This document shows, one piece after another, positions 1 through 56,832 of a DNA stretch of 56,832 bases. Source of the DNA: a virus; the IMG/VR virus record IMGVR_UViG_3300008259_004318, positions 1 to 56,832 of that record; one strand, given 5' to 3'. Under the pieces are notes generated by a model. The model was given only the letters and a program-made list of their open reading frames with translations. It ran no database searches and had not been told where the DNA came from. Position numbers and translations under genes: made by a program. The first letter of the stretch is position 1. Each line of letters begins with the position of its first letter.

Positions 1-195
1 GCCACTAAAAATGGTGAACCATGTGATATTGATGAAGCAATTTTACAATATTATGAAGAATTTTTACCTTCAAAAGAAACATATTGGGAATCTGAACACC
101 TTTATCAACATTTAGATCAAGTTTTATCGTCAATTCCTTCTATTGGTAACAACGACATACTACTAGAATACTCAACAGAGTTATTTCATAAGTGA
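1..195 (+). CDS. C-terminal fragment of unidentified protein
   Basis: The first base of the window lies inside an open frame that ends at TGA 193-195, giving 64 residues of an unknown protein. The fragment is acidic and aromatic (for example EEFLPSKETYWESEHLYQHL) with no motif I recognise. Its last codons overlap by 15 bases the end of the convergent uvrC-like gene on the minus strand, an arrangement usual in compact phage genomes. The start and most of the protein lie outside the window, so no function can be given. Confidence 0.6.
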   Translation, partial: ATKNGEPCDIDEAILQYYEEFLPSKETYWESEHLYQHLDQVLSSIPSIGNNDILLEYSTELFHK

Positions 196-1455
196 TTTAC
201 TACGTTTTTTACGGTGAAATGTAATAACAAACCTGTGAACCTCATCTTGAATGGTTGCAAGTAGGTTAAAAAACTTAGAATTCTCAAATTTTACCGTATT
301 TCCATCAATAAAATGTAAAATATCTGACTTGTGAGACGAATTTTTACTAATTGACACTAAATCTACCCTATCAAGTATAGAAAGTTCGTTAAAAACCCTA
401 TTTGCTACCCCTAATTGACCCTTACCACCATCAATTATAACCATATCAGGTAGTTTTTTCTTCTCTGATAGTAATCTTTGGAACCTACGACGTAAAACTT
501 CATCAAAAGAAGCATAGTCATCAGGACCTTCTACTGTTTTTATGTTGAATTTACGGTATTCAGAGGTGTTTTTCTTACCATTAGTATATCTAACTAAGGC
601 AGACACCTGACAATCACCCCCTGTATGGGAGTTATCATACATTTCTATGTCAATTGGGGTGTTTTTTAACCCATAAGTGGTCTTAAAGTCGTCTGCAAGT
701 ACCAAATAACCACCAATTCTTGTAGTTTCAACACATTTTTCATACTTATTTAGTGCATCTAACCTAAATTTGATGTCATTTGCCTTCTCAAACTCCATAT
801 TCTTACTGTATTTACCCATCAAACGGGATAACTTACCTCTATATTGATCAATTTTATAAGAAATTAGGTTTTTTAGGTCAGAAATGGTGGAGTTGTAGAC
901 AAATTTATTGATATTACCAACACATGGAGCGTCACATCTACCCATATGGTACTCTAAACAAGAGGAGAACTTAGTATTTTCGACATTTTCAGGTGTAATA
1001 TCATAAGAACATGACCGTAAATTAAATATATCATGTAATAAATCATACATTTCATAGCAAATATTACTACTTGTAACACAAATTAAGGGGTCTGAGTCTA
1101 AATTTGTCTCATTTTTTACTTCTAAACGTGGAAAAACCTCATTTGATAGGGTTAAATACCATTTTTTTGACCGATCATCCTTTAATTTGATGTTAAATTT
1201 AGGTTTATGGGTTTTAATTAAGTCATTTTCAAGTGTAAGAGCGGAATTTTCGTCCAAAGTTGTCAAAAAATCAACATCTGAGACGTTTTCTACTAATAAT
1301 TTGGTCTTATCTGAGTGATTTTTGTTAGAAAAGTACGATTTTACCCTGTTTGGAAGGTATTTTGCCTTACCAACATAGATAATTTGACCTTTTTTGTCTT
1401 TAAAAAGGTAGCAACCACTAGATTTTGGGATATTTTTAAGTTTTTCTTCTAACAT
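181..1455 (-). CDS. UvrC-like excision nuclease lacking the C-terminal HhH domain
   Basis: A 424-residue homologue of UvrC, which makes both incisions in nucleotide excision repair when loaded by UvrB. The GIY-YIG nuclease is at about residues 13-90 (GCYLF..., IIYVGKA). A UVR (UvrB-binding) helix pair is at about 214-246, and the RNase H-like nuclease starts near 268. The acidic residues of YDNSH and IIDGGKGQ and the histidine of QDEVH match the known catalytic Asp, Asp and His of UvrC. Bacterial UvrC is about 600 residues; this one stops right after the nuclease domain at HRKKRSK, so the tandem helix-hairpin-helix DNA-binding domain is absent. It probably works with host UvrA/UvrB, or on its own on phage DNA. 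A host-type promoter lies just upstream. Confidence 0.88.
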   Translation of the reverse strand: MLEEKLKNIPKSSGCYLFKDKKGQIIYVGKAKYLPNRVKSYFSNKNHSDKTKLLVENVSDVDFLTTLDENSALTLENDLIKTHKPKFNIKLKDDRSKKWYLTLSNEVFPRLEVKNETNLDSDPLICVTSSNICYEMYDLLHDIFNLRSCSYDITPENVENTKFSSCLEYHMGRCDAPCVGNINKFVYNSTISDLKNLISYKIDQYRGKLSRLMGKYSKNMEFEKANDIKFRLDALNKYEKCVETTRIGGYLVLADDFKTTYGLKNTPIDIEMYDNSHTGGDCQVSALVRYTNGKKNTSEYRKFNIKTVEGPDDYASFDEVLRRRFQRLLSEKKKLPDMVIIDGGKGQLGVANRVFNELSILDRVDLVSISKNSSHKSDILHFIDGNTVKFENSKFFNLLATIQDEVHRFVITFHRKKRSKSLMK

Positions 1456-1460
1456 TTAGG

Positions 1461-1491
1461 CTAAAATACAACTTTTTTAGGTAAAAACCAA
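1461..1491 (-). promoter_or_regulatory. Bacteroidota-type promoter for the uvrC-like gene
   Basis: On the minus strand TTG is followed by 20 bases and TATTTTAG, one mismatch from the TAnnTTTG -7 box of Bacteroidota housekeeping promoters. The box ends 5 bases before the ATG at 1455, so the transcript would have almost no leader. Confidence 0.4.
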
Positions 1492-1501
1492 CATTTTTGA
1501 C

Positions 1502-1508
1502 TATTTAT
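1502..1508 (+). promoter_or_regulatory. TATTTAT motif 4 nt before start codon
   Basis: A TATTTAT element sits four bases before the ATG at 1513. The same element at the same distance precedes several other genes here. It may be the phage late -10 box on a leaderless message. Confidence 0.4.
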
Positions 1509-1512
1509 TAGT

Positions 1513-2061
1513 ATGAAAATCATAATAACAGAGTCACAATGTCAAAAATTGGTCGAAAATATTGAAATAATTGACAATATTTTAGATAAATTAGGTAAAA
1601 TTGGGTACGAAAACCTTGAAAATGACGAAAAAATGACCCTAAATAGGTACTCAGAGTGGTTAAATTCGGGTAAAAAAGGTGAATTTATGGGTGAAATTAC
1701 CCCTAAAAACACCGATTTTGAGGCTAAAATAGGTGAAAAATTTACAACAAATATGAGTGATGATAGTGAATTAACTTTTACATATGATTACTCAGATATA
1801 TTAAAACACGAAAACATACATTACGGTACTGTAAAATGGCACGGAGAAGAATGGATAGGTCTAATTGCAACAGATAAGAATGATAAAATAACTGAAATTG
1901 ATTTTGTTATAGATCAAGATTTTTATTTAGATAGTGACGTAGAAAGTTTTAGTGAATATGACGACAGTAATGAAAAAAGATTACAAGACGAAATAGGAAA
2001 AGATTATAAAAGATTAGAATATTTCTTCCAAGAAGACGTTATACCTTTTTTAGTTGATTAA
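1513..2061 (+). CDS. Unknown acidic protein with tag-like N-terminus
   Basis: A 182-residue acidic protein that I do not recognise. It begins MKIIITESQCQKLVENI, a short amphipathic stretch containing I-T-E, similar in style to the N-termini of other virion-candidate proteins in the window. A motif at about 37-52 (NDEKMTLNRYSEWL) resembles short helices common in Bacteroidota proteins. The C-terminal two thirds look like an alpha/beta fold with many Asp and Glu. The ATG is fixed by the TATTTAT element four bases upstream. The last 12 bases overlap the end of the convergent PAP2 gene. Confidence 0.7.
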   Translation: MKIIITESQCQKLVENIEIIDNILDKLGKIGYENLENDEKMTLNRYSEWLNSGKKGEFMGEITPKNTDFEAKIGEKFTTNMSDDSELTFTYDYSDILKHENIHYGTVKWHGEEWIGLIATDKNDKITEIDFVIDQDFYLDSDVESFSEYDDSNEKRLQDEIGKDYKRLEYFFQEDVIPFLVD

Positions 2062-2658
2062 ATCGTTAGTTTTAAGGTAATCAAATAAAGACTTAGCCAA
2101 CTTTTCACCAAATTTTATGTCGCTTGGGTAATGTGCCTTTGCCATTTGTCTTGAATAAACAATATCATCTTTAATTTTTTTTAATTCATTTTTTAATTTA
2201 GGGTATTTGTGAGATAAAACTAAATATATTAGATTAGATTGTGTTGAATGTCCTGACGGGTATGCAAAACCTTCCATAGATTTTAACATGGGGTCTGTTA
2301 AATTTGGATCAACCCTAAATGGTCTAGGTCTTTTATAGAAGTTTTTTAACTCTAATATTATATATCTTACATCATTAACTAATTTATTTATTAATTTAGT
2401 TTCATTTATGTTTTTTTCTTCTAAAAAGTCTATGAAGTTTTGTGGTATATTATCTTTTTCTTGTACAAATCTTTTTTTAAGATCTATTTGTTTTAAGTAT
2501 TGGATTTCTTTTTTTGTTTCTTTACTGTTGTCAGATGGGGGAGGTAAACTTTTGAAATTAGATAAATCAAATTTTTTAAATAAATTTTTTGTAATAATTT
2601 TATTTTCATTTAATGACATAAGTTTTTTAATTCTAAAAATTTCTTCTTTTAATTGCAT
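2050..2658 (-). CDS. PAP2-family phosphatase with putative capsid-targeting N-terminus
   Basis: A 202-residue protein carrying the three signature motifs of the type 2 phosphatidic acid phosphatase / class A acid phosphatase family. These are KX6RP at K105-P113, PSGH at 134-137, and SRX5HX3D at S169 to D180, so the vanadium-peroxidase-type active site is complete. No strong membrane segments are visible, which suggests a soluble phosphohydrolase. The N-terminus (EEIFRIKKLMSLNE, residues 5-18) is nearly the same as that of the small protein at 6645 and unrelated to the PAP2 fold. It ends in L-N-E, a possible prohead-protease site. The enzyme may therefore be packaged in the head and delivered with the DNA; its substrate is unknown. 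A TATTTAT element lies 5 bases before the start. Confidence 0.85.
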   Translation of the reverse strand: MQLKEEIFRIKKLMSLNENKIITKNLFKKFDLSNFKSLPPPSDNSKETKKEIQYLKQIDLKKRFVQEKDNIPQNFIDFLEEKNINETKLINKLVNDVRYIILELKNFYKRPRPFRVDPNLTDPMLKSMEGFAYPSGHSTQSNLIYLVLSHKYPKLKNELKKIKDDIVYSRQMAKAHYPSDIKFGEKLAKSLFDYLKTNDLIN

Positions 2659-2663
2659 ATTTT

Positions 2664-2683
2664 ATAAATATCAAAGTATTTAT
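2664..2683. promoter_or_regulatory. Divergent pair of TATTTAT promoter-like motifs
   Basis: Thirty bases separate two divergent starts (2658 minus, 2688 plus). A TATTTAT element reads toward each gene: 2664-2670 on the minus strand, 5 bases from its ATG, and 2677-2683 on the plus strand, 4 bases from its ATG. This symmetry supports a promoter role over chance AT-richness. Confidence 0.45.
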
Positions 2684-2687
2684 TATT

Positions 2688-3113
2688 ATGATTACAAAAA
2701 AAGATTTTTTGAATAGAGGTATTGTGCTAACAGAACAAAAAAATTCTAACAATGATTTTGCAACCATGATATCATTATTATTACATTCAAGAACGCAAGC
2801 ACATACATTACATCTTCAAACAGAATCATACCCTGAACATATGGCATTAAATGGTTATTATGATTCTATTGGTGATATTATAGACGGATTAGTAGAATCA
2901 TATCAAGGTAAATATGGTATTATTAAAGGTTATAAATCTTTTGACATTGTGGAATATAAATCTACTGAGTCAACAATAAAAATATTAAAAGAACTTTGTG
3001 AAAAAGTAGAAAAATTAAGAAATTGTTGTAAAGATTCTTACATACAAAACCAAATTGACACGGCCTGTGAGCTAATCAATTCAACATTATATAAACTAAA
3101 ATTTTTAAAATAA
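2688..3113 (+). CDS. Ferritin/Dps-like helical protein (DUF5856-like)
   Basis: A 141-residue helical protein. The segment from about residue 27 (LLHSRTQAHTLHLQTESYPEHMALNGYYD) followed by IGDIIDGLVESYQGK resembles the ferritin-like DUF5856 family found in large T4-like phages. In that fold His and Glu residues on antiparallel helices can bind metal, as in Dps. Whether it binds iron or DNA here cannot be told. The N-terminus (MITKKDFLNRGIVLTEQK) has an L-T-E at residues 14-16, like other tagged proteins in the window, so it may be packaged. It is followed after five bases by the next gene, so the two are probably co-transcribed. Confidence 0.65.
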   Translation: MITKKDFLNRGIVLTEQKNSNNDFATMISLLLHSRTQAHTLHLQTESYPEHMALNGYYDSIGDIIDGLVESYQGKYGIIKGYKSFDIVEYKSTESTIKILKELCEKVEKLRNCCKDSYIQNQIDTACELINSTLYKLKFLK

Positions 3114-3118
3114 AAAAA

Positions 3119-3682
3119 ATGAAAAAAAGACAAATTTTATTGAGCGAAAGAGAATTTTTCAATTTAATAAAAAGAATTGTAAAAGAAGCGCAAGAAGAAG
3201 AAATGGACATGGATATGGACATGGATATGGACATGGATATGGACATGGATATGGAAGATGAAGAAATGTCTCCTGTAGAAATGATTGCACAATGGTTTGA
3301 AGATGAGGGTATTTTAGATTTACCTGAAAGAAAACTTGACAGAATTGAAGATAAAATAGAGATGATTAAATCAAGATCTTTAAGAGAAAGAAAACTTTAT
3401 GAGGATGAAGATATGGGTAGAAAAAGACCTAGTTTCTCTTCAAGAATGATGCAATATGGTGGTGGAGTAATGACACTTGCTGGACTTATGGGAGTTGTTG
3501 GTAATGCAATGGGTTGGACCGACACCGAAGTTTCTCAAAAATTAAACGAACTTACAAGTGTCTTAGGTGATACATATGAAGTTGGTCCTTTGAGTGTTGC
3601 TATGTTGGCCGCAGGTATTGGTTTAGCGTTAGCGGGTAAAGCAAAGGCTTACAACGAAACTGAAAGAAATAAAAGAAAATAA
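3119..3682 (+). CDS. Unknown protein: tag, Met-Asp repeat, two membrane-like segments
   Basis: A 187-residue protein. Residues 1-23 (ending RIVKE) form a basic amphipathic start of the shared tag type. A run of nine Met-Asp dipeptides follows at about 29-46, encoded by an ATGGAYATGGAY repeat. The middle is charged and helical. Two glycine-rich hydrophobic segments lie near residues 112-137 and 158-178, and the end is basic. The layout could fit a membrane-active or internal virion protein; a holin is possible but the length and charge are unusual. A shared hairpin terminator follows the stop. Confidence 0.65.
   Translation: MKKRQILLSEREFFNLIKRIVKEAQEEEMDMDMDMDMDMDMDMDMEDEEMSPVEMIAQWFEDEGILDLPERKLDRIEDKIEMIKSRSLRERKLYEDEDMGRKRPSFSSRMMQYGGGVMTLAGLMGVVGNAMGWTDTEVSQKLNELTSVLGDTYEVGPLSVAMLAAGIGLALAGKAKAYNETERNKRK
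3203..3255 (+). repeat. Coding 12-bp tandem repeat (Met-Asp)n
   Basis: About four copies of ATGGACATGGAT lie head to tail inside the gene at 3119. The Asp codons alternate GAC and GAT, so the true unit is 12 rather than 6 bases. Such a unit can change copy number by slippage without shifting the frame, altering a string of alternating Met and Asp. Confidence 0.85.
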
Positions 3683-3699
3683 ATTCAATCATTATTTTA

Positions 3700-3726
3700 A
3701 AAACCCTTCTTTATGAAGGGTTTTTT
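3700..3726. terminator. Bidirectional intrinsic terminator
   Basis: AAAACCCTTC, a 5-base loop, then GAAGGGTTTT and more T on the plus strand. The A-run in front gives a U-tract on the minus strand as well. It sits between the convergent genes ending at 3682 (plus) and 3711 (minus), and can serve both. Confidence 0.75.
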
Positions 3727-4052
3727 GTTTCTCTTTCTTTTAAATAAGAATTTAAAATTTTTAAAACCTCATCTATTTCCTCTTTTTCTTCGTCACTAAC
3801 AATTTTTATTTTTTTCTTTTCATATAAAAACTTATGAAAGAAAAAATAATGAACAGTGATTATTGAAAAAAAAGACACTATACTTAAATTAAAAAAAATT
3901 AAAAAAGGTACAAACATAAAAAATAATGAGCTAAAAAAATTAAAGTTTTTTGAATTAGAATATGAAAGTAATTTATAATTTAAAATAACTCTTTTTAATT
4001 TAGGTGTTGAGCAATCTTTATAAAGTTCAGCTTCTTTTTGAATTTTTGACAT
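3711..4052 (-). CDS. Small two-helix membrane protein
   Basis: A 113-residue protein. A charged N-terminus of about 35 residues is followed by two Phe-rich hydrophobic segments at about 38-56 and 57-73, then a Lys/Glu-rich tail of about 40 residues. I do not recognise it. It lies just downstream of the lysozyme-esterase gene on the same strand, with TATTTAT in the gap, so a role in lysis as a holin or spanin-like partner is possible, but this rests on position only. Phe-heavy hydrophobic segments are typical of very AT-rich phage membrane proteins. Confidence 0.55.
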   Translation of the reverse strand: MSKIQKEAELYKDCSTPKLKRVILNYKLLSYSNSKNFNFFSSLFFMFVPFLIFFNLSIVSFFSIITVHYFFFHKFLYEKKKIKIVSDEEKEEIDEVLKILNSYLKERETKNPS

Positions 4053-4099
4053 AATATTAATTTTCTACAAATATATAAATAATTTTTAAAACAAAAAAA

Positions 4100-5440
4100 T
4101 TATTGGAGATTTGCATCAATATTTTTTCCAATTTCTTTATATATTGGAAGGTGTCCGTGACAGTTTTCAACATTACCAATTGGTGGGTCAATTACCGTAA
4201 CTCCCAAATCCTCAAATTTTTTGTAATAGTTATCGACGGTTGATTGTTTTGTATTTTTAAGAATACAATACCCCGCAGAACTACATGGTATTTTATTACC
4301 GTATGTCCCTTGAACCACCAATAACTTAGCGTTAGGAAATTTTTTATTTATCACATTTACTAAGTTTTTTACATCATTTGGACAATTTTCTTGATAAAGA
4401 TCATTAGTTCCAATTGATATGACTACGTTTTTAACATGTGGTTCAACTAATGGATGATTATTAACATAATTGTAAAGAGTATCTTTATCCTTACTAACAC
4501 AAGAATAAATAGAAATTCCACCTTTTTGTAATTTACCAAACCCTTCAGTCCCCGGTCTTCTTTTTGCTCTTGTTTGTGCTTCAACGTAAGGACAAGTTGA
4601 GTCTCCGATTAATAAATCAACTGGAGTATCTGAAACAGCATCTTCTCCTGTATTAATGTCTGTACTTATGTTTGTATTATTACATGCACATTCTCTAACC
4701 CACTTTCCTTCTTTTTGTCTTCTTCCAGGATTCGCAGTTTTTGACGCTATAGCATCTGCGACTGCACAATAATCTTTATTTTTTGCGGCATCTAACATAT
4801 CTTGATACCTATATCTTAAACCAGTACCATAATTATACAATACGGAAACCATTGGTGCTAAAACACATGCTGGTATTTCATTATATATTTCTTCGCCAAA
4901 TTCTTTTTTTAAATCAGGAAGATAAACATCTTTTATTAGTCTTTTTAAATCTCTATCGGCGTCTTCTTTAGTAACCCTATAATCGATCCACTTTACTCCG
5001 TATTTATTTTCACCCGGTGGATGAGTACAATATTCATAACCTAAAGGTGAATCACAAGTATGGTTTGGAGGTCTTTGATTTGGTAAATACTCAAATGTCC
5101 CGTCACTATAAGTTGTGGTCATACTACCATGACCCATTCTAAAATTATTAATGTCCCATCTCATATATTCAATAAACCCTTCTTCTGCGATTAAGATAGT
5201 CTCTATTTGTTCATCTAAAGACGCGTCACAGGTTGTTTCGTAAACTTTTGATTCACCTAATTCACCACTCCATTTTCCAATAATTTTTCCAGGTACATCA
5301 GTATCTGATTTTGTAAAATCAATACCAACATTTTGATCAAATGGTTTTCCTGTGTCTGGATTTTTCACACCTGAAAGTCCACCTAAAACTATTTCAGTAA
5401 TAACACTGCTAAGACTATTTATTAATTTATATTTTGGCAT
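4100..5440 (-). CDS. GH24 lysozyme fused to SGNH hydrolase (candidate two-domain endolysin)
   Basis: A 446-residue protein with two enzymatic domains. Residues about 75-245 are T4-lysozyme-like (GH24): AEEGF carries the catalytic Glu, DINNF and MGHGS match the following catalytic region, and VTKEDADRDLKRL matches the family's next helix. This domain cleaves the MurNAc-GlcNAc bond. Residues about 274-446 form an SGNH/GDSL hydrolase: GDS (279-281), GTND (344-347) and a terminal CHGH (427-430). SGNH enzymes next to peptidoglycan hydrolases often remove O-acetyl groups that block lysozyme, so one polypeptide may both deacetylate and cut the wall. No signal peptide is visible. Cys-rich patches at about 225-253 may be structural. 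An alternative is a virion-borne lysin acting at entry. Confidence 0.82.
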   Translation of the reverse strand: MPKYKLINSLSSVITEIVLGGLSGVKNPDTGKPFDQNVGIDFTKSDTDVPGKIIGKWSGELGESKVYETTCDASLDEQIETILIAEEGFIEYMRWDINNFRMGHGSMTTTYSDGTFEYLPNQRPPNHTCDSPLGYEYCTHPPGENKYGVKWIDYRVTKEDADRDLKRLIKDVYLPDLKKEFGEEIYNEIPACVLAPMVSVLYNYGTGLRYRYQDMLDAAKNKDYCAVADAIASKTANPGRRQKEGKWVRECACNNTNISTDINTGEDAVSDTPVDLLIGDSTCPYVEAQTRAKRRPGTEGFGKLQKGGISIYSCVSKDKDTLYNYVNNHPLVEPHVKNVVISIGTNDLYQENCPNDVKNLVNVINKKFPNAKLLVVQGTYGNKIPCSSAGYCILKNTKQSTVDNYYKKFEDLGVTVIDPPIGNVENCHGHLPIYKEIGKNIDANLQ

Positions 5441-5445
5441 ATTAA

Positions 5446-5473
5446 ATAAATATACATTAAAGTAAGTATTTAT
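5446..5473. promoter_or_regulatory. Divergent pair of TATTTAT promoter-like motifs
   Basis: Between divergent starts at 5440 (minus) and 5489 (plus) lie two TATTTAT elements. One is at 5446-5452 on the minus strand within GTATATTTAT, 5 bases from its ATG. The other is at 5467-5473 on the plus strand, 15 bases from its ATG. Confidence 0.45.
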
Positions 5474-5488
5474 ATAAATAAGATTTTT

Positions 5489-5821
5489 ATGGAAAAAGAA
5501 AACCTTTACGACCCAAACCCAAAATTAGAAAAACATGATAGAATAGTTTTGGTTAGTATGGATGGAGATGACGTTCCACCCCTTTCAAAAGGTGTTGTAA
5601 TAAAAAATCTTAATAACCCTGAAGAATTGAAGGGTGAAATGCAAGAAGATGCGTATTGGGTTGAATTTTATGATCCTGATACAAATGAATTTTTAAGTAA
5701 AATTAAATTATTGGCAGATGCAGATATTTGGTTATATGATATCGATTATTATCAAAATGAACATCTAAAGGAAAGTCTTTTTTTTATTACTAAAAAAAAT
5801 ATAAATAAAGTAAAATTATAG
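5489..5821 (+). CDS. Unknown small acidic protein
   Basis: A 110-residue protein, acidic in the first 85 residues. A beta-rich segment (RIVLVSMDGDDVPPL...GVVIKN..., YWVEFYDP) could be a small SH3/KOW-like barrel. The end is a basic, hydrophobic tail (ESLFFITKKNINKVKL). I cannot name it. It heads a tight run of four small acidic genes with 2 to 4 base gaps or overlaps that leads into the large tagged proteins, so it is probably part of a virion operon. Confidence 0.6.
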   Translation: MEKENLYDPNPKLEKHDRIVLVSMDGDDVPPLSKGVVIKNLNNPEELKGEMQEDAYWVEFYDPDTNEFLSKIKLLADADIWLYDIDYYQNEHLKESLFFITKKNINKVKL

Positions 5822-5823
5822 TT

Positions 5824-6339
5824 ATGAGAGGTTTTGTTGGAATGACACCAAAAGAAAAAGAAGACATTATGAAGTTACACAGTAAACCTTATAATGGTTA
5901 TGCTATAGTAAACCCTAACCCAAATGTATATACACCAATTGAATATAGTTCTGCAAGAGACACAAAAGGTATAACGTTAGATAATAAAAATAACCCTTCT
6001 GTGTATAAAAATTTTGGGGTTAATGAAATTGCGGCAAAAAATCTTCATTATGATGAAATTGAACCGGCATATGAATTTGATTCAAGTGGACCTGGAGATG
6101 AAAATTTAGGTTATAATGTTTATTCACAAACAAAACCATCTTATGATTTTGATTCCAAAGGACCTTCAGATCCTTACTATGGTGGAGGATATCAAACAGG
6201 AGAGGAAGATTCAAAAAAACAAGAATTTGATTTTGATACAATAGATTTTGAAGAGTATATTGATGATGTCGATGGTATTGAAAATTTAAAAGAGAGTGTT
6301 TTTAAAACATTAAAAATGATTGAAAAAATTGATAGATAA
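5824..6339 (+). CDS. Unknown Gly/Pro/Asp-rich protein with short internal repeats
   Basis: A 171-residue protein of low complexity in its middle. Two copies of a motif of the form Y(E/D)FDS(S/K)GP(G/S)D occur near residues 79-90 and 103-115, followed by FDFDTIDFEEYIDD. The end (LKESVFKTLKMIEKI) is a short amphipathic helix like the tail of the gene before it. This composition suggests a flexible structural or core protein. It starts two bases after the upstream stop, so translation is likely coupled. Confidence 0.55.
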   Translation: MRGFVGMTPKEKEDIMKLHSKPYNGYAIVNPNPNVYTPIEYSSARDTKGITLDNKNNPSVYKNFGVNEIAAKNLHYDEIEPAYEFDSSGPGDENLGYNVYSQTKPSYDFDSKGPSDPYYGGGYQTGEEDSKKQEFDFDTIDFEEYIDDVDGIENLKESVFKTLKMIEKIDR

Positions 6340-6342
6340 AAA

Positions 6343-6648
6343 ATGGAAGTTGTTGATATTATATCGCACCATATAGATAAACTACAAAATATTATTGTTG
6401 TTGAATTTAAATGTCTTGGTGATGATGAGGATATCGTAAGGGAAGATTTTATTGAATATTCTTTTTTTGAAGAATTTGGTTTTAATGAAAAAGAAAATTT
6501 TGAAATATTTGAATCAATGTTTGAAGATGATGTTGATGAATGGGAAACCGACGAATATGATTATGTTGATGAGTATAAACTAATTTCTTTTTTAAATGAA
6601 TATTACATTGTTTATCCAAAAAAAATACCAAAACCAGAATATAAATGA
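6343..6648 (+). CDS. Unknown very acidic small protein
   Basis: A 101-residue protein with over thirty Asp and Glu residues, arranged as short beta and helical stretches (VVEFKCLGDDEDIV, EWETDEYDYVDEY). It has no membrane segment or known motif. Its stop overlaps the next start (ATGA at 6645-6648), which implies coupled translation. A charge-rich chaperone, core or DNA-mimic role is imaginable, but nothing in the sequence decides. Confidence 0.55.
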   Translation: MEVVDIISHHIDKLQNIIVVEFKCLGDDEDIVREDFIEYSFFEEFGFNEKENFEIFESMFEDDVDEWETDEYDYVDEYKLISFLNEYYIVYPKKIPKPEYK

Positions 6649-6983
6649 AAAAAATAAATGAAGATATAATTAGGATTAAAAATCTAATGGACCTAAAAGA
6701 AAATGAGGATGGTTTAGAAGATTATTATAAACAAAAATATACCGGACAAGATGGTCCTCATGATGAAGATGATATGGCTCCTCACGGTATGGATGATGAT
6801 ACTGATTTAGGTGAAAATGAATTATCTGAAGATGACGCGGCTGCAGCATCAACAGGAGGGGCGGCATACCCAACTGTTACCAAATGGGATAGTGGGGTTG
6901 CAAGAGGAAAAGGAAACCCAATTGATTTTAAAAAAAAATGGGAAAGCGCATTAACAAGAGGTAAAGGAAATACTTTATTATGA
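6645..6983 (+). CDS. Small tagged acidic protein, candidate internal head protein
   Basis: A 112-residue protein. Residues 3-19 (ending RIKNLMDLKE) closely match the N-terminus of the PAP2 protein at 2050, then the sequence changes to a disordered acidic region rich in Asp, Gly and Ala. Two related C-terminal segments follow: WDSGVARGKGN and WESALTRGKGN. A basic double motif after an acidic linker resembles small T4 internal proteins that are packaged and trimmed, though no homology is claimed. It overlaps its neighbours by 4 bases at both ends. The L-K-E at residues 17-19 would be the trimming site. Confidence 0.6.
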   Translation: MKKINEDIIRIKNLMDLKENEDGLEDYYKQKYTGQDGPHDEDDMAPHGMDDDTDLGENELSEDDAAAASTGGAAYPTVTKWDSGVARGKGNPIDFKKKWESALTRGKGNTLL

Positions 6984-8926
6984 AAACACAAAAATTAAAT
7001 GAAGAAATAATTAATCAGTTAAGATTAATAAATTTTGATAGGTCTAAAACAATATTGGAGCAAAATCAAAGAAGAGTTTCCATAGAAGGTAGAATTTTTA
7101 ATGGAATTGACGGAAACCCTTGTGAATCATGTAATGTTACTTTATATGTAAACAACATTGATACAAATAAAGTTTTAAATCATGAATATTATGAAAATAA
7201 ATTTTATAGAACGTCCTCTGTTGCTGAAACCCAAACCACTTCTGAAGGTTATTATGGAATAACCACATATATTGAGCCGGGACCTTATGCCATCATAGCA
7301 AATGGTGCAACCACATATGATTACACTACTGTTTATTTTAATGTTGTAAAGTCTGGAACCTACAACATTGACATACAATTGGCAAAAGTTGTAAAAAACT
7401 TAGGGGAGATCACCGTATGGGGTGATCCTAAAATGAAGGCCTTACAAATAAAATTTGACGATTTACAAAAGTATTATAACATTTTAATGGATACTAATTG
7501 GTCAAATAATACCTATAATTATAGTTTCCCTGACCCATCAAAATTTGCGGACAATATAAATGGAGTAAAAGATATGAAACCATATGTCAATACTGTACAA
7601 AACGCAGTAAATGAGTTAAGTGTTAAAATTAAAAAAGGTGAAAAATATTTGAAGGGGGCTAAAGAATATGTTGATATTAAGGGATTGAAACCTCTTGATG
7701 TTCTAAGAGATTTTGGAACACAAAATGCGTATACTATTATGCATAGTCTTTATAGTGTTGGTGGAGACGCTGTGAATTTATGGAGAGAATGGCATAACAA
7801 TGACGGTCAATTTTTTGACCCAAATAGATACGAACTATCAAAAGAAGATATTGAGTATATAAAAAATATGGAGTCTAGAAAAAAGGCAGTTTTTGATAGA
7901 CAAGTTAAGTCGTTCGTAGAATTGTATCATAAGTACTCACCATATGTGGCATTAGTTTTATATTTTGTACCTGGAGGTCAGTGGTTTGCTGTTGGTATTG
8001 AAGCTGTTGACGCTATTTTATATGCAACATATGATGAAGATTATTATATGGCGGGATTATGTATAGCATTAACGGCAACAGGTGCTATTGATAACGTACT
8101 TTTATCGTATCCAGGAAGTAAACAAGCTATTGCCAATTACATTAAAAAAACAATGTCTAAGTCTTTGATAACTAAAGGTATGAGAGAAGGGGTAGAACTT
8201 TTAATTAAAAACGGAACACCAAAAGTGGTTTCTAATTCTTTAAAGTTCGCTGCTAAATTTATATTAGGGTTTTTTAAATTAATGAGTAAAAGTGTTGAAG
8301 CCTTTTTTATAGGATTCAAAAAACTTTGGAGTGTTTTAGATTATTGTCCTGGTTGGTTAAAGACATTATTAAATATGGTGAAGAATATGGCTTTTCAAAT
8401 CGGATCTGCGGTTTGGACATGGGATTTAATTGCCGATTATATGGGGTTATGTAATACTTCTCCTTTTGCTGATGCTGCTAAAAATTGGAACGATTCTGAA
8501 CATTGGTGGATAACTAATCTTCTTTTAGGTGATATAATAGTACCTTATATGGGTTGGGCACAGGCTTGGACAGATTCGTGTCAAAAACTACAAATTTTAA
8601 AGGCGGCAGATGGTTTTATTTCCGATTTATCTGAAGATAGAAAAACAGCATTAAAAGACGCATCAAACGCAGAACAAAGAACTAAAGAACAACAAGAATT
8701 GATAACTTCGGCGGCGACAAATATAAACTTAACAAAAAAGGCATATTCTGATAGTTTGGATTTAGCAAAAAACCAAGCACTAAAACAGTGGGAGACAGAC
8801 TCGACCGCTATAGCCGACCAAGTAATAAACGACACCGAAATATTTAATATAGTTTTAATAGAATCATTGTATAGTGGAGGTTCAGAATTAGAAAAAAGTA
8901 CAGGTCTAAAAATAAAAGACCAATAA
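6980..8926 (+). CDS. Large tagged protein: beta-sandwich domain plus hydrophobic core
   Basis: A 648-residue protein. A tag-like start ends in TILE (about residue 27). It is followed by a carboxypeptidase-regulatory or CNA-B-like beta-sandwich at about 32-137 (SIEGRIFNGIDGNPCESCNVTLYV ... GTYNIDIQLAKV). A helical region with hydrophobic stretches lies near 315-375 (YVALVLYFVPGGQWFAVGIEAV..., MAGLCIALTATGAI) and 410-475. The end is a coiled coil rich in Lys, Ala and Asp. The mix of tag, surface-type beta domain and membrane-active centre would suit a protein released from the head that reaches the cell envelope. I recognise no full-length homologue. Start overlaps the gene before it by 4 bases. 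Confidence 0.6.
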   Translation: MKTQKLNEEIINQLRLINFDRSKTILEQNQRRVSIEGRIFNGIDGNPCESCNVTLYVNNIDTNKVLNHEYYENKFYRTSSVAETQTTSEGYYGITTYIEPGPYAIIANGATTYDYTTVYFNVVKSGTYNIDIQLAKVVKNLGEITVWGDPKMKALQIKFDDLQKYYNILMDTNWSNNTYNYSFPDPSKFADNINGVKDMKPYVNTVQNAVNELSVKIKKGEKYLKGAKEYVDIKGLKPLDVLRDFGTQNAYTIMHSLYSVGGDAVNLWREWHNNDGQFFDPNRYELSKEDIEYIKNMESRKKAVFDRQVKSFVELYHKYSPYVALVLYFVPGGQWFAVGIEAVDAILYATYDEDYYMAGLCIALTATGAIDNVLLSYPGSKQAIANYIKKTMSKSLITKGMREGVELLIKNGTPKVVSNSLKFAAKFILGFFKLMSKSVEAFFIGFKKLWSVLDYCPGWLKTLLNMVKNMAFQIGSAVWTWDLIADYMGLCNTSPFADAAKNWNDSEHWWITNLLLGDIIVPYMGWAQAWTDSCQKLQILKAADGFISDLSEDRKTALKDASNAEQRTKEQQELITSAATNINLTKKAYSDSLDLAKNQALKQWETDSTAIADQVINDTEIFNIVLIESLYSGGSELEKSTGLKIKDQ

Positions 8927-8947
8927 TATTTATAAAATAAAATTGTT

Positions 8948-11900
8948 ATGGAGAAAAATACATTAAATGAATTAGAAAGGATTAATATTTTGATGGGTAA
9001 TAAAAAATCAATAAAAGAAATTAGAACGTTCGCTAAAATAGGTGTTGCTGAAGCCATTGCGGAAATTAAAATAGTGATGAGAGAAAGTGCCGAAATGGTT
9101 AGAAGAGGAACTATGAGTATTGACGATTTTAAATTAAAACTTAAAGAAGATATTAAAGTTTTTGAAGAATATATTCCTGCAGAAAAATATAAACAAATCA
9201 CTCAAGAAATTGACGATACCGCCAATCTTATGGCATCACAGAAAAGGTTTAGTGACTTAGCCGACCAATTAGATAATCAATTAGATAATTTAGAAAATGA
9301 GTTAGCGCAAGTAAAAAAGAATTTTAACATTGACCTTGCTAAATTTAAAAAAGAATTGGCCGAAAGGACCCTTAGATATTATAAAAAAGCATTAAGTGCA
9401 TCTAATTTGGCTGATTATGTTGATGAAATGGTTGGTAATTTGGACGGTATTAACCCAAATTCTGGTAACCGTTATGTTGATGATGTGATAGAATTACCTA
9501 GAAATAATACAGTTCAAGCAACAGACACATGGGTAGATAATTTTGTAGAAACTTTTGTAATGAGAAGAAAGGCCAAAATAGATGCTGACCCTAATCTTTC
9601 CCAAAGTGCAAAAGACACTATGAAACAAAAGTTAGATTTAACAAAAGAAGACATAAAAAACGCAATTAAAAGAAAGATTCGTCAAGAACCTTCATATCAA
9701 GAAAAACACTTTCCTCAAGAAACCGCAAAACAAAAACAAACATCTTTGGCTATTGAACATTTGGAGGCTGATGAGGCTCAACTTTATAATGAGTTAAAAA
9801 ACAAACCTGAAAGTGAATTAACATCCGGTGAAAAACAATATATTAAAAATTGTGAAACAATAATGAATAATCCTAATAATAAAAAAGTAGTACCGGATAT
9901 AAGAATAAAGGTTAGGGATTTTAAAAATAAATACATAAACCTAACAGAGCCATGGTATAAAAATAATTTTTTAATGGATTTTTATACAAAAATTATAGAA
10001 CCAAAATTTAGATTTGTTAGACAAAGATTGTATAAATTAATTTTTGGTAGAACTACTTTTACAAAAGCATCAAAAGATAAAATATTACAAAAAATGTATT
10101 CTTCTTTTGAAAGTTTTAGATCTGACAAAATAGTTGAAATGGATTTTGCAAGAACAAAAAGAATGTTAAGGGAATTATTAGCATATAGTGAAGATGTTGC
10201 CGAATTAGAAATTAAAAATTTTGATGATTTATTTAATGACTTAGTTGAGGATTTAAGAAACCACATACCAAAAAGTGAAATGGCTAATTTTAATGAATGG
10301 GTTAAACAAGTTAAAAATACAAAAAGAACTAGAACTGATATTGGTTTTGATGAGTTATTACCACGAGCGCAAAATTCGGTAAAAGAAAGTGATGAAGCAA
10401 TAAAAGATTTAAGTAAAGACGCAAAACAAGTTGTAACAGATTTAGTATTTTTAGATATTAAAAGAATTGTAAAACCTAAATGGTGGGAATTTATAAAAAG
10501 AAAAACTTTTCAAAATCTTTTTTTAGAAGGAAAATACAGAACACCTGCAGATTACCAATTAGATATTTATAAAAAGGCGGTAGAAAACGGGTTTGATGGT
10601 ACTTTAGGTGATTTTACTAAAACTCAAGCGTCTATTGGTTTGATGCAACATTACGCATTTAAAATGGTTGTAATACCACCACTTGTTTGTGCTACTTATT
10701 TTTTATATGAATTTATCATAGAAGAAGTCATATTAAGAAGAGGAAAAGATGCGATATCTTCAGCTGATGAATATTTAGCCCTTTTAACTAAATGGTCACT
10801 TTTAGGTGTACCATTTTTAAATTTACTTGGTGAAGAAGAACAAACTTGGTTAGATACTTTTACAGGTTTTTTTCCTGGTGTATTAGACGATACTCTTTAT
10901 AATGTTGCTGATTGGGCATTTAATACAAACGCTAATGATTACGCTAATCCAGGTGAAAGAATAAAGGCAGAAACCGGAAAAGATATAACTAATTATTGGA
11001 ACCAAAATAAAGCTGAAATTAAAGACCTAAACATTGAAGATCCGAAAGACGTATATAGTAAATTAACTGCTCCCGGAATTAACGCAACTCCATTTGGTAT
11101 TGTTAATGGTAAATTTTCATTTTCTAGAAGTAACAGTCCGTGGGTTAGGGATGGTTTGATAGAAAAAAACATCGCTGAAAAAATAAGAAATCTACCTTAT
11201 AGAATAAAACAATCACCACTTACCGCTAACCCTGTAATTCTATTGACTGTTTATAAAAAAAGAGTTTTGGATAGAATGAAAGAAGAGGGCTCAGATGAAC
11301 CAAAATTAATAAAATATAAAGATGATTTTTTAAAATTTATACAAAATCCCGAAGAAGTAATAAAGCAGGTTGAAGAGATGTCTGAATTTAAAGAAAATAG
11401 CTCACCAACAATACAACCACAATTAGAAATAAATGGGAAGTGGTATACATTAACTTTAATTAAAGATAACATTTATTATTATCCAATTAGTTATAATTAC
11501 ATGATATCTATGTTAGAATCAGGTGATTTTGCAAAAACAGAAGAAGCTATTAAACCATTACAAATAAACGATCTATTTACGGTTAAAGAAAATAAAATAA
11601 TAGATATGATTAAAAAATTAATTTTAGAACAAGATGACGATAAAACCCTTAAAATGGGTAAATGGAATGGAATATTCAGTTTTCAAAAAGTCGATGAAAA
11701 AAATCCAGGTAAATTTTTAGATGTAAAAATTAAAATGGATGAAGTTATGGATAGAATGCCACATTGGAGAGAAAAATATAGCAAATTATGTAAAGAGTTA
11801 GAAAACTGTGATGATGACGGAGAAGACGATTCATTTGTAAGAGCGGTTATTGATACTCACCCCGATGTTGTTAGAATATTATTTACAAAAGGTTTGGCTC

Positions 11901-12550
11901 ATTTAACATCTAGTGAAGAACAAGAAGAATTGAATGAAGGTTTACACCGTCTATTATCTTTAATTAGAGAATCTAAAAATGTTGAGGTAGAAGTGTGGTC
12001 AGTATATAGACATCCGTCAAGTCCTGATAAGATTTGGTCATTAGTAAAAGGCGATTATAAACCAAAGGAGTTAGCGTCAATGGACGTTAAAATGCAACAG
12101 TCACCAGGTAATAAGGTAGAAAAAAAAAAGAACTCACTAGATGAGTTAAAAAAAAAAGAGTATGATGCTATAAAACTTTTATCTACTGACGAAAAAAAAG
12201 GAATAACTGAATTACCTATAAAACTAAGAAACAAGGTCAAAGAAAAAATTAAAAAAGGTTGGACAACCGAAAAACCAACGTCTAACCTTTTAAAATTTCA
12301 TAAAGAAGAGGATTTGGATTCTGTTTTAACAGATCCAATAAAACTATATAAATTAAAACCAAATAAAAGTTTTTTAGAATTTATTAAATCATCTAAAATT
12401 TCTGAAAATGTCGGTAGAGGTTTTTGTAGGGCCATACATTATGTAAAAAAAGAAATAGACATGGATACTACCGAAAATAAAAAAATAAATGAGATTTTAA
12501 AAATTTGTGAAAATAAGTTTGATGGTAAATATGGCCAAAACTATATTTAA
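8948..12550 (+). CDS. Very large tagged protein of unknown function (1200 aa)
   Basis: The N-terminus (NELERINILMGNKKSIKE, ending at residue 24) fits the shared tag pattern. Then come long coiled coils (about 25-170), charged helical regions, one clear hydrophobic helix near 568-592 (MVVIPPLVCATYFLYEFIIEE), a mixed domain to about 900, and a Lys-rich C-terminal part. No enzyme motif stands out. Size, position and tag suggest a packaged head protein, comparable in logic to large injected internal proteins such as T4 Alt, but no sequence kinship is claimed. A TATTTAT element lies 14 bases before the ATG. The following gene starts 17 bases after its stop. Confidence 0.6.
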   Translation: MEKNTLNELERINILMGNKKSIKEIRTFAKIGVAEAIAEIKIVMRESAEMVRRGTMSIDDFKLKLKEDIKVFEEYIPAEKYKQITQEIDDTANLMASQKRFSDLADQLDNQLDNLENELAQVKKNFNIDLAKFKKELAERTLRYYKKALSASNLADYVDEMVGNLDGINPNSGNRYVDDVIELPRNNTVQATDTWVDNFVETFVMRRKAKIDADPNLSQSAKDTMKQKLDLTKEDIKNAIKRKIRQEPSYQEKHFPQETAKQKQTSLAIEHLEADEAQLYNELKNKPESELTSGEKQYIKNCETIMNNPNNKKVVPDIRIKVRDFKNKYINLTEPWYKNNFLMDFYTKIIEPKFRFVRQRLYKLIFGRTTFTKASKDKILQKMYSSFESFRSDKIVEMDFARTKRMLRELLAYSEDVAELEIKNFDDLFNDLVEDLRNHIPKSEMANFNEWVKQVKNTKRTRTDIGFDELLPRAQNSVKESDEAIKDLSKDAKQVVTDLVFLDIKRIVKPKWWEFIKRKTFQNLFLEGKYRTPADYQLDIYKKAVENGFDGTLGDFTKTQASIGLMQHYAFKMVVIPPLVCATYFLYEFIIEEVILRRGKDAISSADEYLALLTKWSLLGVPFLNLLGEEEQTWLDTFTGFFPGVLDDTLYNVADWAFNTNANDYANPGERIKAETGKDITNYWNQNKAEIKDLNIEDPKDVYSKLTAPGINATPFGIVNGKFSFSRSNSPWVRDGLIEKNIAEKIRNLPYRIKQSPLTANPVILLTVYKKRVLDRMKEEGSDEPKLIKYKDDFLKFIQNPEEVIKQVEEMSEFKENSSPTIQPQLEINGKWYTLTLIKDNIYYYPISYNYMISMLESGDFAKTEEAIKPLQINDLFTVKENKIIDMIKKLILEQDDDKTLKMGKWNGIFSFQKVDEKNPGKFLDVKIKMDEVMDRMPHWREKYSKLCKELENCDDDGEDDSFVRAVIDTHPDVVRILFTKGLAHLTSSEEQEELNEGLHRLLSLIRESKNVEVEVWSVYRHPSSPDKIWSLVKGDYKPKELASMDVKMQQSPGNKVEKKKNSLDELKKKEYDAIKLLSTDEKKGITELPIKLRNKVKEKIKKGWTTEKPTSNLLKFHKEEDLDSVLTDPIKLYKLKPNKSFLEFIKSSKISENVGRGFCRAIHYVKKEIDMDTTENKKINEILKICENKFDGKYGQNYI

Positions 12551-12566
12551 AAAATATTTATTTTAA

Positions 12567-14876
12567 ATGAAAAAAAGATTTATTATATCTGAGTCTGAAA
12601 AAAAGACAATACTTGGTTTGTATAAGTTAATAAAAGAAGACACCAATACTTTTACTTATGATGTTGGGGATTATTTTAAAGTTAATAGTTACTCAAGTGA
12701 CATGGTTTACGAAATCACTAAAAAAGACGAAACTAAAGACAAATATATTTTAAATAAATATACAAAAGAAAGTGATGGTAAAATAGAAAAAATACAACAA
12801 GAACTGTCCAGAGATGGTTTTGAGGATCTCGTTACTGACGAAGTACTCATAAAAATGAAAGATAAAACGGAATTTGATGACTGGTATAATAACAAAACCA
12901 TTAATATTAAAAAAGTTGTAAGTACATCTAATGATGTAAAAATTGGTGATGCTTATAAAAACGCTAAGGATTATGGTCAACATTACAAAATTTTATCTTT
13001 AGATGAGACCACAAAAGACTATAAAGTTAATTTTTCAGGTTATGATGGTGGAGGTAATTTTGATACTACGGAAATACAATTATCACCTGATTGGTTTGAA
13101 AAAAACTTAAAATCTAATGAGATTATAAAAATTACTGAAGAAGAATATAATAGTTTTATTGAAAAACATAAGTACGATAGTATTGGTTGTGGTTATGATA
13201 AGACTAAAGGAACTATTTTAGGAGATGTTACAGAAATACCAAGAAATGGAATTGCTAAATTTGAAGGAACAATAAACGGTAAAGAAGTTTCAATAAATGG
13301 TTGTTTTAACAAAGGAAGTGCTATTTTAACTTACGACGAAGGTGAAACAGGATCGAGAGGAAATTTTAAAGGACATTATTATTCTAACGACACCACAGAA
13401 CCATTTTCTTTTAGTGGTAATTCTGGATTTTCTAATAATTTTTTAGCAGGTACTTTAGATAATGATAATGAAACAGATATTGAAGAATATAGAGGTAATT
13501 TTCATACAAGAACATGGACTTATAGTGGGTATTTTACAAAAGAAGGAAAAATCGGAGAGTCGAATCCTGAAATTTTAATCCCTGATAGTGGATCATTTAA
13601 GATTAATAAAACACCAACAATTTTATTTGCTTTAGGTGATTATTATTATGGAGAATTTAAAGATTCTAAAATTGACGGAAAAGGTGTTTATTATTTTGCA
13701 GATAATGGACTAAAATTACAAGGAGAGTTTAAAACAGTAGAGGAGGAAGGTGGCGTTTCATATTCATGTAAGTTAACTTCAGGAGAAGATATTCCTAATA
13801 TATTTGAATACAAAGAAAGGTATGATTTAGAAAAAAATAAGAAAAAAGAAGATAAAAGTTTTGGAGTTTTAAAAAAAGGAAAACTTAAAGGAACGACTTT
13901 TTTTGAAACTACTATAAAAAATACTGAAACTAAGGAAGAAAAAAAATTAAACGGAATATTACCTTATGTTAACATAAAAGTTCAAAACAAAAGGTACAAA
14001 GACATTATATTTGAAATAAAAAGTGATGAAAATGGGAATTTTGAATTTGAAGATTTGCCTTTTGGTGTGTATAAAATTCTTGCTGCTTACGATAAAGGTA
14101 ACGGGTTAGGTTTTGTATTACCAAGTCAGGGAATTTTCAAAAAAAATGAAGTTACTTTTGATGTTGATGGGAAAAGAAAAAATTTAACCTTATCACCAAC
14201 AAGAGGGACAAAAAAAATAGATAACCAAGAAGCAACCGAAATCCCTGAGTTTTTTAAAAACATAAATTCAAAAAATTATGTAGAACAAAGATTAAATCTT
14301 GAGTATTCTAAATATGAATATGAAAAATATTTAAAATCATCTAAACAAGAAATTGAGGACTATACAGATAAAAAAACTTTACAATTTTGTAAAAAAGAAA
14401 CGACATTATATGCTAAAATGGTTAGAGATCTATATAATGGAGTAATTACAAAAGAAATGGTAAAGTCCCCACAAAACCTACAACCAACAAAAGACTTTTT
14501 AAAAAGTTGTTATATGAGATATAAAAATGATTCTAAATTTTTTAATTATAAAAAGAATGAAGACTTAGTTTTATTAATGAATCCTGGTAATGATTTGTAT
14601 GGTTTTAAGATTGTTTTAGAACATAAAGATATTTATAGAAAAAATACAGACATGAGTATTACTAACTCAATAAGAAAAGTCATTAAAGAACACAGTCAAG
14701 TTAAAAAAGATTCTTTAATTGAAAATGAAATAATAAGAAATAGAATAAATTTTGTTATTAGAAATTCTAATAATCAAAATGTTAGAAAAAAATTAATAGA
14801 AGAATCAAAAAAATTAATTCACAACGGTTATAATGAAAAATTTGTAAAAAGTTTATTGAAAAAATTATTAAATTAA
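12567..14876 (+). CDS. Large tagged protein with MORN-like and CNA-B-like regions
   Basis: A 769-residue protein. Residues 1-24 (SESEKKTILGLYKLIKE) form a tag like that of the OmpA-like protein at 36593. Between about 225 and 395 there are repeated G-x-(F/Y)-x-G stretches (GNFKGHYY, EYRGNFHTRTWTYSGYF, YYYGEFKDSKIDGKGVYYF) typical of MORN repeats, which form elongated beta-hairpins. A CNA-B/carboxypeptidase-regulatory fold at about 460-530 has the usual DENGNFEFEDLPFGVY loop. The C-terminal 200 residues are basic and helical. It is the last gene before a strong hairpin terminator. TATTTAT lies 5 bases before the ATG. The function is unknown; it probably binds a surface or another virion protein. 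Confidence 0.6.
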   Translation: MKKRFIISESEKKTILGLYKLIKEDTNTFTYDVGDYFKVNSYSSDMVYEITKKDETKDKYILNKYTKESDGKIEKIQQELSRDGFEDLVTDEVLIKMKDKTEFDDWYNNKTINIKKVVSTSNDVKIGDAYKNAKDYGQHYKILSLDETTKDYKVNFSGYDGGGNFDTTEIQLSPDWFEKNLKSNEIIKITEEEYNSFIEKHKYDSIGCGYDKTKGTILGDVTEIPRNGIAKFEGTINGKEVSINGCFNKGSAILTYDEGETGSRGNFKGHYYSNDTTEPFSFSGNSGFSNNFLAGTLDNDNETDIEEYRGNFHTRTWTYSGYFTKEGKIGESNPEILIPDSGSFKINKTPTILFALGDYYYGEFKDSKIDGKGVYYFADNGLKLQGEFKTVEEEGGVSYSCKLTSGEDIPNIFEYKERYDLEKNKKKEDKSFGVLKKGKLKGTTFFETTIKNTETKEEKKLNGILPYVNIKVQNKRYKDIIFEIKSDENGNFEFEDLPFGVYKILAAYDKGNGLGFVLPSQGIFKKNEVTFDVDGKRKNLTLSPTRGTKKIDNQEATEIPEFFKNINSKNYVEQRLNLEYSKYEYEKYLKSSKQEIEDYTDKKTLQFCKKETTLYAKMVRDLYNGVITKEMVKSPQNLQPTKDFLKSCYMRYKNDSKFFNYKKNEDLVLLMNPGNDLYGFKIVLEHKDIYRKNTDMSITNSIRKVIKEHSQVKKDSLIENEIIRNRINFVIRNSNNQNVRKKLIEESKKLIHNGYNEKFVKSLLKKLLN

Positions 14877-14885
14877 TATCGCTTA

Positions 14886-14913
14886 GTCATCGGCGATTAA
14901 TAAGGACGATGAC
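14886..14913 (+). promoter_or_regulatory. Hairpin followed by GGGGTTTTT
   Basis: GTCATCG (14886-14892) and CGATGAC (14907-14913) are perfect inverted repeats with a 14-base loop, followed by GGGGTTTTT. They lie just after the stop of the gene at 12567. This may be a weak terminator or an RNA processing site ahead of the stronger hairpin at 14979. Confidence 0.35.
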
Positions 14914-14978
14914 GGGGTTTTTGAGTAGTTTCTTAAATCCATAAACCTTAAAGAAAGGGAGGTGTTCCAAAATCTAAG

Positions 14979-15007
14979 AAAGGTGTTTCGAAAGAAACAC
15001 CTTTTCT
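14979..15007 (+). terminator. Strong intrinsic terminator, GAAA tetraloop
   Basis: AAAGGTGTTTC, a GAAA tetraloop, then GAAACACCTTT and TTC form a perfect 11-base-pair stem. It closes the large tagged-protein operon before the fibre genes begin at 15030. Confidence 0.75.
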
Positions 15008-15017
15008 TCTATTAGGG

Positions 15018-15024
15018 TATTTAT
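15018..15024 (+). promoter_or_regulatory. TATTTAT motif at the start of the fibre block
   Basis: This TATTTAT lies directly after the terminator and 5 bases before the ATG at 15030. It is a plausible promoter for the fibre operon. Confidence 0.4.
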
Positions 15025-15029
15025 TATAT

Positions 15030-15800
15030 ATGGAATTTAATATCAGAAAAAAAGCAACGTTACCATATTTAGAATTAGATTTACATAAATCAGGTAGGTT
15101 AGATTATAATTTAAAAAATACTAACTTGTCAGATGCAACAATCTATTTATACATGAAAAATGTAGAAACAGGTGTGTATAAAATCGCAAAAGGTTTATGT
15201 ACATATTCACAAGAAAACAATTCCATTTATTATCAATTTACAAAAAAAAATACATCGGACATTGGAAGATTTGAAATCGAGTTTAGGGTTTCAAACGATC
15301 AAGGTGAAATTATTTTACCATTAACTGAAAAAATATTTGTCAATATTTTAGAGTCTTTCTCGAATAGTGATTTTTGTTGTGGACCAAATGCGATTATACC
15401 ACCAACACCGGTAACACCTACTCCGACTCCGACACCGACTCCAACACCGACTCCAACACCTGGACCTGAACCTCCTAAATTCTACTACGGTAAATTTACA
15501 GGTACGACAGTAACTTCAGGAGATGTGTTAACATTAAATGTTATAAGTACAAATAGTGCTGTTGGTAAATATGTTGAGTTCTTACCTGGTTTAGGATATG
15601 GTTATACGATTATACCAACATCGTTTACACAACCTGATAGATTTGTTAATAGTACTAATGGTTGTGATGGTATAATAATTCCAACAAATAATATTGGAAC
15701 TGTCGTAGTTAACGACATAAACGGATTCCCTGTAACGTATAATGTTTATAGAACATTCTACAAATTTAACGGACAATCTTATAGTTACATGTGTTTATAA
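15030..15800 (+). CDS. BppU-like baseplate/fibre attachment protein
   Basis: A 256-residue protein in two parts. The N-terminal 115 residues (LPYLELDLHKSGRLDYNL, ATIYLYMKN, YYQFTKKNTSDIGRFEIEFRV) follow the pattern of the BppU N-terminal domain, a beta-sandwich that anchors receptor-binding proteins to baseplates. A Pro-Thr linker of about eight PT units (residues 128-146) then leads to a C-terminal beta domain of about 100 residues. It is the first gene of the fibre block, which fits an adaptor between baseplate and fibre. The C-terminal part has no family I can name. Confidence 0.55.
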   Translation: MEFNIRKKATLPYLELDLHKSGRLDYNLKNTNLSDATIYLYMKNVETGVYKIAKGLCTYSQENNSIYYQFTKKNTSDIGRFEIEFRVSNDQGEIILPLTEKIFVNILESFSNSDFCCGPNAIIPPTPVTPTPTPTPTPTPTPTPGPEPPKFYYGKFTGTTVTSGDVLTLNVISTNSAVGKYVEFLPGLGYGYTIIPTSFTQPDRFVNSTNGCDGIIIPTNNIGTVVVNDINGFPVTYNVYRTFYKFNGQSYSYMCL

Positions 15801-15803
15801 AAA

Positions 15804-16227
15804 ATGGGAAGTTTTAGTTTAGGTTGTCGGTGTTAGTGGTGGTACACAATACTTTAAATTAAAACAATCACCTTGGAATTACACAATTAGTGATTGGTCT
15901 GATTTTAACCCTGGTGGTTCTTTTACGGGTGGTACAGGAAGTTGTATTACTGAACTTTATATTGAAAATTTATATGACTGTGTTAGTGGTATAACTTTAC
16001 ATGGTGATATTATACCTGTTACAGATGATACGATAAATTTAGGAACACCATTAAAAAGATTTAGAGACATAAATACGGTTAGTGGGACAACAACAGTTTG
16101 GACTGCAACAACAAGAGTATATACACCCGAATTAGATTTAGGTTTAGACGGTTTAGGAAACCAAAGAACGATAACTGCAAATAATTCAGTAATTCAAAAC
16201 GACACTTTAAATGGTGGTGCATTTTGA
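15804..16227 (+). pseudogene. Fibre-related gene with an apparent +1 frameshift
   Basis: ATG 15804 opens MGSFSLGCRC and meets TAG at 15834-15836. The frame one base ahead is open from 15823 to TGA 16225-16227 and reads as a normal fibre-type protein of about 134 residues (VSGGTQYFKLKQSPW..., LGTPLKRFRDI, VYTPELDLGLDG) but has no start codon. Skipping one base near GGTTGT (15822-15827) joins the two into a protein of about 140 residues. The intact downstream frame argues that the break is recent, an assembly error, or a programmed shift. It fills the gap between the BppU-like gene and the first fibre gene and is followed by a TATTTAT element at 16238. Confidence 0.6.
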
Positions 16228-16258
16228 AAGTAAATAATATTTATTAAAAAAAGAAAAA

Positions 16259-17422
16259 ATGGCAATAAGACAAACCCGATTTCAGATAAAAAGCAATCAA
16301 AACTCGGCAGCACCATTTTCAGGTGCAACACTTTTAGTTGGGGAACCAATTGTTAATACCGCAGCAGGTATTATGATGTTTTCAGGGGTAACCACAGGAA
16401 CAAATGATTGGACACCTGCAGGTCTTGGTGGGAACGCAAACTTTTTTGAAGTCGGTTCAAATCTATATGATTTAAGATTAAGAAATAGAATAACTCAATA
16501 TGAGGGTGTTTCAGGCGTCGGATTACAAGGAAAAATTCTTTCAGGTACCACAAACGGATTTGTATTAGTAGATGCAAATAATATTAATGGTATTAGCGCA
16601 TTTACCTACAACGAATTAACAAACACTTTTACAATTTTTGATAGTAATGGTACAGAATATCCAGCAACTATTCAGTCTGTTAGTGGTCTTACAATAAATG
16701 GTAATTTAAGTGTTACGGGAAATAGTGTTTTAAACTTTTTAACCGCAACAACAATTAGCGCAACAACAATAAATGTTGATAACATTAATTCTAATGGTGA
16801 TTTAACAATTAATAATCTAACAGTAACAGGTAACACTTCATTACAAGCAACATCTGCAACAACATTTAGCGCAACTAGTGTTAATATTGGTGGTTTAGGT
16901 ACAAATAGGGTTATATATACAACAGGATCAGGACAATTAACCACTGAAAGTAATTTCACATATGATGAAGGTGCGGACACTTTAGGTGTTAATAATATTG
17001 AAGTATCAAATGATGTTACAATTCAAGGTAGTTTAACCGTATTTGGTCAATCCGTATCCGCTTTTACATCAAACCTTTATGTTGAGGATCCAAACATTAC
17101 TTTAAATTATAACCCAACAGGATCAACAACAGTGACTTCAGTTAATTCAGGGTTTGTAATTCAAGATGGAAATGGTGTTTCTTTGGGTGATGTAAATTGG
17201 GACGTTGTAAGAATGCAAAACCTAACAGGGTTGACTGCAACACAAATACCTTCTGTTAGTGAATATACGGGACCAACAGGTTATGAAAATAGAGGTTGGA
17301 TTACACAATTAAACGATATTGTAATTAGAAGTACAGATCCTACTGATGGTGGTGTTGCGGGTGATATCACAGGTGTTAGAGTTCTTACGGAATTTGATAC
17401 GCTCGATGGGGGGACTTACTAA
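16259..17422 (+). CDS. Tail fibre protein with repetitive beta structure
   Basis: A 387-residue protein. The N-terminus (MAIRQTRFQIKSNQNSAAPF) is followed by a segment shared in style with the next fibre (GATLLVGEPIVNTAAGIMMF versus GLTLGEMALNTADAKLY), probably the attachment domain. Residues about 145-290 carry repeats of the type SATTI-(N/S)...NLTVTGN, alternating Thr, Ser, Asn and hydrophobic residues as in trimeric beta-helical fibres. The end (FDTLDGGTY) is short and has no chaperone domain. It is the shortest of three consecutive fibres. TATTTAT lies 14 bases before the ATG and the leader is A-rich. Confidence 0.7.
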   Translation: MAIRQTRFQIKSNQNSAAPFSGATLLVGEPIVNTAAGIMMFSGVTTGTNDWTPAGLGGNANFFEVGSNLYDLRLRNRITQYEGVSGVGLQGKILSGTTNGFVLVDANNINGISAFTYNELTNTFTIFDSNGTEYPATIQSVSGLTINGNLSVTGNSVLNFLTATTISATTINVDNINSNGDLTINNLTVTGNTSLQATSATTFSATSVNIGGLGTNRVIYTTGSGQLTTESNFTYDEGADTLGVNNIEVSNDVTIQGSLTVFGQSVSAFTSNLYVEDPNITLNYNPTGSTTVTSVNSGFVIQDGNGVSLGDVNWDVVRMQNLTGLTATQIPSVSEYTGPTGYENRGWITQLNDIVIRSTDPTDGGVAGDITGVRVLTEFDTLDGGTY

Positions 17423-17425
17423 AAT

Positions 17426-17456
17426 ATTTATTTTATAAAAAGGTTATATAACCTTA
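17426..17456 (+). promoter_or_regulatory. TATTTAT plus 16-bp perfect palindrome in fibre leader
   Basis: TATTTAT at 17426-17432 is followed by AAGGTTATATAACCTT (17441-17456), identical to its own reverse complement. It lies in the 55-base leader of the largest beta-helical fibre gene, 21 bases before its ATG. It could be a repressor site or an RNA hairpin. Confidence 0.45.
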
Positions 17457-17477
17457 ATACATAATTAAGTCATAAAT

Positions 17478-20400
17478 ATGGCAAATAGACAAAATACTCT
17501 CTTATTAAAGAGATCTAATATTATTGGAAAAATACCACCTCTGAGTGGTTTAACATTAGGGGAAATGGCCCTTAATACCGCAGATGCCAAATTATATTCA
17601 TTATACACATCAGGATCACCTTCACCATCTGAAGTAAGACAAATTGGTTGGGATAGAATATCAAGAACAGGTGATACCGTTTTTGGTGATTTTGCAATTA
17701 GTGGTTCTTCTTTACCTTCAGGGTATGCTTTATCGGTAACCGGTGACACTAATTTTGTTGGTGATATCTATGTTGAAGGTGATATTGATTATGACGGAAA
17801 TTTAGTAGTAAGTGGAAGTGCCGTATTTCAAAGCGGAATAACTGCAAACACAATATATACAGATTATATAGATTTTAATACAGGGGCTACTGTACCACAA
17901 TCGGTTGGTAGAGTAAGTTGGGATTCAGGTACGGGAACATTAAATATTGCTGTTGGTGATAGTGGTACTGGATTAATTGACTTACAAGTAGGTCAAGAAG
18001 AAATTGTTAGAGTTTTTAATGATGAAGCAACAACACTCCAAAAAGGTGAAATTGTATATGTGTCAGGATCAAATGGTAATAGACCAAGAGTAAAAAGAGC
18101 ACAAGCAACAAGTGACGGTTATTCGGTTACCACTCTTGGTATGGTTGATAGAAATATTGCATCAGGGGATGAAGGTTATGTTACAACATTTGGTATAATA
18201 AGTAATTTAAATACATTAGGATTAACAGGAGGAACGCCTGTTTGGTTATCGGGGACGGTTCCTGGTGGATACACATCAACAAAACCAATTGCGCCCTTAC
18301 ATACGGTCCTTATTGGTTATGTTGTAAGAGTAAGTGCAACTGTAGGTTCAATATTTGTTAACATTTCAAATGGTTGGGAATTAGATGAAATTCACGATGT
18401 TAGAATAAGTGCAGCCACTGAAGGTGATTTATTAATGCGAAGTTCATTTAGTGGTACGCCTTTATGGGTCAATACTAAAACACTAAACGGTTCTTACACA
18501 ATAACAGGAAATACAAATATTGGTGGAAATTTAACGGTTAGTGGTACAACATTTTTACAAGGGTTATCTGCAACGACAATAAGTGCAACAACAATAGGTA
18601 CGAGTGGTGATTGTATTGATGACATTTATGTGTCAAATATTCATTCTTGCTCTCCTTTAAATATAAATCCTTTAGATGAAGGAAATGTATATTTTGGTTC
18701 AACAAGTGGTGTTACTATTGATTTGGCAAATAATAGGGTCGGTATTGGAACAATAACACCAACCGCAAAACTTCATATTAATAATACGACATCAGGTAAT
18801 ACATTTTTAGCTGAAGATAACACAAATCCGGACTCGTCACCATTTGTTATTGACGCTAGTGGAAATACGGGTATTGGAACAACAACGCCACAAGCAAAAT
18901 TAGATGTAAGAGCACAAGGTAATTTGTCAACAGATATTGCATTTAGAGTTAGAAATAGTGCCGATACTGTAAATTATTTGGTTGTTAATGGTGCTGGTGA
19001 TGTTTACAATAATGGTGCTGGAGGGGTAATTAGTAACACGTTTTATGGTGAGAATGTAGGTAGAAATAATACTGGAACCTTTAATACTTTTATAGGATAT
19101 CTTGCTGGATCAACTAGTGGTACGACTAGTGATTCTACTTTTATAGGTTATAATGCTGGAAGATCACACGCTTCAGGAATAAGAAATACATACGTTGGTT
19201 CAGAAGCCGGATCAGCAAATACAAATGGAAGTCAAAACACATTTATTGGAAGGGGTGCTGGTGGAAGTATAATAGGTTCATCCAATACGTCTGTTGGTGG
19301 TCAATCATTTTCATTTGTTACAACAGGATCAAATAACGTAACTTTAGGTTCAGAGGCTGGTTTAAGAATATCTGCCGGAACCAACACGATTACTTCAAAC
19401 AATTCAATATTTATAGGATTTGACACGAGGGCAAACGCAAATAATGAAACCAACCAAATAGTAATAGGACATACCGCAATAGGGTTAGGTTCAAATACTA
19501 CCGTAATAGGTAATACCGGAACTACATTATTTAGACCTTATGGAAATGTTGTTATTGATGGAAACTTAACCGTTAGTGGAATAACAGGTACGACATGGTT
19601 TAGTGGTAATTCGTCATCTGATTTAGTAAGAGTAACGCAAACAGGTTCAGGTAATGCTTTTGTTGTTGAAGATAACACAAATCCTGATTCTTCACCATTT
19701 GTTATTGATGCAAGTGGAAATACCGCCATAGGAGTAACAACATCTCCTTTATCTTTCAAGTTAGAAGTCAATGGAACGTCTATGTTTAGAAACAATATGT
19801 TTTTAAATGGGGGAGTATTTTCTGAAACTTATACATATAATTCATTTACCGATCCTAATAAAGTTAATTTAGATGTTGGTAGATTTCATGATCACAATGA
19901 TGGTCCTGTTGATGTTGGATATACATCTCGATTTCGTTGGGATAAAAGGCAGAGTTCCAATATATCTCTTGCTCGTTCTATTGATATACCAGTAAATTTT
20001 ACATCCGGATCATCGGGAACGGTAGGTCAATTCAATTCAATTAATACTTTTTTACAAATATTAGAAGGGTCAACCGTGACAACACCGTTTGTTGCACACG
20101 CTGTTTCTGCAACAAAAGGAACAACAGGTACCGTTACATCATTCACAGGATTTGACGTTCAAGATAATTCAGTGTCAAATACAACATATGGATTTAGATC
20201 TAGATTAACATCAGGATCGGGTAAGTATGGTTTGTATTTTGATGGCACTGCCAATAATTATTTTAATGGAAATGTTGGTATTGGAACTTTAACACCAAGA
20301 GAAAGTTTAGACGTTAGTGGAAATACAATTATTTCTAGTGGATTAACCGCAACAACAATTAACGTACCACCATTAGCTGACGACAAAATAGTATACACAA

Positions 20401-21512
20401 CAAATAATGGTAGATTAACAACCACAAGTAATTTTACATATAACGAATCTAATAATACATTTTCTGTAAATAATATTAATGCCAACGGTAATTTTAATAT
20501 TACAGGAAACACAACTCAATCAGGAAATACAACACAAACAGGTAATTTCCATATAACCGGTAACACAAGTCAGTTAGGTGACTCTACTCAAACAGGAAAC
20601 GTTACGTTAAGTGGTGATACATTTATTACTGGAAACACAACTCAGTTAGGTAATACGTCACAAACAGGCACCACATCTCAAATAGGGAATTTTATTATCA
20701 CCGGAAATACCACACAATCGGGTAGTACAACACAGGTAGGTGACTATAATGTGACAGGAAACACAAATCAATTAGGTTATAATTATATTGTTAGTGCAAC
20801 AACAGGATGTACTTTGGCCGTTACAGGAACAACTTGTTTGACAGGGCCGGTAAATATTACAGGACCTACTTTTATGTCAGGTAATTTCTGTATGAATAAT
20901 ATGAATACCGGACAAACAGGTACAAATTGTTTTGACACTTCTTTAATACCAACGGGGACAACAATAATACATCAATTTCAATCAGAAGGTGGTGTATTGG
21001 CACATTTAGGTGATTTAGCAAGTGGAGAACCAAATTCTAGGGGTTATACTTATTTTGAAAATAATACAGTTTTAACTTCGTTTGTTGCGGTAGGAACTGG
21101 AGTATATACACCTGTAATTGGTGCTCCTCAAACAGTTGCGGGGTATGCTAATTTATTTATTGTTACAACAGGAGCAACAACTGCAACAACAAATAAATTA
21201 ACCTATAACTACCCACCAGCATCTGGTACTTCTTTTACTTTTTTGAAATTTACAGTATCTCTATCTGTTGAAGTTGCACAAAATCAACAATTAACTTTTC
21301 AGATACGAAGAACAAGGGGTGTATCTGTCACTACTATACCAATAGGTATGAGTATAACACCAAACGGTAATACGGCAAACGGAATATCTTTTAATGGTAT
21401 TGCTGAAGCACTGCATCTAGACGAGTTTGTTCTTGTTGTTAGAAACGCCACTGGGTCAGGAGCCTCTAACTCAGTAAGAATAACCGACTTATCATTTTCA
21501 ATGTTTACTTAA
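17478..21512 (+). CDS. Long tail fibre with several repeat modules
   Basis: A 1344-residue fibre. Its N-terminal region parallels the preceding fibre. Two near-copies of a module ending in NTNPDSSPFVIDASGN (about residues 450-465 and 731-746) are each followed by IGxTT-type motifs that in other phages mark a folding unit. Residues about 525-680 contain NTFIGYxAG-type repeats, reminiscent of trimeric adhesin heads. Residues about 1010-1105 are a clean ladder of GNTTQ(S/T/L)GN units. The C-terminal 170 residues are a non-repetitive domain, probably the distal receptor-binding tip. There is no S74 intramolecular chaperone sequence at the end. This is likely one of the main host-range fibres. Confidence 0.75.
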   Translation: MANRQNTLLLKRSNIIGKIPPLSGLTLGEMALNTADAKLYSLYTSGSPSPSEVRQIGWDRISRTGDTVFGDFAISGSSLPSGYALSVTGDTNFVGDIYVEGDIDYDGNLVVSGSAVFQSGITANTIYTDYIDFNTGATVPQSVGRVSWDSGTGTLNIAVGDSGTGLIDLQVGQEEIVRVFNDEATTLQKGEIVYVSGSNGNRPRVKRAQATSDGYSVTTLGMVDRNIASGDEGYVTTFGIISNLNTLGLTGGTPVWLSGTVPGGYTSTKPIAPLHTVLIGYVVRVSATVGSIFVNISNGWELDEIHDVRISAATEGDLLMRSSFSGTPLWVNTKTLNGSYTITGNTNIGGNLTVSGTTFLQGLSATTISATTIGTSGDCIDDIYVSNIHSCSPLNINPLDEGNVYFGSTSGVTIDLANNRVGIGTITPTAKLHINNTTSGNTFLAEDNTNPDSSPFVIDASGNTGIGTTTPQAKLDVRAQGNLSTDIAFRVRNSADTVNYLVVNGAGDVYNNGAGGVISNTFYGENVGRNNTGTFNTFIGYLAGSTSGTTSDSTFIGYNAGRSHASGIRNTYVGSEAGSANTNGSQNTFIGRGAGGSIIGSSNTSVGGQSFSFVTTGSNNVTLGSEAGLRISAGTNTITSNNSIFIGFDTRANANNETNQIVIGHTAIGLGSNTTVIGNTGTTLFRPYGNVVIDGNLTVSGITGTTWFSGNSSSDLVRVTQTGSGNAFVVEDNTNPDSSPFVIDASGNTAIGVTTSPLSFKLEVNGTSMFRNNMFLNGGVFSETYTYNSFTDPNKVNLDVGRFHDHNDGPVDVGYTSRFRWDKRQSSNISLARSIDIPVNFTSGSSGTVGQFNSINTFLQILEGSTVTTPFVAHAVSATKGTTGTVTSFTGFDVQDNSVSNTTYGFRSRLTSGSGKYGLYFDGTANNYFNGNVGIGTLTPRESLDVSGNTIISSGLTATTINVPPLADDKIVYTTNNGRLTTTSNFTYNESNNTFSVNNINANGNFNITGNTTQSGNTTQTGNFHITGNTSQLGDSTQTGNVTLSGDTFITGNTTQLGNTSQTGTTSQIGNFIITGNTTQSGSTTQVGDYNVTGNTNQLGYNYIVSATTGCTLAVTGTTCLTGPVNITGPTFMSGNFCMNNMNTGQTGTNCFDTSLIPTGTTIIHQFQSEGGVLAHLGDLASGEPNSRGYTYFENNTVLTSFVAVGTGVYTPVIGAPQTVAGYANLFIVTTGATTATTNKLTYNYPPASGTSFTFLKFTVSLSVEVAQNQQLTFQIRRTRGVSVTTIPIGMSITPNGNTANGISFNGIAEALHLDEFVLVVRNATGSGASNSVRITDLSFSMFT

Positions 21513-21523
21513 TTTTTATTATC

Positions 21524-22150
21524 ATGAAACTACAGGCATATATATTAAATGGAAAACCATTAACAGAATACCCTAGTTGGTCTTCAGGTGACGTTAACGG
21601 TATAGAGTTTATTGTTAACAACATAACCCAAACAAATTATCAAGACGTTAGTTCCATCACTAATTGGGATAACTACGGTAGTAGATTAAAAGATTACAAT
21701 TATATAAGAGAACAAATAAAAGAAATAACAAATTTAATAGGTTTTAATAATCTTTCTTTTGAAGAAAAGGTAATTTCATCAAAATACTTCGTTGTTGGAA
21801 AATCAGAAAGAGATAGTGTTATGTCCGAAAACGAACAATATGAATTTTGGGACACATTAGTAACGAACTCACAACATTCTAGATTTATTAGATGGGAGCA
21901 TGCAAAAAAATACATATCATACGTTTTATCACCTATTAACTCTTCAGACTTAGCAAAATCAACATCTGAACTATGTAATGACTATATTAACTATAACATA
22001 ATTACAAAAGTAAAAGACGGTATTTCAGGTCTTTTTGATTATTTGAAAGGTGAGGGTGATTATACAACAAATGGGTACCCTTCTAAACCATATTGGACAC
22101 AACAAGACCAAGATAAACTTATGGATATATTAGAAAACGGTAACTACTAA
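21524..22150 (+). CDS. Unknown protein between two fibre genes
   Basis: A 208-residue protein with no repeats and a mixed helical character (REQIKEITNLIGFNNLSFEEKVISSKYF, SRFIRWEHAKKYISYVL). It is Asn and Tyr rich. It follows the long fibre after 11 bases and precedes the collagen-like fibre, so a fibre assembly or attachment role, such as a chaperone, is possible by position. I recognise no family. Confidence 0.55.
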   Translation: MKLQAYILNGKPLTEYPSWSSGDVNGIEFIVNNITQTNYQDVSSITNWDNYGSRLKDYNYIREQIKEITNLIGFNNLSFEEKVISSKYFVVGKSERDSVMSENEQYEFWDTLVTNSQHSRFIRWEHAKKYISYVLSPINSSDLAKSTSELCNDYINYNIITKVKDGISGLFDYLKGEGDYTTNGYPSKPYWTQQDQDKLMDILENGNY

Positions 22151-22165
22151 TTATATCATTCGCTA

Positions 22166-22172
22166 TATTTAT
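22166..22172 (+). promoter_or_regulatory. TATTTAT motif before the collagen-like fibre gene
   Basis: CTATATTTATTAAA with TATTTAT at 22166-22172, 13 bases before the ATG at 22186. This is the longer of the two spacings seen for this motif. Confidence 0.4.
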
Positions 22173-22185
22173 TAAATAAAGTTTC

Positions 22186-25100
22186 ATGGCGAATAAAAAA
22201 ATCTCCGAATTACCATATATAAATGGCGGTCAAATCTCAGGAAACACTCTTGTTCCTTTGGTTACGTATTTTAGTGCTGCGACAGGTGACACTGTCCATA
22301 CATACATATCCGATTTTCAAGGGTATGTTTTAAGTGGTCAAACAATTACTGGTGGAACTTATAATTCTACATCAGGAAATATCACATTTTTTAATAATAG
22401 TGGAGGAACATTTATTGTTTCAGGTATAACAACAACAGGTTCTAGTGGGACTTCAGGGTCTTCTGGAACTAGTGGTATAAATGGAACATCAGGAACTTCA
22501 GGTGTTGATGGGACTAGCGGAATAGACGGGACTTCAGGTGTGAATGGCACATCAGGAATTAACGGTACTTCAGGTATAGATGGAACAAGTGGAATAAATG
22601 GTACTTCAGGTACTAGTGGTGTAAGCGGTATTGACGGAACATCAGGAACTTCAGGTTTAGATGGTACTTCAGGTACTAGCGGAATTGATGGTACTAGTGG
22701 TACATCTGGCGTAGACGGAACATCAGGAACTAGTGGAATAGACGGTACAAGTGGTTCTTCAGGTACGAGCGGAACTAGTGGAATAGATGGTACAAGTGGC
22801 AGTTCAGGTACATCTGGTACTAGCGGATTAGATGGAACATCGGGTACTAGCGGAATTAATGGTACATCAGGTACTAGTGGGACTTCAGGATTATCAGGAA
22901 CAAGCGGGACTTCAGGTATTAATGGAACTTCAGGAACCAGCGGAATAAATGGTACATCAGGTATTGATGGTACAAATGGTACATCAGGAACTAGCGGAAT
23001 TGATGGAACAAGTGGTTCGTCAGGAACTAGCGGAATTGATGGAACATCAGGATTAGATGGTACTAGTGGGACTTCCGGTATAAGTGGTACATCAGGATCT
23101 AGTGGTACATCAGGATCTAGTGGTACTTCAGGTATAAGCGGAATTTTAAGTGGACAAACATTAGGTGTAGGATTACCAATATTTAATTCAGGAACAACCG
23201 ATACCTTATTTTTTAATTCAATTACAGGAGATAGTTTAAATAAAATTACAACAACAACTAACAACGATACAATCGAAATTGGTATTAATGAACAAAATTT
23301 AACTCTTTGGGATTTAGTCGTTCAAGGTAATAGATTATTAAGTGGTAATGTTTCTTATATTAGTGGATTAACATTTAGTGTAAGTCCTTTAGAATATTTA
23401 ATTAATGGTACAATATACGATATAACTTCGGCAACTACAGTTACATTAAATAGTGGTGACTCTACCTATGATAGAATTGATGTAATTTATGCCGATATTA
23501 GTGGTAATACAGGTGTTTTAGAAGGGACTCCTTCCGAAAACCCTGAAAAACCTTTGGTGGATGGGGATATCCAGGTTGAGGTCACATTCGTTTTGGTTCC
23601 TGCTAATTCAACAACTGCAGATATAACGTCATTTATAATTTATAATGAAAATTTAGGATCACCAACAGAATGGACATTTGGTTCAGTAGGTCTACAACCG
23701 ACAAGAATTATTGGTTCATCTACAGGACAAACCTATAGTGGTTCTACATCCATTAGAGTGAGTGGGGTTACTGGGGTATTTACAACTTCATTTAGGTTGA
23801 CAGGATCCACAACACTAGATACGAATCAATACGCAACTTTACAATTTGCCATGAGAAATTTATCGGCAAATACGACAACAAGTCAAATAAGAATACGGTT
23901 TTTAAATACTGGTGGCACACAAAACGGTAATGCGGTTTTAATGAATGCTGCGGGGTCTTCAGGGTTTGTTCAGTATAGTAGCACAAACACGTCATCTTGG
24001 CAATTAATATCAATTCCATTATGGAGATTTTATTTAACAAATACAAATGTTCAGGTTGTTGAATTTTCATTTTATCCTGTTGGTGGCGGAGCTCAAGCAA
24101 GATATTATTTTGACTTATTAGAGTTTGTTGAAGGTACCGCATCTTCACCACCATCAAACAGTTGGACAACAATAAAAGGTGACGGCGCAACGACTATAAC
24201 GGCACCTAATCCAAACGCAACACTTACAATTTCAGGTGGAACAAATATCGGTTCATTTATATCAGGAACATCTACAGTTGTTTTAAACTTGGATAATAAT
24301 ATAACTTTAGGTAGTGTTTCTGCAACAACAATAACAGCAAACACTTTAAATGTTAGATCTATTGGTTCAGGAACATCTATAACTAATTTAGGTATAGATG
24401 TTAATGGAAATATTGTTTCAGGATCAACAGGTACGAGTGGTGGCGGTTCAGGTACTTCGGGTACTAGTGGTATCAACGGAACATCAGGTACTAGTGGAAT
24501 AAATGGAACTAGTGGTACGTCAGGAATAGATGGTACTAGCGGTACTTCTGGTATCAACGGAACATCAGGTACTAGTGGAACTTCAGGCATCAACGGCACA
24601 TCAGGTACTAGCGGAATATCTGGCACATCAGGTACAAGCGGAATTGATGGGACAAGCGGTACAAGCGGAATTTCGGGTACATCAGGTACTAGTGGTTTAT
24701 CAGGTACTAGTGGTATTGATGGGACAAGCGGCACATCAGGAATAAATGGTACTAGTGGTATTGATGGTACCTCTGGAACAAGTGGTTCTTCAGGTACGTC
24801 AGGAACTTCAGGTACGTCAGGAATAAGTGGTACATCAGGTACATCAGGTATTAATGGTACTTCGGGTACTAGCGGAATTAATGGAACAAGTGGTGTCAAC
24901 GGTACATCAGGTACTAGCGGTTCTTCAGGGACAAGCGGAACATCAGGTTCTTCCGGCACAAGTGGTATTAACGGACTTAACGGTATATCAAGTGGTTTAG
25001 TTTACTACTACGATGGTAGTGGAACAACACAAACAGTTCCAATTGCGTCCTTAGTTACAGATAATTTATTATTATCACCAAACATAGGAACACAAACCTT

Positions 25101-27936
25101 AATAACAACATCTAGTTTTAATGAAGCTGACGGAGATACAAAAATAATTCAATATATAACACCCGCAGTATCTTTACAAACAACAACAATTTTACCTGGT
25201 ATATGGATAAATAACTTAATTGCACAAAAAACTTCAGGTACAGGAAATCTTGTTTATTGGATTGTTATTGATGAGATTGGTTCTGACGGCACAACGTTTA
25301 TAGGTAATATTGCAACAGGTAATGTTGGTTCAGGAACATTAATATCAACAACCCAATCAAATTACATATATAACCAATTTGTCTCATCATATCTTTTAGC
25401 GTCTGTAAATTCAAGAATTAGAGTTAGTATATACGCTAACACAACAGGTACCAATAACGCATTCAATATTGAAATGAGAGATTCTACCCTTTCTAATATT
25501 GTTACAACATTGGCGGCTAACCTTTCGGGAACATCAGGTATAGATGGAACTAGTGGTACTTCTGGTATCAACGGAACATCGGGAACTAGTGGCACATCAG
25601 GAATAAACGGGACTTCTGGAATTAACGGTACTTCAGGTACTAGTGGAACAAGTGGATCTTCAGGAACTAGTGGTACTTCGGGTATTTCAGGAACGAGCGG
25701 TACGTCTGGGGTTAATGGTACATCAGGTACGAGCGGTACGTCTGGGGTTAATGGAACTTCGGGAACAAGCGGAACATCAGGTATCAACGGTACATCGGGT
25801 ACTAGCGGATCAAGTGGCACATCAGGAACAAGTGGTATTAACGGAACTTCAGGAACAAGCGGAAGTAGTGGAACTTCAGGTAGTTCAGGAACTAGCGGGT
25901 CAAGTGGTACATCAGGAACAAGCGGATCAAGTGGCACATCAGGAACTTCAGGTTCTTCAGGAACTTCGGGTACGAGCGGTATTAGTGGTACATCAGGAAC
26001 GAGTGGTACGTCAGGTACTAGCGGTACAAGTGGAATAAACGGTACATCAGGAACTAGTGGTACAAGCGGTGTAAATGGAACTAGCGGCACTTCTGGAACT
26101 AGCGGTTCTAGCGGCACATCAGGAACTTCAGGAACATCGGGTACTAGTGGTGTTAATGGATTAAATGGTACGAATGGAACATCAGGAACTAGTGGAATTA
26201 ATGGTACGAGCGGAACAAGTGGATCTTCAGGCACTTCAGGTACTAGTGGTGTTAACGGAACGAGTGGTACATCAGGAACGAGCGGTATAAATGGTACAAA
26301 CGGGACTTCAGGTACTAGTGGTGTTAACGGAACGAGTGGTACATCAGGGACTAGCGGAGTAAATGGGACTTCGGGAACGAGCGGCACATCGGGAAGTTCG
26401 GGTACGAGTGGTACTTCAGGGACTAGTGGTAAATCAGGAACTAGCGGCACATCAGGAGTTAACGGCACAAGTGGTACTTCAGGGACTAGTGGTAAATCAG
26501 GTAATGATGGGTCAAATTCATCAAGATACCTATATAAAAATAATGAATCGGCGCCTACAGATCCAGGGTCGACTCAATTTGTTGCTGACACTAACACTAT
26601 CGGTAGTGTGACATTGTTCTCAATCAGTAAAGATGATATAAATAATGTCGACTTATACAGTTGGTGGCAAGTTTTAGTTGACCAATTTAACGTTTCAGGT
26701 AGACCCGCATTTTTACAAATTATAGAAGTTAACGACAATAGTAAATTTGGGTATTTTAATATTGATAATATTACCGATCAGACAACTTATTTTGATATAA
26801 ATGTTACGTATTTGGCGGGTAATACTACTTTAGGTAATAATGTTGTGTTTACCATAACTTGGAATACTGACGGAGCAAATGGATCTAACGGTATTAATGG
26901 ATCTTCAGGAACATCAGGTACTAGTGGAACTTCAGGTTCTTCGGGAACAAGTGGTAGTAGCGGAACATCAGGAACGAGCGGGTCAAGTGGTACTAGCGGA
27001 ACATCAGGATCTTCAGGTACTAGTGGAGTTGCAATTATATTAAATAACACAAATAATAATGTATTAACGGCAACAGGGACTTCGGGAGTCATAACAGGAG
27101 AACCTAATTTTACTTTTGATGGTACAACCGCAGTAATTACAGGTAATTTAACTGTTAGTGGAAATTCAGGAATAAATTGGTTTAGTGCAAATACAACGAC
27201 AGACGCCTTTAGAATAACACAAGCAGGTACAGGAAACGCATTTGTTGTTGAGGACTCAACAAATCCCGATTCAACACCTTTTGTTATAAATAATTCAGGA
27301 AGTGTCGGTATTGGTACATCTAATCCACAATTTCTACTTCAGGCATTTAGTGGAAATAGTACTTTCTATTATGATCCGACTAGTGTTGGCGGTAGATTCA
27401 ATATTAGTGGTAGTACCGGAATACCAAGAATTGACGTAGCGATTGGACCTTACCTTACAAAAGTGGCTACAGGTGGTAGTGTAGGAATGAGGACTTGGGA
27501 CGATGCCACCAATGGTGGTTATGGTAAAGTTGGGGACATGTTCATATATGCCGGTAATGAAACAAACGGAATAGTCATAATTAATCAAGGTCCCGGTACT
27601 GGCACCGACGATTACATTAGATTTTATGCTGGACGAGACACCACGAATACGTCAGATATACATATCCAAGGAACTGGAACCACAAGAGGTTTTGTTGGTA
27701 TTGGAACAGAATCACCAAGACAAAGATTAGACGTAAATGGAAGTACAATTGTTTCAAATACTTTAAGTGCCTCTACCATGGTTATAACTACACAACCAAC
27801 CAGCGGTTACACATCGACTCAAATATTAATGAGAAATTCAACAACGGGAACTGTTGAAATTACAGATAGTACGTCACCGGCTATTTATAATTATGGAATG
27901 ACTTACGCGATGACAAACTTTAACTATTTAACATAA
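22186..27936 (+). CDS. Giant collagen-like tail fibre protein
   Basis: A 1916-residue fibre built from a short N-terminal domain (1-83), four collagen-like blocks of Gly-X-Y triplets (about 84-320, 748-930, 1114-1443 and 1563-1615), globular beta domains between them, and a C-terminal part with NTNPDS-type and GIGT.SP modules shared with the fibre at 17478. The triplets are almost all GTS, GSS, GIN, GID, GVN, GLD or GIS, so a large share of exposed positions are Thr or Ser. Proline is nearly absent, so triple-helix stability must come from elsewhere. The gene lies three fibre or adhesin genes upstream of a multi-domain glycosyltransferase, so these hydroxyls are plausible sugar acceptors. It is probably a long host-contact fibre. 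Confidence 0.8.
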   Translation: MANKKISELPYINGGQISGNTLVPLVTYFSAATGDTVHTYISDFQGYVLSGQTITGGTYNSTSGNITFFNNSGGTFIVSGITTTGSSGTSGSSGTSGINGTSGTSGVDGTSGIDGTSGVNGTSGINGTSGIDGTSGINGTSGTSGVSGIDGTSGTSGLDGTSGTSGIDGTSGTSGVDGTSGTSGIDGTSGSSGTSGTSGIDGTSGSSGTSGTSGLDGTSGTSGINGTSGTSGTSGLSGTSGTSGINGTSGTSGINGTSGIDGTNGTSGTSGIDGTSGSSGTSGIDGTSGLDGTSGTSGISGTSGSSGTSGSSGTSGISGILSGQTLGVGLPIFNSGTTDTLFFNSITGDSLNKITTTTNNDTIEIGINEQNLTLWDLVVQGNRLLSGNVSYISGLTFSVSPLEYLINGTIYDITSATTVTLNSGDSTYDRIDVIYADISGNTGVLEGTPSENPEKPLVDGDIQVEVTFVLVPANSTTADITSFIIYNENLGSPTEWTFGSVGLQPTRIIGSSTGQTYSGSTSIRVSGVTGVFTTSFRLTGSTTLDTNQYATLQFAMRNLSANTTTSQIRIRFLNTGGTQNGNAVLMNAAGSSGFVQYSSTNTSSWQLISIPLWRFYLTNTNVQVVEFSFYPVGGGAQARYYFDLLEFVEGTASSPPSNSWTTIKGDGATTITAPNPNATLTISGGTNIGSFISGTSTVVLNLDNNITLGSVSATTITANTLNVRSIGSGTSITNLGIDVNGNIVSGSTGTSGGGSGTSGTSGINGTSGTSGINGTSGTSGIDGTSGTSGINGTSGTSGTSGINGTSGTSGISGTSGTSGIDGTSGTSGISGTSGTSGLSGTSGIDGTSGTSGINGTSGIDGTSGTSGSSGTSGTSGTSGISGTSGTSGINGTSGTSGINGTSGVNGTSGTSGSSGTSGTSGSSGTSGINGLNGISSGLVYYYDGSGTTQTVPIASLVTDNLLLSPNIGTQTLITTSSFNEADGDTKIIQYITPAVSLQTTTILPGIWINNLIAQKTSGTGNLVYWIVIDEIGSDGTTFIGNIATGNVGSGTLISTTQSNYIYNQFVSSYLLASVNSRIRVSIYANTTGTNNAFNIEMRDSTLSNIVTTLAANLSGTSGIDGTSGTSGINGTSGTSGTSGINGTSGINGTSGTSGTSGSSGTSGTSGISGTSGTSGVNGTSGTSGTSGVNGTSGTSGTSGINGTSGTSGSSGTSGTSGINGTSGTSGSSGTSGSSGTSGSSGTSGTSGSSGTSGTSGSSGTSGTSGISGTSGTSGTSGTSGTSGINGTSGTSGTSGVNGTSGTSGTSGSSGTSGTSGTSGTSGVNGLNGTNGTSGTSGINGTSGTSGSSGTSGTSGVNGTSGTSGTSGINGTNGTSGTSGVNGTSGTSGTSGVNGTSGTSGTSGSSGTSGTSGTSGKSGTSGTSGVNGTSGTSGTSGKSGNDGSNSSRYLYKNNESAPTDPGSTQFVADTNTIGSVTLFSISKDDINNVDLYSWWQVLVDQFNVSGRPAFLQIIEVNDNSKFGYFNIDNITDQTTYFDINVTYLAGNTTLGNNVVFTITWNTDGANGSNGINGSSGTSGTSGTSGSSGTSGSSGTSGTSGSSGTSGTSGSSGTSGVAIILNNTNNNVLTATGTSGVITGEPNFTFDGTTAVITGNLTVSGNSGINWFSANTTTDAFRITQAGTGNAFVVEDSTNPDSTPFVINNSGSVGIGTSNPQFLLQAFSGNSTFYYDPTSVGGRFNISGSTGIPRIDVAIGPYLTKVATGGSVGMRTWDDATNGGYGKVGDMFIYAGNETNGIVIINQGPGTGTDDYIRFYAGRDTTNTSDIHIQGTGTTRGFVGIGTESPRQRLDVNGSTIVSNTLSASTMVITTQPTSGYTSTQILMRNSTTGTVEITDSTSPAIYNYGMTYAMTNFNYLT
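22438..23148 (+). repeat. Collagen-like Gly-X-Y block 1
   Basis: About 236 residues of Gly-X-Y triplets, mostly GTS with GID, GIN and GLD inserts. At the DNA level the 9-base units are heavily varied by synonymous codons, so the repeat is stronger in protein than in DNA. Confidence 0.85.
24429..24975 (+). repeat. Collagen-like Gly-X-Y block 2
   Basis: About 180 residues of GTS/GIN/GID/GIS triplets after a beta domain of about 430 residues. Serine codons tend to alternate between TCA and AGT/AGC along the run. Confidence 0.85.
25527..26515 (+). repeat. Collagen-like Gly-X-Y block 3, the longest
   Basis: About 330 residues, mostly GTS and GSS with GVN and GIN. It includes two GKS triplets near its end, rare positive charges in an otherwise neutral stalk. 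Confidence 0.85.
26875..27030 (+). repeat. Collagen-like Gly-X-Y block 4, short
   Basis: About 52 residues of GSN/GIN/GSS/GTS triplets joining a small beta domain to the C-terminal receptor-proximal part of the fibre. Confidence 0.8.
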
Positions 27937-27962
27937 AAATAAACTTAATATATTAAAATAAA

Positions 27963-28385
27963 ATGGCAAATAACCAACCAATATTTACAAGACAAGGAGA
28001 TGTTCAATGGACAATATCTGCAATGACGACCGCTAACACAACTAAAGATTTAACTTCAGGTACAATTTATTTGGCATATAGTGCCGATACAACAGAAGGT
28101 GGTTATGTGCAAAGAATTAGATTTAGACCGTTAGGTACAAACTCAAATGCAACAGTTGCAAGGGTATGGCTTAATAATGGTAATGCAACAACAACAGCCG
28201 CCAATAACGCTTTGTTTGATGAAATAACATTACCAACAATAACAAACTCTGAAGTTTCAGCACAAGCAAATTATGAATTACCATTAAATTTTGCTTTACC
28301 CCCTGGAGATAGAATATATGTGACAGTAGGTACTGCACCTACATCTGCAGGATGGCAAGCAACAGTAATAGGAGGAAAATACTAA
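27963..28385 (+). CDS. Small beta-rich fibre-associated protein
   Basis: A 140-residue protein, Thr, Ala and Asn rich, with beta-strand patterning (GTIYLAYSADT, YVQRIRFRPLG, DRIYVTVGTAP). It has no signal peptide or membrane segment. The composition matches the fibre domains before it, and it looks like a single jelly-roll-like module, perhaps a fibre tip or collar. It follows the giant fibre after 26 bases. No family is recognised. Confidence 0.6.
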   Translation: MANNQPIFTRQGDVQWTISAMTTANTTKDLTSGTIYLAYSADTTEGGYVQRIRFRPLGTNSNATVARVWLNNGNATTTAANNALFDEITLPTITNSEVSAQANYELPLNFALPPGDRIYVTVGTAPTSAGWQATVIGGKY

Positions 28386-28389
28386 AGTT

Positions 28390-28569
28390 ATGAAATATAG
28401 TTTATGTCAATTCGAATATGGTTATGAGGGTCAATTCTATCAAGAAAGTAATGAAGGAGGACTAGTTAGATTTTTAGATCTTAATTGTAATACTATGAAT
28501 TTAATCCCACCATATGGGTATTTTGTTGTTGAAGATAACGTACCAAAACCTGATTGTATAACAGAATAA
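28390..28569 (+). CDS. Short 59-residue protein in the fibre block
   Basis: ATG 28390 to TAA 28567-28569 encodes 59 residues (MKYSLCQFEYGYEGQF...), aromatic and acidic, with a PPYGYFVVEDN stretch. It starts 4 bases after the previous stop and ends 5 bases before the start of the next gene, so it fits the tight gene packing around it. It is too short to classify and contains no repeats. A small fibre cap or linker is possible by position only. Confidence 0.5.
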   Translation: MKYSLCQFEYGYEGQFYQESNEGGLVRFLDLNCNTMNLIPPYGYFVVEDNVPKPDCITE

Positions 28570-28574
28570 TATGT

Positions 28575-29504
28575 ATGATAGATTACTCAAATATACCATC
28601 AATTACAAATCACCAAACTTTTTTTGCAACAGGTACTGATGTTTGGCAAACTTGGCAAAAACCAAGAAACTGTAATTTTGTTTATATTACAGCAATTGGT
28701 GGCGGTGGAGGTGGTGGTTCTGCTCAAGTTACATCAGGTGATGGTGGAGGAGGTGGAGGTGGAGGTTCATCATCTATAACAAGTATTTTAGTTCCTTCAG
28801 TTTTAATACCTGATACTCTTTATGTTTATGTTGGTCTTGGGGGTGATGGTGGTACTGCTGGTGGTGATGGTAGTGCTGGTCAACTATCTTACGTTACAAT
28901 TTTACCAAATACCACAACATCAAATACATTAATTAGGTCTGGTTCATCTAGTGCTAGTGGTGGACAAGTAGGGACAACGTTATCTGCCGGGTTAGGAGGA
29001 AGTGGAGGTTTAGGTTTTGTTAGTCCTCAAAATGGGTTTTTTTCAAGTTTAGGTATAATCACTACCACTACTGGTGATGATGGTGCAAATGGAGGAGCGC
29101 CAGGTTTTAACGCAGGTAATACCAAAACCGCTTTGTCTACTTTACCTTTAACAGGTGGAGGTGGAGGTGGAGGTAAATCAAACACAAATGGTGGTGCTGG
29201 TGGTAGTATTTTGGCTGGTGGTGTTTTAGGGAGAGTTGCTGGTGGTGTCGGTGCAACAACCGGTGGCCCTGGAGGTAATGGAGTACAAACAATAACCCCT
29301 CAAAATCTAACTTATTCATCAACAGAGTTTCCTTTTGCAACAACAGGAGGTGCTGGTGGCGGTGGTAGGTCTAGTGGTGTTGCAGGTAATGGTGGTATCG
29401 GGTCAATTGGTTCAGGTGGAGGAGGTGGAGGTGCCGGTTCGGGTAACCCAAACGCAAATGGAGGTCGAGGTGGTAACGGGTTAGTAATAATAAGCGCTTT
29501 TTAA
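28575..29504 (+). CDS. Poly-glycine adhesin, copy 1
   Basis: A 309-residue protein, starting at MIDYSNIPSITNHQTFF by comparison with its paralogue (an earlier in-frame ATG at 28554 lies inside the previous gene). After a conserved WQTWQKPRNCNF motif come runs of glycine (GGGGGGG, GGGGGGGG, GGAGGGG, GGGGGGAG) separated by short variable segments. This layout resembles glycine-rich tail-tip proteins and recalls the poly-glycine sandwich of T2-type gp38 adhesins, in which the loops between Gly runs bind the receptor. The ending (GGRGGNGLVIISAF) is shared with copy 2. It probably sits at a fibre tip. Confidence 0.7.
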   Translation: MIDYSNIPSITNHQTFFATGTDVWQTWQKPRNCNFVYITAIGGGGGGGSAQVTSGDGGGGGGGGSSSITSILVPSVLIPDTLYVYVGLGGDGGTAGGDGSAGQLSYVTILPNTTTSNTLIRSGSSSASGGQVGTTLSAGLGGSGGLGFVSPQNGFFSSLGIITTTTGDDGANGGAPGFNAGNTKTALSTLPLTGGGGGGGKSNTNGGAGGSILAGGVLGRVAGGVGATTGGPGGNGVQTITPQNLTYSSTEFPFATTGGAGGGGRSSGVAGNGGIGSIGSGGGGGGAGSGNPNANGGRGGNGLVIISAF

Positions 29505-29513
29505 ATTTAAATT

Positions 29514-30470
29514 ATGATAGATATATTTAATTTACCAAATATTAATAATAGTCAAGTATTTTATACACAAGGTAGTGGTATTTGGCAAACTTGGCAAAAA
29601 CCAAGAAACTGTAAATTTATTCACTTTACATTAATTGGTGGTGGAGGAGGTGGTGGCGGTGGAAGAGGGTCGAATTCTAACACCGCAGGTGGTGGTGCTG
29701 GTGGTGGATCATCTTCAGTGACTTCAGGGATTTTTCAAGCAAATCTTTTACCTGATACAATTTATGTTTTAGTAGATTCAGGAGGTCCTGGAGGTCTTGG
29801 AGGATCACCAGGCTTAGCCGGTAATAGCGGCTCAATCGGTAATTTATCTTTTGTTTCAGTTTCTACATCAACAGGTTCTACTGATGTTATTTTATCTAGC
29901 GGTGATGTTGCAGCGACTGGTGGTGGTGGTGGACTAATATCACTAGCATCAACTGCAGGTTCTGCGGGTACAACATTTAACGGTACTTCGGATGGTGTTT
30001 TTTCTTCTTTAGGTTTATTTTCAACAACCGCAGGTCAGGCAGGTGGTACAGGCATTAACAACGCTGCCGGTGGTAGTATAACAATTTCAAGAATTACAAC
30101 AGGAGGTGCTGGAGGTGGTGGTACGTCATCAGCTATATCATCATTTTCAGGTGGATCAATTATATCATCAGGGATTGTTCCACAAATTAATGGTGGAGCA
30201 TTAGGTTTAGGCGCAAACGGATCTGTTGGTTCCACAGGGTTTATAAGTTTAACCCCTTCAGACTTGGTTAGTGTAAAAAACCCTCTGATAACAACAGGTG
30301 GTGCTGGTGGAGGTGGGGGAACAAATAACGGTGCAGGTTCTTTTAATGGTGGTAATGGTGCAATAGGTGGTTTTGGTTCTGGCGGTGGAGGTGGCGGTGG
30401 TGCGTATAATGGTACAGGAGGTAATGGTGGCAAAGGGGGGGACGGTTTAGTAATTATAACCTGTTTTTAA
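29514..30470 (+). CDS. Poly-glycine adhesin, copy 2
   Basis: A 318-residue paralogue of the previous gene, nine bases downstream. Both share the start (MID..N.P.I.N.Q.F), the WQTWQKPRNC motif at about residue 23, the positions of the Gly runs and the C-terminal GGxGGxGLVII. The segments between Gly runs differ strongly, which fits tandem duplication followed by divergence in receptor-binding loops. Two alternative tips may let the phage use two surface receptors. Neither copy has a signal peptide. Confidence 0.7.
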   Translation: MIDIFNLPNINNSQVFYTQGSGIWQTWQKPRNCKFIHFTLIGGGGGGGGGRGSNSNTAGGGAGGGSSSVTSGIFQANLLPDTIYVLVDSGGPGGLGGSPGLAGNSGSIGNLSFVSVSTSTGSTDVILSSGDVAATGGGGGLISLASTAGSAGTTFNGTSDGVFSSLGLFSTTAGQAGGTGINNAAGGSITISRITTGGAGGGGTSSAISSFSGGSIISSGIVPQINGGALGLGANGSVGSTGFISLTPSDLVSVKNPLITTGGAGGGGGTNNGAGSFNGGNGAIGGFGSGGGGGGGAYNGTGGNGGKGGDGLVIITCF

Positions 30471-30519
30471 ATAACCATATTCATTTACTTAAAAATACAA
30501 TTTTTTTATTTTTCATAGT

Positions 30520-33500
30520 ATGATTCATGAAAAATGCTATGTTTATTACGCTACAGAAAACTATTTTGAGGTTGTAAAGAAATCTATAGAGTCGGTTCGT
30601 AAATATTCCAACTTACCAGTATACGTTTACTTTTTAAATTCAGAATTAAAACTAGATATTGAAAATACATTCACAATAAATTGGAATTGTGACATTTATT
30701 TAGATCCCCAAATGTACGAAGTTTTAGGTAACAAAAATTTTTATATAGAAAGAAGAAATAAAAATATATATAATATTTTAATTCAAAGACCATTAATAGT
30801 TAAACATTGTTTAGAAAATTATTCAAAAATGGTTTGTTATGTAGATAGTGATTCAATATCAACACCATATGTTGATACAATTTTTGATTACTACAACGAT
30901 GAGATTAATTACCCCTATTTTACATTAGGTGTTTATGATTACTTATATTTTTATGGAAGAGGTGGTGTTGCAATTGATGAAGAACAAACAAATACTTTAG
31001 AATATCCACTTTGTGAGTTATTAAATACAAATCAAAAAAATAGAAACTCATACAGACAAACAGGGTATTTTGTTTCTAATCAAAACTGTATTCCATTTTT
31101 AAACGAGTGGTGGAATACTTGTAATCATCCTGAAATATTAAATAATCCTGCACATTACACACCATATCACGAAGAAACGGTTGCAAACGTACTATTATGG
31201 AAATACAATTATCAAGAAAGTTTACCATACATTTATGTTAATGGCTCAATAGAAAGGGTTGACGAAATATATAATAAAATTAAATTTATCGGAAGTGATA
31301 ATTTAGTTTCAGACCTTTATAAAATACCAAAAACAAAAGAAACCTTATTATTTTTTCATGGAGAAAAAAGACCAAACGTGATGGAAGAAATGATAGATAA
31401 TATTGAAAAAAATTATAAAATGAAAATACTTTTTGTTGCGCCACACCTCTCAACAGGAGGAATGCCATCATTTTTACTAAAAAGAATTGAAGAATTATTA
31501 AAACATAATAATGATATTGAAATATTTGTTGTTGAGTATTCATACTATGGTCCAGCTTATGTTGTTCATAGAAATAAAATAATTGATCTTATAGGTAATG
31601 ATCATTTTTTTGAACTAGGTCCAAATAAGGATAATTTAATTAATATTATAAATGATAATAATATTGATATTGTTCATTTTGATGAAAACGTTGAGATGTT
31701 AAATGACAAATTATCAAAAAATGCAATCTCAAAACTTTTTGATAATAATAGAAATTATAGAATAGTTGAGACTTGTCATAATATTTGGTTTGATGGAAAT
31801 AGTAATAAATTATACCACCCAGACGGTTATATTTTTTGTACACCTTGGCATCAACACAACACTTTTTCAGGACTACCTTCACAAAAAATAACTTCTCAAT
31901 TTCCTATAGAAAATAAAATACCTACAAGTGAAGAGAAATTAGAATCAAGAAAACTTCTTGGTTTTGAAAACAATAAAATACACGTCATTAATGTTGGGTT
32001 ATGGACAAGAGGAAAAAATCAAGGTGAGTTGGTTGAGGTTGCTAAAAAAATGAAAGACAAAAATATTATATTTCATTTTATAGGTAACCAAGCTCCAAAT
32101 TTTTTAGATTACTGGGAACCAATAATGAAAGATATTCCCTCAAATGTTAGAGTTTGGGGAGAAAGAGATGATGTTAGTGATTTTTTAATTGCTGGAGATA
32201 TTATGTCATTTAATTCAACATTAGAATGTAATCCTCTTGTTTTAAGAGAAGCAATATCCCATGGTTTAAAGATAATAGCAAGACCACTTAGTCAATATAT
32301 GGGAATTTATAATGATTACCTTTTTCCTATTGAAACTAATGACACAAATATTTTAGTTAATTTACTAAATAAAGTTATAGAGTCAGATAACAAATACCAA
32401 AGATATAACTATGAAAATGAAAAATTTTCAAAAGAACATATAAACTTTTATAATAAAATTTTATTAGAAAAACCAATTATGCAAAATTTAGAAAAAAGTA
32501 ATATACAAATTATTAAACACTTTGTTGAAAACCCTTTTATTGAAATTAAAGGTGATAGTGAATCGGAATACTTAATTAAGTTTTTTGATGAAAATAACAT
32601 TTTATCATATCAGTCAACTTTAAAGGTAAATCATTGGTCAAAGTTAAATAGACAATATTATACAAAATGGAGAACTGAAGTCTATGAAGATGGTAATTTA
32701 ATATTAAATGAAGTTTTAGATTTGAAGGATAAGAGAGTGTACATTTCTTTTGAAAGTAAGTCATTAGGTGATACTTTATCTTGGATACCTTACGTTGAGG
32801 AGTTTAGAAAAAAACACGAATGTAAAGTTATTCTATCAACATTTTTAAATGAACTATTAAGGGACCAATACCCTGAAATTGAATTTGTAAACCCTAACAC
32901 TACTGTACATAATTTATATGCACTTTATAGAATAGGTTGGTTTTATACTGAAGAAGGTAAATACGATACAAATAGACACCCGTATGATCCAAAATCACAA
33001 CCATTACAAAAAACAGCATCCGATATTTTAGGTTTAGAGTATAAAGAAATTAGACCCAAAATTAAAAGACCTTATTTACCAAAAAATAAAAAAGTAGGTA
33101 TTGGAATACATGGTACCGCTCAAGCAAAATATTGGAATAACGAAAATGGGTGGCAAGAGGTTATAAATTATTTAAAATCAAAAGGTTATGAAGTTGTAAT
33201 TTATTCAAAAGAAAATGATGGATATATGGGTAACAAACATCCGTATGGTGCAACAAAATTCAAAGAAGGACCATTACGTGATCTTATAAGTGATATGATA
33301 ACTTGTGAATTTTTTATAGGTATTGGTTCAGGACTTTCTTGGTTAGCGTGGTCATTAGATTTGCCCGTTATTTTAATTTCAGGATTTAGTCACAAATGGA
33401 CGGAAACTCAATCTGACACATATAGGGTTATAAATGACAATGTTTGTCATGGTTGTTTTAATATGTGTAGATTAGATGCGAATGATTGGAAATGGTGTCC

Positions 33501-33567
33501 TTTATTAAAGGACACCAATAGAATGTTTGAATGTACTAAAAGTATAACATCAGAAATGGTTATTTGA
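30520..33567 (+). CDS. Three-domain glycosyltransferase (GT-A + GT4-like + BAHT/TibC-like)
   Basis: A 1015-residue fusion. Residues 1-270 resemble a GT-A fold with a DxD motif in YVDSDS (about 106-111). Residues about 301-640 form a GT-B, GT4-like domain beginning MKILFVAPHLSTGGMPSFLL, with the usual late motif around SFNSTLECNPLVLREA. Residues about 690-1015 match the bacterial autotransporter heptosyltransferase (BAHT/TibC) pattern: SLGDTLSWIPYVEEF, IGIHGTAQAKYW, GLSWLAWSLDLPVILISGF and a terminal cysteine set (C976, C979, C983, C993, C1005) like the iron-binding cysteines of TibC. BAHT enzymes put sugars on Ser/Thr of repetitive surface proteins. Lying right after Thr/Ser-rich fibres, it may glycosylate them, with the other domains extending or supplying the glycan. 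Host-surface modification is the main alternative. Confidence 0.82.
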   Translation: MIHEKCYVYYATENYFEVVKKSIESVRKYSNLPVYVYFLNSELKLDIENTFTINWNCDIYLDPQMYEVLGNKNFYIERRNKNIYNILIQRPLIVKHCLENYSKMVCYVDSDSISTPYVDTIFDYYNDEINYPYFTLGVYDYLYFYGRGGVAIDEEQTNTLEYPLCELLNTNQKNRNSYRQTGYFVSNQNCIPFLNEWWNTCNHPEILNNPAHYTPYHEETVANVLLWKYNYQESLPYIYVNGSIERVDEIYNKIKFIGSDNLVSDLYKIPKTKETLLFFHGEKRPNVMEEMIDNIEKNYKMKILFVAPHLSTGGMPSFLLKRIEELLKHNNDIEIFVVEYSYYGPAYVVHRNKIIDLIGNDHFFELGPNKDNLINIINDNNIDIVHFDENVEMLNDKLSKNAISKLFDNNRNYRIVETCHNIWFDGNSNKLYHPDGYIFCTPWHQHNTFSGLPSQKITSQFPIENKIPTSEEKLESRKLLGFENNKIHVINVGLWTRGKNQGELVEVAKKMKDKNIIFHFIGNQAPNFLDYWEPIMKDIPSNVRVWGERDDVSDFLIAGDIMSFNSTLECNPLVLREAISHGLKIIARPLSQYMGIYNDYLFPIETNDTNILVNLLNKVIESDNKYQRYNYENEKFSKEHINFYNKILLEKPIMQNLEKSNIQIIKHFVENPFIEIKGDSESEYLIKFFDENNILSYQSTLKVNHWSKLNRQYYTKWRTEVYEDGNLILNEVLDLKDKRVYISFESKSLGDTLSWIPYVEEFRKKHECKVILSTFLNELLRDQYPEIEFVNPNTTVHNLYALYRIGWFYTEEGKYDTNRHPYDPKSQPLQKTASDILGLEYKEIRPKIKRPYLPKNKKVGIGIHGTAQAKYWNNENGWQEVINYLKSKGYEVVIYSKENDGYMGNKHPYGATKFKEGPLRDLISDMITCEFFIGIGSGLSWLAWSLDLPVILISGFSHKWTETQSDTYRVINDNVCHGCFNMCRLDANDWKWCPLLKDTNRMFECTKSITSEMVI

Positions 33568-33893
33568 GATGAATGAAAATCTTCACAACCTAACCAATGA
33601 GGTAAGATAAATTCACCTTCAATAACTTCGTATTCCATAGTATTTTTGAAGCCACGAGATTTCCATACGTCAATAGAATCGTTGTAATATTGTTTAAGAG
33701 CATTTACATAATCACGCCACATTACAGAACATGGATGATTTAACCAACCCTTATAAGGTTTACCATCTTTACGTAAACGACCTGTGATTGCAGATATGAT
33801 TTGGTAAGCCTCAACACGTTGTTTACCTAAACGTTTGTTATCAAGAGATTCTAATGATTTTCTAAAATCTGAATAAGGAAGAAATGTTTGCAT
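33447..33893 (-). CDS. Truncated pyrimidine-dimer glycosylase-like protein (MSMEG_6728 family)
   Basis: A 148-residue frame. Residues 1-108 match the MSMEG_6728/Pyr_excise family (MQTFLPYSDFRKSLESLD, KRLGKQRVEAYQI, GWLNHPCSVMWRDYVNAL, LPHWLGCEDFHSS), distant relatives of T4 endonuclease V. After FHSS the family normally continues with a His-Arg-x-Asn-Leu-Leu segment. Here the frame runs into the antisense of the last 40 codons of the glycosyltransferase gene, so residues after about 110 are probably not native. The gene thus seems cut by a recombination joint near 33567. It may be inactive, or a shortened enzyme may still fold. Confidence 0.7.
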   Translation of the reverse strand: MQTFLPYSDFRKSLESLDNKRLGKQRVEAYQIISAITGRLRKDGKPYKGWLNHPCSVMWRDYVNALKQYYNDSIDVWKSRGFKNTMEYEVIEGEFILPHWLGCEDFHSSQITISDVILLVHSNILLVSFNKGHHFQSFASNLHILKQP

Positions 33894-33897
33894 AATA

Positions 33898-33905
33898 CAA
33901 AGATA
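33898..33905 (-). promoter_or_regulatory. TATCTTTG -7 box, leaderless position
   Basis: On the minus strand TATCTTTG fits TAnnTTTG and ends 4 bases before the ATG at 33893. No TTG lies at the usual distance upstream, so only the -7 part matches. Confidence 0.4.
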
Positions 33906-33987
33906 AGAAAATAATTTGAATGTAGTGTTGAATATTTGAAAAAAAAGAAGTATATATTAATATAATAAACGTTTAATTTAATAAAAA

Positions 33988-34173
33988 ATGAAAAAATTAG
34001 TATTAGTGTGTGTTACGATTTTGACCACAATTTCTCTAATGACTTCTTGTGGTGAAAAAACAGCAACTCAAAATGCTACTGAAGTGGCTACACCTACAGC
34101 GTCACCTGAAGCAACTGCGGTTGATTCTACGGCAACTGCTACAGACGTTGTTGTTGACACAACAGAAAATTAA
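33988..34173 (+). CDS. Small phage-encoded lipoprotein
   Basis: A 61-residue protein with a classic lipoprotein signal: a Lys-Lys start, a hydrophobic stretch (LVLVCVTILTTISLM) and the lipobox TSC with the acceptor Cys near residue 21. The mature part of about 40 residues is Ala, Thr and Glu rich and probably disordered. It would be anchored in the host inner or outer membrane. Small phage lipoproteins often act in superinfection exclusion or receptor masking, but the sequence does not show which. It is followed by a strong bidirectional terminator shared with the tmRNA gene. Confidence 0.7.
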   Translation: MKKLVLVCVTILTTISLMTSCGEKTATQNATEVATPTASPEATAVDSTATATDVVVDTTEN

Positions 34174-34194
34174 TTAGGAACTAACCTAAAAAAG

Positions 34195-34223
34195 AAAACC
34201 CACTTCAAAAGAGTGGGTTTTTT
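34195..34223. terminator. Bidirectional terminator between lipoprotein and tmRNA
   Basis: AAAACCCACT, a 7-base loop, and AGTGGGTTTT with more T on the plus strand. On the minus strand the stem is followed by TTTTCTTTTTT. It ends the lipoprotein gene and, from the other side, the tmRNA, whose CCA end lies 4 bases away. Confidence 0.8.
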
Positions 34224-34226
34224 AAT

Positions 34227-34439
34227 TGGTGGAGGTGGAGGGGCTCGAACCCTCGTCCATAACATCCTGTCAGATAAGGACTACACGTTTAGGTTAACAT
34301 TTTCTAATTTAAACCAACCACTGAAAGGTTATCAAGTACGTTGCCGTATATAAATGTGAATCAGTTTTTAAAGAGATTAACTCAGTCCCTACGTGCCCTT
34401 ATTCTTCAGCCGATACCTGTCAAATCCAAAAACACCCCC
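34227..34439 (-). ncRNA. ssrA: Compact tmRNA (SsrA-like), 213 nt
   Basis: On the minus strand the RNA starts GGGGGUG and ends CACCUCC-A-CCA. These pair over seven positions, including a G3-U70 wobble, the alanine identity element. The T arm GAGGG-UUCGAGC-CCCUC is perfect, and the 5' side has the conserved GGAUUUGACAGG. AUAAGG (34402-34397) pairs with CCUUAU (34279-34274) as the long closing helix. UGUAGUCC...GACAGGAUGUUAUGGACGAGGG matches the 3' part of bacterial tmRNA. It is much shorter than the usual 350-400 nt, so some pseudoknots must be missing. No frame gives the usual ALAA-ending tag; candidate frames after GGC or GCA near 34346 would end in hydrophobic residues. A host-type promoter precedes it. 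Confidence 0.85.
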
Positions 34440-34459
34440 ATATTTTCAAAGAACTTATA

Positions 34460-34490
34460 CAAAGATAATATATTTGTTTCTATTATCCAA
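34460..34490 (-). promoter_or_regulatory. Bacteroidota-type promoter for the tmRNA
   Basis: On the minus strand TTG, 20 bases, then TATCTTTG: an exact fit to TTG-N19/20-TAnnTTTG. The mature 5' end of the tmRNA lies 20 bases downstream of the -7 box, leaving a short 5' precursor to trim. Confidence 0.65.
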
Positions 34491-34492
34491 TA

Positions 34493-34499
34493 TATTTAT
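34493..34499 (+). promoter_or_regulatory. TATTTAT motif 6 nt before start codon
   Basis: ATATATTTATATAAATATG: TATTTAT at 34493-34499 with the ATG at 34506. It stands back to back with the host-type tmRNA promoter, so two promoter kinds face away from each other here. Confidence 0.4.
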
Positions 34500-34505
34500 A
34501 TAAAT

Positions 34506-35627
34506 ATGTTGAAAAAAAAGTTTATTTTTGAAAACGATCATGAAGAAGATCCTGACGACTGGTCTGATTATAAAAACATCATGCATTTAGCAAAAAATAG
34601 AATCAGTCCATATAGAGTTACTTTTGAAACATCTGATGGTAAAAGTTTTGATGATATTATTGAAGTTACTCGCGATGGTATAATTTTTACTTTTGATGGT
34701 TTAGATGAATACTTAAAATTTTTCTTTCCTGATGTTTATGCTGAAGATGATGATGGTGAATATGATGCTAGATATTATGATGCAATGTATAATGGTAGAT
34801 GGGAGTGGTATGATGACTTTTATAATAGAGATAGTGATGATTGGGGAGAAGGTTATGTTACTGATAGATTAAGAAAAAATCATTTAGAATTAATTAGAGA
34901 TATATCAAAAACTATTTCACCAAGATTATATACGAAACTATCAAAAATGTTAGAAGAAGGAACTCCTCTTGATTCAGAATTAAATATTGAAATAAGAGAT
35001 TTTTTAGAGACAATAAATATTGGTGATGAAATAACAGAAGCCTACACAGATGCAAATTATGCTGCAGTTGTGGATGAAGTACCAAAAGGAATTAAAGATA
35101 CGTATTGTGATTGTTTAAGAAATGTTGGAGTTGAAAGATATAGTAAAAAATATTGTTTTTGGAAATATGAAATGGATTGGGGATCTTGTATGATGTTATA
35201 TGCTCGTTTTGGAACTGATGAAGATAAACTTTTAGATTTATTATTTGAAGCAATTAGAAAAGATAATATTAGACATTTGCCAGTTTATTATGAAATGCAA
35301 TATGAATTTTGGGAATTGGAAGAAATACAAAGTGATTCTGAAAAATATGATGAAAAATATTTTGAAGTTTTAGATAAAGTAATGGAACTTGGTGGTGTTA
35401 ATACTTGGATTACAACAAAAGATAGAAAATATGAAATAAAAATTGATAATATTGAACCAACCAATAGTTTAATAACATATAAAATTAAAGAACCTTATAA
35501 GTGGCAAACTAAAGTAGGAAAAACTGATATTGATAGTTTAATTAGTATGATTTATAATGAAAAGTTATTTAACATGATGGAGCATCTTGATAAATTTTCA
35601 ATACTTAGAAATAAGACGTTCCTTTAA
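34506..35627 (+). CDS. Unknown acidic protein with aromatic repeats
   Basis: A 373-residue protein. An ATG at 34341 is in frame, but it lies inside the tmRNA, so 34506 is preferred. The protein is strongly acidic and Tyr/Trp rich (DARYYDAMYNGRWEWYDDFYNRDSDDW). A central helical part has four cysteines in about 60 residues (TYCDCLRNVG, YCFWKYEMDWGSCMM), and a basic beta-rich end follows. I recognise no family. The start (MLKKKFIFENDHEED) is not a clear tag. Its last 30 bases overlap the convergent M20 peptidase gene. Confidence 0.65.
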   Translation: MLKKKFIFENDHEEDPDDWSDYKNIMHLAKNRISPYRVTFETSDGKSFDDIIEVTRDGIIFTFDGLDEYLKFFFPDVYAEDDDGEYDARYYDAMYNGRWEWYDDFYNRDSDDWGEGYVTDRLRKNHLELIRDISKTISPRLYTKLSKMLEEGTPLDSELNIEIRDFLETINIGDEITEAYTDANYAAVVDEVPKGIKDTYCDCLRNVGVERYSKKYCFWKYEMDWGSCMMLYARFGTDEDKLLDLLFEAIRKDNIRHLPVYYEMQYEFWELEEIQSDSEKYDEKYFEVLDKVMELGGVNTWITTKDRKYEIKIDNIEPTNSLITYKIKEPYKWQTKVGKTDIDSLISMIYNEKLFNMMEHLDKFSILRNKTFL

Positions 35628-36518
35628 TATTTCATAAAGATATACCAAATCATCATCATTTATAAAAAGATTATTACCATCAAATATATCTGATATTATA
35701 ATGCCATCTTTTTCTTCAATTACATCAATACTTTCTAATTGATGAACAGGGTAATCTTCAATTTCTTCATCATCTTGAAATTGTAATAAAGAGTTCATAA
35801 CAGTTTGTGGTGTGTATACGATTGGTTTATATTCGTATTTATATTTTTTCAAACCCAATTCTTTAACCATATTTAATCCTGCTGTAATTGCATTTTCAAC
35901 ATCTTCTATTGAAACAAATTCTTGGTTTGAGTGCATATTATAATAACCACAAGACATATTAATACAACAAACATCAATTTTCTTTTTTAATTGTGATATA
36001 TCAGTATAAGGGTGTGATTGAACAAGCATTTCATTTCCAAACGCATTTTCAATAACATCTAATGTTTTAATAAAAAATTCACTATCACGTTCAAATAAAC
36101 GAACTCCCGAGCAAATCTCGGATATTAAATGATTACCAGGTGCGTCATATTGAGTGATATAACCAACATCTTGTAAAAAGTTTTCATCACATTTTGAAGA
36201 TCCGTGACATCCTGTTTCTTCTGAAACAAATAGACCAATTTTTACTTTATCTAAAGTTTTTAATAACTCTAAACAAATAAAAATACCACATTTATCATCA
36301 CCACCAATACCTGTTGGGTTACCATCTTCGGTGTATGCTTTTAAACATGGGACTTTAACCTCATCAAACTTTTTTCCAAATGTATTAGGTCTGATGAGGT
36401 TTTCTTCTTTTACGATGATTTTATCTACCTTATGATGAACGGTGTCCGTATGGGCAATAAACATTGGGTAATATTCACCTTCATTTAATTTGCCTTTAGT
36501 TGCGTATATATTCATCAT
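35598..36518 (-). CDS. M20-family metallopeptidase-like protein
   Basis: A 306-residue protein with the metal-site motifs of M20/M42 di-zinc aminopeptidases: AHTD (H23, D25), GIGGDDKCGI (bridging Asp near 74), the catalytic and metal-binding Glu pair SEE (100-101), and a late HSNQE segment near residue 200. Usual family members are 370-410 residues; here the N-terminal 60-80 residues and the lid domain appear reduced. The frame stays open upstream of the ATG for 12 codons (about DTIPGVSYYRDD) back to a stop at 36555 without a standard start. It may degrade peptides for amino acids during infection. A perfect host-type promoter lies upstream. Confidence 0.75.
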   Translation of the reverse strand: MMNIYATKGKLNEGEYYPMFIAHTDTVHHKVDKIIVKEENLIRPNTFGKKFDEVKVPCLKAYTEDGNPTGIGGDDKCGIFICLELLKTLDKVKIGLFVSEETGCHGSSKCDENFLQDVGYITQYDAPGNHLISEICSGVRLFERDSEFFIKTLDVIENAFGNEMLVQSHPYTDISQLKKKIDVCCINMSCGYYNMHSNQEFVSIEDVENAITAGLNMVKELGLKKYKYEYKPIVYTPQTVMNSLLQFQDDEEIEDYPVHQLESIDVIEEKDGIIISDIFDGNNLFINDDDLVYLYEILKERLISKY

Positions 36519-36557
36519 ATCATCTCGGTAGTAGGAGACGCCTGGAATTGTGTCTTA

Positions 36558-36587
36558 CAAAGATAATATATTTATTTAATAAAACAA
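36558..36587 (-). promoter_or_regulatory. Bacteroidota-type promoter for the M20 peptidase
   Basis: On the minus strand TTG, 19 bases, then TATCTTTG. It overlaps a TATTTAT element read from the plus strand (36569-36575) that serves the divergent gene at 36593, so the two cannot easily be used at once. Confidence 0.6.
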
Positions 36588-36592
36588 ATTTT

Positions 36593-38122
36593 ATGAAAAA
36601 TATTTTATTAAGTCTTAATGATGGTGAAAAGAAACGAATACTTGAAATGCATTATAACGCGGCAGGTAAAACATTAATATCTAATTATAATGAAAAAAGT
36701 GGTAGATTTAGTATAAATGAAGATAATTTGAATTTACCTGAAGTAAGATTGAATTTTCCTGCTGGAGAATATAGACCAACAGAAGCAATTAAAGTAAAAT
36801 TAAAGGGAGATTTGGCATCTTTAGTTAATTTTATAAAAAATCCCGACCCTGGTTTTAAAAATCATTACATTCAAATTAATGTTGAAGCAAGTGCTGACGC
36901 ATCTAGACTTAGCCAAAGCGCATTACAATTATGTACTGATTTAGGTATAACATCAAGTATGTCGGCTCAAGAACAAAACGAAGTACTATCAAGGGCCAGA
37001 ATGCAAACTGCTGTTGATTTAATAAAGAAAATTTTAACAGAAGATTTGGGTATCACCCAAGACGAGTTAGATAAGTCAGTGATAATTAATGGAACAAATA
37101 AGGTTAGTACCTCTCAAAACAATCCAAATGATAGATATGTAAAGGCCACTTTTTCTAAAGGAAAAGAAAAAGAAGATGATGTACCACCACCAATTACAGG
37201 AGATACGCCACCTGTAATATTAAAATGTAATTTACCTAGTACAAAGTACGAAGGTTATGAAAATAGAAAAACTCCTTATGTGGGGTATCAATCAACATTC
37301 TCAACACCAATAGGGGTTGGAGATAAAATGACCGTATATTTTGATCCGTGGGATTATCCAGATGCTTTTTATATTAAAGTAGGTGATGGAGGTGAAGGAA
37401 GAGAAGGATTTAGTGGGTTTATTGGTAAAACTTCAATAAATAAACCAGGACAATCAAACTATAGAAATTTTGTAAGAGAACTAGCAAATTTAAAAACTAA
37501 AGGAATTAAAACAGATATTGATAACTTTATTAAATCTGTTGGTGGGACATTAACAACTAAAGATGAAGATTATGTGCCGACTGGTAATTTACCTGAACTT
37601 AAAAAGAACATTAAAGATACTGCGATTTCTTTTTTAAAGAATGAAAAATGGGCACCATTTTTAACTGCGATGGTTGGAATTAATGATAAAACAAAATGGG
37701 ATAAAACATCGTTACCTGGTTTTTACGTCGATATGAATTATTTTGAAAAAAGTAACTGGAAAGTAATTAGAAAACTAATTAGAAATGGGGGATTTGGAAT
37801 ACCAAAAGAATGGGATAAAAAGAAAAAAAATGCTTTCTTAAATACGATAAAAAATAGGGAAACAGGGTTGGATGGTGTAAAATTAGAACAAATGAAAATT
37901 ACTCCAGATGTGTTAGTTGAATTGGTTAAATCTGGTACAATATATTCGTTAGTTTTACTTAGATCAAAATTTGATATAGTTGAAACAGGGAAAAGAAATG
38001 CGGAATTAAAGTGGCAATTTACTTTTGATAAACAAACAGAAAACGAAACTATAAAACTTTATGTCTTCTCCCCATTGAAAGGTACTGTATTTTATATGTC
38101 CACAAAATGTGAAGTATCATAA
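36593..38122 (+). CDS. Tagged protein with OmpA-like domain
   Basis: A 509-residue protein, start chosen at MKNILLSLNDGEKKRILEMHY because the upstream in-frame ATG lies in the divergent gene. The N-terminus resembles that of the protein at 12567 (EKKTILGLYK versus EKKRILEMHY). Residues about 55-185 follow the OmpA C-terminal pattern (IQINVEASAD..., LSRARMQTAVDLI, VIINGTNKVS), a fold that binds peptidoglycan. The remainder has a Pro-rich linker, a beta domain (MTVYFDPWDYPDAFYIKVGDG), a helical part and a beta end. A packaged protein able to hold the cell wall would fit a role during DNA entry. No signal peptide is present. Confidence 0.6.
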   Translation: MKNILLSLNDGEKKRILEMHYNAAGKTLISNYNEKSGRFSINEDNLNLPEVRLNFPAGEYRPTEAIKVKLKGDLASLVNFIKNPDPGFKNHYIQINVEASADASRLSQSALQLCTDLGITSSMSAQEQNEVLSRARMQTAVDLIKKILTEDLGITQDELDKSVIINGTNKVSTSQNNPNDRYVKATFSKGKEKEDDVPPPITGDTPPVILKCNLPSTKYEGYENRKTPYVGYQSTFSTPIGVGDKMTVYFDPWDYPDAFYIKVGDGGEGREGFSGFIGKTSINKPGQSNYRNFVRELANLKTKGIKTDIDNFIKSVGGTLTTKDEDYVPTGNLPELKKNIKDTAISFLKNEKWAPFLTAMVGINDKTKWDKTSLPGFYVDMNYFEKSNWKVIRKLIRNGGFGIPKEWDKKKKNAFLNTIKNRETGLDGVKLEQMKITPDVLVELVKSGTIYSLVLLRSKFDIVETGKRNAELKWQFTFDKQTENETIKLYVFSPLKGTVFYMSTKCEVS

Positions 38123-38124
38123 AA

Positions 38125-38649
38125 CTAATTGTTTGATAAAACACATTTTTCTAATTCAGGAACGTTTTTAATTGATGTTATAATAACATCATACGTTAAA
38201 TAACTTTTTTGATAGTCACTTGTTTTATTCGTTACACAAATACCCAATATAATTGGCTTTGAGTATTTATTGTTGTCGAAACTAAACCATTTAACGTGTG
38301 TATAATTGTATTTTGAAATTAAAATTTTAAAAACTGAATCCACAAGATTAATAACGTTTTTTTCTGATTTACTAATATTTAATGTAAATTTTTGATAATC
38401 GTATGATGCCCATTCATTACTATACCCCGTTTCAAAAATAATTTTGTCTTTATCGATTTTATCATACAATTTATAAAATATTGAACTAATAAAATTAGAC
38501 TCGTAAGTAGTGTCTATTTTGCCTAAGTTTTTATCTAAACGAATTTGATTTATTGAACTTAATATTGATTCTTTAATCAAATACTCATTTGATTGTGAAA
38601 AAACAAAATTTAAAAATAAACAAGAAATTAAGGTTAATAACGTTTTCAT
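38125..38649 (-). CDS. Exported protein of unknown function, possibly CAP-like
   Basis: A 174-residue protein with a clear signal peptide (MKTLLTLISCLFLNFVFSQS, cleavage probably after FS-Q as is common in Flavobacteria). The mature start (ILSSINQIRLDKNLGKI) resembles the first helix of CAP/SCP domains, but the family's later His and Glu motifs are not evident, so this is only a hint. The rest is alpha/beta with many Lys, Tyr and Ser. It is followed after three bases by the end of the convergent OmpA-like gene and preceded by a perfect host-type promoter. The gene is likely expressed in the host periplasm or outside. Confidence 0.6.
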   Translation of the reverse strand: MKTLLTLISCLFLNFVFSQSNEYLIKESILSSINQIRLDKNLGKIDTTYESNFISSIFYKLYDKIDKDKIIFETGYSNEWASYDYQKFTLNISKSEKNVINLVDSVFKILISKYNYTHVKWFSFDNNKYSKPIILGICVTNKTSDYQKSYLTYDVIITSIKNVPELEKCVLSNN

Positions 38650-38675
38650 AATAGTGTATTTAATTATTTATAATA

Positions 38676-38705
38676 CAAACTTACGAAAACTTTTAGAATC
38701 TACAA
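38676..38705 (-). promoter_or_regulatory. Bacteroidota-type promoter for the exported protein
   Basis: On the minus strand TTG, 19 bases, then TAAGTTTG: an exact fit. It overlaps the last codons of the clp gene upstream, giving the exported protein its own promoter. Confidence 0.6.
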
Positions 38706-40745
38706 AATGTTTTTTCTTTTTTTTGTAGGTTTTTTTATTTTAACCTCTGTTTTTTTATCTTTTTCGTTATAAGATAATGTAAATTTAGATCCTTTTTCTG
38801 GGCTGTCAGATATTATTTTATCAGTTACCGCATCATCAACCCACTTTTGAATTGTTCTTTTTAGTATTCTCGCACCAAACCTTGTGTCTGTACCCACAGA
38901 AATAATGTGTTTTTTCAAACTTTCTTCCACTTCTAATTCAAATTCAATTGATTTTATCCTTTCATAAACTTTTTCAAGTTCCAAGTCAACAATTTTCATT
39001 AGATCGGATTCATCTAAATCTTTAAAGTATATAATCTCATCGAATCTATTAATAAACTCAGGCGCAAATTTTTTAAATAACTCTTTTTCTAAAACAGATT
39101 TTACTTCTTCTTCCTTTTTTTCAATTTTTGAATTTGTAGAAAACCCAACACCCGTACCAAAATCTTGAACTATTTTTGTACCAACATTAGAGGTCATTAA
39201 AATTATACAGTTTTTGAAATTAATTTTTCTTCCGTGTCCGTCAGTTAAAAGCCCTTCATCTAAAATCTGTAAAAAGACGTTAAAAATTTCAGGGTGAGCC
39301 TTTTCAATTTCATCTAATAAAATAACAGAATAAGGTTTATTTTTAATTTTATTTAAAAATGGTGAACCGTCTTCATAACCAACATATCCAGGTGATGTTC
39401 CTGTTAATTTTGATGTTGCGATCTTATCTGAAAATTCACTCATATCTAACCTAATAAGTGCGTCCTCACTATTAAACATATGTTTTGCTAATTGTTTTGC
39501 TAATTCAGTTTTACCGACACCTGAATTACCAATTAATAATCCACTAAATATTGGTTTTTTAGGGTCGTTTAATCCGACCTTATTTCTTTGTATTGCTTTT
39601 GTTATTTTTGCAACTGCGTCACCTTGACCAATAACTTTTGTTGATAAAGTGTCTTTTAATGTTTTAAGTATTTCTGTTTCATCAGTTGAGATTTTAGATA
39701 TCGGAATTTTTGTTATTAATGATGCAACATCATAAACAACATCTTCAGTGACTTCTCTTTTAAATAAATTTCTATTCTTCTCAAACTCAGACTTTTCTCT
39801 TTCTAAGTCATTTAAAATTTTTCTTTCTTTATCTCTAAGATTTGCTGCCTCCTCATACCTTTGGCTATTAATAACTTTTACTTTTTCTTCTTTAATCTCT
39901 TGTGCCTGTCTTTTTAGATCTTCAATAATTTCAGGTAATTTAATCTCAACTTGTGATCTTGCACCAACCTCATCAATAATATCAAATGCCTTATCGGGAA
40001 ACTCTCTATCTGTAATATATCTATCAGCCAATTCAACACATAGTTTTAATATATCATCACTATATTTTACTTTATGGTGGTTTTCATATCTATCTTTTAC
40101 GTTTTTAAGTATTTGTAATGTTTCTTCTTTTGTTGATGGATCAACCATTACTTTTTGGAATCTTCTTTCTAATGCTCCGTCCTTCTCAATGTTTTTTCTA
40201 TATTCTTCTAACGTTGTTGCTCCGATACATTGTAATTCACCTCTTGATAGTGCTGGTTTAAATATATTTGACGCATCCATTGATCCTGATGAATTTCCAG
40301 CACCAATCATTGTATGGATTTCATCAATAAAAACAATAATATCTGGATTGTTATATAATTCTTCCATAATAACTTTCATTCTTTCTTCAAACTGACCCCT
40401 ATATTTTGTTCCCGCAACAATTGATGTCATATCTAAAGAAACAATTCTCTTACCTGATAAATTTTGTGGACAATCACCCTCAAATATTTTTTTAGCTAAA
40501 CCTTCAACAATCGCGGTTTTACCACAACCAGGTTCTCCTAATATTATTGGGTTGTTCTTTTTTCTTCTTGATAGAATTTGTGCAATTCTATTAATTTCAT
40601 TTTCTCTACCGACAACAGGATCTAATTTTCCTTCTTCTGCTAGTTTTATAAGGTCTCTTGAAAAGTTATCTAAAACAGGTGTTTTTGATTTTAATTCAGT
40701 ATTTTTATTTTTAGATTTTTCTGATTCGTCAAATGATTCAATCAT
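38700..40745 (-). CDS. ClpC-like AAA+ unfoldase without N-domain
   Basis: A 681-residue Hsp100 protein with two AAA+ modules. D1 has Walker A GEPGCGKT and Walker B FIDEIHT. D2 has GNSGVGKTE and LLDEIEKAHPE. Between them a short UVR-type helix pair (INSQRYEEAANLRDKE, near 292-315) marks the ClpC class; the long coiled coil of ClpB is absent. The D2 segment GVGFST (near 535) matches the VGF loop by which ClpC docks ClpP, so it could feed substrates to host ClpP. The N-terminal Clp_N repeats that bind adaptors are missing; the protein begins with about 30 charged residues. No ClpP gene is in the window. A small UVR protein is transcribed divergently and may be its adaptor. Confidence 0.88.
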   Translation of the reverse strand: MIESFDESEKSKNKNTELKSKTPVLDNFSRDLIKLAEEGKLDPVVGRENEINRIAQILSRRKKNNPIILGEPGCGKTAIVEGLAKKIFEGDCPQNLSGKRIVSLDMTSIVAGTKYRGQFEERMKVIMEELYNNPDIIVFIDEIHTMIGAGNSSGSMDASNIFKPALSRGELQCIGATTLEEYRKNIEKDGALERRFQKVMVDPSTKEETLQILKNVKDRYENHHKVKYSDDILKLCVELADRYITDREFPDKAFDIIDEVGARSQVEIKLPEIIEDLKRQAQEIKEEKVKVINSQRYEEAANLRDKERKILNDLEREKSEFEKNRNLFKREVTEDVVYDVASLITKIPISKISTDETEILKTLKDTLSTKVIGQGDAVAKITKAIQRNKVGLNDPKKPIFSGLLIGNSGVGKTELAKQLAKHMFNSEDALIRLDMSEFSDKIATSKLTGTSPGYVGYEDGSPFLNKIKNKPYSVILLDEIEKAHPEIFNVFLQILDEGLLTDGHGRKINFKNCIILMTSNVGTKIVQDFGTGVGFSTNSKIEKKEEEVKSVLEKELFKKFAPEFINRFDEIIYFKDLDESDLMKIVDLELEKVYERIKSIEFELEVEESLKKHIISVGTDTRFGARILKRTIQKWVDDAVTDKIISDSPEKGSKFTLSYNEKDKKTEVKIKKPTKKRKNIL

Positions 40746-40773
40746 AATACTTTTTTTATTTTTTTATTTGTTC

Positions 40774-40804
40774 AAAAGTTAAATGAAACTAAACTAATAA
40801 TCAA
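40774..40804 (-). promoter_or_regulatory. Bacteroidota-type promoter for the clpC-like gene
   Basis: On the minus strand TTG, 20 bases, then TAACTTTT followed by G: one position off TAnnTTTG. It lies 29 bases before the start codon. Confidence 0.45.
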
Positions 40805-40827
40805 TATTTTTTTATTATTGTCATATA

Positions 40828-40844
40828 GTCAGTATGGTACTGAC
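40828..40844. promoter_or_regulatory. Palindromic operator candidate between clpC-like and UVR genes
   Basis: GTCAGTA-TGG-TACTGAC, a perfect 7-base inverted repeat with a 3-base centre, flanked by further TGTCA copies at 40819 and 40849. It sits in the 176-base gap between the divergent clpC-like and UVR-protein genes, where one regulator could control both. It is not the CIRCE heat-shock element. Confidence 0.5.
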
Positions 40845-40921
40845 ATTTTGTCATGTTTTTATGTTTGGCATTTTATTAGTGTAAAATAATACCAAAATAA
40901 ACTTATAAAAAAAATAAAATT

Positions 40922-41287
40922 ATGTTTAGTAAAAATTTTGAAAAATTATTTAATGAACTATGGTCATCAGATCCATTTTTAAATGGTGATAATTGGGAAA
41001 GAAAAAACTATAAGTCTGAAGATGGTTCTATTTCATTTACCTACATAACAAATAAACGTGGGGGACTGAATAAACAAGATGAAATATCTTTACTGAAACA
41101 AAAATTAGATATTTCCGTTGATGAACAAAATTTTGAGGAAGCAGTAGAACTGAGAGACAAAATTAAAAATTTAGAAAAAAATAAAGAAGAAATTACAAAA
41201 CTTAATAAAGAACTAAATGAATGTGTAAAAAAACAAGATTTTGAAAATGCAATAATAATTAGAGACAAAATTAAAAATTTAAAATAA
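40922..41287 (+). CDS. Small protein with two UVR motifs, McsA-like adaptor candidate
   Basis: A 121-residue protein. The first 50 residues are a distinct small domain (FEKLFNELWSSDPFLNGDNW...ISFTYITN). Residues about 56-88 and 90-121 are two copies of a UVR helix pair: EISLLKQKLDISVDEQNFEEA.ELRDKIKNL and EITKLNKELNECVKKQDFENA.IIRDKIKNL. UVR motifs mediate binding between UvrB and UvrC and between McsA and ClpC. McsA's zinc fingers are absent. Because it faces a ClpC-like gene that has lost its adaptor-binding N-domain but keeps its own UVR segment, it is a good candidate for a dedicated adaptor. A terminator follows. Confidence 0.7.
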   Translation: MFSKNFEKLFNELWSSDPFLNGDNWERKNYKSEDGSISFTYITNKRGGLNKQDEISLLKQKLDISVDEQNFEEAVELRDKIKNLEKNKEEITKLNKELNECVKKQDFENAIIIRDKIKNLK

Positions 41288-41307
41288 TTCGTTCTTTTTG
41301 AGTTTTG

Positions 41308-41336
41308 AATCCACCCAAAAGGTGGATTTTTTTTTT
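41308..41336 (+). terminator. Intrinsic terminator after the UVR gene
   Basis: AATCCACC, loop CAAAA, GGTGGATT followed by a run of T. It separates the UVR gene from the KTSC gene. Confidence 0.75.
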
Positions 41337-41364
41337 AATTAATATATTTTATAAATAAAAGATT

Positions 41365-41613
41365 ATGGCAATTAAAAAAACCGACATCATTGGAACAAAA
41401 ATTATTTGCGAGGTAGAATCAAGTAATTTGAAAAAAACTGAATATGATTTAGATACAAAAAAACTAGTTGTTGAATTTAAAAATGGTATGTCGTATGAAT
41501 ATGAGGAAGTACCTCATAACATATTTACACAATTTAGGTTATCTGATTCACAAGGAAAATTCTTCAATACACAAATATCAAAAACGTATAAATACAAAAA
41601 ATTAAATAATTAA
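41365..41613 (+). CDS. KTSC-domain protein
   Basis: An 82-residue protein matching the KTSC domain from about residue 19 on: ESSNLKKTEYDLDTKKLVVEF, GMSYEYEEVP, and a late SDSQGKFFNTQISKTYKYKKL. In this small beta-rich domain the conserved Lys-Thr-Ser-Cys order is only partly kept (Lys, Thr and Ser are visible, Cys is not). KTSC domains occur alone or fused to RNA-binding and DNA-binding proteins, and many phages carry one; the biochemical role is uncertain. A TATTTTATAAATA stretch lies just upstream. Confidence 0.75.
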   Translation: MAIKKTDIIGTKIICEVESSNLKKTEYDLDTKKLVVEFKNGMSYEYEEVPHNIFTQFRLSDSQGKFFNTQISKTYKYKKLNN

Positions 41614-41624
41614 ATTTTTTGCCA

Positions 41625-41631
41625 TATTTAT
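41625..41631 (+). promoter_or_regulatory. TATTTAT motif 4 nt before start codon
   Basis: CCATATTTATTGTTATGG: TATTTAT ends four bases before the ATG at 41636, at the head of the packaging and head gene block. Confidence 0.4.
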
Positions 41632-41635
41632 TGTT

Positions 41636-42394
41636 ATGGCGATTAGTAAAAAAATTATAAATAGTTTTTATTTACAGGACGAATTGAATCCTGATGTTTG
41701 GGACTTACCAGATGAGAGATATATGGGTGATGAGGACGCCCAAAATTATAAATTAAAACCATTAATCAGAGAGCGACTATTAAAAGTTGCTGAAATTTTC
41801 ATAGATTATTTAGACACCGATTTATTTATTCAAGATGTTATTTTTGTTGGTTCTTTAGTTGGATATAATTGGAGTGAGTTTTCTGATTTTGATTTACACA
41901 TTTTAATTGACTTAGACGAAGCGGGTGAAGATAAAGAAATGTACGAAGAATTATTTAGACTAAAAAAATCAATATTCAACGCAGCACACGATATTTCTAT
42001 TAGAGGTTTTGAAACGGAACTTTATGTTCAAGATTTAAATGAAAAAAATGAAAGTCAAGGTGTTTACTCTATTTTAAACGACAAATGGTTAAAGACACCT
42101 AAAAAAGAAGATTTTAAAATAGATGAAAAAAAATTAAAAGAAAAAATTAAACAATGGACTGATATTATTGATGGGGTTTTAGAAAATGCTGAAGATGAAG
42201 ATATTGAGGGAGCACTAAAACTGGTGAAGAAATATAGGGAAAAACTTAGAAAGTATAGAACCTGTGGGTTAAAAAGAGAAGGAGAGTATTCTTATGAAAA
42301 TTTGGTTTTTAAATATCTAAGAAGAAACGGTTATATTGGAAAACTTGAAAACTTTAAAAATAAATTTGTAGATAAAAAATTATCTTTAAAGTAA
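41636..42394 (+). CDS. Nucleotidyltransferase-fold protein
   Basis: A 252-residue protein. The segment FVGSLVGYNWSEFSDFDLHILIDLDE (near 77-102) is the Pol-beta-type nucleotidyltransferase signature: GS, then a spacer, then DxD (SDFDLH). A third acidic strand (ETELYVQDL) follows at about 127. The C-terminal half is helical and charged. Such enzymes transfer a nucleotide to RNA, protein or an antibiotic; similar genes occur near packaging genes in large T4-like phages, with unknown substrates. The catalytic acidic residues look intact. It stands alone, with 109 bases before the next gene. Confidence 0.7.
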   Translation: MAISKKIINSFYLQDELNPDVWDLPDERYMGDEDAQNYKLKPLIRERLLKVAEIFIDYLDTDLFIQDVIFVGSLVGYNWSEFSDFDLHILIDLDEAGEDKEMYEELFRLKKSIFNAAHDISIRGFETELYVQDLNEKNESQGVYSILNDKWLKTPKKEDFKIDEKKLKEKIKQWTDIIDGVLENAEDEDIEGALKLVKKYREKLRKYRTCGLKREGEYSYENLVFKYLRRNGYIGKLENFKNKFVDKKLSLK

Positions 42395-42433
42395 TAAAAT
42401 ATAAAGAATAATATAAAATACAAATTAACCGTA

Positions 42434-42440
42434 TATTTAT
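42434..42440 (+). promoter_or_regulatory. TATTTAT motif upstream of the structural gene at 42504
   Basis: CCGTATATTTATATAAA, matching the extended form GTATATTTAT seen before the scaffold and capsid genes. It lies 63 bases before the ATG. Confidence 0.4.
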
Positions 42441-42503
42441 ATAAAAAAATATTTTATCACATAATTTGTGTAAATAATATATTAAATAACAAAAAAAAAT
42501 AAT

Positions 42504-43886
42504 ATGGCAGATTTAAGACCACTTGGTAGCGAGAAATTACAAGGAATGGATAAAATTAGAAGGATTTTAGAAATCGCTCAATACAAAGAAACACCAAAAC
42601 AAAATATAAATGAAACCTCATCTACTGATTACACAATCACGTTAGCCGATGGTTATACATATGGTATTGTTAAAGAAAGATCGGGTTACATAATTAAAAA
42701 AGGGTTGAATGAAACTGCTTTGGGTTATTCAGAACCAATACCACAAAGAAAATATTTCAGATCTTATTCTGAAGCGATGAAAAAACTTAATTTGACCGCA
42801 GCTGAACTTAATAGAATTTATGAAAATGAGGAAGGTATTGCGTTAATTGGCGAACAAGCCGGTCAAAAAAAAAAGTTCGTACTAAAAGTACCTAAAAAAG
42901 GTGGAAACAAAACACCTGATGTTGGGGGATCTGCTCCTGAGGCGTCACCACCAGCACCCGCAGCACCAACAACCCCTCCACCTACAACACCTATGGGAGG
43001 CGAAGAAGGTCCGGTAGGTGAACCTACATCTGATACTGGCGGATTACCTGAATTAAGTACAGAACCAACCGCAACACCCGAAAGCGGAGCACCAACAGGA
43101 GAACCAGGTGGTGATATGGGAACGACACCTGAATTAAGCACAGAACCGATGGGAGAACCGGGTGGTGATATGGGAACAACACCTGAAGGTGGTGAAGAAC
43201 CAATGGGAGAACCGATGGGAGAACCTGAAGGTGGTGACGATTTAGATTTAGAAGGTGGAGCAAGACCCCCAAGTTTTAAATCTATTCAAAGATTAACAGG
43301 TAAATTAAGTCAAAGACTAAGAACTATAGAAAAAGAAAAAAGTTTAGAATCTGACGACATTAAATACGTTATAAATTCAATTATATCGGCATTAAATTTA
43401 GATAATTTAGAAGAAGATGATAGAGATGATATTCTTTCTAAATTTGATGAAGATGAATCAGAATACGGTGCGGAAGGTGAAGGAGATCTTGATATGTCTT
43501 CAGAAGATGATTTTGATATGGGTGGATCGGGAGATATGGGGGGACCTGAAGATACAGGAGGTCCTGTTGAGGAACCAATGGAGATGTACAATAGATTTAA
43601 CGAATCTGTTGTTGAAAAAGTTTTAGGAGGATATTTCAAGTATAAACCTAATGAAAAGAAAATATTAGAAGAAAAAAGAAAAAAGGAATTCTTAAAAAAT
43701 CAATTAAAAAATGCTGAAATAAAAAAAGAGATAAGAAAAATGTCGGAAAGTATTGAACAGATGAACGCATCTTTTAAACTTTTAAATGAAAATGCTAAGT
43801 TTGTTGGAAAAACAAATAAAGAAAATTTAATTTTTACTAAAAACGGAAAACAAATTAAAGTAACTCAAAGAGGAAGAATTATATGA
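42504..43886 (+). CDS. Structural protein with Pro/Gly/Glu-rich linker
   Basis: A 460-residue protein. The start (MADLRPLGSEKLQGMDKIRRILEIAQ) has an I-L-E at about residues 21-23, like the tag set. A beta domain at about 44-110 (YTITLADGYTYGIVKERSGY) is followed by a 115-residue disordered linker rich in Pro, Gly, Glu and Thr with near-identical GEPGGDMGTTPE repeats. Then come helices, an acidic stretch, and a basic coiled C-terminus ending KQIKVTQRGRII. It shares a 4-base overlap with the next gene. Position ahead of terminase suggests a virion or head-completion protein. No named family. Confidence 0.6.
   Translation: MADLRPLGSEKLQGMDKIRRILEIAQYKETPKQNINETSSTDYTITLADGYTYGIVKERSGYIIKKGLNETALGYSEPIPQRKYFRSYSEAMKKLNLTAAELNRIYENEEGIALIGEQAGQKKKFVLKVPKKGGNKTPDVGGSAPEASPPAPAAPTTPPPTTPMGGEEGPVGEPTSDTGGLPELSTEPTATPESGAPTGEPGGDMGTTPELSTEPMGEPGGDMGTTPEGGEEPMGEPMGEPEGGDDLDLEGGARPPSFKSIQRLTGKLSQRLRTIEKEKSLESDDIKYVINSIISALNLDNLEEDDRDDILSKFDEDESEYGAEGEGDLDMSSEDDFDMGGSGDMGGPEDTGGPVEEPMEMYNRFNESVVEKVLGGYFKYKPNEKKILEEKRKKEFLKNQLKNAEIKKEIRKMSESIEQMNASFKLLNENAKFVGKTNKENLIFTKNGKQIKVTQRGRII
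43097..43192 (+). repeat. Coding direct repeats in the linker of the structural gene
   Basis: Two close copies of GGAGAACC(A/G)GGTGGTGATATGGGAAC(G/A)ACACCTGAA (near 43099 and 43150) encode GEPGGDMGTTPE, with further GEP units after them. This segment may vary in length between relatives. Confidence 0.65.
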
Positions 43887-44296
43887 AATTAGTATACATC
43901 AACGAATTGGGTCCAAATTATAAAGGAGACAATATATACGAATTTATTTTTTCAGATATGGATGATGTTTGGGGTGAGGATTGGGACGCCGAACCTGCCG
44001 CTGGAAAACCACTTCCACCTAATATTGATTACATAGAAAAAGTTGGTGTTTTAAAAAATTCTGAAATAGAATTAATTTTGATTCAAAATTCAGATTATTT
44101 TGGTGTTTACGATGCTATAGATGGTGTCATTTCTTTGGGTTGGGAAAATGCGAATAGTGATGATATATTAGTACATAAGAGAAAAAGATTAGTTTTTAAT
44201 TATGGTGAAAGTGTAAAATCAATAGAAGATAAATTATATGAACGAGACATCGTATTAAATTGGGAAAAAAGTTTTGTTAAAAATGAATCACATTAA
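43883..44296 (+). CDS. Unknown acidic protein upstream of terminase
   Basis: A 137-residue acidic protein (YINELGPNYKGDNIYEFIFSD, DDVWGEDWDAEPAAGKPLPP). Its regular alpha/beta pattern with conserved-looking aromatics suggests a small folded domain. I recognise no family. It overlaps the previous gene by 4 bases (ATGA) and the next gene by 14 bases, so all three are translated from one message. The position just before terminase could suit a small terminase or neck protein, but nothing in the sequence shows this. Confidence 0.55.
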   Translation: MKLVYINELGPNYKGDNIYEFIFSDMDDVWGEDWDAEPAAGKPLPPNIDYIEKVGVLKNSEIELILIQNSDYFGVYDAIDGVISLGWENANSDDILVHKRKRLVFNYGESVKSIEDKLYERDIVLNWEKSFVKNESH

Positions 44297-44828
44297 TTAT
44301 AAAATAGGAGTGTTATTACACGAAGGGTTTTCTATGAAAACTTTAGAGAATTTCAATAATAAACAAATTGATTTATTATATGAAAAAGTAAAAAAAGAAA
44401 AGTCTAAAGAAGTTGATGAGCAGCTAGATATGGTTGTAAAAAAAGAAGACTTAACAAAACCTGAAACGGTTGATGCAATGAAGAAAGTCACCCCCGGTAC
44501 AAAAGTAACTATCGAAACTGAAGTTACCGAAAAGTCTGTATCAAGAAAACAACAAAAAGCCATGGGAATCGCATTAGCGGCAAAAAAAGGAGATATACCT
44601 AAAAGTGAACTGAAAGGATCATCTAAAGAAATGGTTAAAATGTCAAAAAGTGATTTAGAAGATTTTGCATCAACAAAACATAAAGGATTACCGGAGAAAA
44701 AAACAAAAAGTAAAAAATCTGAAGTTAAAAAACTTGAAGAGAATATTTTAAAAATAGTGGAAAATCATTTACCTCCACACACAACAAAGGCGGAACTACT
44801 TAAAGTTATTAAAGGATACAAAAGATAA
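44283..44828 (+). CDS. DUF3008-like phage protein
   Basis: A 181-residue basic protein. The segment from about residue 82 (RKQQKAMGIALAAKKGDIPKSEL ... MSKSDLEDFASTKHKGLPEK) follows the DUF3008 pattern common in T4-like phages, with its conserved end FA(S/R)T(K/R)HKGLP. It is Lys-rich throughout, which fits nucleic-acid or core binding, but the role is unknown. The start is uncertain: ATG 44283 overlaps the previous gene by 14 bases, and ATG 44334 (MKTLENFNNKQ) is also reasonable. The terminase gene begins 4 bases after its stop. Confidence 0.65.
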   Translation: MNHINYKIGVLLHEGFSMKTLENFNNKQIDLLYEKVKKEKSKEVDEQLDMVVKKEDLTKPETVDAMKKVTPGTKVTIETEVTEKSVSRKQQKAMGIALAAKKGDIPKSELKGSSKEMVKMSKSDLEDFASTKHKGLPEKKTKSKKSEVKKLEENILKIVENHLPPHTTKAELLKVIKGYKR

Positions 44829-44831
44829 TGA

Positions 44832-46610
44832 ATGTCTTTATCAAAAGAACAAGCACTTTTAGAATATGCTAAATGCGTAAATGACACACCATACGCGTTA
44901 AAAACGTATTTACAAACTTACGACAATACACAATCACAGTACGTACCTTTAGAATTATTTAATGACCAAGTAACCCTTGTAAAAGATTATGATACTTGTG
45001 AGGAAAATATAGCACTAAAATACCGACAAGCGGGAGTATCAACAGTAACATCCGCATGGGCATCAAAAAGGTTGGTATTTGCAAACAAGAAAAAACCCGA
45101 AAAAATCCTAATCATTGCAAACAAAATGGATACTGCCGTTGAGATGGCGAATAAAGTTAGATCATTTGTTGACCAATGGCCAAAATGGATGGGTGTTGGG
45201 TTTTCATCAGAAAAAAACTCACAAAGACACTTTAAATTAACGAATGGTTGTGAGGTTAAGGCGGTTGCAACATCAAAAGATGCCTTACGTGGTTATACAC
45301 CAACAATACTTATTTTTGATGAGGCAGCATACATCAATGCAGATGAAGACTTTTGGTCTGCATGTATGGCATCCCTTTCAACAGGAGGTAAAGTTATTGT
45401 AATTTCAACACCAAATGGATTTGACCCAATTTATTATTCTATTTACAGTCAGGCGGTTAAAGGTATGAATGACTTTAGAATTACTGAAATGTATTGGTTT
45501 AGGGATCCAAGATATTCTAAAGATTTAAAATTGGTTAAATGTGATGATATTGTTCATTACATGTTAAATAGAGGTGACTATGAAGATAATGAAATTACAA
45601 TAGATTATAGTAATATAAAAGTTAGTGAGAGAAACTTTGAAGAAATAAAACAAAAAATAGAAAACGAAGGGTATAAACCTTATAGTTCTTGGTTTGAGGC
45701 CATGGCCAAAAAATTAAAGTTTGATAAGAGAAAGATTTCACAAGAGTTGGAATGTAATTTTTTAGGTTCGGGGGATAATGTTATACCTGCTGAAACTATG
45801 AAAAAAATTAAAGAAAAACATATTAAAGAACCCGAAAATAAATTTATGGGTGGTGCCCTTTGGCAATGGAAAGAACCCGTTGTTGGTCACAGATACATAA
45901 TGGGTGTTGACGTTTCAAGAGGTGATAGTGAAGATTTTAGCACTTTATCTATAATTGATTTTGATGAAAGAGAACAAGTATTAGAATATATTGGTAAAGT
46001 TCCTCCTGATATTTTAGCAGAAATTGCCTATAAATGGGGTACCATGTATAACGCATTTATTGTGACCGATATTACTGGTGGAATGGGTGTTTCGACATCA
46101 AGAAAACTACAAGAACTTGGTTATAAAAATTTATACGTTGATGGTGTTAATCCTGCAGATAAATGGAAGTGGGATCCTAAAAATCAAGATAAAATACCAG
46201 GAATTAACTTTAACTCAAAGAGGGTTTTAATAATACAGGCATTTGAAGAAGCGTTAAGATTTGATTTTGTTATGAGGTCACAAAGGTTGTTTAACGAATT
46301 AAATACCTTTGTCTATGTAAACGGTAGGCCTGACCACCAAAAAGGACAACATGATGATTTAATAATGGCATTTGCTATGGCAGTTTATGTTGGGGAAACT
46401 TCATTCGCACAATTAGAAAAGGCTACGGAGCATGCAAAGGCGATGTTAGAGTCTTGGTCTGTAGAATCTAATAAATATACTGGAGATTATACAAGTTTTA
46501 ATCCTGGATTACCAATTTCAACATCACAAAACGAAGTTTATAATAGAAGTCAAGTTACTAAAAGTGATTATGAAAAGTATTTATGGTTATTCGGACCTAA
46601 AAGGGTTTAA
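44832..46610 (+). CDS. Large terminase subunit (gp17-like)
   Basis: A 592-residue DNA-packaging motor with ATPase and nuclease. The N-terminal ATPase has a Walker A-like KYRQAGVST (residues 63-71), Walker B ILIFDE (159-164) and coupling motif STPNG (192-196). The C-terminal RNase H-like nuclease has GVDVSRGDSEDF (near 355), DITGGMG (near 410) and QHDDLIMAFAMA (near 512) with the metal-binding Asp residues in place. Length and motif order match T4 gp17. It forms a ring on the portal, cuts concatemers and pumps DNA. It starts 4 bases after the DUF3008-like gene and is followed by the portal after 40 bases. Confidence 0.93.
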   Translation: MSLSKEQALLEYAKCVNDTPYALKTYLQTYDNTQSQYVPLELFNDQVTLVKDYDTCEENIALKYRQAGVSTVTSAWASKRLVFANKKKPEKILIIANKMDTAVEMANKVRSFVDQWPKWMGVGFSSEKNSQRHFKLTNGCEVKAVATSKDALRGYTPTILIFDEAAYINADEDFWSACMASLSTGGKVIVISTPNGFDPIYYSIYSQAVKGMNDFRITEMYWFRDPRYSKDLKLVKCDDIVHYMLNRGDYEDNEITIDYSNIKVSERNFEEIKQKIENEGYKPYSSWFEAMAKKLKFDKRKISQELECNFLGSGDNVIPAETMKKIKEKHIKEPENKFMGGALWQWKEPVVGHRYIMGVDVSRGDSEDFSTLSIIDFDEREQVLEYIGKVPPDILAEIAYKWGTMYNAFIVTDITGGMGVSTSRKLQELGYKNLYVDGVNPADKWKWDPKNQDKIPGINFNSKRVLIIQAFEEALRFDFVMRSQRLFNELNTFVYVNGRPDHQKGQHDDLIMAFAMAVYVGETSFAQLEKATEHAKAMLESWSVESNKYTGDYTSFNPGLPISTSQNEVYNRSQVTKSDYEKYLWLFGPKRV

Positions 46611-46650
46611 ATTAAATTAATTGGTCTTATTTTTTAAATAAAAAAAAATT

Positions 46651-48462
46651 ATGGCAGAACAAAAATATACAGTTTGGCAAAGGTTAGGTAGGGTTTTCGG
46701 ACCTAACGCAACAATGGACCAGCAAGCACCGGTTTTTAAATTCGATAAAAAACAATTATTAAAAACCGCAGATAAAAATGAATACGAGAAAGAAAAACTT
46801 GAAGCCCAACAAACAATGTATGTTGGTAAACAATGGCAAAGAGTTGAGACAAATCTATACCAACAGGCGGTTTATTATGAACCAACAAGAATGGCATCAT
46901 ATTATGATTATGAGTCTATGGAATACACACCTGAAATTTCAGCCGCTTTAGATATATACGCCGAAGAATCAACAACACCCGATCAAGACGGTTTAATTTT
47001 GAGGGTTTATTCTGAATCTAAAAGAATAAAACAAGTATTAACCGATCTATTCACAAACAAACTTGACATAAACACTAATTTACCTATGTGGACAAGAAAC
47101 ACATGTAAATTTGGTGATAATTTTATTTATTTAAAATTAGATCCCGAAAATGGGGTTGTTGGGTGTCAACAATTACCTAACATACAAATAGAAAGATTAG
47201 AAAAGGGTATGAGATTCCAACCTGACAAATACTCTCAAGAAATGGAAAACGATGCTTTGAAGTTTGTGTGGAAAGAAAAAAACATGGAGTTTAATACTTG
47301 GGAAGTTGCTCACTTTAGAATATTGGGAGACGATAGAAAACTACCTTATGGTACTTCTATGTTGGAAAAGGCTAGACGTATTTGGAAGCAATTATTACTT
47401 TCAGAAGATGCGATGTTGGTATATAGGGTTTCAAGGGCACCTGAAAGAAGAGTATTCAAAATTTTTGTAGGTAACATGGACGATAAAGATGTCGATGCAT
47501 ATGTTCAAAAAGTCGCAAATAAATTTAAAAGGGATCAAATTGCGGACCCACAAACAGGGAATGTAGATTTAAGATATAATCAATTGGCGGTTGATCAAGA
47601 TTATTTTATTCCTGTTAGAGATGCCGCTGCGGGTAATCCAATTGACACATTACCGGCAGGTCAAAACTTGGCGGAAATTGCGGACATTGAGTATATCCAA
47701 AAGAAATTAGTTACTGCACTTAGAATACCAAAGGCGTATTTAGGATTTGAAGAGGCTGTTGGTGACGGTAAAAATTTATCATTATTAGATATTAGATTTG
47801 CAAGAACTATTAATAGAATTCAAAAATCTATGATTGCGGAATTAAACAAAATTGCAATCATACATTTATTTTTATTGGGGTTTGAAGATGAGCTTACAAA
47901 CTTTACGTTGAGTCTAAATAACCCATCAAAACAAGGTGAACTTTTATCTATTGAAATTTGGAAAGAAAAAATAACTCTTTATAAAGATGCGGTTGCTGAA
48001 GTTGCTAATTCATTAGCACCGACATCAGCATCCTGGGCTAAAAAACACATTTTAGGGTTTTCTGATGAAGAAATAAGGTTAGATATCCAACAACAAAGAA
48101 TAGAAAGGGCAGTTTATGGTGAGTTAGCAAAAACACCTGAAGTTATTACAAAAACAGGAATATTCGATAATATTGACCAATTATATACTAAAAAAGATGC
48201 GGGAGCGGCTCCTGGTGGGGCACCTGCACCTGGTGGAGCACCTGCACCTGGTGGAGAACCTGCACCTGGTGGGGCACCACCTGCACCTGAACCACCAGCA
48301 CCTGGTGGAAGTGAGGTAACACCTGAAAGTTTTAAAAAAAATGATTTAAATTTAATATTAGAAGATAGTATTTTTTATGGTAAAACTTCATTAGATTTAT
48401 CAAAAGGAAGACTATCTTTAGATCAAGTAGACAAAAAATTGAAAGATTTAATTGATAAGTGA
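46651..48462 (+). CDS. Portal protein (gp20-like)
   Basis: A 603-residue portal, the dodecameric ring at the head vertex through which DNA passes. Typical T4-type segments include YDYESMEYTPEISAALDIYAEE (near 92), TRNTCKFGDNFIYLKLD (near 148), and RVSRAPERRVFKIFVGNM (near 260). A long helix (ISALDIRFARTINRIQ-type; here LSLLDIRFARTINRIQ) lies near 370. Beyond the usual end there is a Pro/Ala/Gly linker (GGAPAPGGAPAPGGEPAPGG, near 520-550) and a short C-terminal helix region ending LKDLIDK, not expected in T4 gp20. That tail may reach into the core during assembly. Confidence 0.92.
   Translation: MAEQKYTVWQRLGRVFGPNATMDQQAPVFKFDKKQLLKTADKNEYEKEKLEAQQTMYVGKQWQRVETNLYQQAVYYEPTRMASYYDYESMEYTPEISAALDIYAEESTTPDQDGLILRVYSESKRIKQVLTDLFTNKLDINTNLPMWTRNTCKFGDNFIYLKLDPENGVVGCQQLPNIQIERLEKGMRFQPDKYSQEMENDALKFVWKEKNMEFNTWEVAHFRILGDDRKLPYGTSMLEKARRIWKQLLLSEDAMLVYRVSRAPERRVFKIFVGNMDDKDVDAYVQKVANKFKRDQIADPQTGNVDLRYNQLAVDQDYFIPVRDAAAGNPIDTLPAGQNLAEIADIEYIQKKLVTALRIPKAYLGFEEAVGDGKNLSLLDIRFARTINRIQKSMIAELNKIAIIHLFLLGFEDELTNFTLSLNNPSKQGELLSIEIWKEKITLYKDAVAEVANSLAPTSASWAKKHILGFSDEEIRLDIQQQRIERAVYGELAKTPEVITKTGIFDNIDQLYTKKDAGAAPGGAPAPGGAPAPGGEPAPGGAPPAPEPPAPGGSEVTPESFKKNDLNLILEDSIFYGKTSLDLSKGRLSLDQVDKKLKDLIDK
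48210..48279 (+). repeat. 18-bp coding repeat in the portal linker
   Basis: Repeats of GCACCTGCACCTGGTGGA encode a PAPGGA linker between the conserved portal body and its extra C-terminal segment. Copy number could vary without frame loss. Confidence 0.65.
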
Positions 48463-48482
48463 TATTTATAAATAAAAATTAT

Positions 48483-49214
48483 ATGAACACTTTTGGTACA
48501 ATTAAAACAAAAATAGAAAACACGTCAGTTGAACTCGCAAAAAAACCTGAATTTAAAAGATTTATATTTGAATTAAATTCATTGATATTAAAAAATAAAG
48601 ATCTGTGTGAATTATATTACATATATGATGATTTATCATCTAATAAAGGTTTACCTTCAGATATTGCGAATGATTATATAAATGAAACTGTTGAATATTC
48701 CCAAGTATTACTTGAAAGTCAATCTAAAAGATTAGAAGATGTTTCTTTTTGGATAAACTCTTGGAACAATAAAAATCAAAACAATTATTCAGACATTGAT
48801 AACGCGATATACACTACGGGGATTAGAAATTTAGAAAGTATTTTAGAATCTAAAAAAAATATAAAAAATACAATTACAAAAGAAGAAAATAAAACACCCG
48901 TAATTGAGAGTGTTAATTTACCAATATCTTCAATGGTAAAAATTGCAAACGAAAATTTAAAAAAAGAATTAGGATCTTTAAATGAAAATGATAAAAACCA
49001 ACTGGATGAAATATTATCATTAACAGGAGAAGAATTAAAAGAAAATTTTAATGAAGTAAAAAAAATTGTTTTGGAAAATCTTAAACAATCCTTAAACGAG
49101 TCTGTGGATAATGATTTACAAAACACTATAAACAAAACAATTAATAAGATAATGGATACCAAGTGTAATCATTATGATTATTATAAACTAAAAAAATTAA
49201 GTTTGGGACTATGA
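48483..49214 (+). CDS. Unknown protein in gp67/68 position
   Basis: A 243-residue helical, charged protein. ATG 48483 is chosen over a GTG at 48459 because a TATTTATAAATA element lies between them. Helices with Lys, Glu and Asn dominate (IFELNSLILKNKDLCELYYIYDDL, KNQLDEILSLTGEELKENF). It sits between portal and protease, where T4 has the prohead core genes 67 and 68, so a core role is a fair guess from synteny and charge. No sequence match is evident. The stop overlaps the next start by 4 bases. Confidence 0.55.
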   Translation: MNTFGTIKTKIENTSVELAKKPEFKRFIFELNSLILKNKDLCELYYIYDDLSSNKGLPSDIANDYINETVEYSQVLLESQSKRLEDVSFWINSWNNKNQNNYSDIDNAIYTTGIRNLESILESKKNIKNTITKEENKTPVIESVNLPISSMVKIANENLKKELGSLNENDKNQLDEILSLTGEELKENFNEVKKIVLENLKQSLNESVDNDLQNTINKTINKIMDTKCNHYDYYKLKKLSLGL

Positions 49215-49480
49215 AAAAATTTTTTAAAGGAATCGGTAGATTGTTTATGGACAGTCAAGGAAACGCATCTTCAAAAAGGTTTGTAGGGATTCTTTGTGGT
49301 GTTTCTCTTTGCATTACTTTATATGCGAACAGTTATACACACGGAGATATCAAACCTTCAGACACATTAGTAAATGCTGTTGCTATGTTGGCGTTTGGTT
49401 GTTTAGGTCTTACCTCTACAGAAAAGATTTTTGGAAAAAAATCAGAAGAGAAAAAAGAAGAAACTCAAGAAGAAATTTGA
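49211..49480 (+). CDS. Small membrane protein, holin-like
   Basis: An 89-residue protein. A basic start (MKKFFKGIGRLFMDSQGNASSKRF) is followed by two hydrophobic segments (VGILCGVSLCITLYANS and LVNAVAMLAFGCLGLTS) and a Lys/Glu-rich tail. This resembles small phage proteins with a DxxGNxSSxRF motif ahead of two membrane helices that are often annotated as holins or membrane-associated accessory proteins. A lysis gene among head genes would be unusual; a membrane anchor for the assembling prohead is an alternative. It ends inside the antisense bS21 gene. Confidence 0.6.
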   Translation: MKKFFKGIGRLFMDSQGNASSKRFVGILCGVSLCITLYANSYTHGDIKPSDTLVNAVAMLAFGCLGLTSTEKIFGKKSEEKKEETQEEI

Positions 49481-49653
49481 TTTTTCTGCTTATATTGAGC
49501 CTTTTTAATTTGAGCCCTTCGTTTAACGGAGGGTTTTTTATATTCTTGACGTTCTTGTAATTTTTGGATTTGTTTTGTTTTATATATTTTAAACTTATAT
49601 GTTTTTAATGCTTGTTCAAGAGACTTTTCATTTTTTACGTGTACTATAATCAT
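49465..49653 (-). CDS. rpsU: Phage-encoded ribosomal protein bS21
   Basis: A 62-residue protein matching bS21, the small-subunit protein near the mRNA exit site: MIIVHVKNEKSLEQALKTYK, then L-x-x-R-x-x-Y (RQEYKKPS) and a basic C-terminal helix (KRRAQIKKAQYKQKN). The start at 49653 is chosen because family proteins begin with V-x-V at residues 4-6; an upstream ATG at 49716 would add 21 atypical residues. In Bacteroidota, bS21 with bS18 and bS6 is known to hide the anti-Shine-Dalgarno sequence. A tyrosine at residue 54 stands where I recall the contact residue being. A phage copy could replace host bS21 in ribosomes and shift initiation. It is antisense to the head operon. Confidence 0.85.
   Translation of the reverse strand: MIIVHVKNEKSLEQALKTYKFKIYKTKQIQKLQERQEYKKPSVKRRAQIKKAQYKQKNQISS
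49515..49539 (+). terminator. Terminator embedded in the antisense bS21 gene
   Basis: CCCTTCG, loop TTTAA, CGGAGGG followed by TTTTTT on the plus strand. It would end transcripts of the portal-holin-like operon, yet its bases also encode the KKPSVKRRAQ region of bS21 on the other strand, so both constraints share one sequence. Confidence 0.6.
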
Positions 49654-49666
49654 AAGTTTTTTTGGT

Positions 49667-49682
49667 TTTACAATATAAATAG
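49667..49682 (-). promoter_or_regulatory. TATTTAT-type element before bS21
   Basis: The minus strand reads ACTATTTATATTG ahead of the bS21 start codon, with a TTGTC further upstream. It resembles the TATTTAT class but is also not far from TAnnTTTG, so its class is unclear. Confidence 0.3.
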
Positions 49683-49759
49683 TAAGTATTTTTTTAATTT
49701 TTGACAAGTTTATCATTTTTAATTATAATTGTTAAAAATAAACTCGAAAGAAATGAAAA

Positions 49760-50209
49760 ATGAAAAAAGGAAAAACATCAAAATTAAATATTTTTGATGA
49801 TGCAAAATGTCACTATGGTACAGTCGACTCTAAAGAATTAAAATCAATTTATTTAGTATTACAAACATGGGTTGAACCAATAGTTGATGACGATAATTGG
49901 ACCAAAATAACAGGATTAATAAAAAGACAAATTTTACATACATTATTAGAAGTTGTTGATTTTACATTATTTGAAAGGAAACAAATAGTCGATCTTGATT
50001 TAAGAACCAGCGGAATTCAAAAAAACAAAAAAAGTTTTTTAAATTTAGAAATAACTTTATTTGTTCATGAAAAAAATGTTGATTTTAAATCGTTAATTCT
50101 AAGGTCAAAAATAAAAAAAATAATATCTTCAGTTTATTATGATGACCTAAAAAAATCTAAGTATTTTATTTTAAGTAAAACAAAAATAAAAGAAACCGAA
50201 TTAATATAA
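49760..50209 (+). CDS. Unknown protein upstream of the prohead protease
   Basis: A 149-residue basic protein with an alternating helix and strand pattern (FDDAKCHYGTVDSKELKSIYLVLQTWVEPIVDDDNW, FLNLEITLFVHE, LILRSKIKKIISSVYYDDL). I cannot name it. It is located between the holin-like gene and the protease, in the same direction, so it is probably a head-assembly accessory. It is not similar to T4 gp68 by eye. The gap to the protease is 20 bases and contains TATTTAT, suggesting a separate promoter for the protease. Confidence 0.55.
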   Translation: MKKGKTSKLNIFDDAKCHYGTVDSKELKSIYLVLQTWVEPIVDDDNWTKITGLIKRQILHTLLEVVDFTLFERKQIVDLDLRTSGIQKNKKSFLNLEITLFVHEKNVDFKSLILRSKIKKIISSVYYDDLKKSKYFILSKTKIKETELI

Positions 50210-50216
50210 TATTTAT
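50210..50216 (+). promoter_or_regulatory. TATTTAT motif before the prohead protease
   Basis: AATATTTATCAT with TATTTAT at 50210-50216, 13 bases before the ATG at 50230, the longer spacing class. It overlaps the stop codon of the preceding gene. Confidence 0.4.
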
Positions 50217-50229
50217 CATAAAAAACATT

Positions 50230-50940
50230 ATGAAAATATTAGGACCAAACGACACAGGTAAAGGAATTTTAGTTGAGTGGGATGCGGGGACAATCAATCC
50301 CAATGAATTTAGGAATAGTCAAGTTATAAAAGAATCTTATGGTCAATTAGACCATTCTAAACCTTTTGTTTTTTATGCTACATTACAAAAATATGGAGTA
50401 CCAAATAGAAATGGTAGAATTTATCCTGAAAAAATATTAAAAAGAGAAGCCGACAGATATAAAGAAATGATTAATAAAGGTATGTCAATATCTGAACTTA
50501 ATCACCCCGAATCATCTCTTATTGATTTAGATAGGGTGGCTCACTTAATTACTGATGTGTGGTGGGAGGATAATGTATTGATGGGTAAGATTAAATTACT
50601 AACCACTCCAGGGTTTCATGAAAGAGGTATTGTTTCTTCTAAAGGCGATGTTGCTGCTAACATGATGAGACAGGGTGTTACAATGGGGGTTTCTTCAAGA
50701 GGTGTGGGTTCGTTAGTAAAAAAAGGAGAACAGAATGAAGTGCAAGAAGATTTTGAACTTATATGTTTTGATTTAGTTTCCTCACCTTCAACTCCAGGAG
50801 CATACCTTTATTTAAATAAAGAAGATAGGCCAAATTACGAAGAAAAACTAACGGAGAATGAAAATATAGAATCAAATTCTAATCCACTTAGTAAATCTAT
50901 TGACTTAATGAAAAGATTATCCGATTATTTGGATAAATAA
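50230..50940 (+). CDS. Prohead protease (gp21-like)
   Basis: A 236-residue serine protease of the T4 gp21 type, related in fold to herpesvirus assemblins. Signature segments are NRNGRIYP (near 59-66), the catalytic histidine in SELNHPES (H92), and the catalytic serine in MGVSSRGVGS (S155 or S156). FDLVSSPSTPGA follows near 188. In T4 the enzyme is packed in the prohead, activates itself and cleaves scaffold, capsid and internal proteins after (I/L)-x-E, then diffuses out. Many proteins in this window carry that motif near their N-termini, so its substrate list may be long. The C-terminal 35 residues are acidic and probably removed on activation. Confidence 0.9.
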   Translation: MKILGPNDTGKGILVEWDAGTINPNEFRNSQVIKESYGQLDHSKPFVFYATLQKYGVPNRNGRIYPEKILKREADRYKEMINKGMSISELNHPESSLIDLDRVAHLITDVWWEDNVLMGKIKLLTTPGFHERGIVSSKGDVAANMMRQGVTMGVSSRGVGSLVKKGEQNEVQEDFELICFDLVSSPSTPGAYLYLNKEDRPNYEEKLTENENIESNSNPLSKSIDLMKRLSDYLDK

Positions 50941-50952
50941 AATTATTAAGAC

Positions 50953-51162
50953 ATGGACGAAAAATATTTTGTAGCTAGAGTAACTACCGATATGGTAGAT
51001 GAAAACACAGGAAAAATTAAAAAAATTAAAGAAGAAAAATTAGTTAAAGGGTATTCACCAACAGATGTTGAGGCTAAGGTAACAAAGGCTTATGAAACAT
51101 ACACAATGGATTGGAGAATAACTGCTATTGTTGAGAGTAAAATCGACGAAGTAATAGAATAA
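50953..51162 (+). CDS. DUF4494-like small protein
   Basis: A 69-residue protein: FVARVTTDMVDENTGKIKKIKEEKLVKG, then SPTDVEAKVTKAYE, ending ITAIVESKIDEVIE. This is the layout of DUF4494, a small domain common in Bacteroidota genomes and their mobile elements (edge strand, Lys-rich turn, the S-(F/P)-T-(E/D)-(A/V)-E helix, final strand with a conserved Ser-Lys-Ile). The function is not known. It follows the protease after 12 bases and is closed by a terminator, so it is the last gene of that transcript. Its presence supports a Bacteroidota host range. Confidence 0.65.
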   Translation: MDEKYFVARVTTDMVDENTGKIKKIKEEKLVKGYSPTDVEAKVTKAYETYTMDWRITAIVESKIDEVIE

Positions 51163-51190
51163 AATAATTTTTTTATAGTGAATTAATTTA

Positions 51191-51222
51191 ACGGGAGTCA
51201 TAACGACTCCCGTTTTTTTTTG
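51191..51222 (+). terminator. Strong intrinsic terminator after the protease operon
   Basis: ACGGGAGTC, loop ATAAC, GACTCCCGT then nine or more T. It insulates the scaffold-capsid unit, which has its own TATTTAT element at 51253. Confidence 0.85.
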
Positions 51223-51252
51223 TTTAAACTTAGTTTTTTTCAAAGGGCAGTA

Positions 51253-51259
51253 TATTTAT
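51253..51259 (+). promoter_or_regulatory. TATTTAT motif before the scaffold gene
   Basis: AGTATATTTATTTATAAAATAAA, the extended form GTATATTTAT, 43 bases before the ATG at 51303 and just after a strong terminator, a convincing promoter position. Confidence 0.5.
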
Positions 51260-51302
51260 TTATAAAATAAACAATAATAAAGCAAAAAATATTGCATTTT
51301 TT

Positions 51303-52733
51303 ATGGAAAAAAACAAATCTGTAGTTGAACAAACTTTATTGCAAATTAAGGCAGTAGAGGATGCTATCAGTGAAAACGCAAAAGGAATACTTGCTTCTAC
51401 AATGAAACAAGAAATCAGTGAACTAGTAAAAGAATCCCTAAAAGGGAGAAAAAATCTACACGAACAAGATGAAAATGATCCTGAAATGGATGAACCAGAA
51501 ATTGAAGGTGAAGATCAGCCCGCGACTGACATAGACCCTGAAATGAGTGGAGAAGAAGACGGTGTAGAAGATTCGGAGGTAACGGACGTAGATGTTGCGA
51601 TGGGAGCCGAAGAAGATAATCAAGAAGAATTACCACCATTAGATATGACTCAGGCTTCTCCAGAAGAAGTATTACGAGTATTTAAGGCAATGGGAGATCA
51701 AGACGGTATAATTGTTAAAAAACAAGATGATGGTGACATCCATTTAGTTGATAGTAACAACAATACCGAATACTTAATTTCATTTGGTGGTGAATCTGAA
51801 CCAACACAAGATAATGTAATGGAAAATGAAGATAAAGATGATTTTTTAAGTGCACTAAACGATTCTTTGTATGGTAGTGAAATGGGAGAACAGTTTGATG
51901 ATGAAGATTTTATGTCTTTTGATGATGAATTTAGTGAAGGTTATGAAGAAATGGGTGAAAATGAAAATTTTTACGAAATGTCTGAAGATGACTTAGAAGC
52001 GGTTATGGAAACATTTAAATATGGTAAAAAACCTAACATGGAAGGAGGATTCAACGAAAAAATGAAGGAAGCACCTAAAAGACATGGAAAAAATGGTAAC
52101 GCTAAAAGTGCTACTAAATACCCTTCTAAAATGAAACACGGTGTTACTGAAACTGATTACGAAGAAGAAGAGTTTGAAGCTTGGGAAGAAGAAGAGTATG
52201 AAGATGTTATGGCTTATGAACAAGATGCTGAAATAGAAACTACTGAAGCATCAAGAACTTTAGGTAATGGTAAATATTGGGGTAGAAAAGGTTTACCTAA
52301 ACCAAGAACTGCACCTAAACACCTAAGAGTAGAATCGGTTAATAAAGAATTGGTAGTTTTAAGAGAAAAAAATGAAGAATATAAAAAGGCGTTAGACTTC
52401 TTTAGAAATAAATTAAATGAAGTTGCTGTTTTTAATTCTAATCTTGCTTATTCTACAAGATTATTTACAGAACATTCAACAACAAAACAAGAAAAGATTA
52501 ATATTCTTAGAAGATTTGACAACGTTGAAACTTTAAAAGAATCAAAAAATCTTTACAAAACAATCAAAAACGAATTAGATGGAGAAGGGACTAAAAATGT
52601 TGTTAAGGAGTCAATAACTGAAAAAGTTATTAAAACACCTAAAACAGGATCGGCAACAAATCTAATCGAAAGTAAAACGTATGAGAATCCTCAGTTCATG
52701 AGAATGAAGGATTTAATGGCAAAAATTAAATAA
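51303..52733 (+). CDS. Prohead core scaffold protein (gp22-like)
   Basis: A 476-residue, very acidic protein in gp22 position. Helical N-terminus (VEQTLLQIKAVEDAISENAKG...ISELVKESL), a long acidic disordered middle (about 60-310), and a C-terminal coiled region (ELVVLREKNEEYKKALDFFRNKLNEVAVFNSNLAYSTRLF, near 350-390) typical of T4-type scaffold proteins. Several (I/L/V)-x-E sites are present, consistent with digestion by the prohead protease during maturation. It builds the core around which the capsid shell assembles. The end (PQFMRMKDLMAKIK) may bind capsid protein, as scaffold C-termini often do. Confidence 0.82.
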   Translation: MEKNKSVVEQTLLQIKAVEDAISENAKGILASTMKQEISELVKESLKGRKNLHEQDENDPEMDEPEIEGEDQPATDIDPEMSGEEDGVEDSEVTDVDVAMGAEEDNQEELPPLDMTQASPEEVLRVFKAMGDQDGIIVKKQDDGDIHLVDSNNNTEYLISFGGESEPTQDNVMENEDKDDFLSALNDSLYGSEMGEQFDDEDFMSFDDEFSEGYEEMGENENFYEMSEDDLEAVMETFKYGKKPNMEGGFNEKMKEAPKRHGKNGNAKSATKYPSKMKHGVTETDYEEEEFEAWEEEEYEDVMAYEQDAEIETTEASRTLGNGKYWGRKGLPKPRTAPKHLRVESVNKELVVLREKNEEYKKALDFFRNKLNEVAVFNSNLAYSTRLFTEHSTTKQEKINILRRFDNVETLKESKNLYKTIKNELDGEGTKNVVKESITEKVIKTPKTGSATNLIESKTYENPQFMRMKDLMAKIK

Positions 52734-52759
52734 AAAATAAACTTTTTTAAAAAACTGTA

Positions 52760-52766
52760 TATTTAT
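52760..52766 (+). promoter_or_regulatory. TATTTAT motif before the major capsid gene
   Basis: CTGTATATTTATATAC, again the extended GTATATTTAT form, 43 bases before the ATG at 52810, the same distance as for the scaffold gene. The leader is nearly all A and T with no Shine-Dalgarno sequence. Confidence 0.5.
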
Positions 52767-52809
52767 ATACAAAATAATAAAAAAATAAACTCTAATTAAA
52801 AATTAAAAA

Positions 52810-54684
52810 ATGGGAGCATTATTAGAATCAGGTCTTGTTGGTAATATCGGGTTAAAACACCTTAAAGTTATCAAAGAAGATACAATTAACAAATGGGATA
52901 AATTAGGATTCCTAGACGGTCTTAAAGGACACGTTAAAGAGAACATGGCACAATTATATGAAAACCAAGCGTCTCACCTAATAAACGAAGCAGCATCTAC
53001 TGATAGTTCAGGTTCATTCGAAACTGTAGTATTTCCTATCGTTAGACGCGTATTCTCTAAATTGTTGGCTAACGATTTAGTTTCTGTACAAGCAATGAAC
53101 TTACCTATCGGTAAATTGTTCTACTTTGTACCAAGAATCCAAGGTTATTCTTCTTCAACCGATCAAACTGCGGCTAATGCTTACGGTGGTAACGCATATC
53201 ACTATTCACCTGTTGGATCTCCATCTAATACAGGTACTACAGGTGTTGGTGCTGGTTACCCACCTAACGCAAACGCGTTTTCTAAAAGTCTTTATGATTT
53301 ATTTTATGAAGGTGCTGAAGGTCAATTAAGCCCTCCAGGATTATTTGATTACTCAAAAGGAAAATGGTCAGCGGTTACTTCAACTGCAACCGTTAAAGTT
53401 TGGAGTAATGGTTCATTAACTAGTGCAACAAACCAATACCCAAGTGGAACTAACGTAAGAAAAGTTATCTTGGAACTTGGTGGATTTACTCAAGCAGGTA
53501 CAGGAAAATTAATTGGTCCTGATGGTAGTGAAGTTGATTCTGAAACTTTCCTTTCTGATTTAAGAGTTTTCTCTAACGTTGCAAAGGCTTCTTCAGTTCT
53601 ATCAGCATCTACACCATGTAATGTTGTTTATAACTCAGACGGTAATCCTAATTCATTATTGTTTAGAGTTGTTACTCAACAATATGGTAAAGGTATTGTA
53701 ACACCTACATCTACTCAAACACCAACATCATGGGCATCAACAGGAAATGGTGGTTCATATGATAATATCTGTTCTCAAGATGGTAAAATCTTGTTAGAAG
53801 TGGATCTTTCTTGTCCTGTATGTGCTGATTGTGATGCTACATCATTAGACGGATACACAGGAACTACTTTAACAGGTGGTTTAAGTGGTACTCCATTCTC
53901 AGCAGTTTGGAGAAGATACGCTAACTTAGAATTTGAAGACCAAATTGGTGAGGTTTCTTTTGATTTAGAATCAGTAACTGTTTCTGTAACTGAAAGAAAA
54001 CTAAGAGCACAATGGTCACCTGAATTGGCACAAGACGTTTCTGCATTCCATAACATCGACGCTGAGGCTGAATTAACAGCATTATTGTCTGAGCAAGTGG
54101 CGGCAGAAATCGATAGAGAAATCTTGAGAGACCTTAGAAAGGGAGCGGCTTGGAACCTAAGATGGGATTACAACGGATGGAGAAGAATTTCTCAAACAAC
54201 ATCATACACTCAAAAAGATTGGAATCAAACTTTGATTACAGCAATCAACCAATTGTCAGCACAAATCCACAAATCTACTTTAAGAGGTGGTGCTAACTGG
54301 ATCGTTGTTTCTTCTGAAGTTTCTGCAATCTTTGATGACCTTGAGTACTTCCACGTATCTAACGCTTCTCCGGAGCAAGATCAGTACAACATGGGTATCG
54401 AAAGAGTTGGTACATTAGCAGGTCGTTACCAAGTGTATAGAGATCCATACTTCCCAGCTAACCAAATCCTTATCGGACACAAAGGTTCATCTTTGTTAGA
54501 CACAGGATATGTATATGCTCCGTATGTACCTCTACAATTAACACCTACAATGTATAACCCATTCAACTTTACACCGATCAAAGGTATAATGACGAGATAC
54601 GCTAAGAAAATGGTTAACAACCGTTTCTATGGTAGAGTTACAGTTGATGGAGTTAGAACATTCGACTTACAAGAATTGAGATAA
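52810..54684 (+). CDS. Major capsid protein (gp23-like)
   Basis: A 624-residue HK97-fold capsid protein of the T4 gp23 type. Residues 1-60 form a removable delta region ending SHLINE (E60), directly followed by AASTDSSGSFETVVFPIVRRVF, which matches the T4 arrangement where gp21 cuts after an L-T-E. Later signatures are VQAMNLPIGKLFYFVPRIQG (near 99), SFDLESVTVSVTERKLRAQWSPELAQDVSAFHNIDAEAEL (near 383), and VYAPYVPLQLTPTMYNPFNFTPIKGIMTRYAKKMVNNRFYG (near 570). A Ser/Thr-rich insertion with paired cysteines (PVCADCDA) lies near 337. Codon use is more GC-rich and uniform than in neighbours, as expected for the most highly expressed gene. A perfect terminator follows. Confidence 0.93.
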   Translation: MGALLESGLVGNIGLKHLKVIKEDTINKWDKLGFLDGLKGHVKENMAQLYENQASHLINEAASTDSSGSFETVVFPIVRRVFSKLLANDLVSVQAMNLPIGKLFYFVPRIQGYSSSTDQTAANAYGGNAYHYSPVGSPSNTGTTGVGAGYPPNANAFSKSLYDLFYEGAEGQLSPPGLFDYSKGKWSAVTSTATVKVWSNGSLTSATNQYPSGTNVRKVILELGGFTQAGTGKLIGPDGSEVDSETFLSDLRVFSNVAKASSVLSASTPCNVVYNSDGNPNSLLFRVVTQQYGKGIVTPTSTQTPTSWASTGNGGSYDNICSQDGKILLEVDLSCPVCADCDATSLDGYTGTTLTGGLSGTPFSAVWRRYANLEFEDQIGEVSFDLESVTVSVTERKLRAQWSPELAQDVSAFHNIDAEAELTALLSEQVAAEIDREILRDLRKGAAWNLRWDYNGWRRISQTTSYTQKDWNQTLITAINQLSAQIHKSTLRGGANWIVVSSEVSAIFDDLEYFHVSNASPEQDQYNMGIERVGTLAGRYQVYRDPYFPANQILIGHKGSSLLDTGYVYAPYVPLQLTPTMYNPFNFTPIKGIMTRYAKKMVNNRFYGRVTVDGVRTFDLQELR

Positions 54685-54704
54685 TCAATATCTTTAGAAT
54701 AAGG

Positions 54705-54736
54705 AAAAGGTCAGAGAAATCTGACCTTTTTTGTTT
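54705..54736 (+). terminator. Intrinsic terminator after the major capsid gene
   Basis: AAAAGGTCAG, loop AGAAAT, CTGACCTTTT and further T. This perfect 10-base-pair stem closes the capsid transcript. Confidence 0.88.
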
Positions 54737-54757
54737 TTATAAAAAATTAGTTTTTTT

Positions 54758-54775
54758 TACGTATAAGTGTACGTA
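54758..54775. promoter_or_regulatory. Paired TACGTA palindromes upstream of the subtilase gene
   Basis: TACGTA-TAAGTG-TACGTA: two copies of a 6-base palindrome with a 6-base spacer, 120 bases before the subtilase start. This is the form of a dimeric regulator site. No TATTTAT or clear TAnnTTTG promoter is seen in this gap. Confidence 0.35.
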
Positions 54776-54863
54776 TTTTCACACATACTATATTAGTACA
54801 CATGTCGTAAATTGACTGTTTATGGGGTACCAAAAAAGGGTTTTTCTTTATATATAGGACTAT

Positions 54864-54893
54864 CTATTGGTGTAAACAAAATAAAACCAATAG
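54864..54893 (+). promoter_or_regulatory. Inverted repeat ending 3 nt before the subtilase start codon
   Basis: CTATTGGT (54864-54871) and ACCAATAG (54886-54893) are exact inverted repeats with a 14-base loop. In RNA the 8-base-pair hairpin would end three bases before the ATG at 54897, covering the ribosome landing site. Confidence 0.45.
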
Positions 54894-54896
54894 AAA

Positions 54897-56351
54897 ATGA
54901 AAAACTTAAAAACAACAATCACAACACTTTTAATCAGTTTAGTAACTGTAATATCTTTCGGACAAAAAAGTTCAGTATGGGCTACCGTAGAAAATGTAGA
55001 ACAACTTCAAAAAAATCAACAATTTATTTCAATACTTACGGACTTACATACTGACTTAACATACTATAAAGCATTTGCATCTTCAAAACAAGAAAAATTA
55101 CAAAATGTATATGAATTTACTTGTGCTAATTGTGACGTAACCGATTTATACGTATCATTAAGTAGAGTTAGTGGATTAAAAGGTGTTGAGTATGGTCCTA
55201 CATATGAAACATTAGAAGTACCAAATGACTATAGTTTAGTTTCTACAACAAATTGGGCTTTAGATTTAATCGGGGCTGAAAACGCTTGGGTTTATACAAC
55301 AGGGGACTCAACAATAAACGTGGCGGTATCAGATCAAAACTTTTACACAAATCACGAAGAATTAACAGGTAAAATCAATTATTATGACAACACAAACACG
55401 GCAACAAAAACTCACGGTACGGCCGTGGCAACAATAGTTGCAGGAAACACAAATAATTCAGTAGGTCTTGCATCAATCGGTTATAACACAACACTTAACC
55501 TTTATAGAATGAACTATAATGATATGTTAATTGCTTCTTACAACGGTGCTAGAGTAATTAACTTATCTTGGGCATCAGGGTGTAATTATAACACATATGC
55601 TCAAATGGCGATAGATGAGGTTTATAATAACGGAACATTTATCGTTGCATCGGCAGGAAACGGAACAACATGTGGAAGTCCTAACGCATTAGTATACCCA
55701 GCATCTTACAATCACGTATTCGCAGTAACAAGTGTTGGTTCACAAGATAATATTGAAAAAACAATCGGTAATCCAAACACAAGACACCAAACAAATTCAA
55801 GTGTAGATATTTGTGCACCTGGTCACAACGTACCTTTAACAGCAGCACCAGGATGGTATTTGAATTCTTCAGGAACATCATTCGCAGCACCTTACGTTAC
55901 AGGAACTGTGGCTCTTATGTTATCTGTTAAACCTGATTTAACAAATCAAGAAATAGATTCAATTTTAAGATTAACGGCAACTAACATAGATATTTTAAAT
56001 CCAAACTATATTGGTAAAATAGGTTCAGGAAGATTAAACTCAGGATTGGCAGTTCAAACAGTATGGAATATGATTCAAGAAGTAGAAGACGGAAATAACG
56101 GTCATGGTAACGACGCTGACGGTGTAGATGGTTCTAACCCTGGACAAGGTGGAGGAAACAACGGTAATCAAGGTGGAAATGGAAATCACTTCGGGTGGGA
56201 TAACAAAGATAAAGTAACTTTAGGTGATGACTTATCAGATGTGACAGTAATTGATATAAATGGTAAAATAACAAACATAGAAAACGCATTACCTGGATTC
56301 TACTTTGTTGTTAGCAATAATTTAATAATCAAAAAAATATACAAAAATTAA
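54897..56351 (+). CDS. Secreted subtilase with T9SS-like C-terminal end
   Basis: A 484-residue S8 serine protease. Signal peptide MKNLKTTITTLLISLVTVISFGQ; an N-terminal region of about 100 residues that may be an inhibitor prodomain; catalytic Asp in NVAVSDQNF (near 142), His in THGTAVATIVAG (near 172) and Ser in SSGTSFAAPYVTGTVALM (near 327), all present. A Gly/Asn linker (near 400-435) is followed by a final 38 residues (VTVIDINGKITNIENALPGFYFVV...IIKKIYKN) that look like the last strands of a type A T9SS sorting domain, here shortened. The protein would be exported by the host and perhaps displayed or released outside. Such proteases are common in Flavobacteria, rare in phages. Possible roles are attacking surface proteins or matrix. 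Confidence 0.85.
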   Translation: MKNLKTTITTLLISLVTVISFGQKSSVWATVENVEQLQKNQQFISILTDLHTDLTYYKAFASSKQEKLQNVYEFTCANCDVTDLYVSLSRVSGLKGVEYGPTYETLEVPNDYSLVSTTNWALDLIGAENAWVYTTGDSTINVAVSDQNFYTNHEELTGKINYYDNTNTATKTHGTAVATIVAGNTNNSVGLASIGYNTTLNLYRMNYNDMLIASYNGARVINLSWASGCNYNTYAQMAIDEVYNNGTFIVASAGNGTTCGSPNALVYPASYNHVFAVTSVGSQDNIEKTIGNPNTRHQTNSSVDICAPGHNVPLTAAPGWYLNSSGTSFAAPYVTGTVALMLSVKPDLTNQEIDSILRLTATNIDILNPNYIGKIGSGRLNSGLAVQTVWNMIQEVEDGNNGHGNDADGVDGSNPGQGGGNNGNQGGNGNHFGWDNKDKVTLGDDLSDVTVIDINGKITNIENALPGFYFVVSNNLIIKKIYKN

Positions 56352-56352
56352 T

Positions 56353-56451
56353 ATGAAAAAGTTTTTAGATAATCTAAAATTGTTCTCTTTAGTCTTTATG
56401 ACCGTGTTTTCAATAACAACAGTATTCAAGATAATCATTATAGGAGTGTAA
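56353..56451 (+). CDS. 32-residue membrane micropeptide
   Basis: ATG 56353 to TAA 56449-56451, one base after the subtilase stop. It encodes a basic start (MKKFLDNLKL) and one hydrophobic helix (FSLVFMTVFSITTVFKIIIIGV). It could assist export of, or be co-expressed with, the subtilase. It is short and the region is AT-rich, so a chance frame cannot be excluded, but the immediate spacing and clean membrane pattern support a real peptide. Confidence 0.4.
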   Translation: MKKFLDNLKLFSLVFMTVFSITTVFKIIIIGV

Positions 56452-56511
56452 ATATAAAAGATTTCCCCACAAATATTCATTTACACATTAAAATGGTTGA
56501 CCAATAAGTAG

Positions 56512-56537
56512 TTCCCCTATATTTATTTATAGGGGAA
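56512..56537. terminator. Hairpin between the subtilase unit and the next exported gene
   Basis: TTCCCCTATA, a 6-base loop and TATAGGGGAA, a perfect 10-base-pair stem, followed by ATCTTATTTTT. It contains TATTTAT in the loop region, so it could be both terminator and promoter for the gene at 56563. Confidence 0.6.
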
Positions 56538-56562
56538 ATCTTATTTTTAAAAAAATACTTTA

Positions 56563-56832
56563 ATGAAAAAACTGTTTTTTATTCTAACACTTCTAATTTC
56601 TTTGGGGGTAAAATCACAATGTAATCAATATTTAATTTACGAAAGTTTTACAAGTACATTAACAACACAAGGAGGTACATGGGGTGTAAATTCCATACTT
56701 GCATCGACTTCACCAACTAGAACCGGTAATTATGCCGCAGGATTTAATGGTACCGGAGATTGGATTAGAACACCACAAATTGCAAATCCTGGGGTTCTTT
56801 CTTTTTGGTATAGAAGAAGTAGTAACTCAACT
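56563..56832 (+). CDS. N-terminal part of a second secreted protein (cut by window end)
   Basis: The first 90 residues are visible. A signal peptide (MKKLFFILTLLISLGVKSQ) is followed by a beta-rich domain (YLIYESFTSTLTTQGGTW, PTRTGNYAAGFNGTGDWIRTP, GVLSFWYRRSS). This start is typical of secreted Flavobacteriia proteins with a jelly-roll module, often ahead of nucleases or T9SS sorting domains. What follows is outside the window. Together with the subtilase it suggests a small module of exported host-like proteins next to the capsid gene. Confidence 0.65.
   Translation, partial: MKKLFFILTLLISLGVKSQCNQYLIYESFTSTLTTQGGTWGVNSILASTSPTRTGNYAAGFNGTGDWIRTPQIANPGVLSFWYRRSSNST

Follow-up and report, generated by a model that had tools for sequence, protein, structure and literature searches.

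The window analysed here, that is, the whole stretch of 56,832 bases, is an IMG/VR virus record that is classed as linear, and it is therefore probably a fragment. It carries T4-like head genes, and behind the capsid gene lie two adjacent genes with signal peptides, as a preliminary description of this DNA had reported; both were found as open reading frames (ORFs), at 54897-56351 and 56563-56832, their signal peptides being called by eye and with a simple home-made rule. The features of the region are as follows.

46651-48462: portal protein gp20, a T4-like head gene.
50230-50940: prohead protease, a T4-like head gene.
52810-54684, plus strand: major capsid protein gp23 (PF07068, E=1.8e-74), the upstream anchor of the island.
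54703-54732, plus strand: terminator-like hairpin with a T-run, 3' of gp23, which sets the subtilase apart from the capsid transcript.
54861-54874, plus strand: element TATCTATTGGTGTA, 22 nt 5' of the subtilase start codon, conserved in the alignment.
54897-56351, plus strand: S8 subtilase preproenzyme of 484 aa (PF00082), predicted cargo of the type IX secretion system (T9SS).
54897-54965, plus strand: predicted Sec signal peptide, residues 1-23 (sequence; home-made rule).
54966-55226, plus strand: N-terminal pro-domain, residues 24-110, boundaries approximate (AlphaFold2; aligns with bacterial homologues).
55227-56072, plus strand: catalytic S8 domain, residues 111-392 (PF00082, invariant columns, subtilisin structure matches).
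55332-55334, 55413-55415, 55659-55661 and 55878-55880: catalytic residues Asp146, His173, Asn255 and Ser328, respectively.
56208-56348, plus strand: short T9SS-type C-terminal signal, residues 438-484, 47 aa (homologue alignment, hhalign).
56353-56451, plus strand: 32-aa ORF in the interval that separates the exported genes, with a single membrane helix predicted.
56512-56537, plus strand: terminator-like hairpin separating the two exported genes.
56563-56832, plus strand: N-terminal 90 residues of the second exported protein, which has 663 aa in full; the ORF is open at its 3' end, where the contig cuts it.

In relatives, the exported genes are likewise preceded by copies of gp23 (74-100% identical), and the hairpin behind gp23 is kept while the letters of its stem vary. 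The element TATCTATTGGTGTA has a single exact full copy within the window; its exact core, TATCTATTGKT, precedes the subtilase in relatives as well as both cargo genes of contig L010, and we consider the element a candidate promoter. A simple sigma-70 promoter scan gave fewer hits than were obtained in shuffles. The 32-aa ORF is found at 73-100% identity in 8 other loci, which belong to close relatives.

The first of the two genes had been described as encoding a full S8 protease, and the intact ORF bears this out: its product matches Peptidase_S8 (PF00082) with E=3.1e-30 over the stretch 139-364, and the Asp/His/Ser triad (Asp146, His173 and Ser328) and the oxyanion Asn255 are invariant in an 11-row alignment of homologues (A1); the protein is a member of peptidase family S8, with a putative activity. 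Both exported N-termini look like classical Sec signal peptides, MKNLKTTITTLLISLVTVISFGQ followed by K in the subtilase and MKKLFFILTLLISLGVKSQ followed by C in the second protein. The pro-domain is alpha/beta in the AlphaFold2 model, with a pLDDT of about 64-83 over residues 21-100; this model, built from 11 sequences, has a mean pLDDT of 48 and a poorly modelled catalytic domain, and was used only for the pro-domain and the tail. The subtilase is present in 20 viral contigs at 67-100% identity, with gp23 upstream in 18 of them. Across the phage orthologues the catalytic domain is under purifying selection, with a dN/dS of about 0.07-0.12, and the enzyme has therefore been kept functional, whereas the C-terminal tail, with a dN/dS of about 0.1-0.6, evolves faster. 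Among the cultured phages of INPHARED, no record contains the subtilase at high identity (matches below 33%), and a match to phrog_3677, 'protease', adds no further information.

The closest bacterial subtilases, at 52-53% identity, are encoded by Lishizhenia MAGs. That the closest cellular genes are bacterial is what would be expected if bacterial and phage DNA had been joined in assembly, or if host DNA had contaminated the record, and the preliminary description had itself named such a chimera as the finding that would overturn its reading. However, the 1-kb stretch that joins gp23 to the subtilase is present in a further 16 contigs, at 100% in two and at 79-95% in fourteen more, which rules out an assembly chimera at 54700-54900, and the phage copies form a clade of their own; the probability that we leave to chimerism or contamination is negligible. 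In a maximum-likelihood tree, the Lishizhenia subtilases form the sister group of the window's clade (88/98 support), which is nested in bacterial sequences; a subtilase from another contig with gp23 (L104) branches elsewhere among the bacterial sequences, and those of L109 and L174 fall far outside. The tree suggests two or three captures from hosts, the number being unsure in view of unsettled deep nodes and of long branches that join one another. The Lishizhenia enzyme, of 721 aa (L022-L024), shares with the phage protein a signal peptide, a pro-domain, the S8 domain and a T9SS tail; it also contains SprB repeats and a complete PF18962 domain, and the phage enzyme shows instead a short tail and a Gly/Asn-rich linker. 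Lishizhenia belongs to the Crocinitomicaceae, and the subtilase and the tail both point to a member of this family or of related Flavobacteriales as the putative host, although a gene may have come from a donor other than the host of today.

The C-terminus of the subtilase had been read as a T9SS type A tail. The pattern itself is real: homologues with identities as low as about 47% retain motifs B (VTVIDINGK), D (LPGFYFVV) and E (KKIYKN), and G456 of motif B, G467-x-Y469 of motif D and K480 of motif E are invariant in the window and in its phage and bacterial homologues, including those that score above the cut-offs of the sorting-domain models. The tail is short, however, and in a profile search with the sorting models neither the window subtilase nor the full second protein matched TIGR04183 or PF18962. 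We therefore class the two proteins as putative T9SS cargo whose short signal has diverged, and not as formal members of these families. The same search, which the preliminary description had proposed with the type A model, did find matches among their relatives. A 683-aa subtilase behind gp23 in L104 scores 40.6 bits against TIGR04183 (cut-off 23) and 43.9 against PF18962 (cut-off 27), and a 275-aa protein of the same contig scores 51.4 bits against PF18962. L035, a virus record with no gp23 within the stretch examined, encodes a 519-aa subtilase with 26.1 bits against TIGR04183 (cut-off 23) and also a type B domain (TIGR04131, 41.8 bits, cut-off 35), and the 721-aa Lishizhenia relative carries its full PF18962 domain at 65.1 bits. 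Since the residues of the window tail are shared with these full-domain homologues, the tail corresponds to a type A domain minus its first half and the B-D spacer.

Profile-profile comparison agrees with this relation. In hhalign, the short subtilase tails matched a set of 40 bacterial CTDs with E=0.0011, and with E=2.3e-9 when divergent phage subtilases were added, the best of 23 unrelated phage C-termini giving E=0.047. With HMMs built from 40 Lishizhenia CTDs, the window tail alone did not rise clearly above other phage C-termini (E about 0.9-3.4, 1103 ORFs), and it is separated from other C-termini only by the profile-profile test and the homologue alignment.

The preliminary description had proposed to seek the C-terminus of the second protein beyond the window end, and it was recovered from contigs L021, in which the N-terminus is identical, and L004. 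The full protein has 663 aa, with CUB and GEVED domains, an FN3-like module and a short T9SS-type tail, KKIVKYINLMGQEVNPDYTKGLVIEIYDDGSIRKMIR. Its relatives retain about the last 150 residues while the remainder differs, the lengths being 860 or 883 aa depending on the start (L007), 583 aa on the opposite strand (L010), 592 aa (L013), 381 aa (L098) and 459 aa (L102); they are heads exchanged on a common putative export module. Among 40 genomes of Lishizhenia's family, a profile of this module and tail (A3) matched 35 at E<=0.001 and 16 at E<=1e-12, the weaker matches covering the module only and not the tail; it matched 21 of 150 genomes of Lishizhenia's order at E<=1e-11, and none of 118 genomes sampled across the phylum at E<=1e-12. 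The bacterial genes examined encode signal peptides where the start is present, end at the tail, and mostly lie amid ordinary chromosomal genes, and the translocon gene sprA is present in 39 of the 40 genomes of the family. From these family-wide matches, together with the signal peptides and SprA, it follows that flavobacteria probably use the second tail type on exported proteins of their own. In the search for cultured phages, the module was found only in uncultured phage genomes of 460-640 kb. A Foldseek search of the second protein against the PDB returned general CUB/FN3 multidomain matches (neuropilin, reelin) that carry no functional meaning. The gene directly 3' of the second exported gene (L021:2707-3171 and L004:13658-14119) encodes about 154 aa, and its product is predicted to have several membrane segments; it accompanies the second gene in many relatives at 31-100% identity, and has no family match over the cut-off.

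Both tails resemble a class of short signals that has been described in one bacterium. Three strands are predicted in the subtilase tail (450-453, 467-473 and 476-483, pLDDT about 53-67) and three in that of the second protein (629-633, 648-653 and 658-662, pLDDT about 70-85). With 47 residues in the subtilase tail, motifs B/D/E in alignments A1 and A3, and three strands predicted in both proteins at low to moderate confidence, the tails may be assigned to the short-CTD class, which in Prevotella intermedia comprises CTDs of 40-51 residues with C-terminal motifs B/D/E and three strands, whose cargo is cleaved and glycosylated (PMC11969387). That species is cited as the only one with both long and short CTDs (PMC11969387), whereas the short tails reported here, which are putative signals, occur in phages and Flavobacteriales. 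The last 22 residues of another CTD are enough for the secretion of GFP (PMC4804311). It counts against a use of the host T9SS here that T9SS signals can be species-specific, a chimaera with a Tannerella CTD not being properly secreted by P. gingivalis (PMC11285876).

These data bear on an alternative in which both proteins would be exported by Sec to the periplasm only, the shortened tail being a decayed remnant, and the protease would aid lysis or degrade envelope proteins from inside. Such decay would account for tails that score below the TIGR04183 and PF18962 thresholds and for a subtilase tail that is shorter and faster-evolving than the enzyme. It does not sit well with the retention of motifs B/D/E in distant homologues, with the analogous tail kept by the unrelated second protein and by bacterial exported proteins, with the full domains kept by phage relatives, or with the function of short CTDs in another bacterium (PMC11969387), and we regard it as improbable. 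The use of the host's T9SS, as proposed in the preliminary description, is well supported by homology: by the full type A domains and the one type B domain of the phage relatives, by the Lishizhenia homologue, a standard T9SS cargo, and by short tails of this kind on bacterial exported proteins in SprA-bearing genomes. Neither of the two results that the preliminary description had named as refuting its reading was obtained, as the family does give T9SS domain hits and the junction is no chimera. Our main reading, to which we assign a probability of roughly three in four, is that the subtilase and the second protein are phage-encoded cargo of the host type IX secretion system that would act outside the cell.

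The survey of related phages that had been called for was anchored on gp23 and took loci with at least 3 kb downstream, near-identical loci being merged by their first downstream ORFs only; an exported protein was counted if it had at least 100 aa, lay within 7 kb after gp23 and carried a signal peptide by the home-made rule. Such a protein follows gp23 in 20 of the 41 distinct loci, as against 0 of 288 upstream ORFs, and a T9SS-like tail is present in some, not all, of the 20. The site after gp23 is thus a hot-spot for predicted exported proteins. Its occupants include, besides the cargo described above, a second, distantly related subtilase family with another tail (L109 and L174; 26% identity), an exported M54-type metalloprotease (L105 and L107), SprB-repeat proteins, one of them with a full sorting domain, and binding proteins with swapped heads; in many relatives only non-enzymatic binding proteins are found. 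In Flavobacterium phage immuto, a cultured relative by gp23, no exported protein is encoded immediately behind the capsid gene. In a contig with both gp20 and gp23 (L146:12900-15602), a 900-aa exported protein encoded 3.7 kb after gp23 combines a CarboxypepD_reg-like domain with a TonB-dependent receptor plug (PF07715, 42.4 bits), and it is a predicted phage-borne outer-membrane receptor-like protein.

Several further observations concern such proteins in other records. Weak similarity (33%, E=4e-4) to wac of RB43/RB16, the neck-whisker fibritin of RB43-like phages, is seen in the SprB repeats of a phage-encoded T9SS cargo (L104:12198-13025). Three consecutive ORFs of L035 (8144-10804), of which the last has the type B domain, have the appearance of fragments of a single exported protein, possibly split by frameshifts or assembly indels. 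In uncultured phage genomes of 635-642 kb, a 1670-aa exported protein is matched by the T9SS type B model (TIGR04131, 50.1 bits; L202, LR756502:3316-8328, genome of 642 kb), and another large exported protein has a short tail (L200, LR745206:2691-4369).

In the mechanism that we propose, the genes would be expressed from their own promoter during infection. The subtilase would be made as a preproenzyme and cross the inner membrane by Sec, and the host T9SS (SprA/PorV) would then carry it across the outer membrane by means of its short C-terminal signal of 47 residues, a descendant of a complete type A domain; the second protein would follow by its own short tail. Outside, the protease may act on the surface or the surroundings of the infected cell, while the second protein may coat the cell surface. 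Most likely, then, the infected cell displays or releases the cargo via the T9SS and its surface is altered.

As to the purpose, the diversity of products encoded at this single exchangeable site, among them binding proteins, proteases and a receptor, fits a remodelling of the infected cell's surface. Adhesins of the gliding machinery depend on the T9SS. Components of that machinery are considered likely receptors for flavobacterial phages (PMC7345892), and a surface protease is, on these two grounds, a plausible receptor remover. Our first choice, held tentatively and with low confidence, is superinfection exclusion or receptor removal, by which competing phages or the released progeny would no longer adsorb. 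Second comes release and dispersal, in which the T9SS-exported protease would set progeny free by loosening aggregates, biofilm or gliding adhesins; the enzyme class, the bacterial homologues, which are extracellular-type subtilases with adhesive repeats, and the metalloprotease at the same site in two contigs all fit this purpose, but it leaves unexplained the many relatives with only non-enzymatic binding proteins there, and we consider it possible but rather unlikely. Acquisition from host-type extracellular proteases would also agree with an auxiliary enzyme that is exported by the T9SS and feeds amino acids to the infected cell. A product released outside a soon-lysing cell would, however, be a public good, and exchangeable binding heads and the SprB-repeat and TonB-receptor-like cargo at the site would remain without a role, so that nutrient scavenging appears improbable as well. 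Extending the preferred reading, surface change, it is possible, though doubtful, that a large group of T4-like Bacteroidota phages has a dedicated cassette site behind gp23, all of whose exchangeable products are delivered by the T9SS (through type A, type B or short signals) and give the cell a phage-specified outer surface: proteases would strip host adhesins or receptors, binding proteins would replace them, even an outer-membrane receptor would be supplied, and competing phages would contest this surface.

A works-like comparison, and no more than that, can be drawn with Llp of phage T5, a superinfection exclusion lipoprotein that blocks FhuA: it too is an exported phage protein that alters the receptor state of the infected cell, but it is not homologous, is a lipoprotein and neither T9SS cargo nor a protease, and works by another mechanism. 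The usual view is that, before lysis, phages act within the cell. If our main reading is true, infected Bacteroidota would be 'virocells' with a changed secretome, whose surface is programmed by the phage via the host type IX system, and this would bear on phage competition, biofilms and the breakdown of organic matter in aquatic systems. The results also suggest that short T9SS signals, described as a peculiarity of a single Prevotella species, are present in Flavobacteriales and in the phages of these bacteria, and, since standard models miss such signals, that T9SS cargo is under-counted in both.

Phage-encoded T9SS cargo as such is already known from two precedents. The Cryophage was described as the single reported case, for which hijacked secretion and superinfection exclusion were hypothesised (2020, PMC7468147). 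As here, the genes of a Bacteroidota phage carry T9SS type A sorting domains and vary between phage variants; its 76-kb genome, however, encodes an endoglucanase, a GH39 protein and a PA14 protein (PMC7468147), whereas the present phage is T4-like (gp20, gp21, gp23), encodes an S8 protease and binding proteins with short tails, and has a site after gp23 that recurs across many relatives. In crAss-BACON cluster 2 phages, T9SS-tagged proteins also lie near head genes, but these phages form another group, and the parts of that report available to us mention neither a protease, nor short tails, nor a survey of the site (PMC6949934). What is provisionally new here, the literature covered being thin on subscription papers and preprints, is that the phages are T4-like, that a protease is among the cargo, that short signals are present in phages as well as in Flavobacteriales, that the site behind gp23 recurs with exchanged heads, and that several kinds of signal occur.

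Some minor observations on the window remain. The best annotated match of its gp23, at 43% identity, is PP395634 (Microcystis phage Mel-JY01), which is assigned to a cyanobacterium, in contrast with the Bacteroidota hosts indicated by the other evidence; that host assignment may deserve a check. A 174-aa ORF on the minus strand (38125-38649), distant from the gp23 site, has a signal-peptide-like start, MKTLLTLISCLFLNFVFSQ, and is without a T9SS-like tail. The ORF at 22186-27936 (1916 aa) contains very long runs of SGTSG/INGTSG repeats, where the local G+C reaches 48%, well above the rest of the window. Finally, many otherwise unrelated ORFs of the window (1513-2061, 2050-2658, 3119-3682, 5824-6339, 6645-6983, 6980-8926, 8948-12550, 12567-14876 and 36593-38122) have in common a short N-terminal peptide (MKKRFIISESEKKTILGLYKLIKED, MKKINEDIIRIKNLMDLKEN, MKNILLSLNDGEKKRILEMHY), which is also found in L146 and, as a variant of the MKIKKTYKEFIKES type, in L035. 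These peptides resemble the capsid-targeting propeptides that are cut by the T4 prohead protease, and one idea is that the ORFs bearing them encode internal proteins that are packaged or injected.
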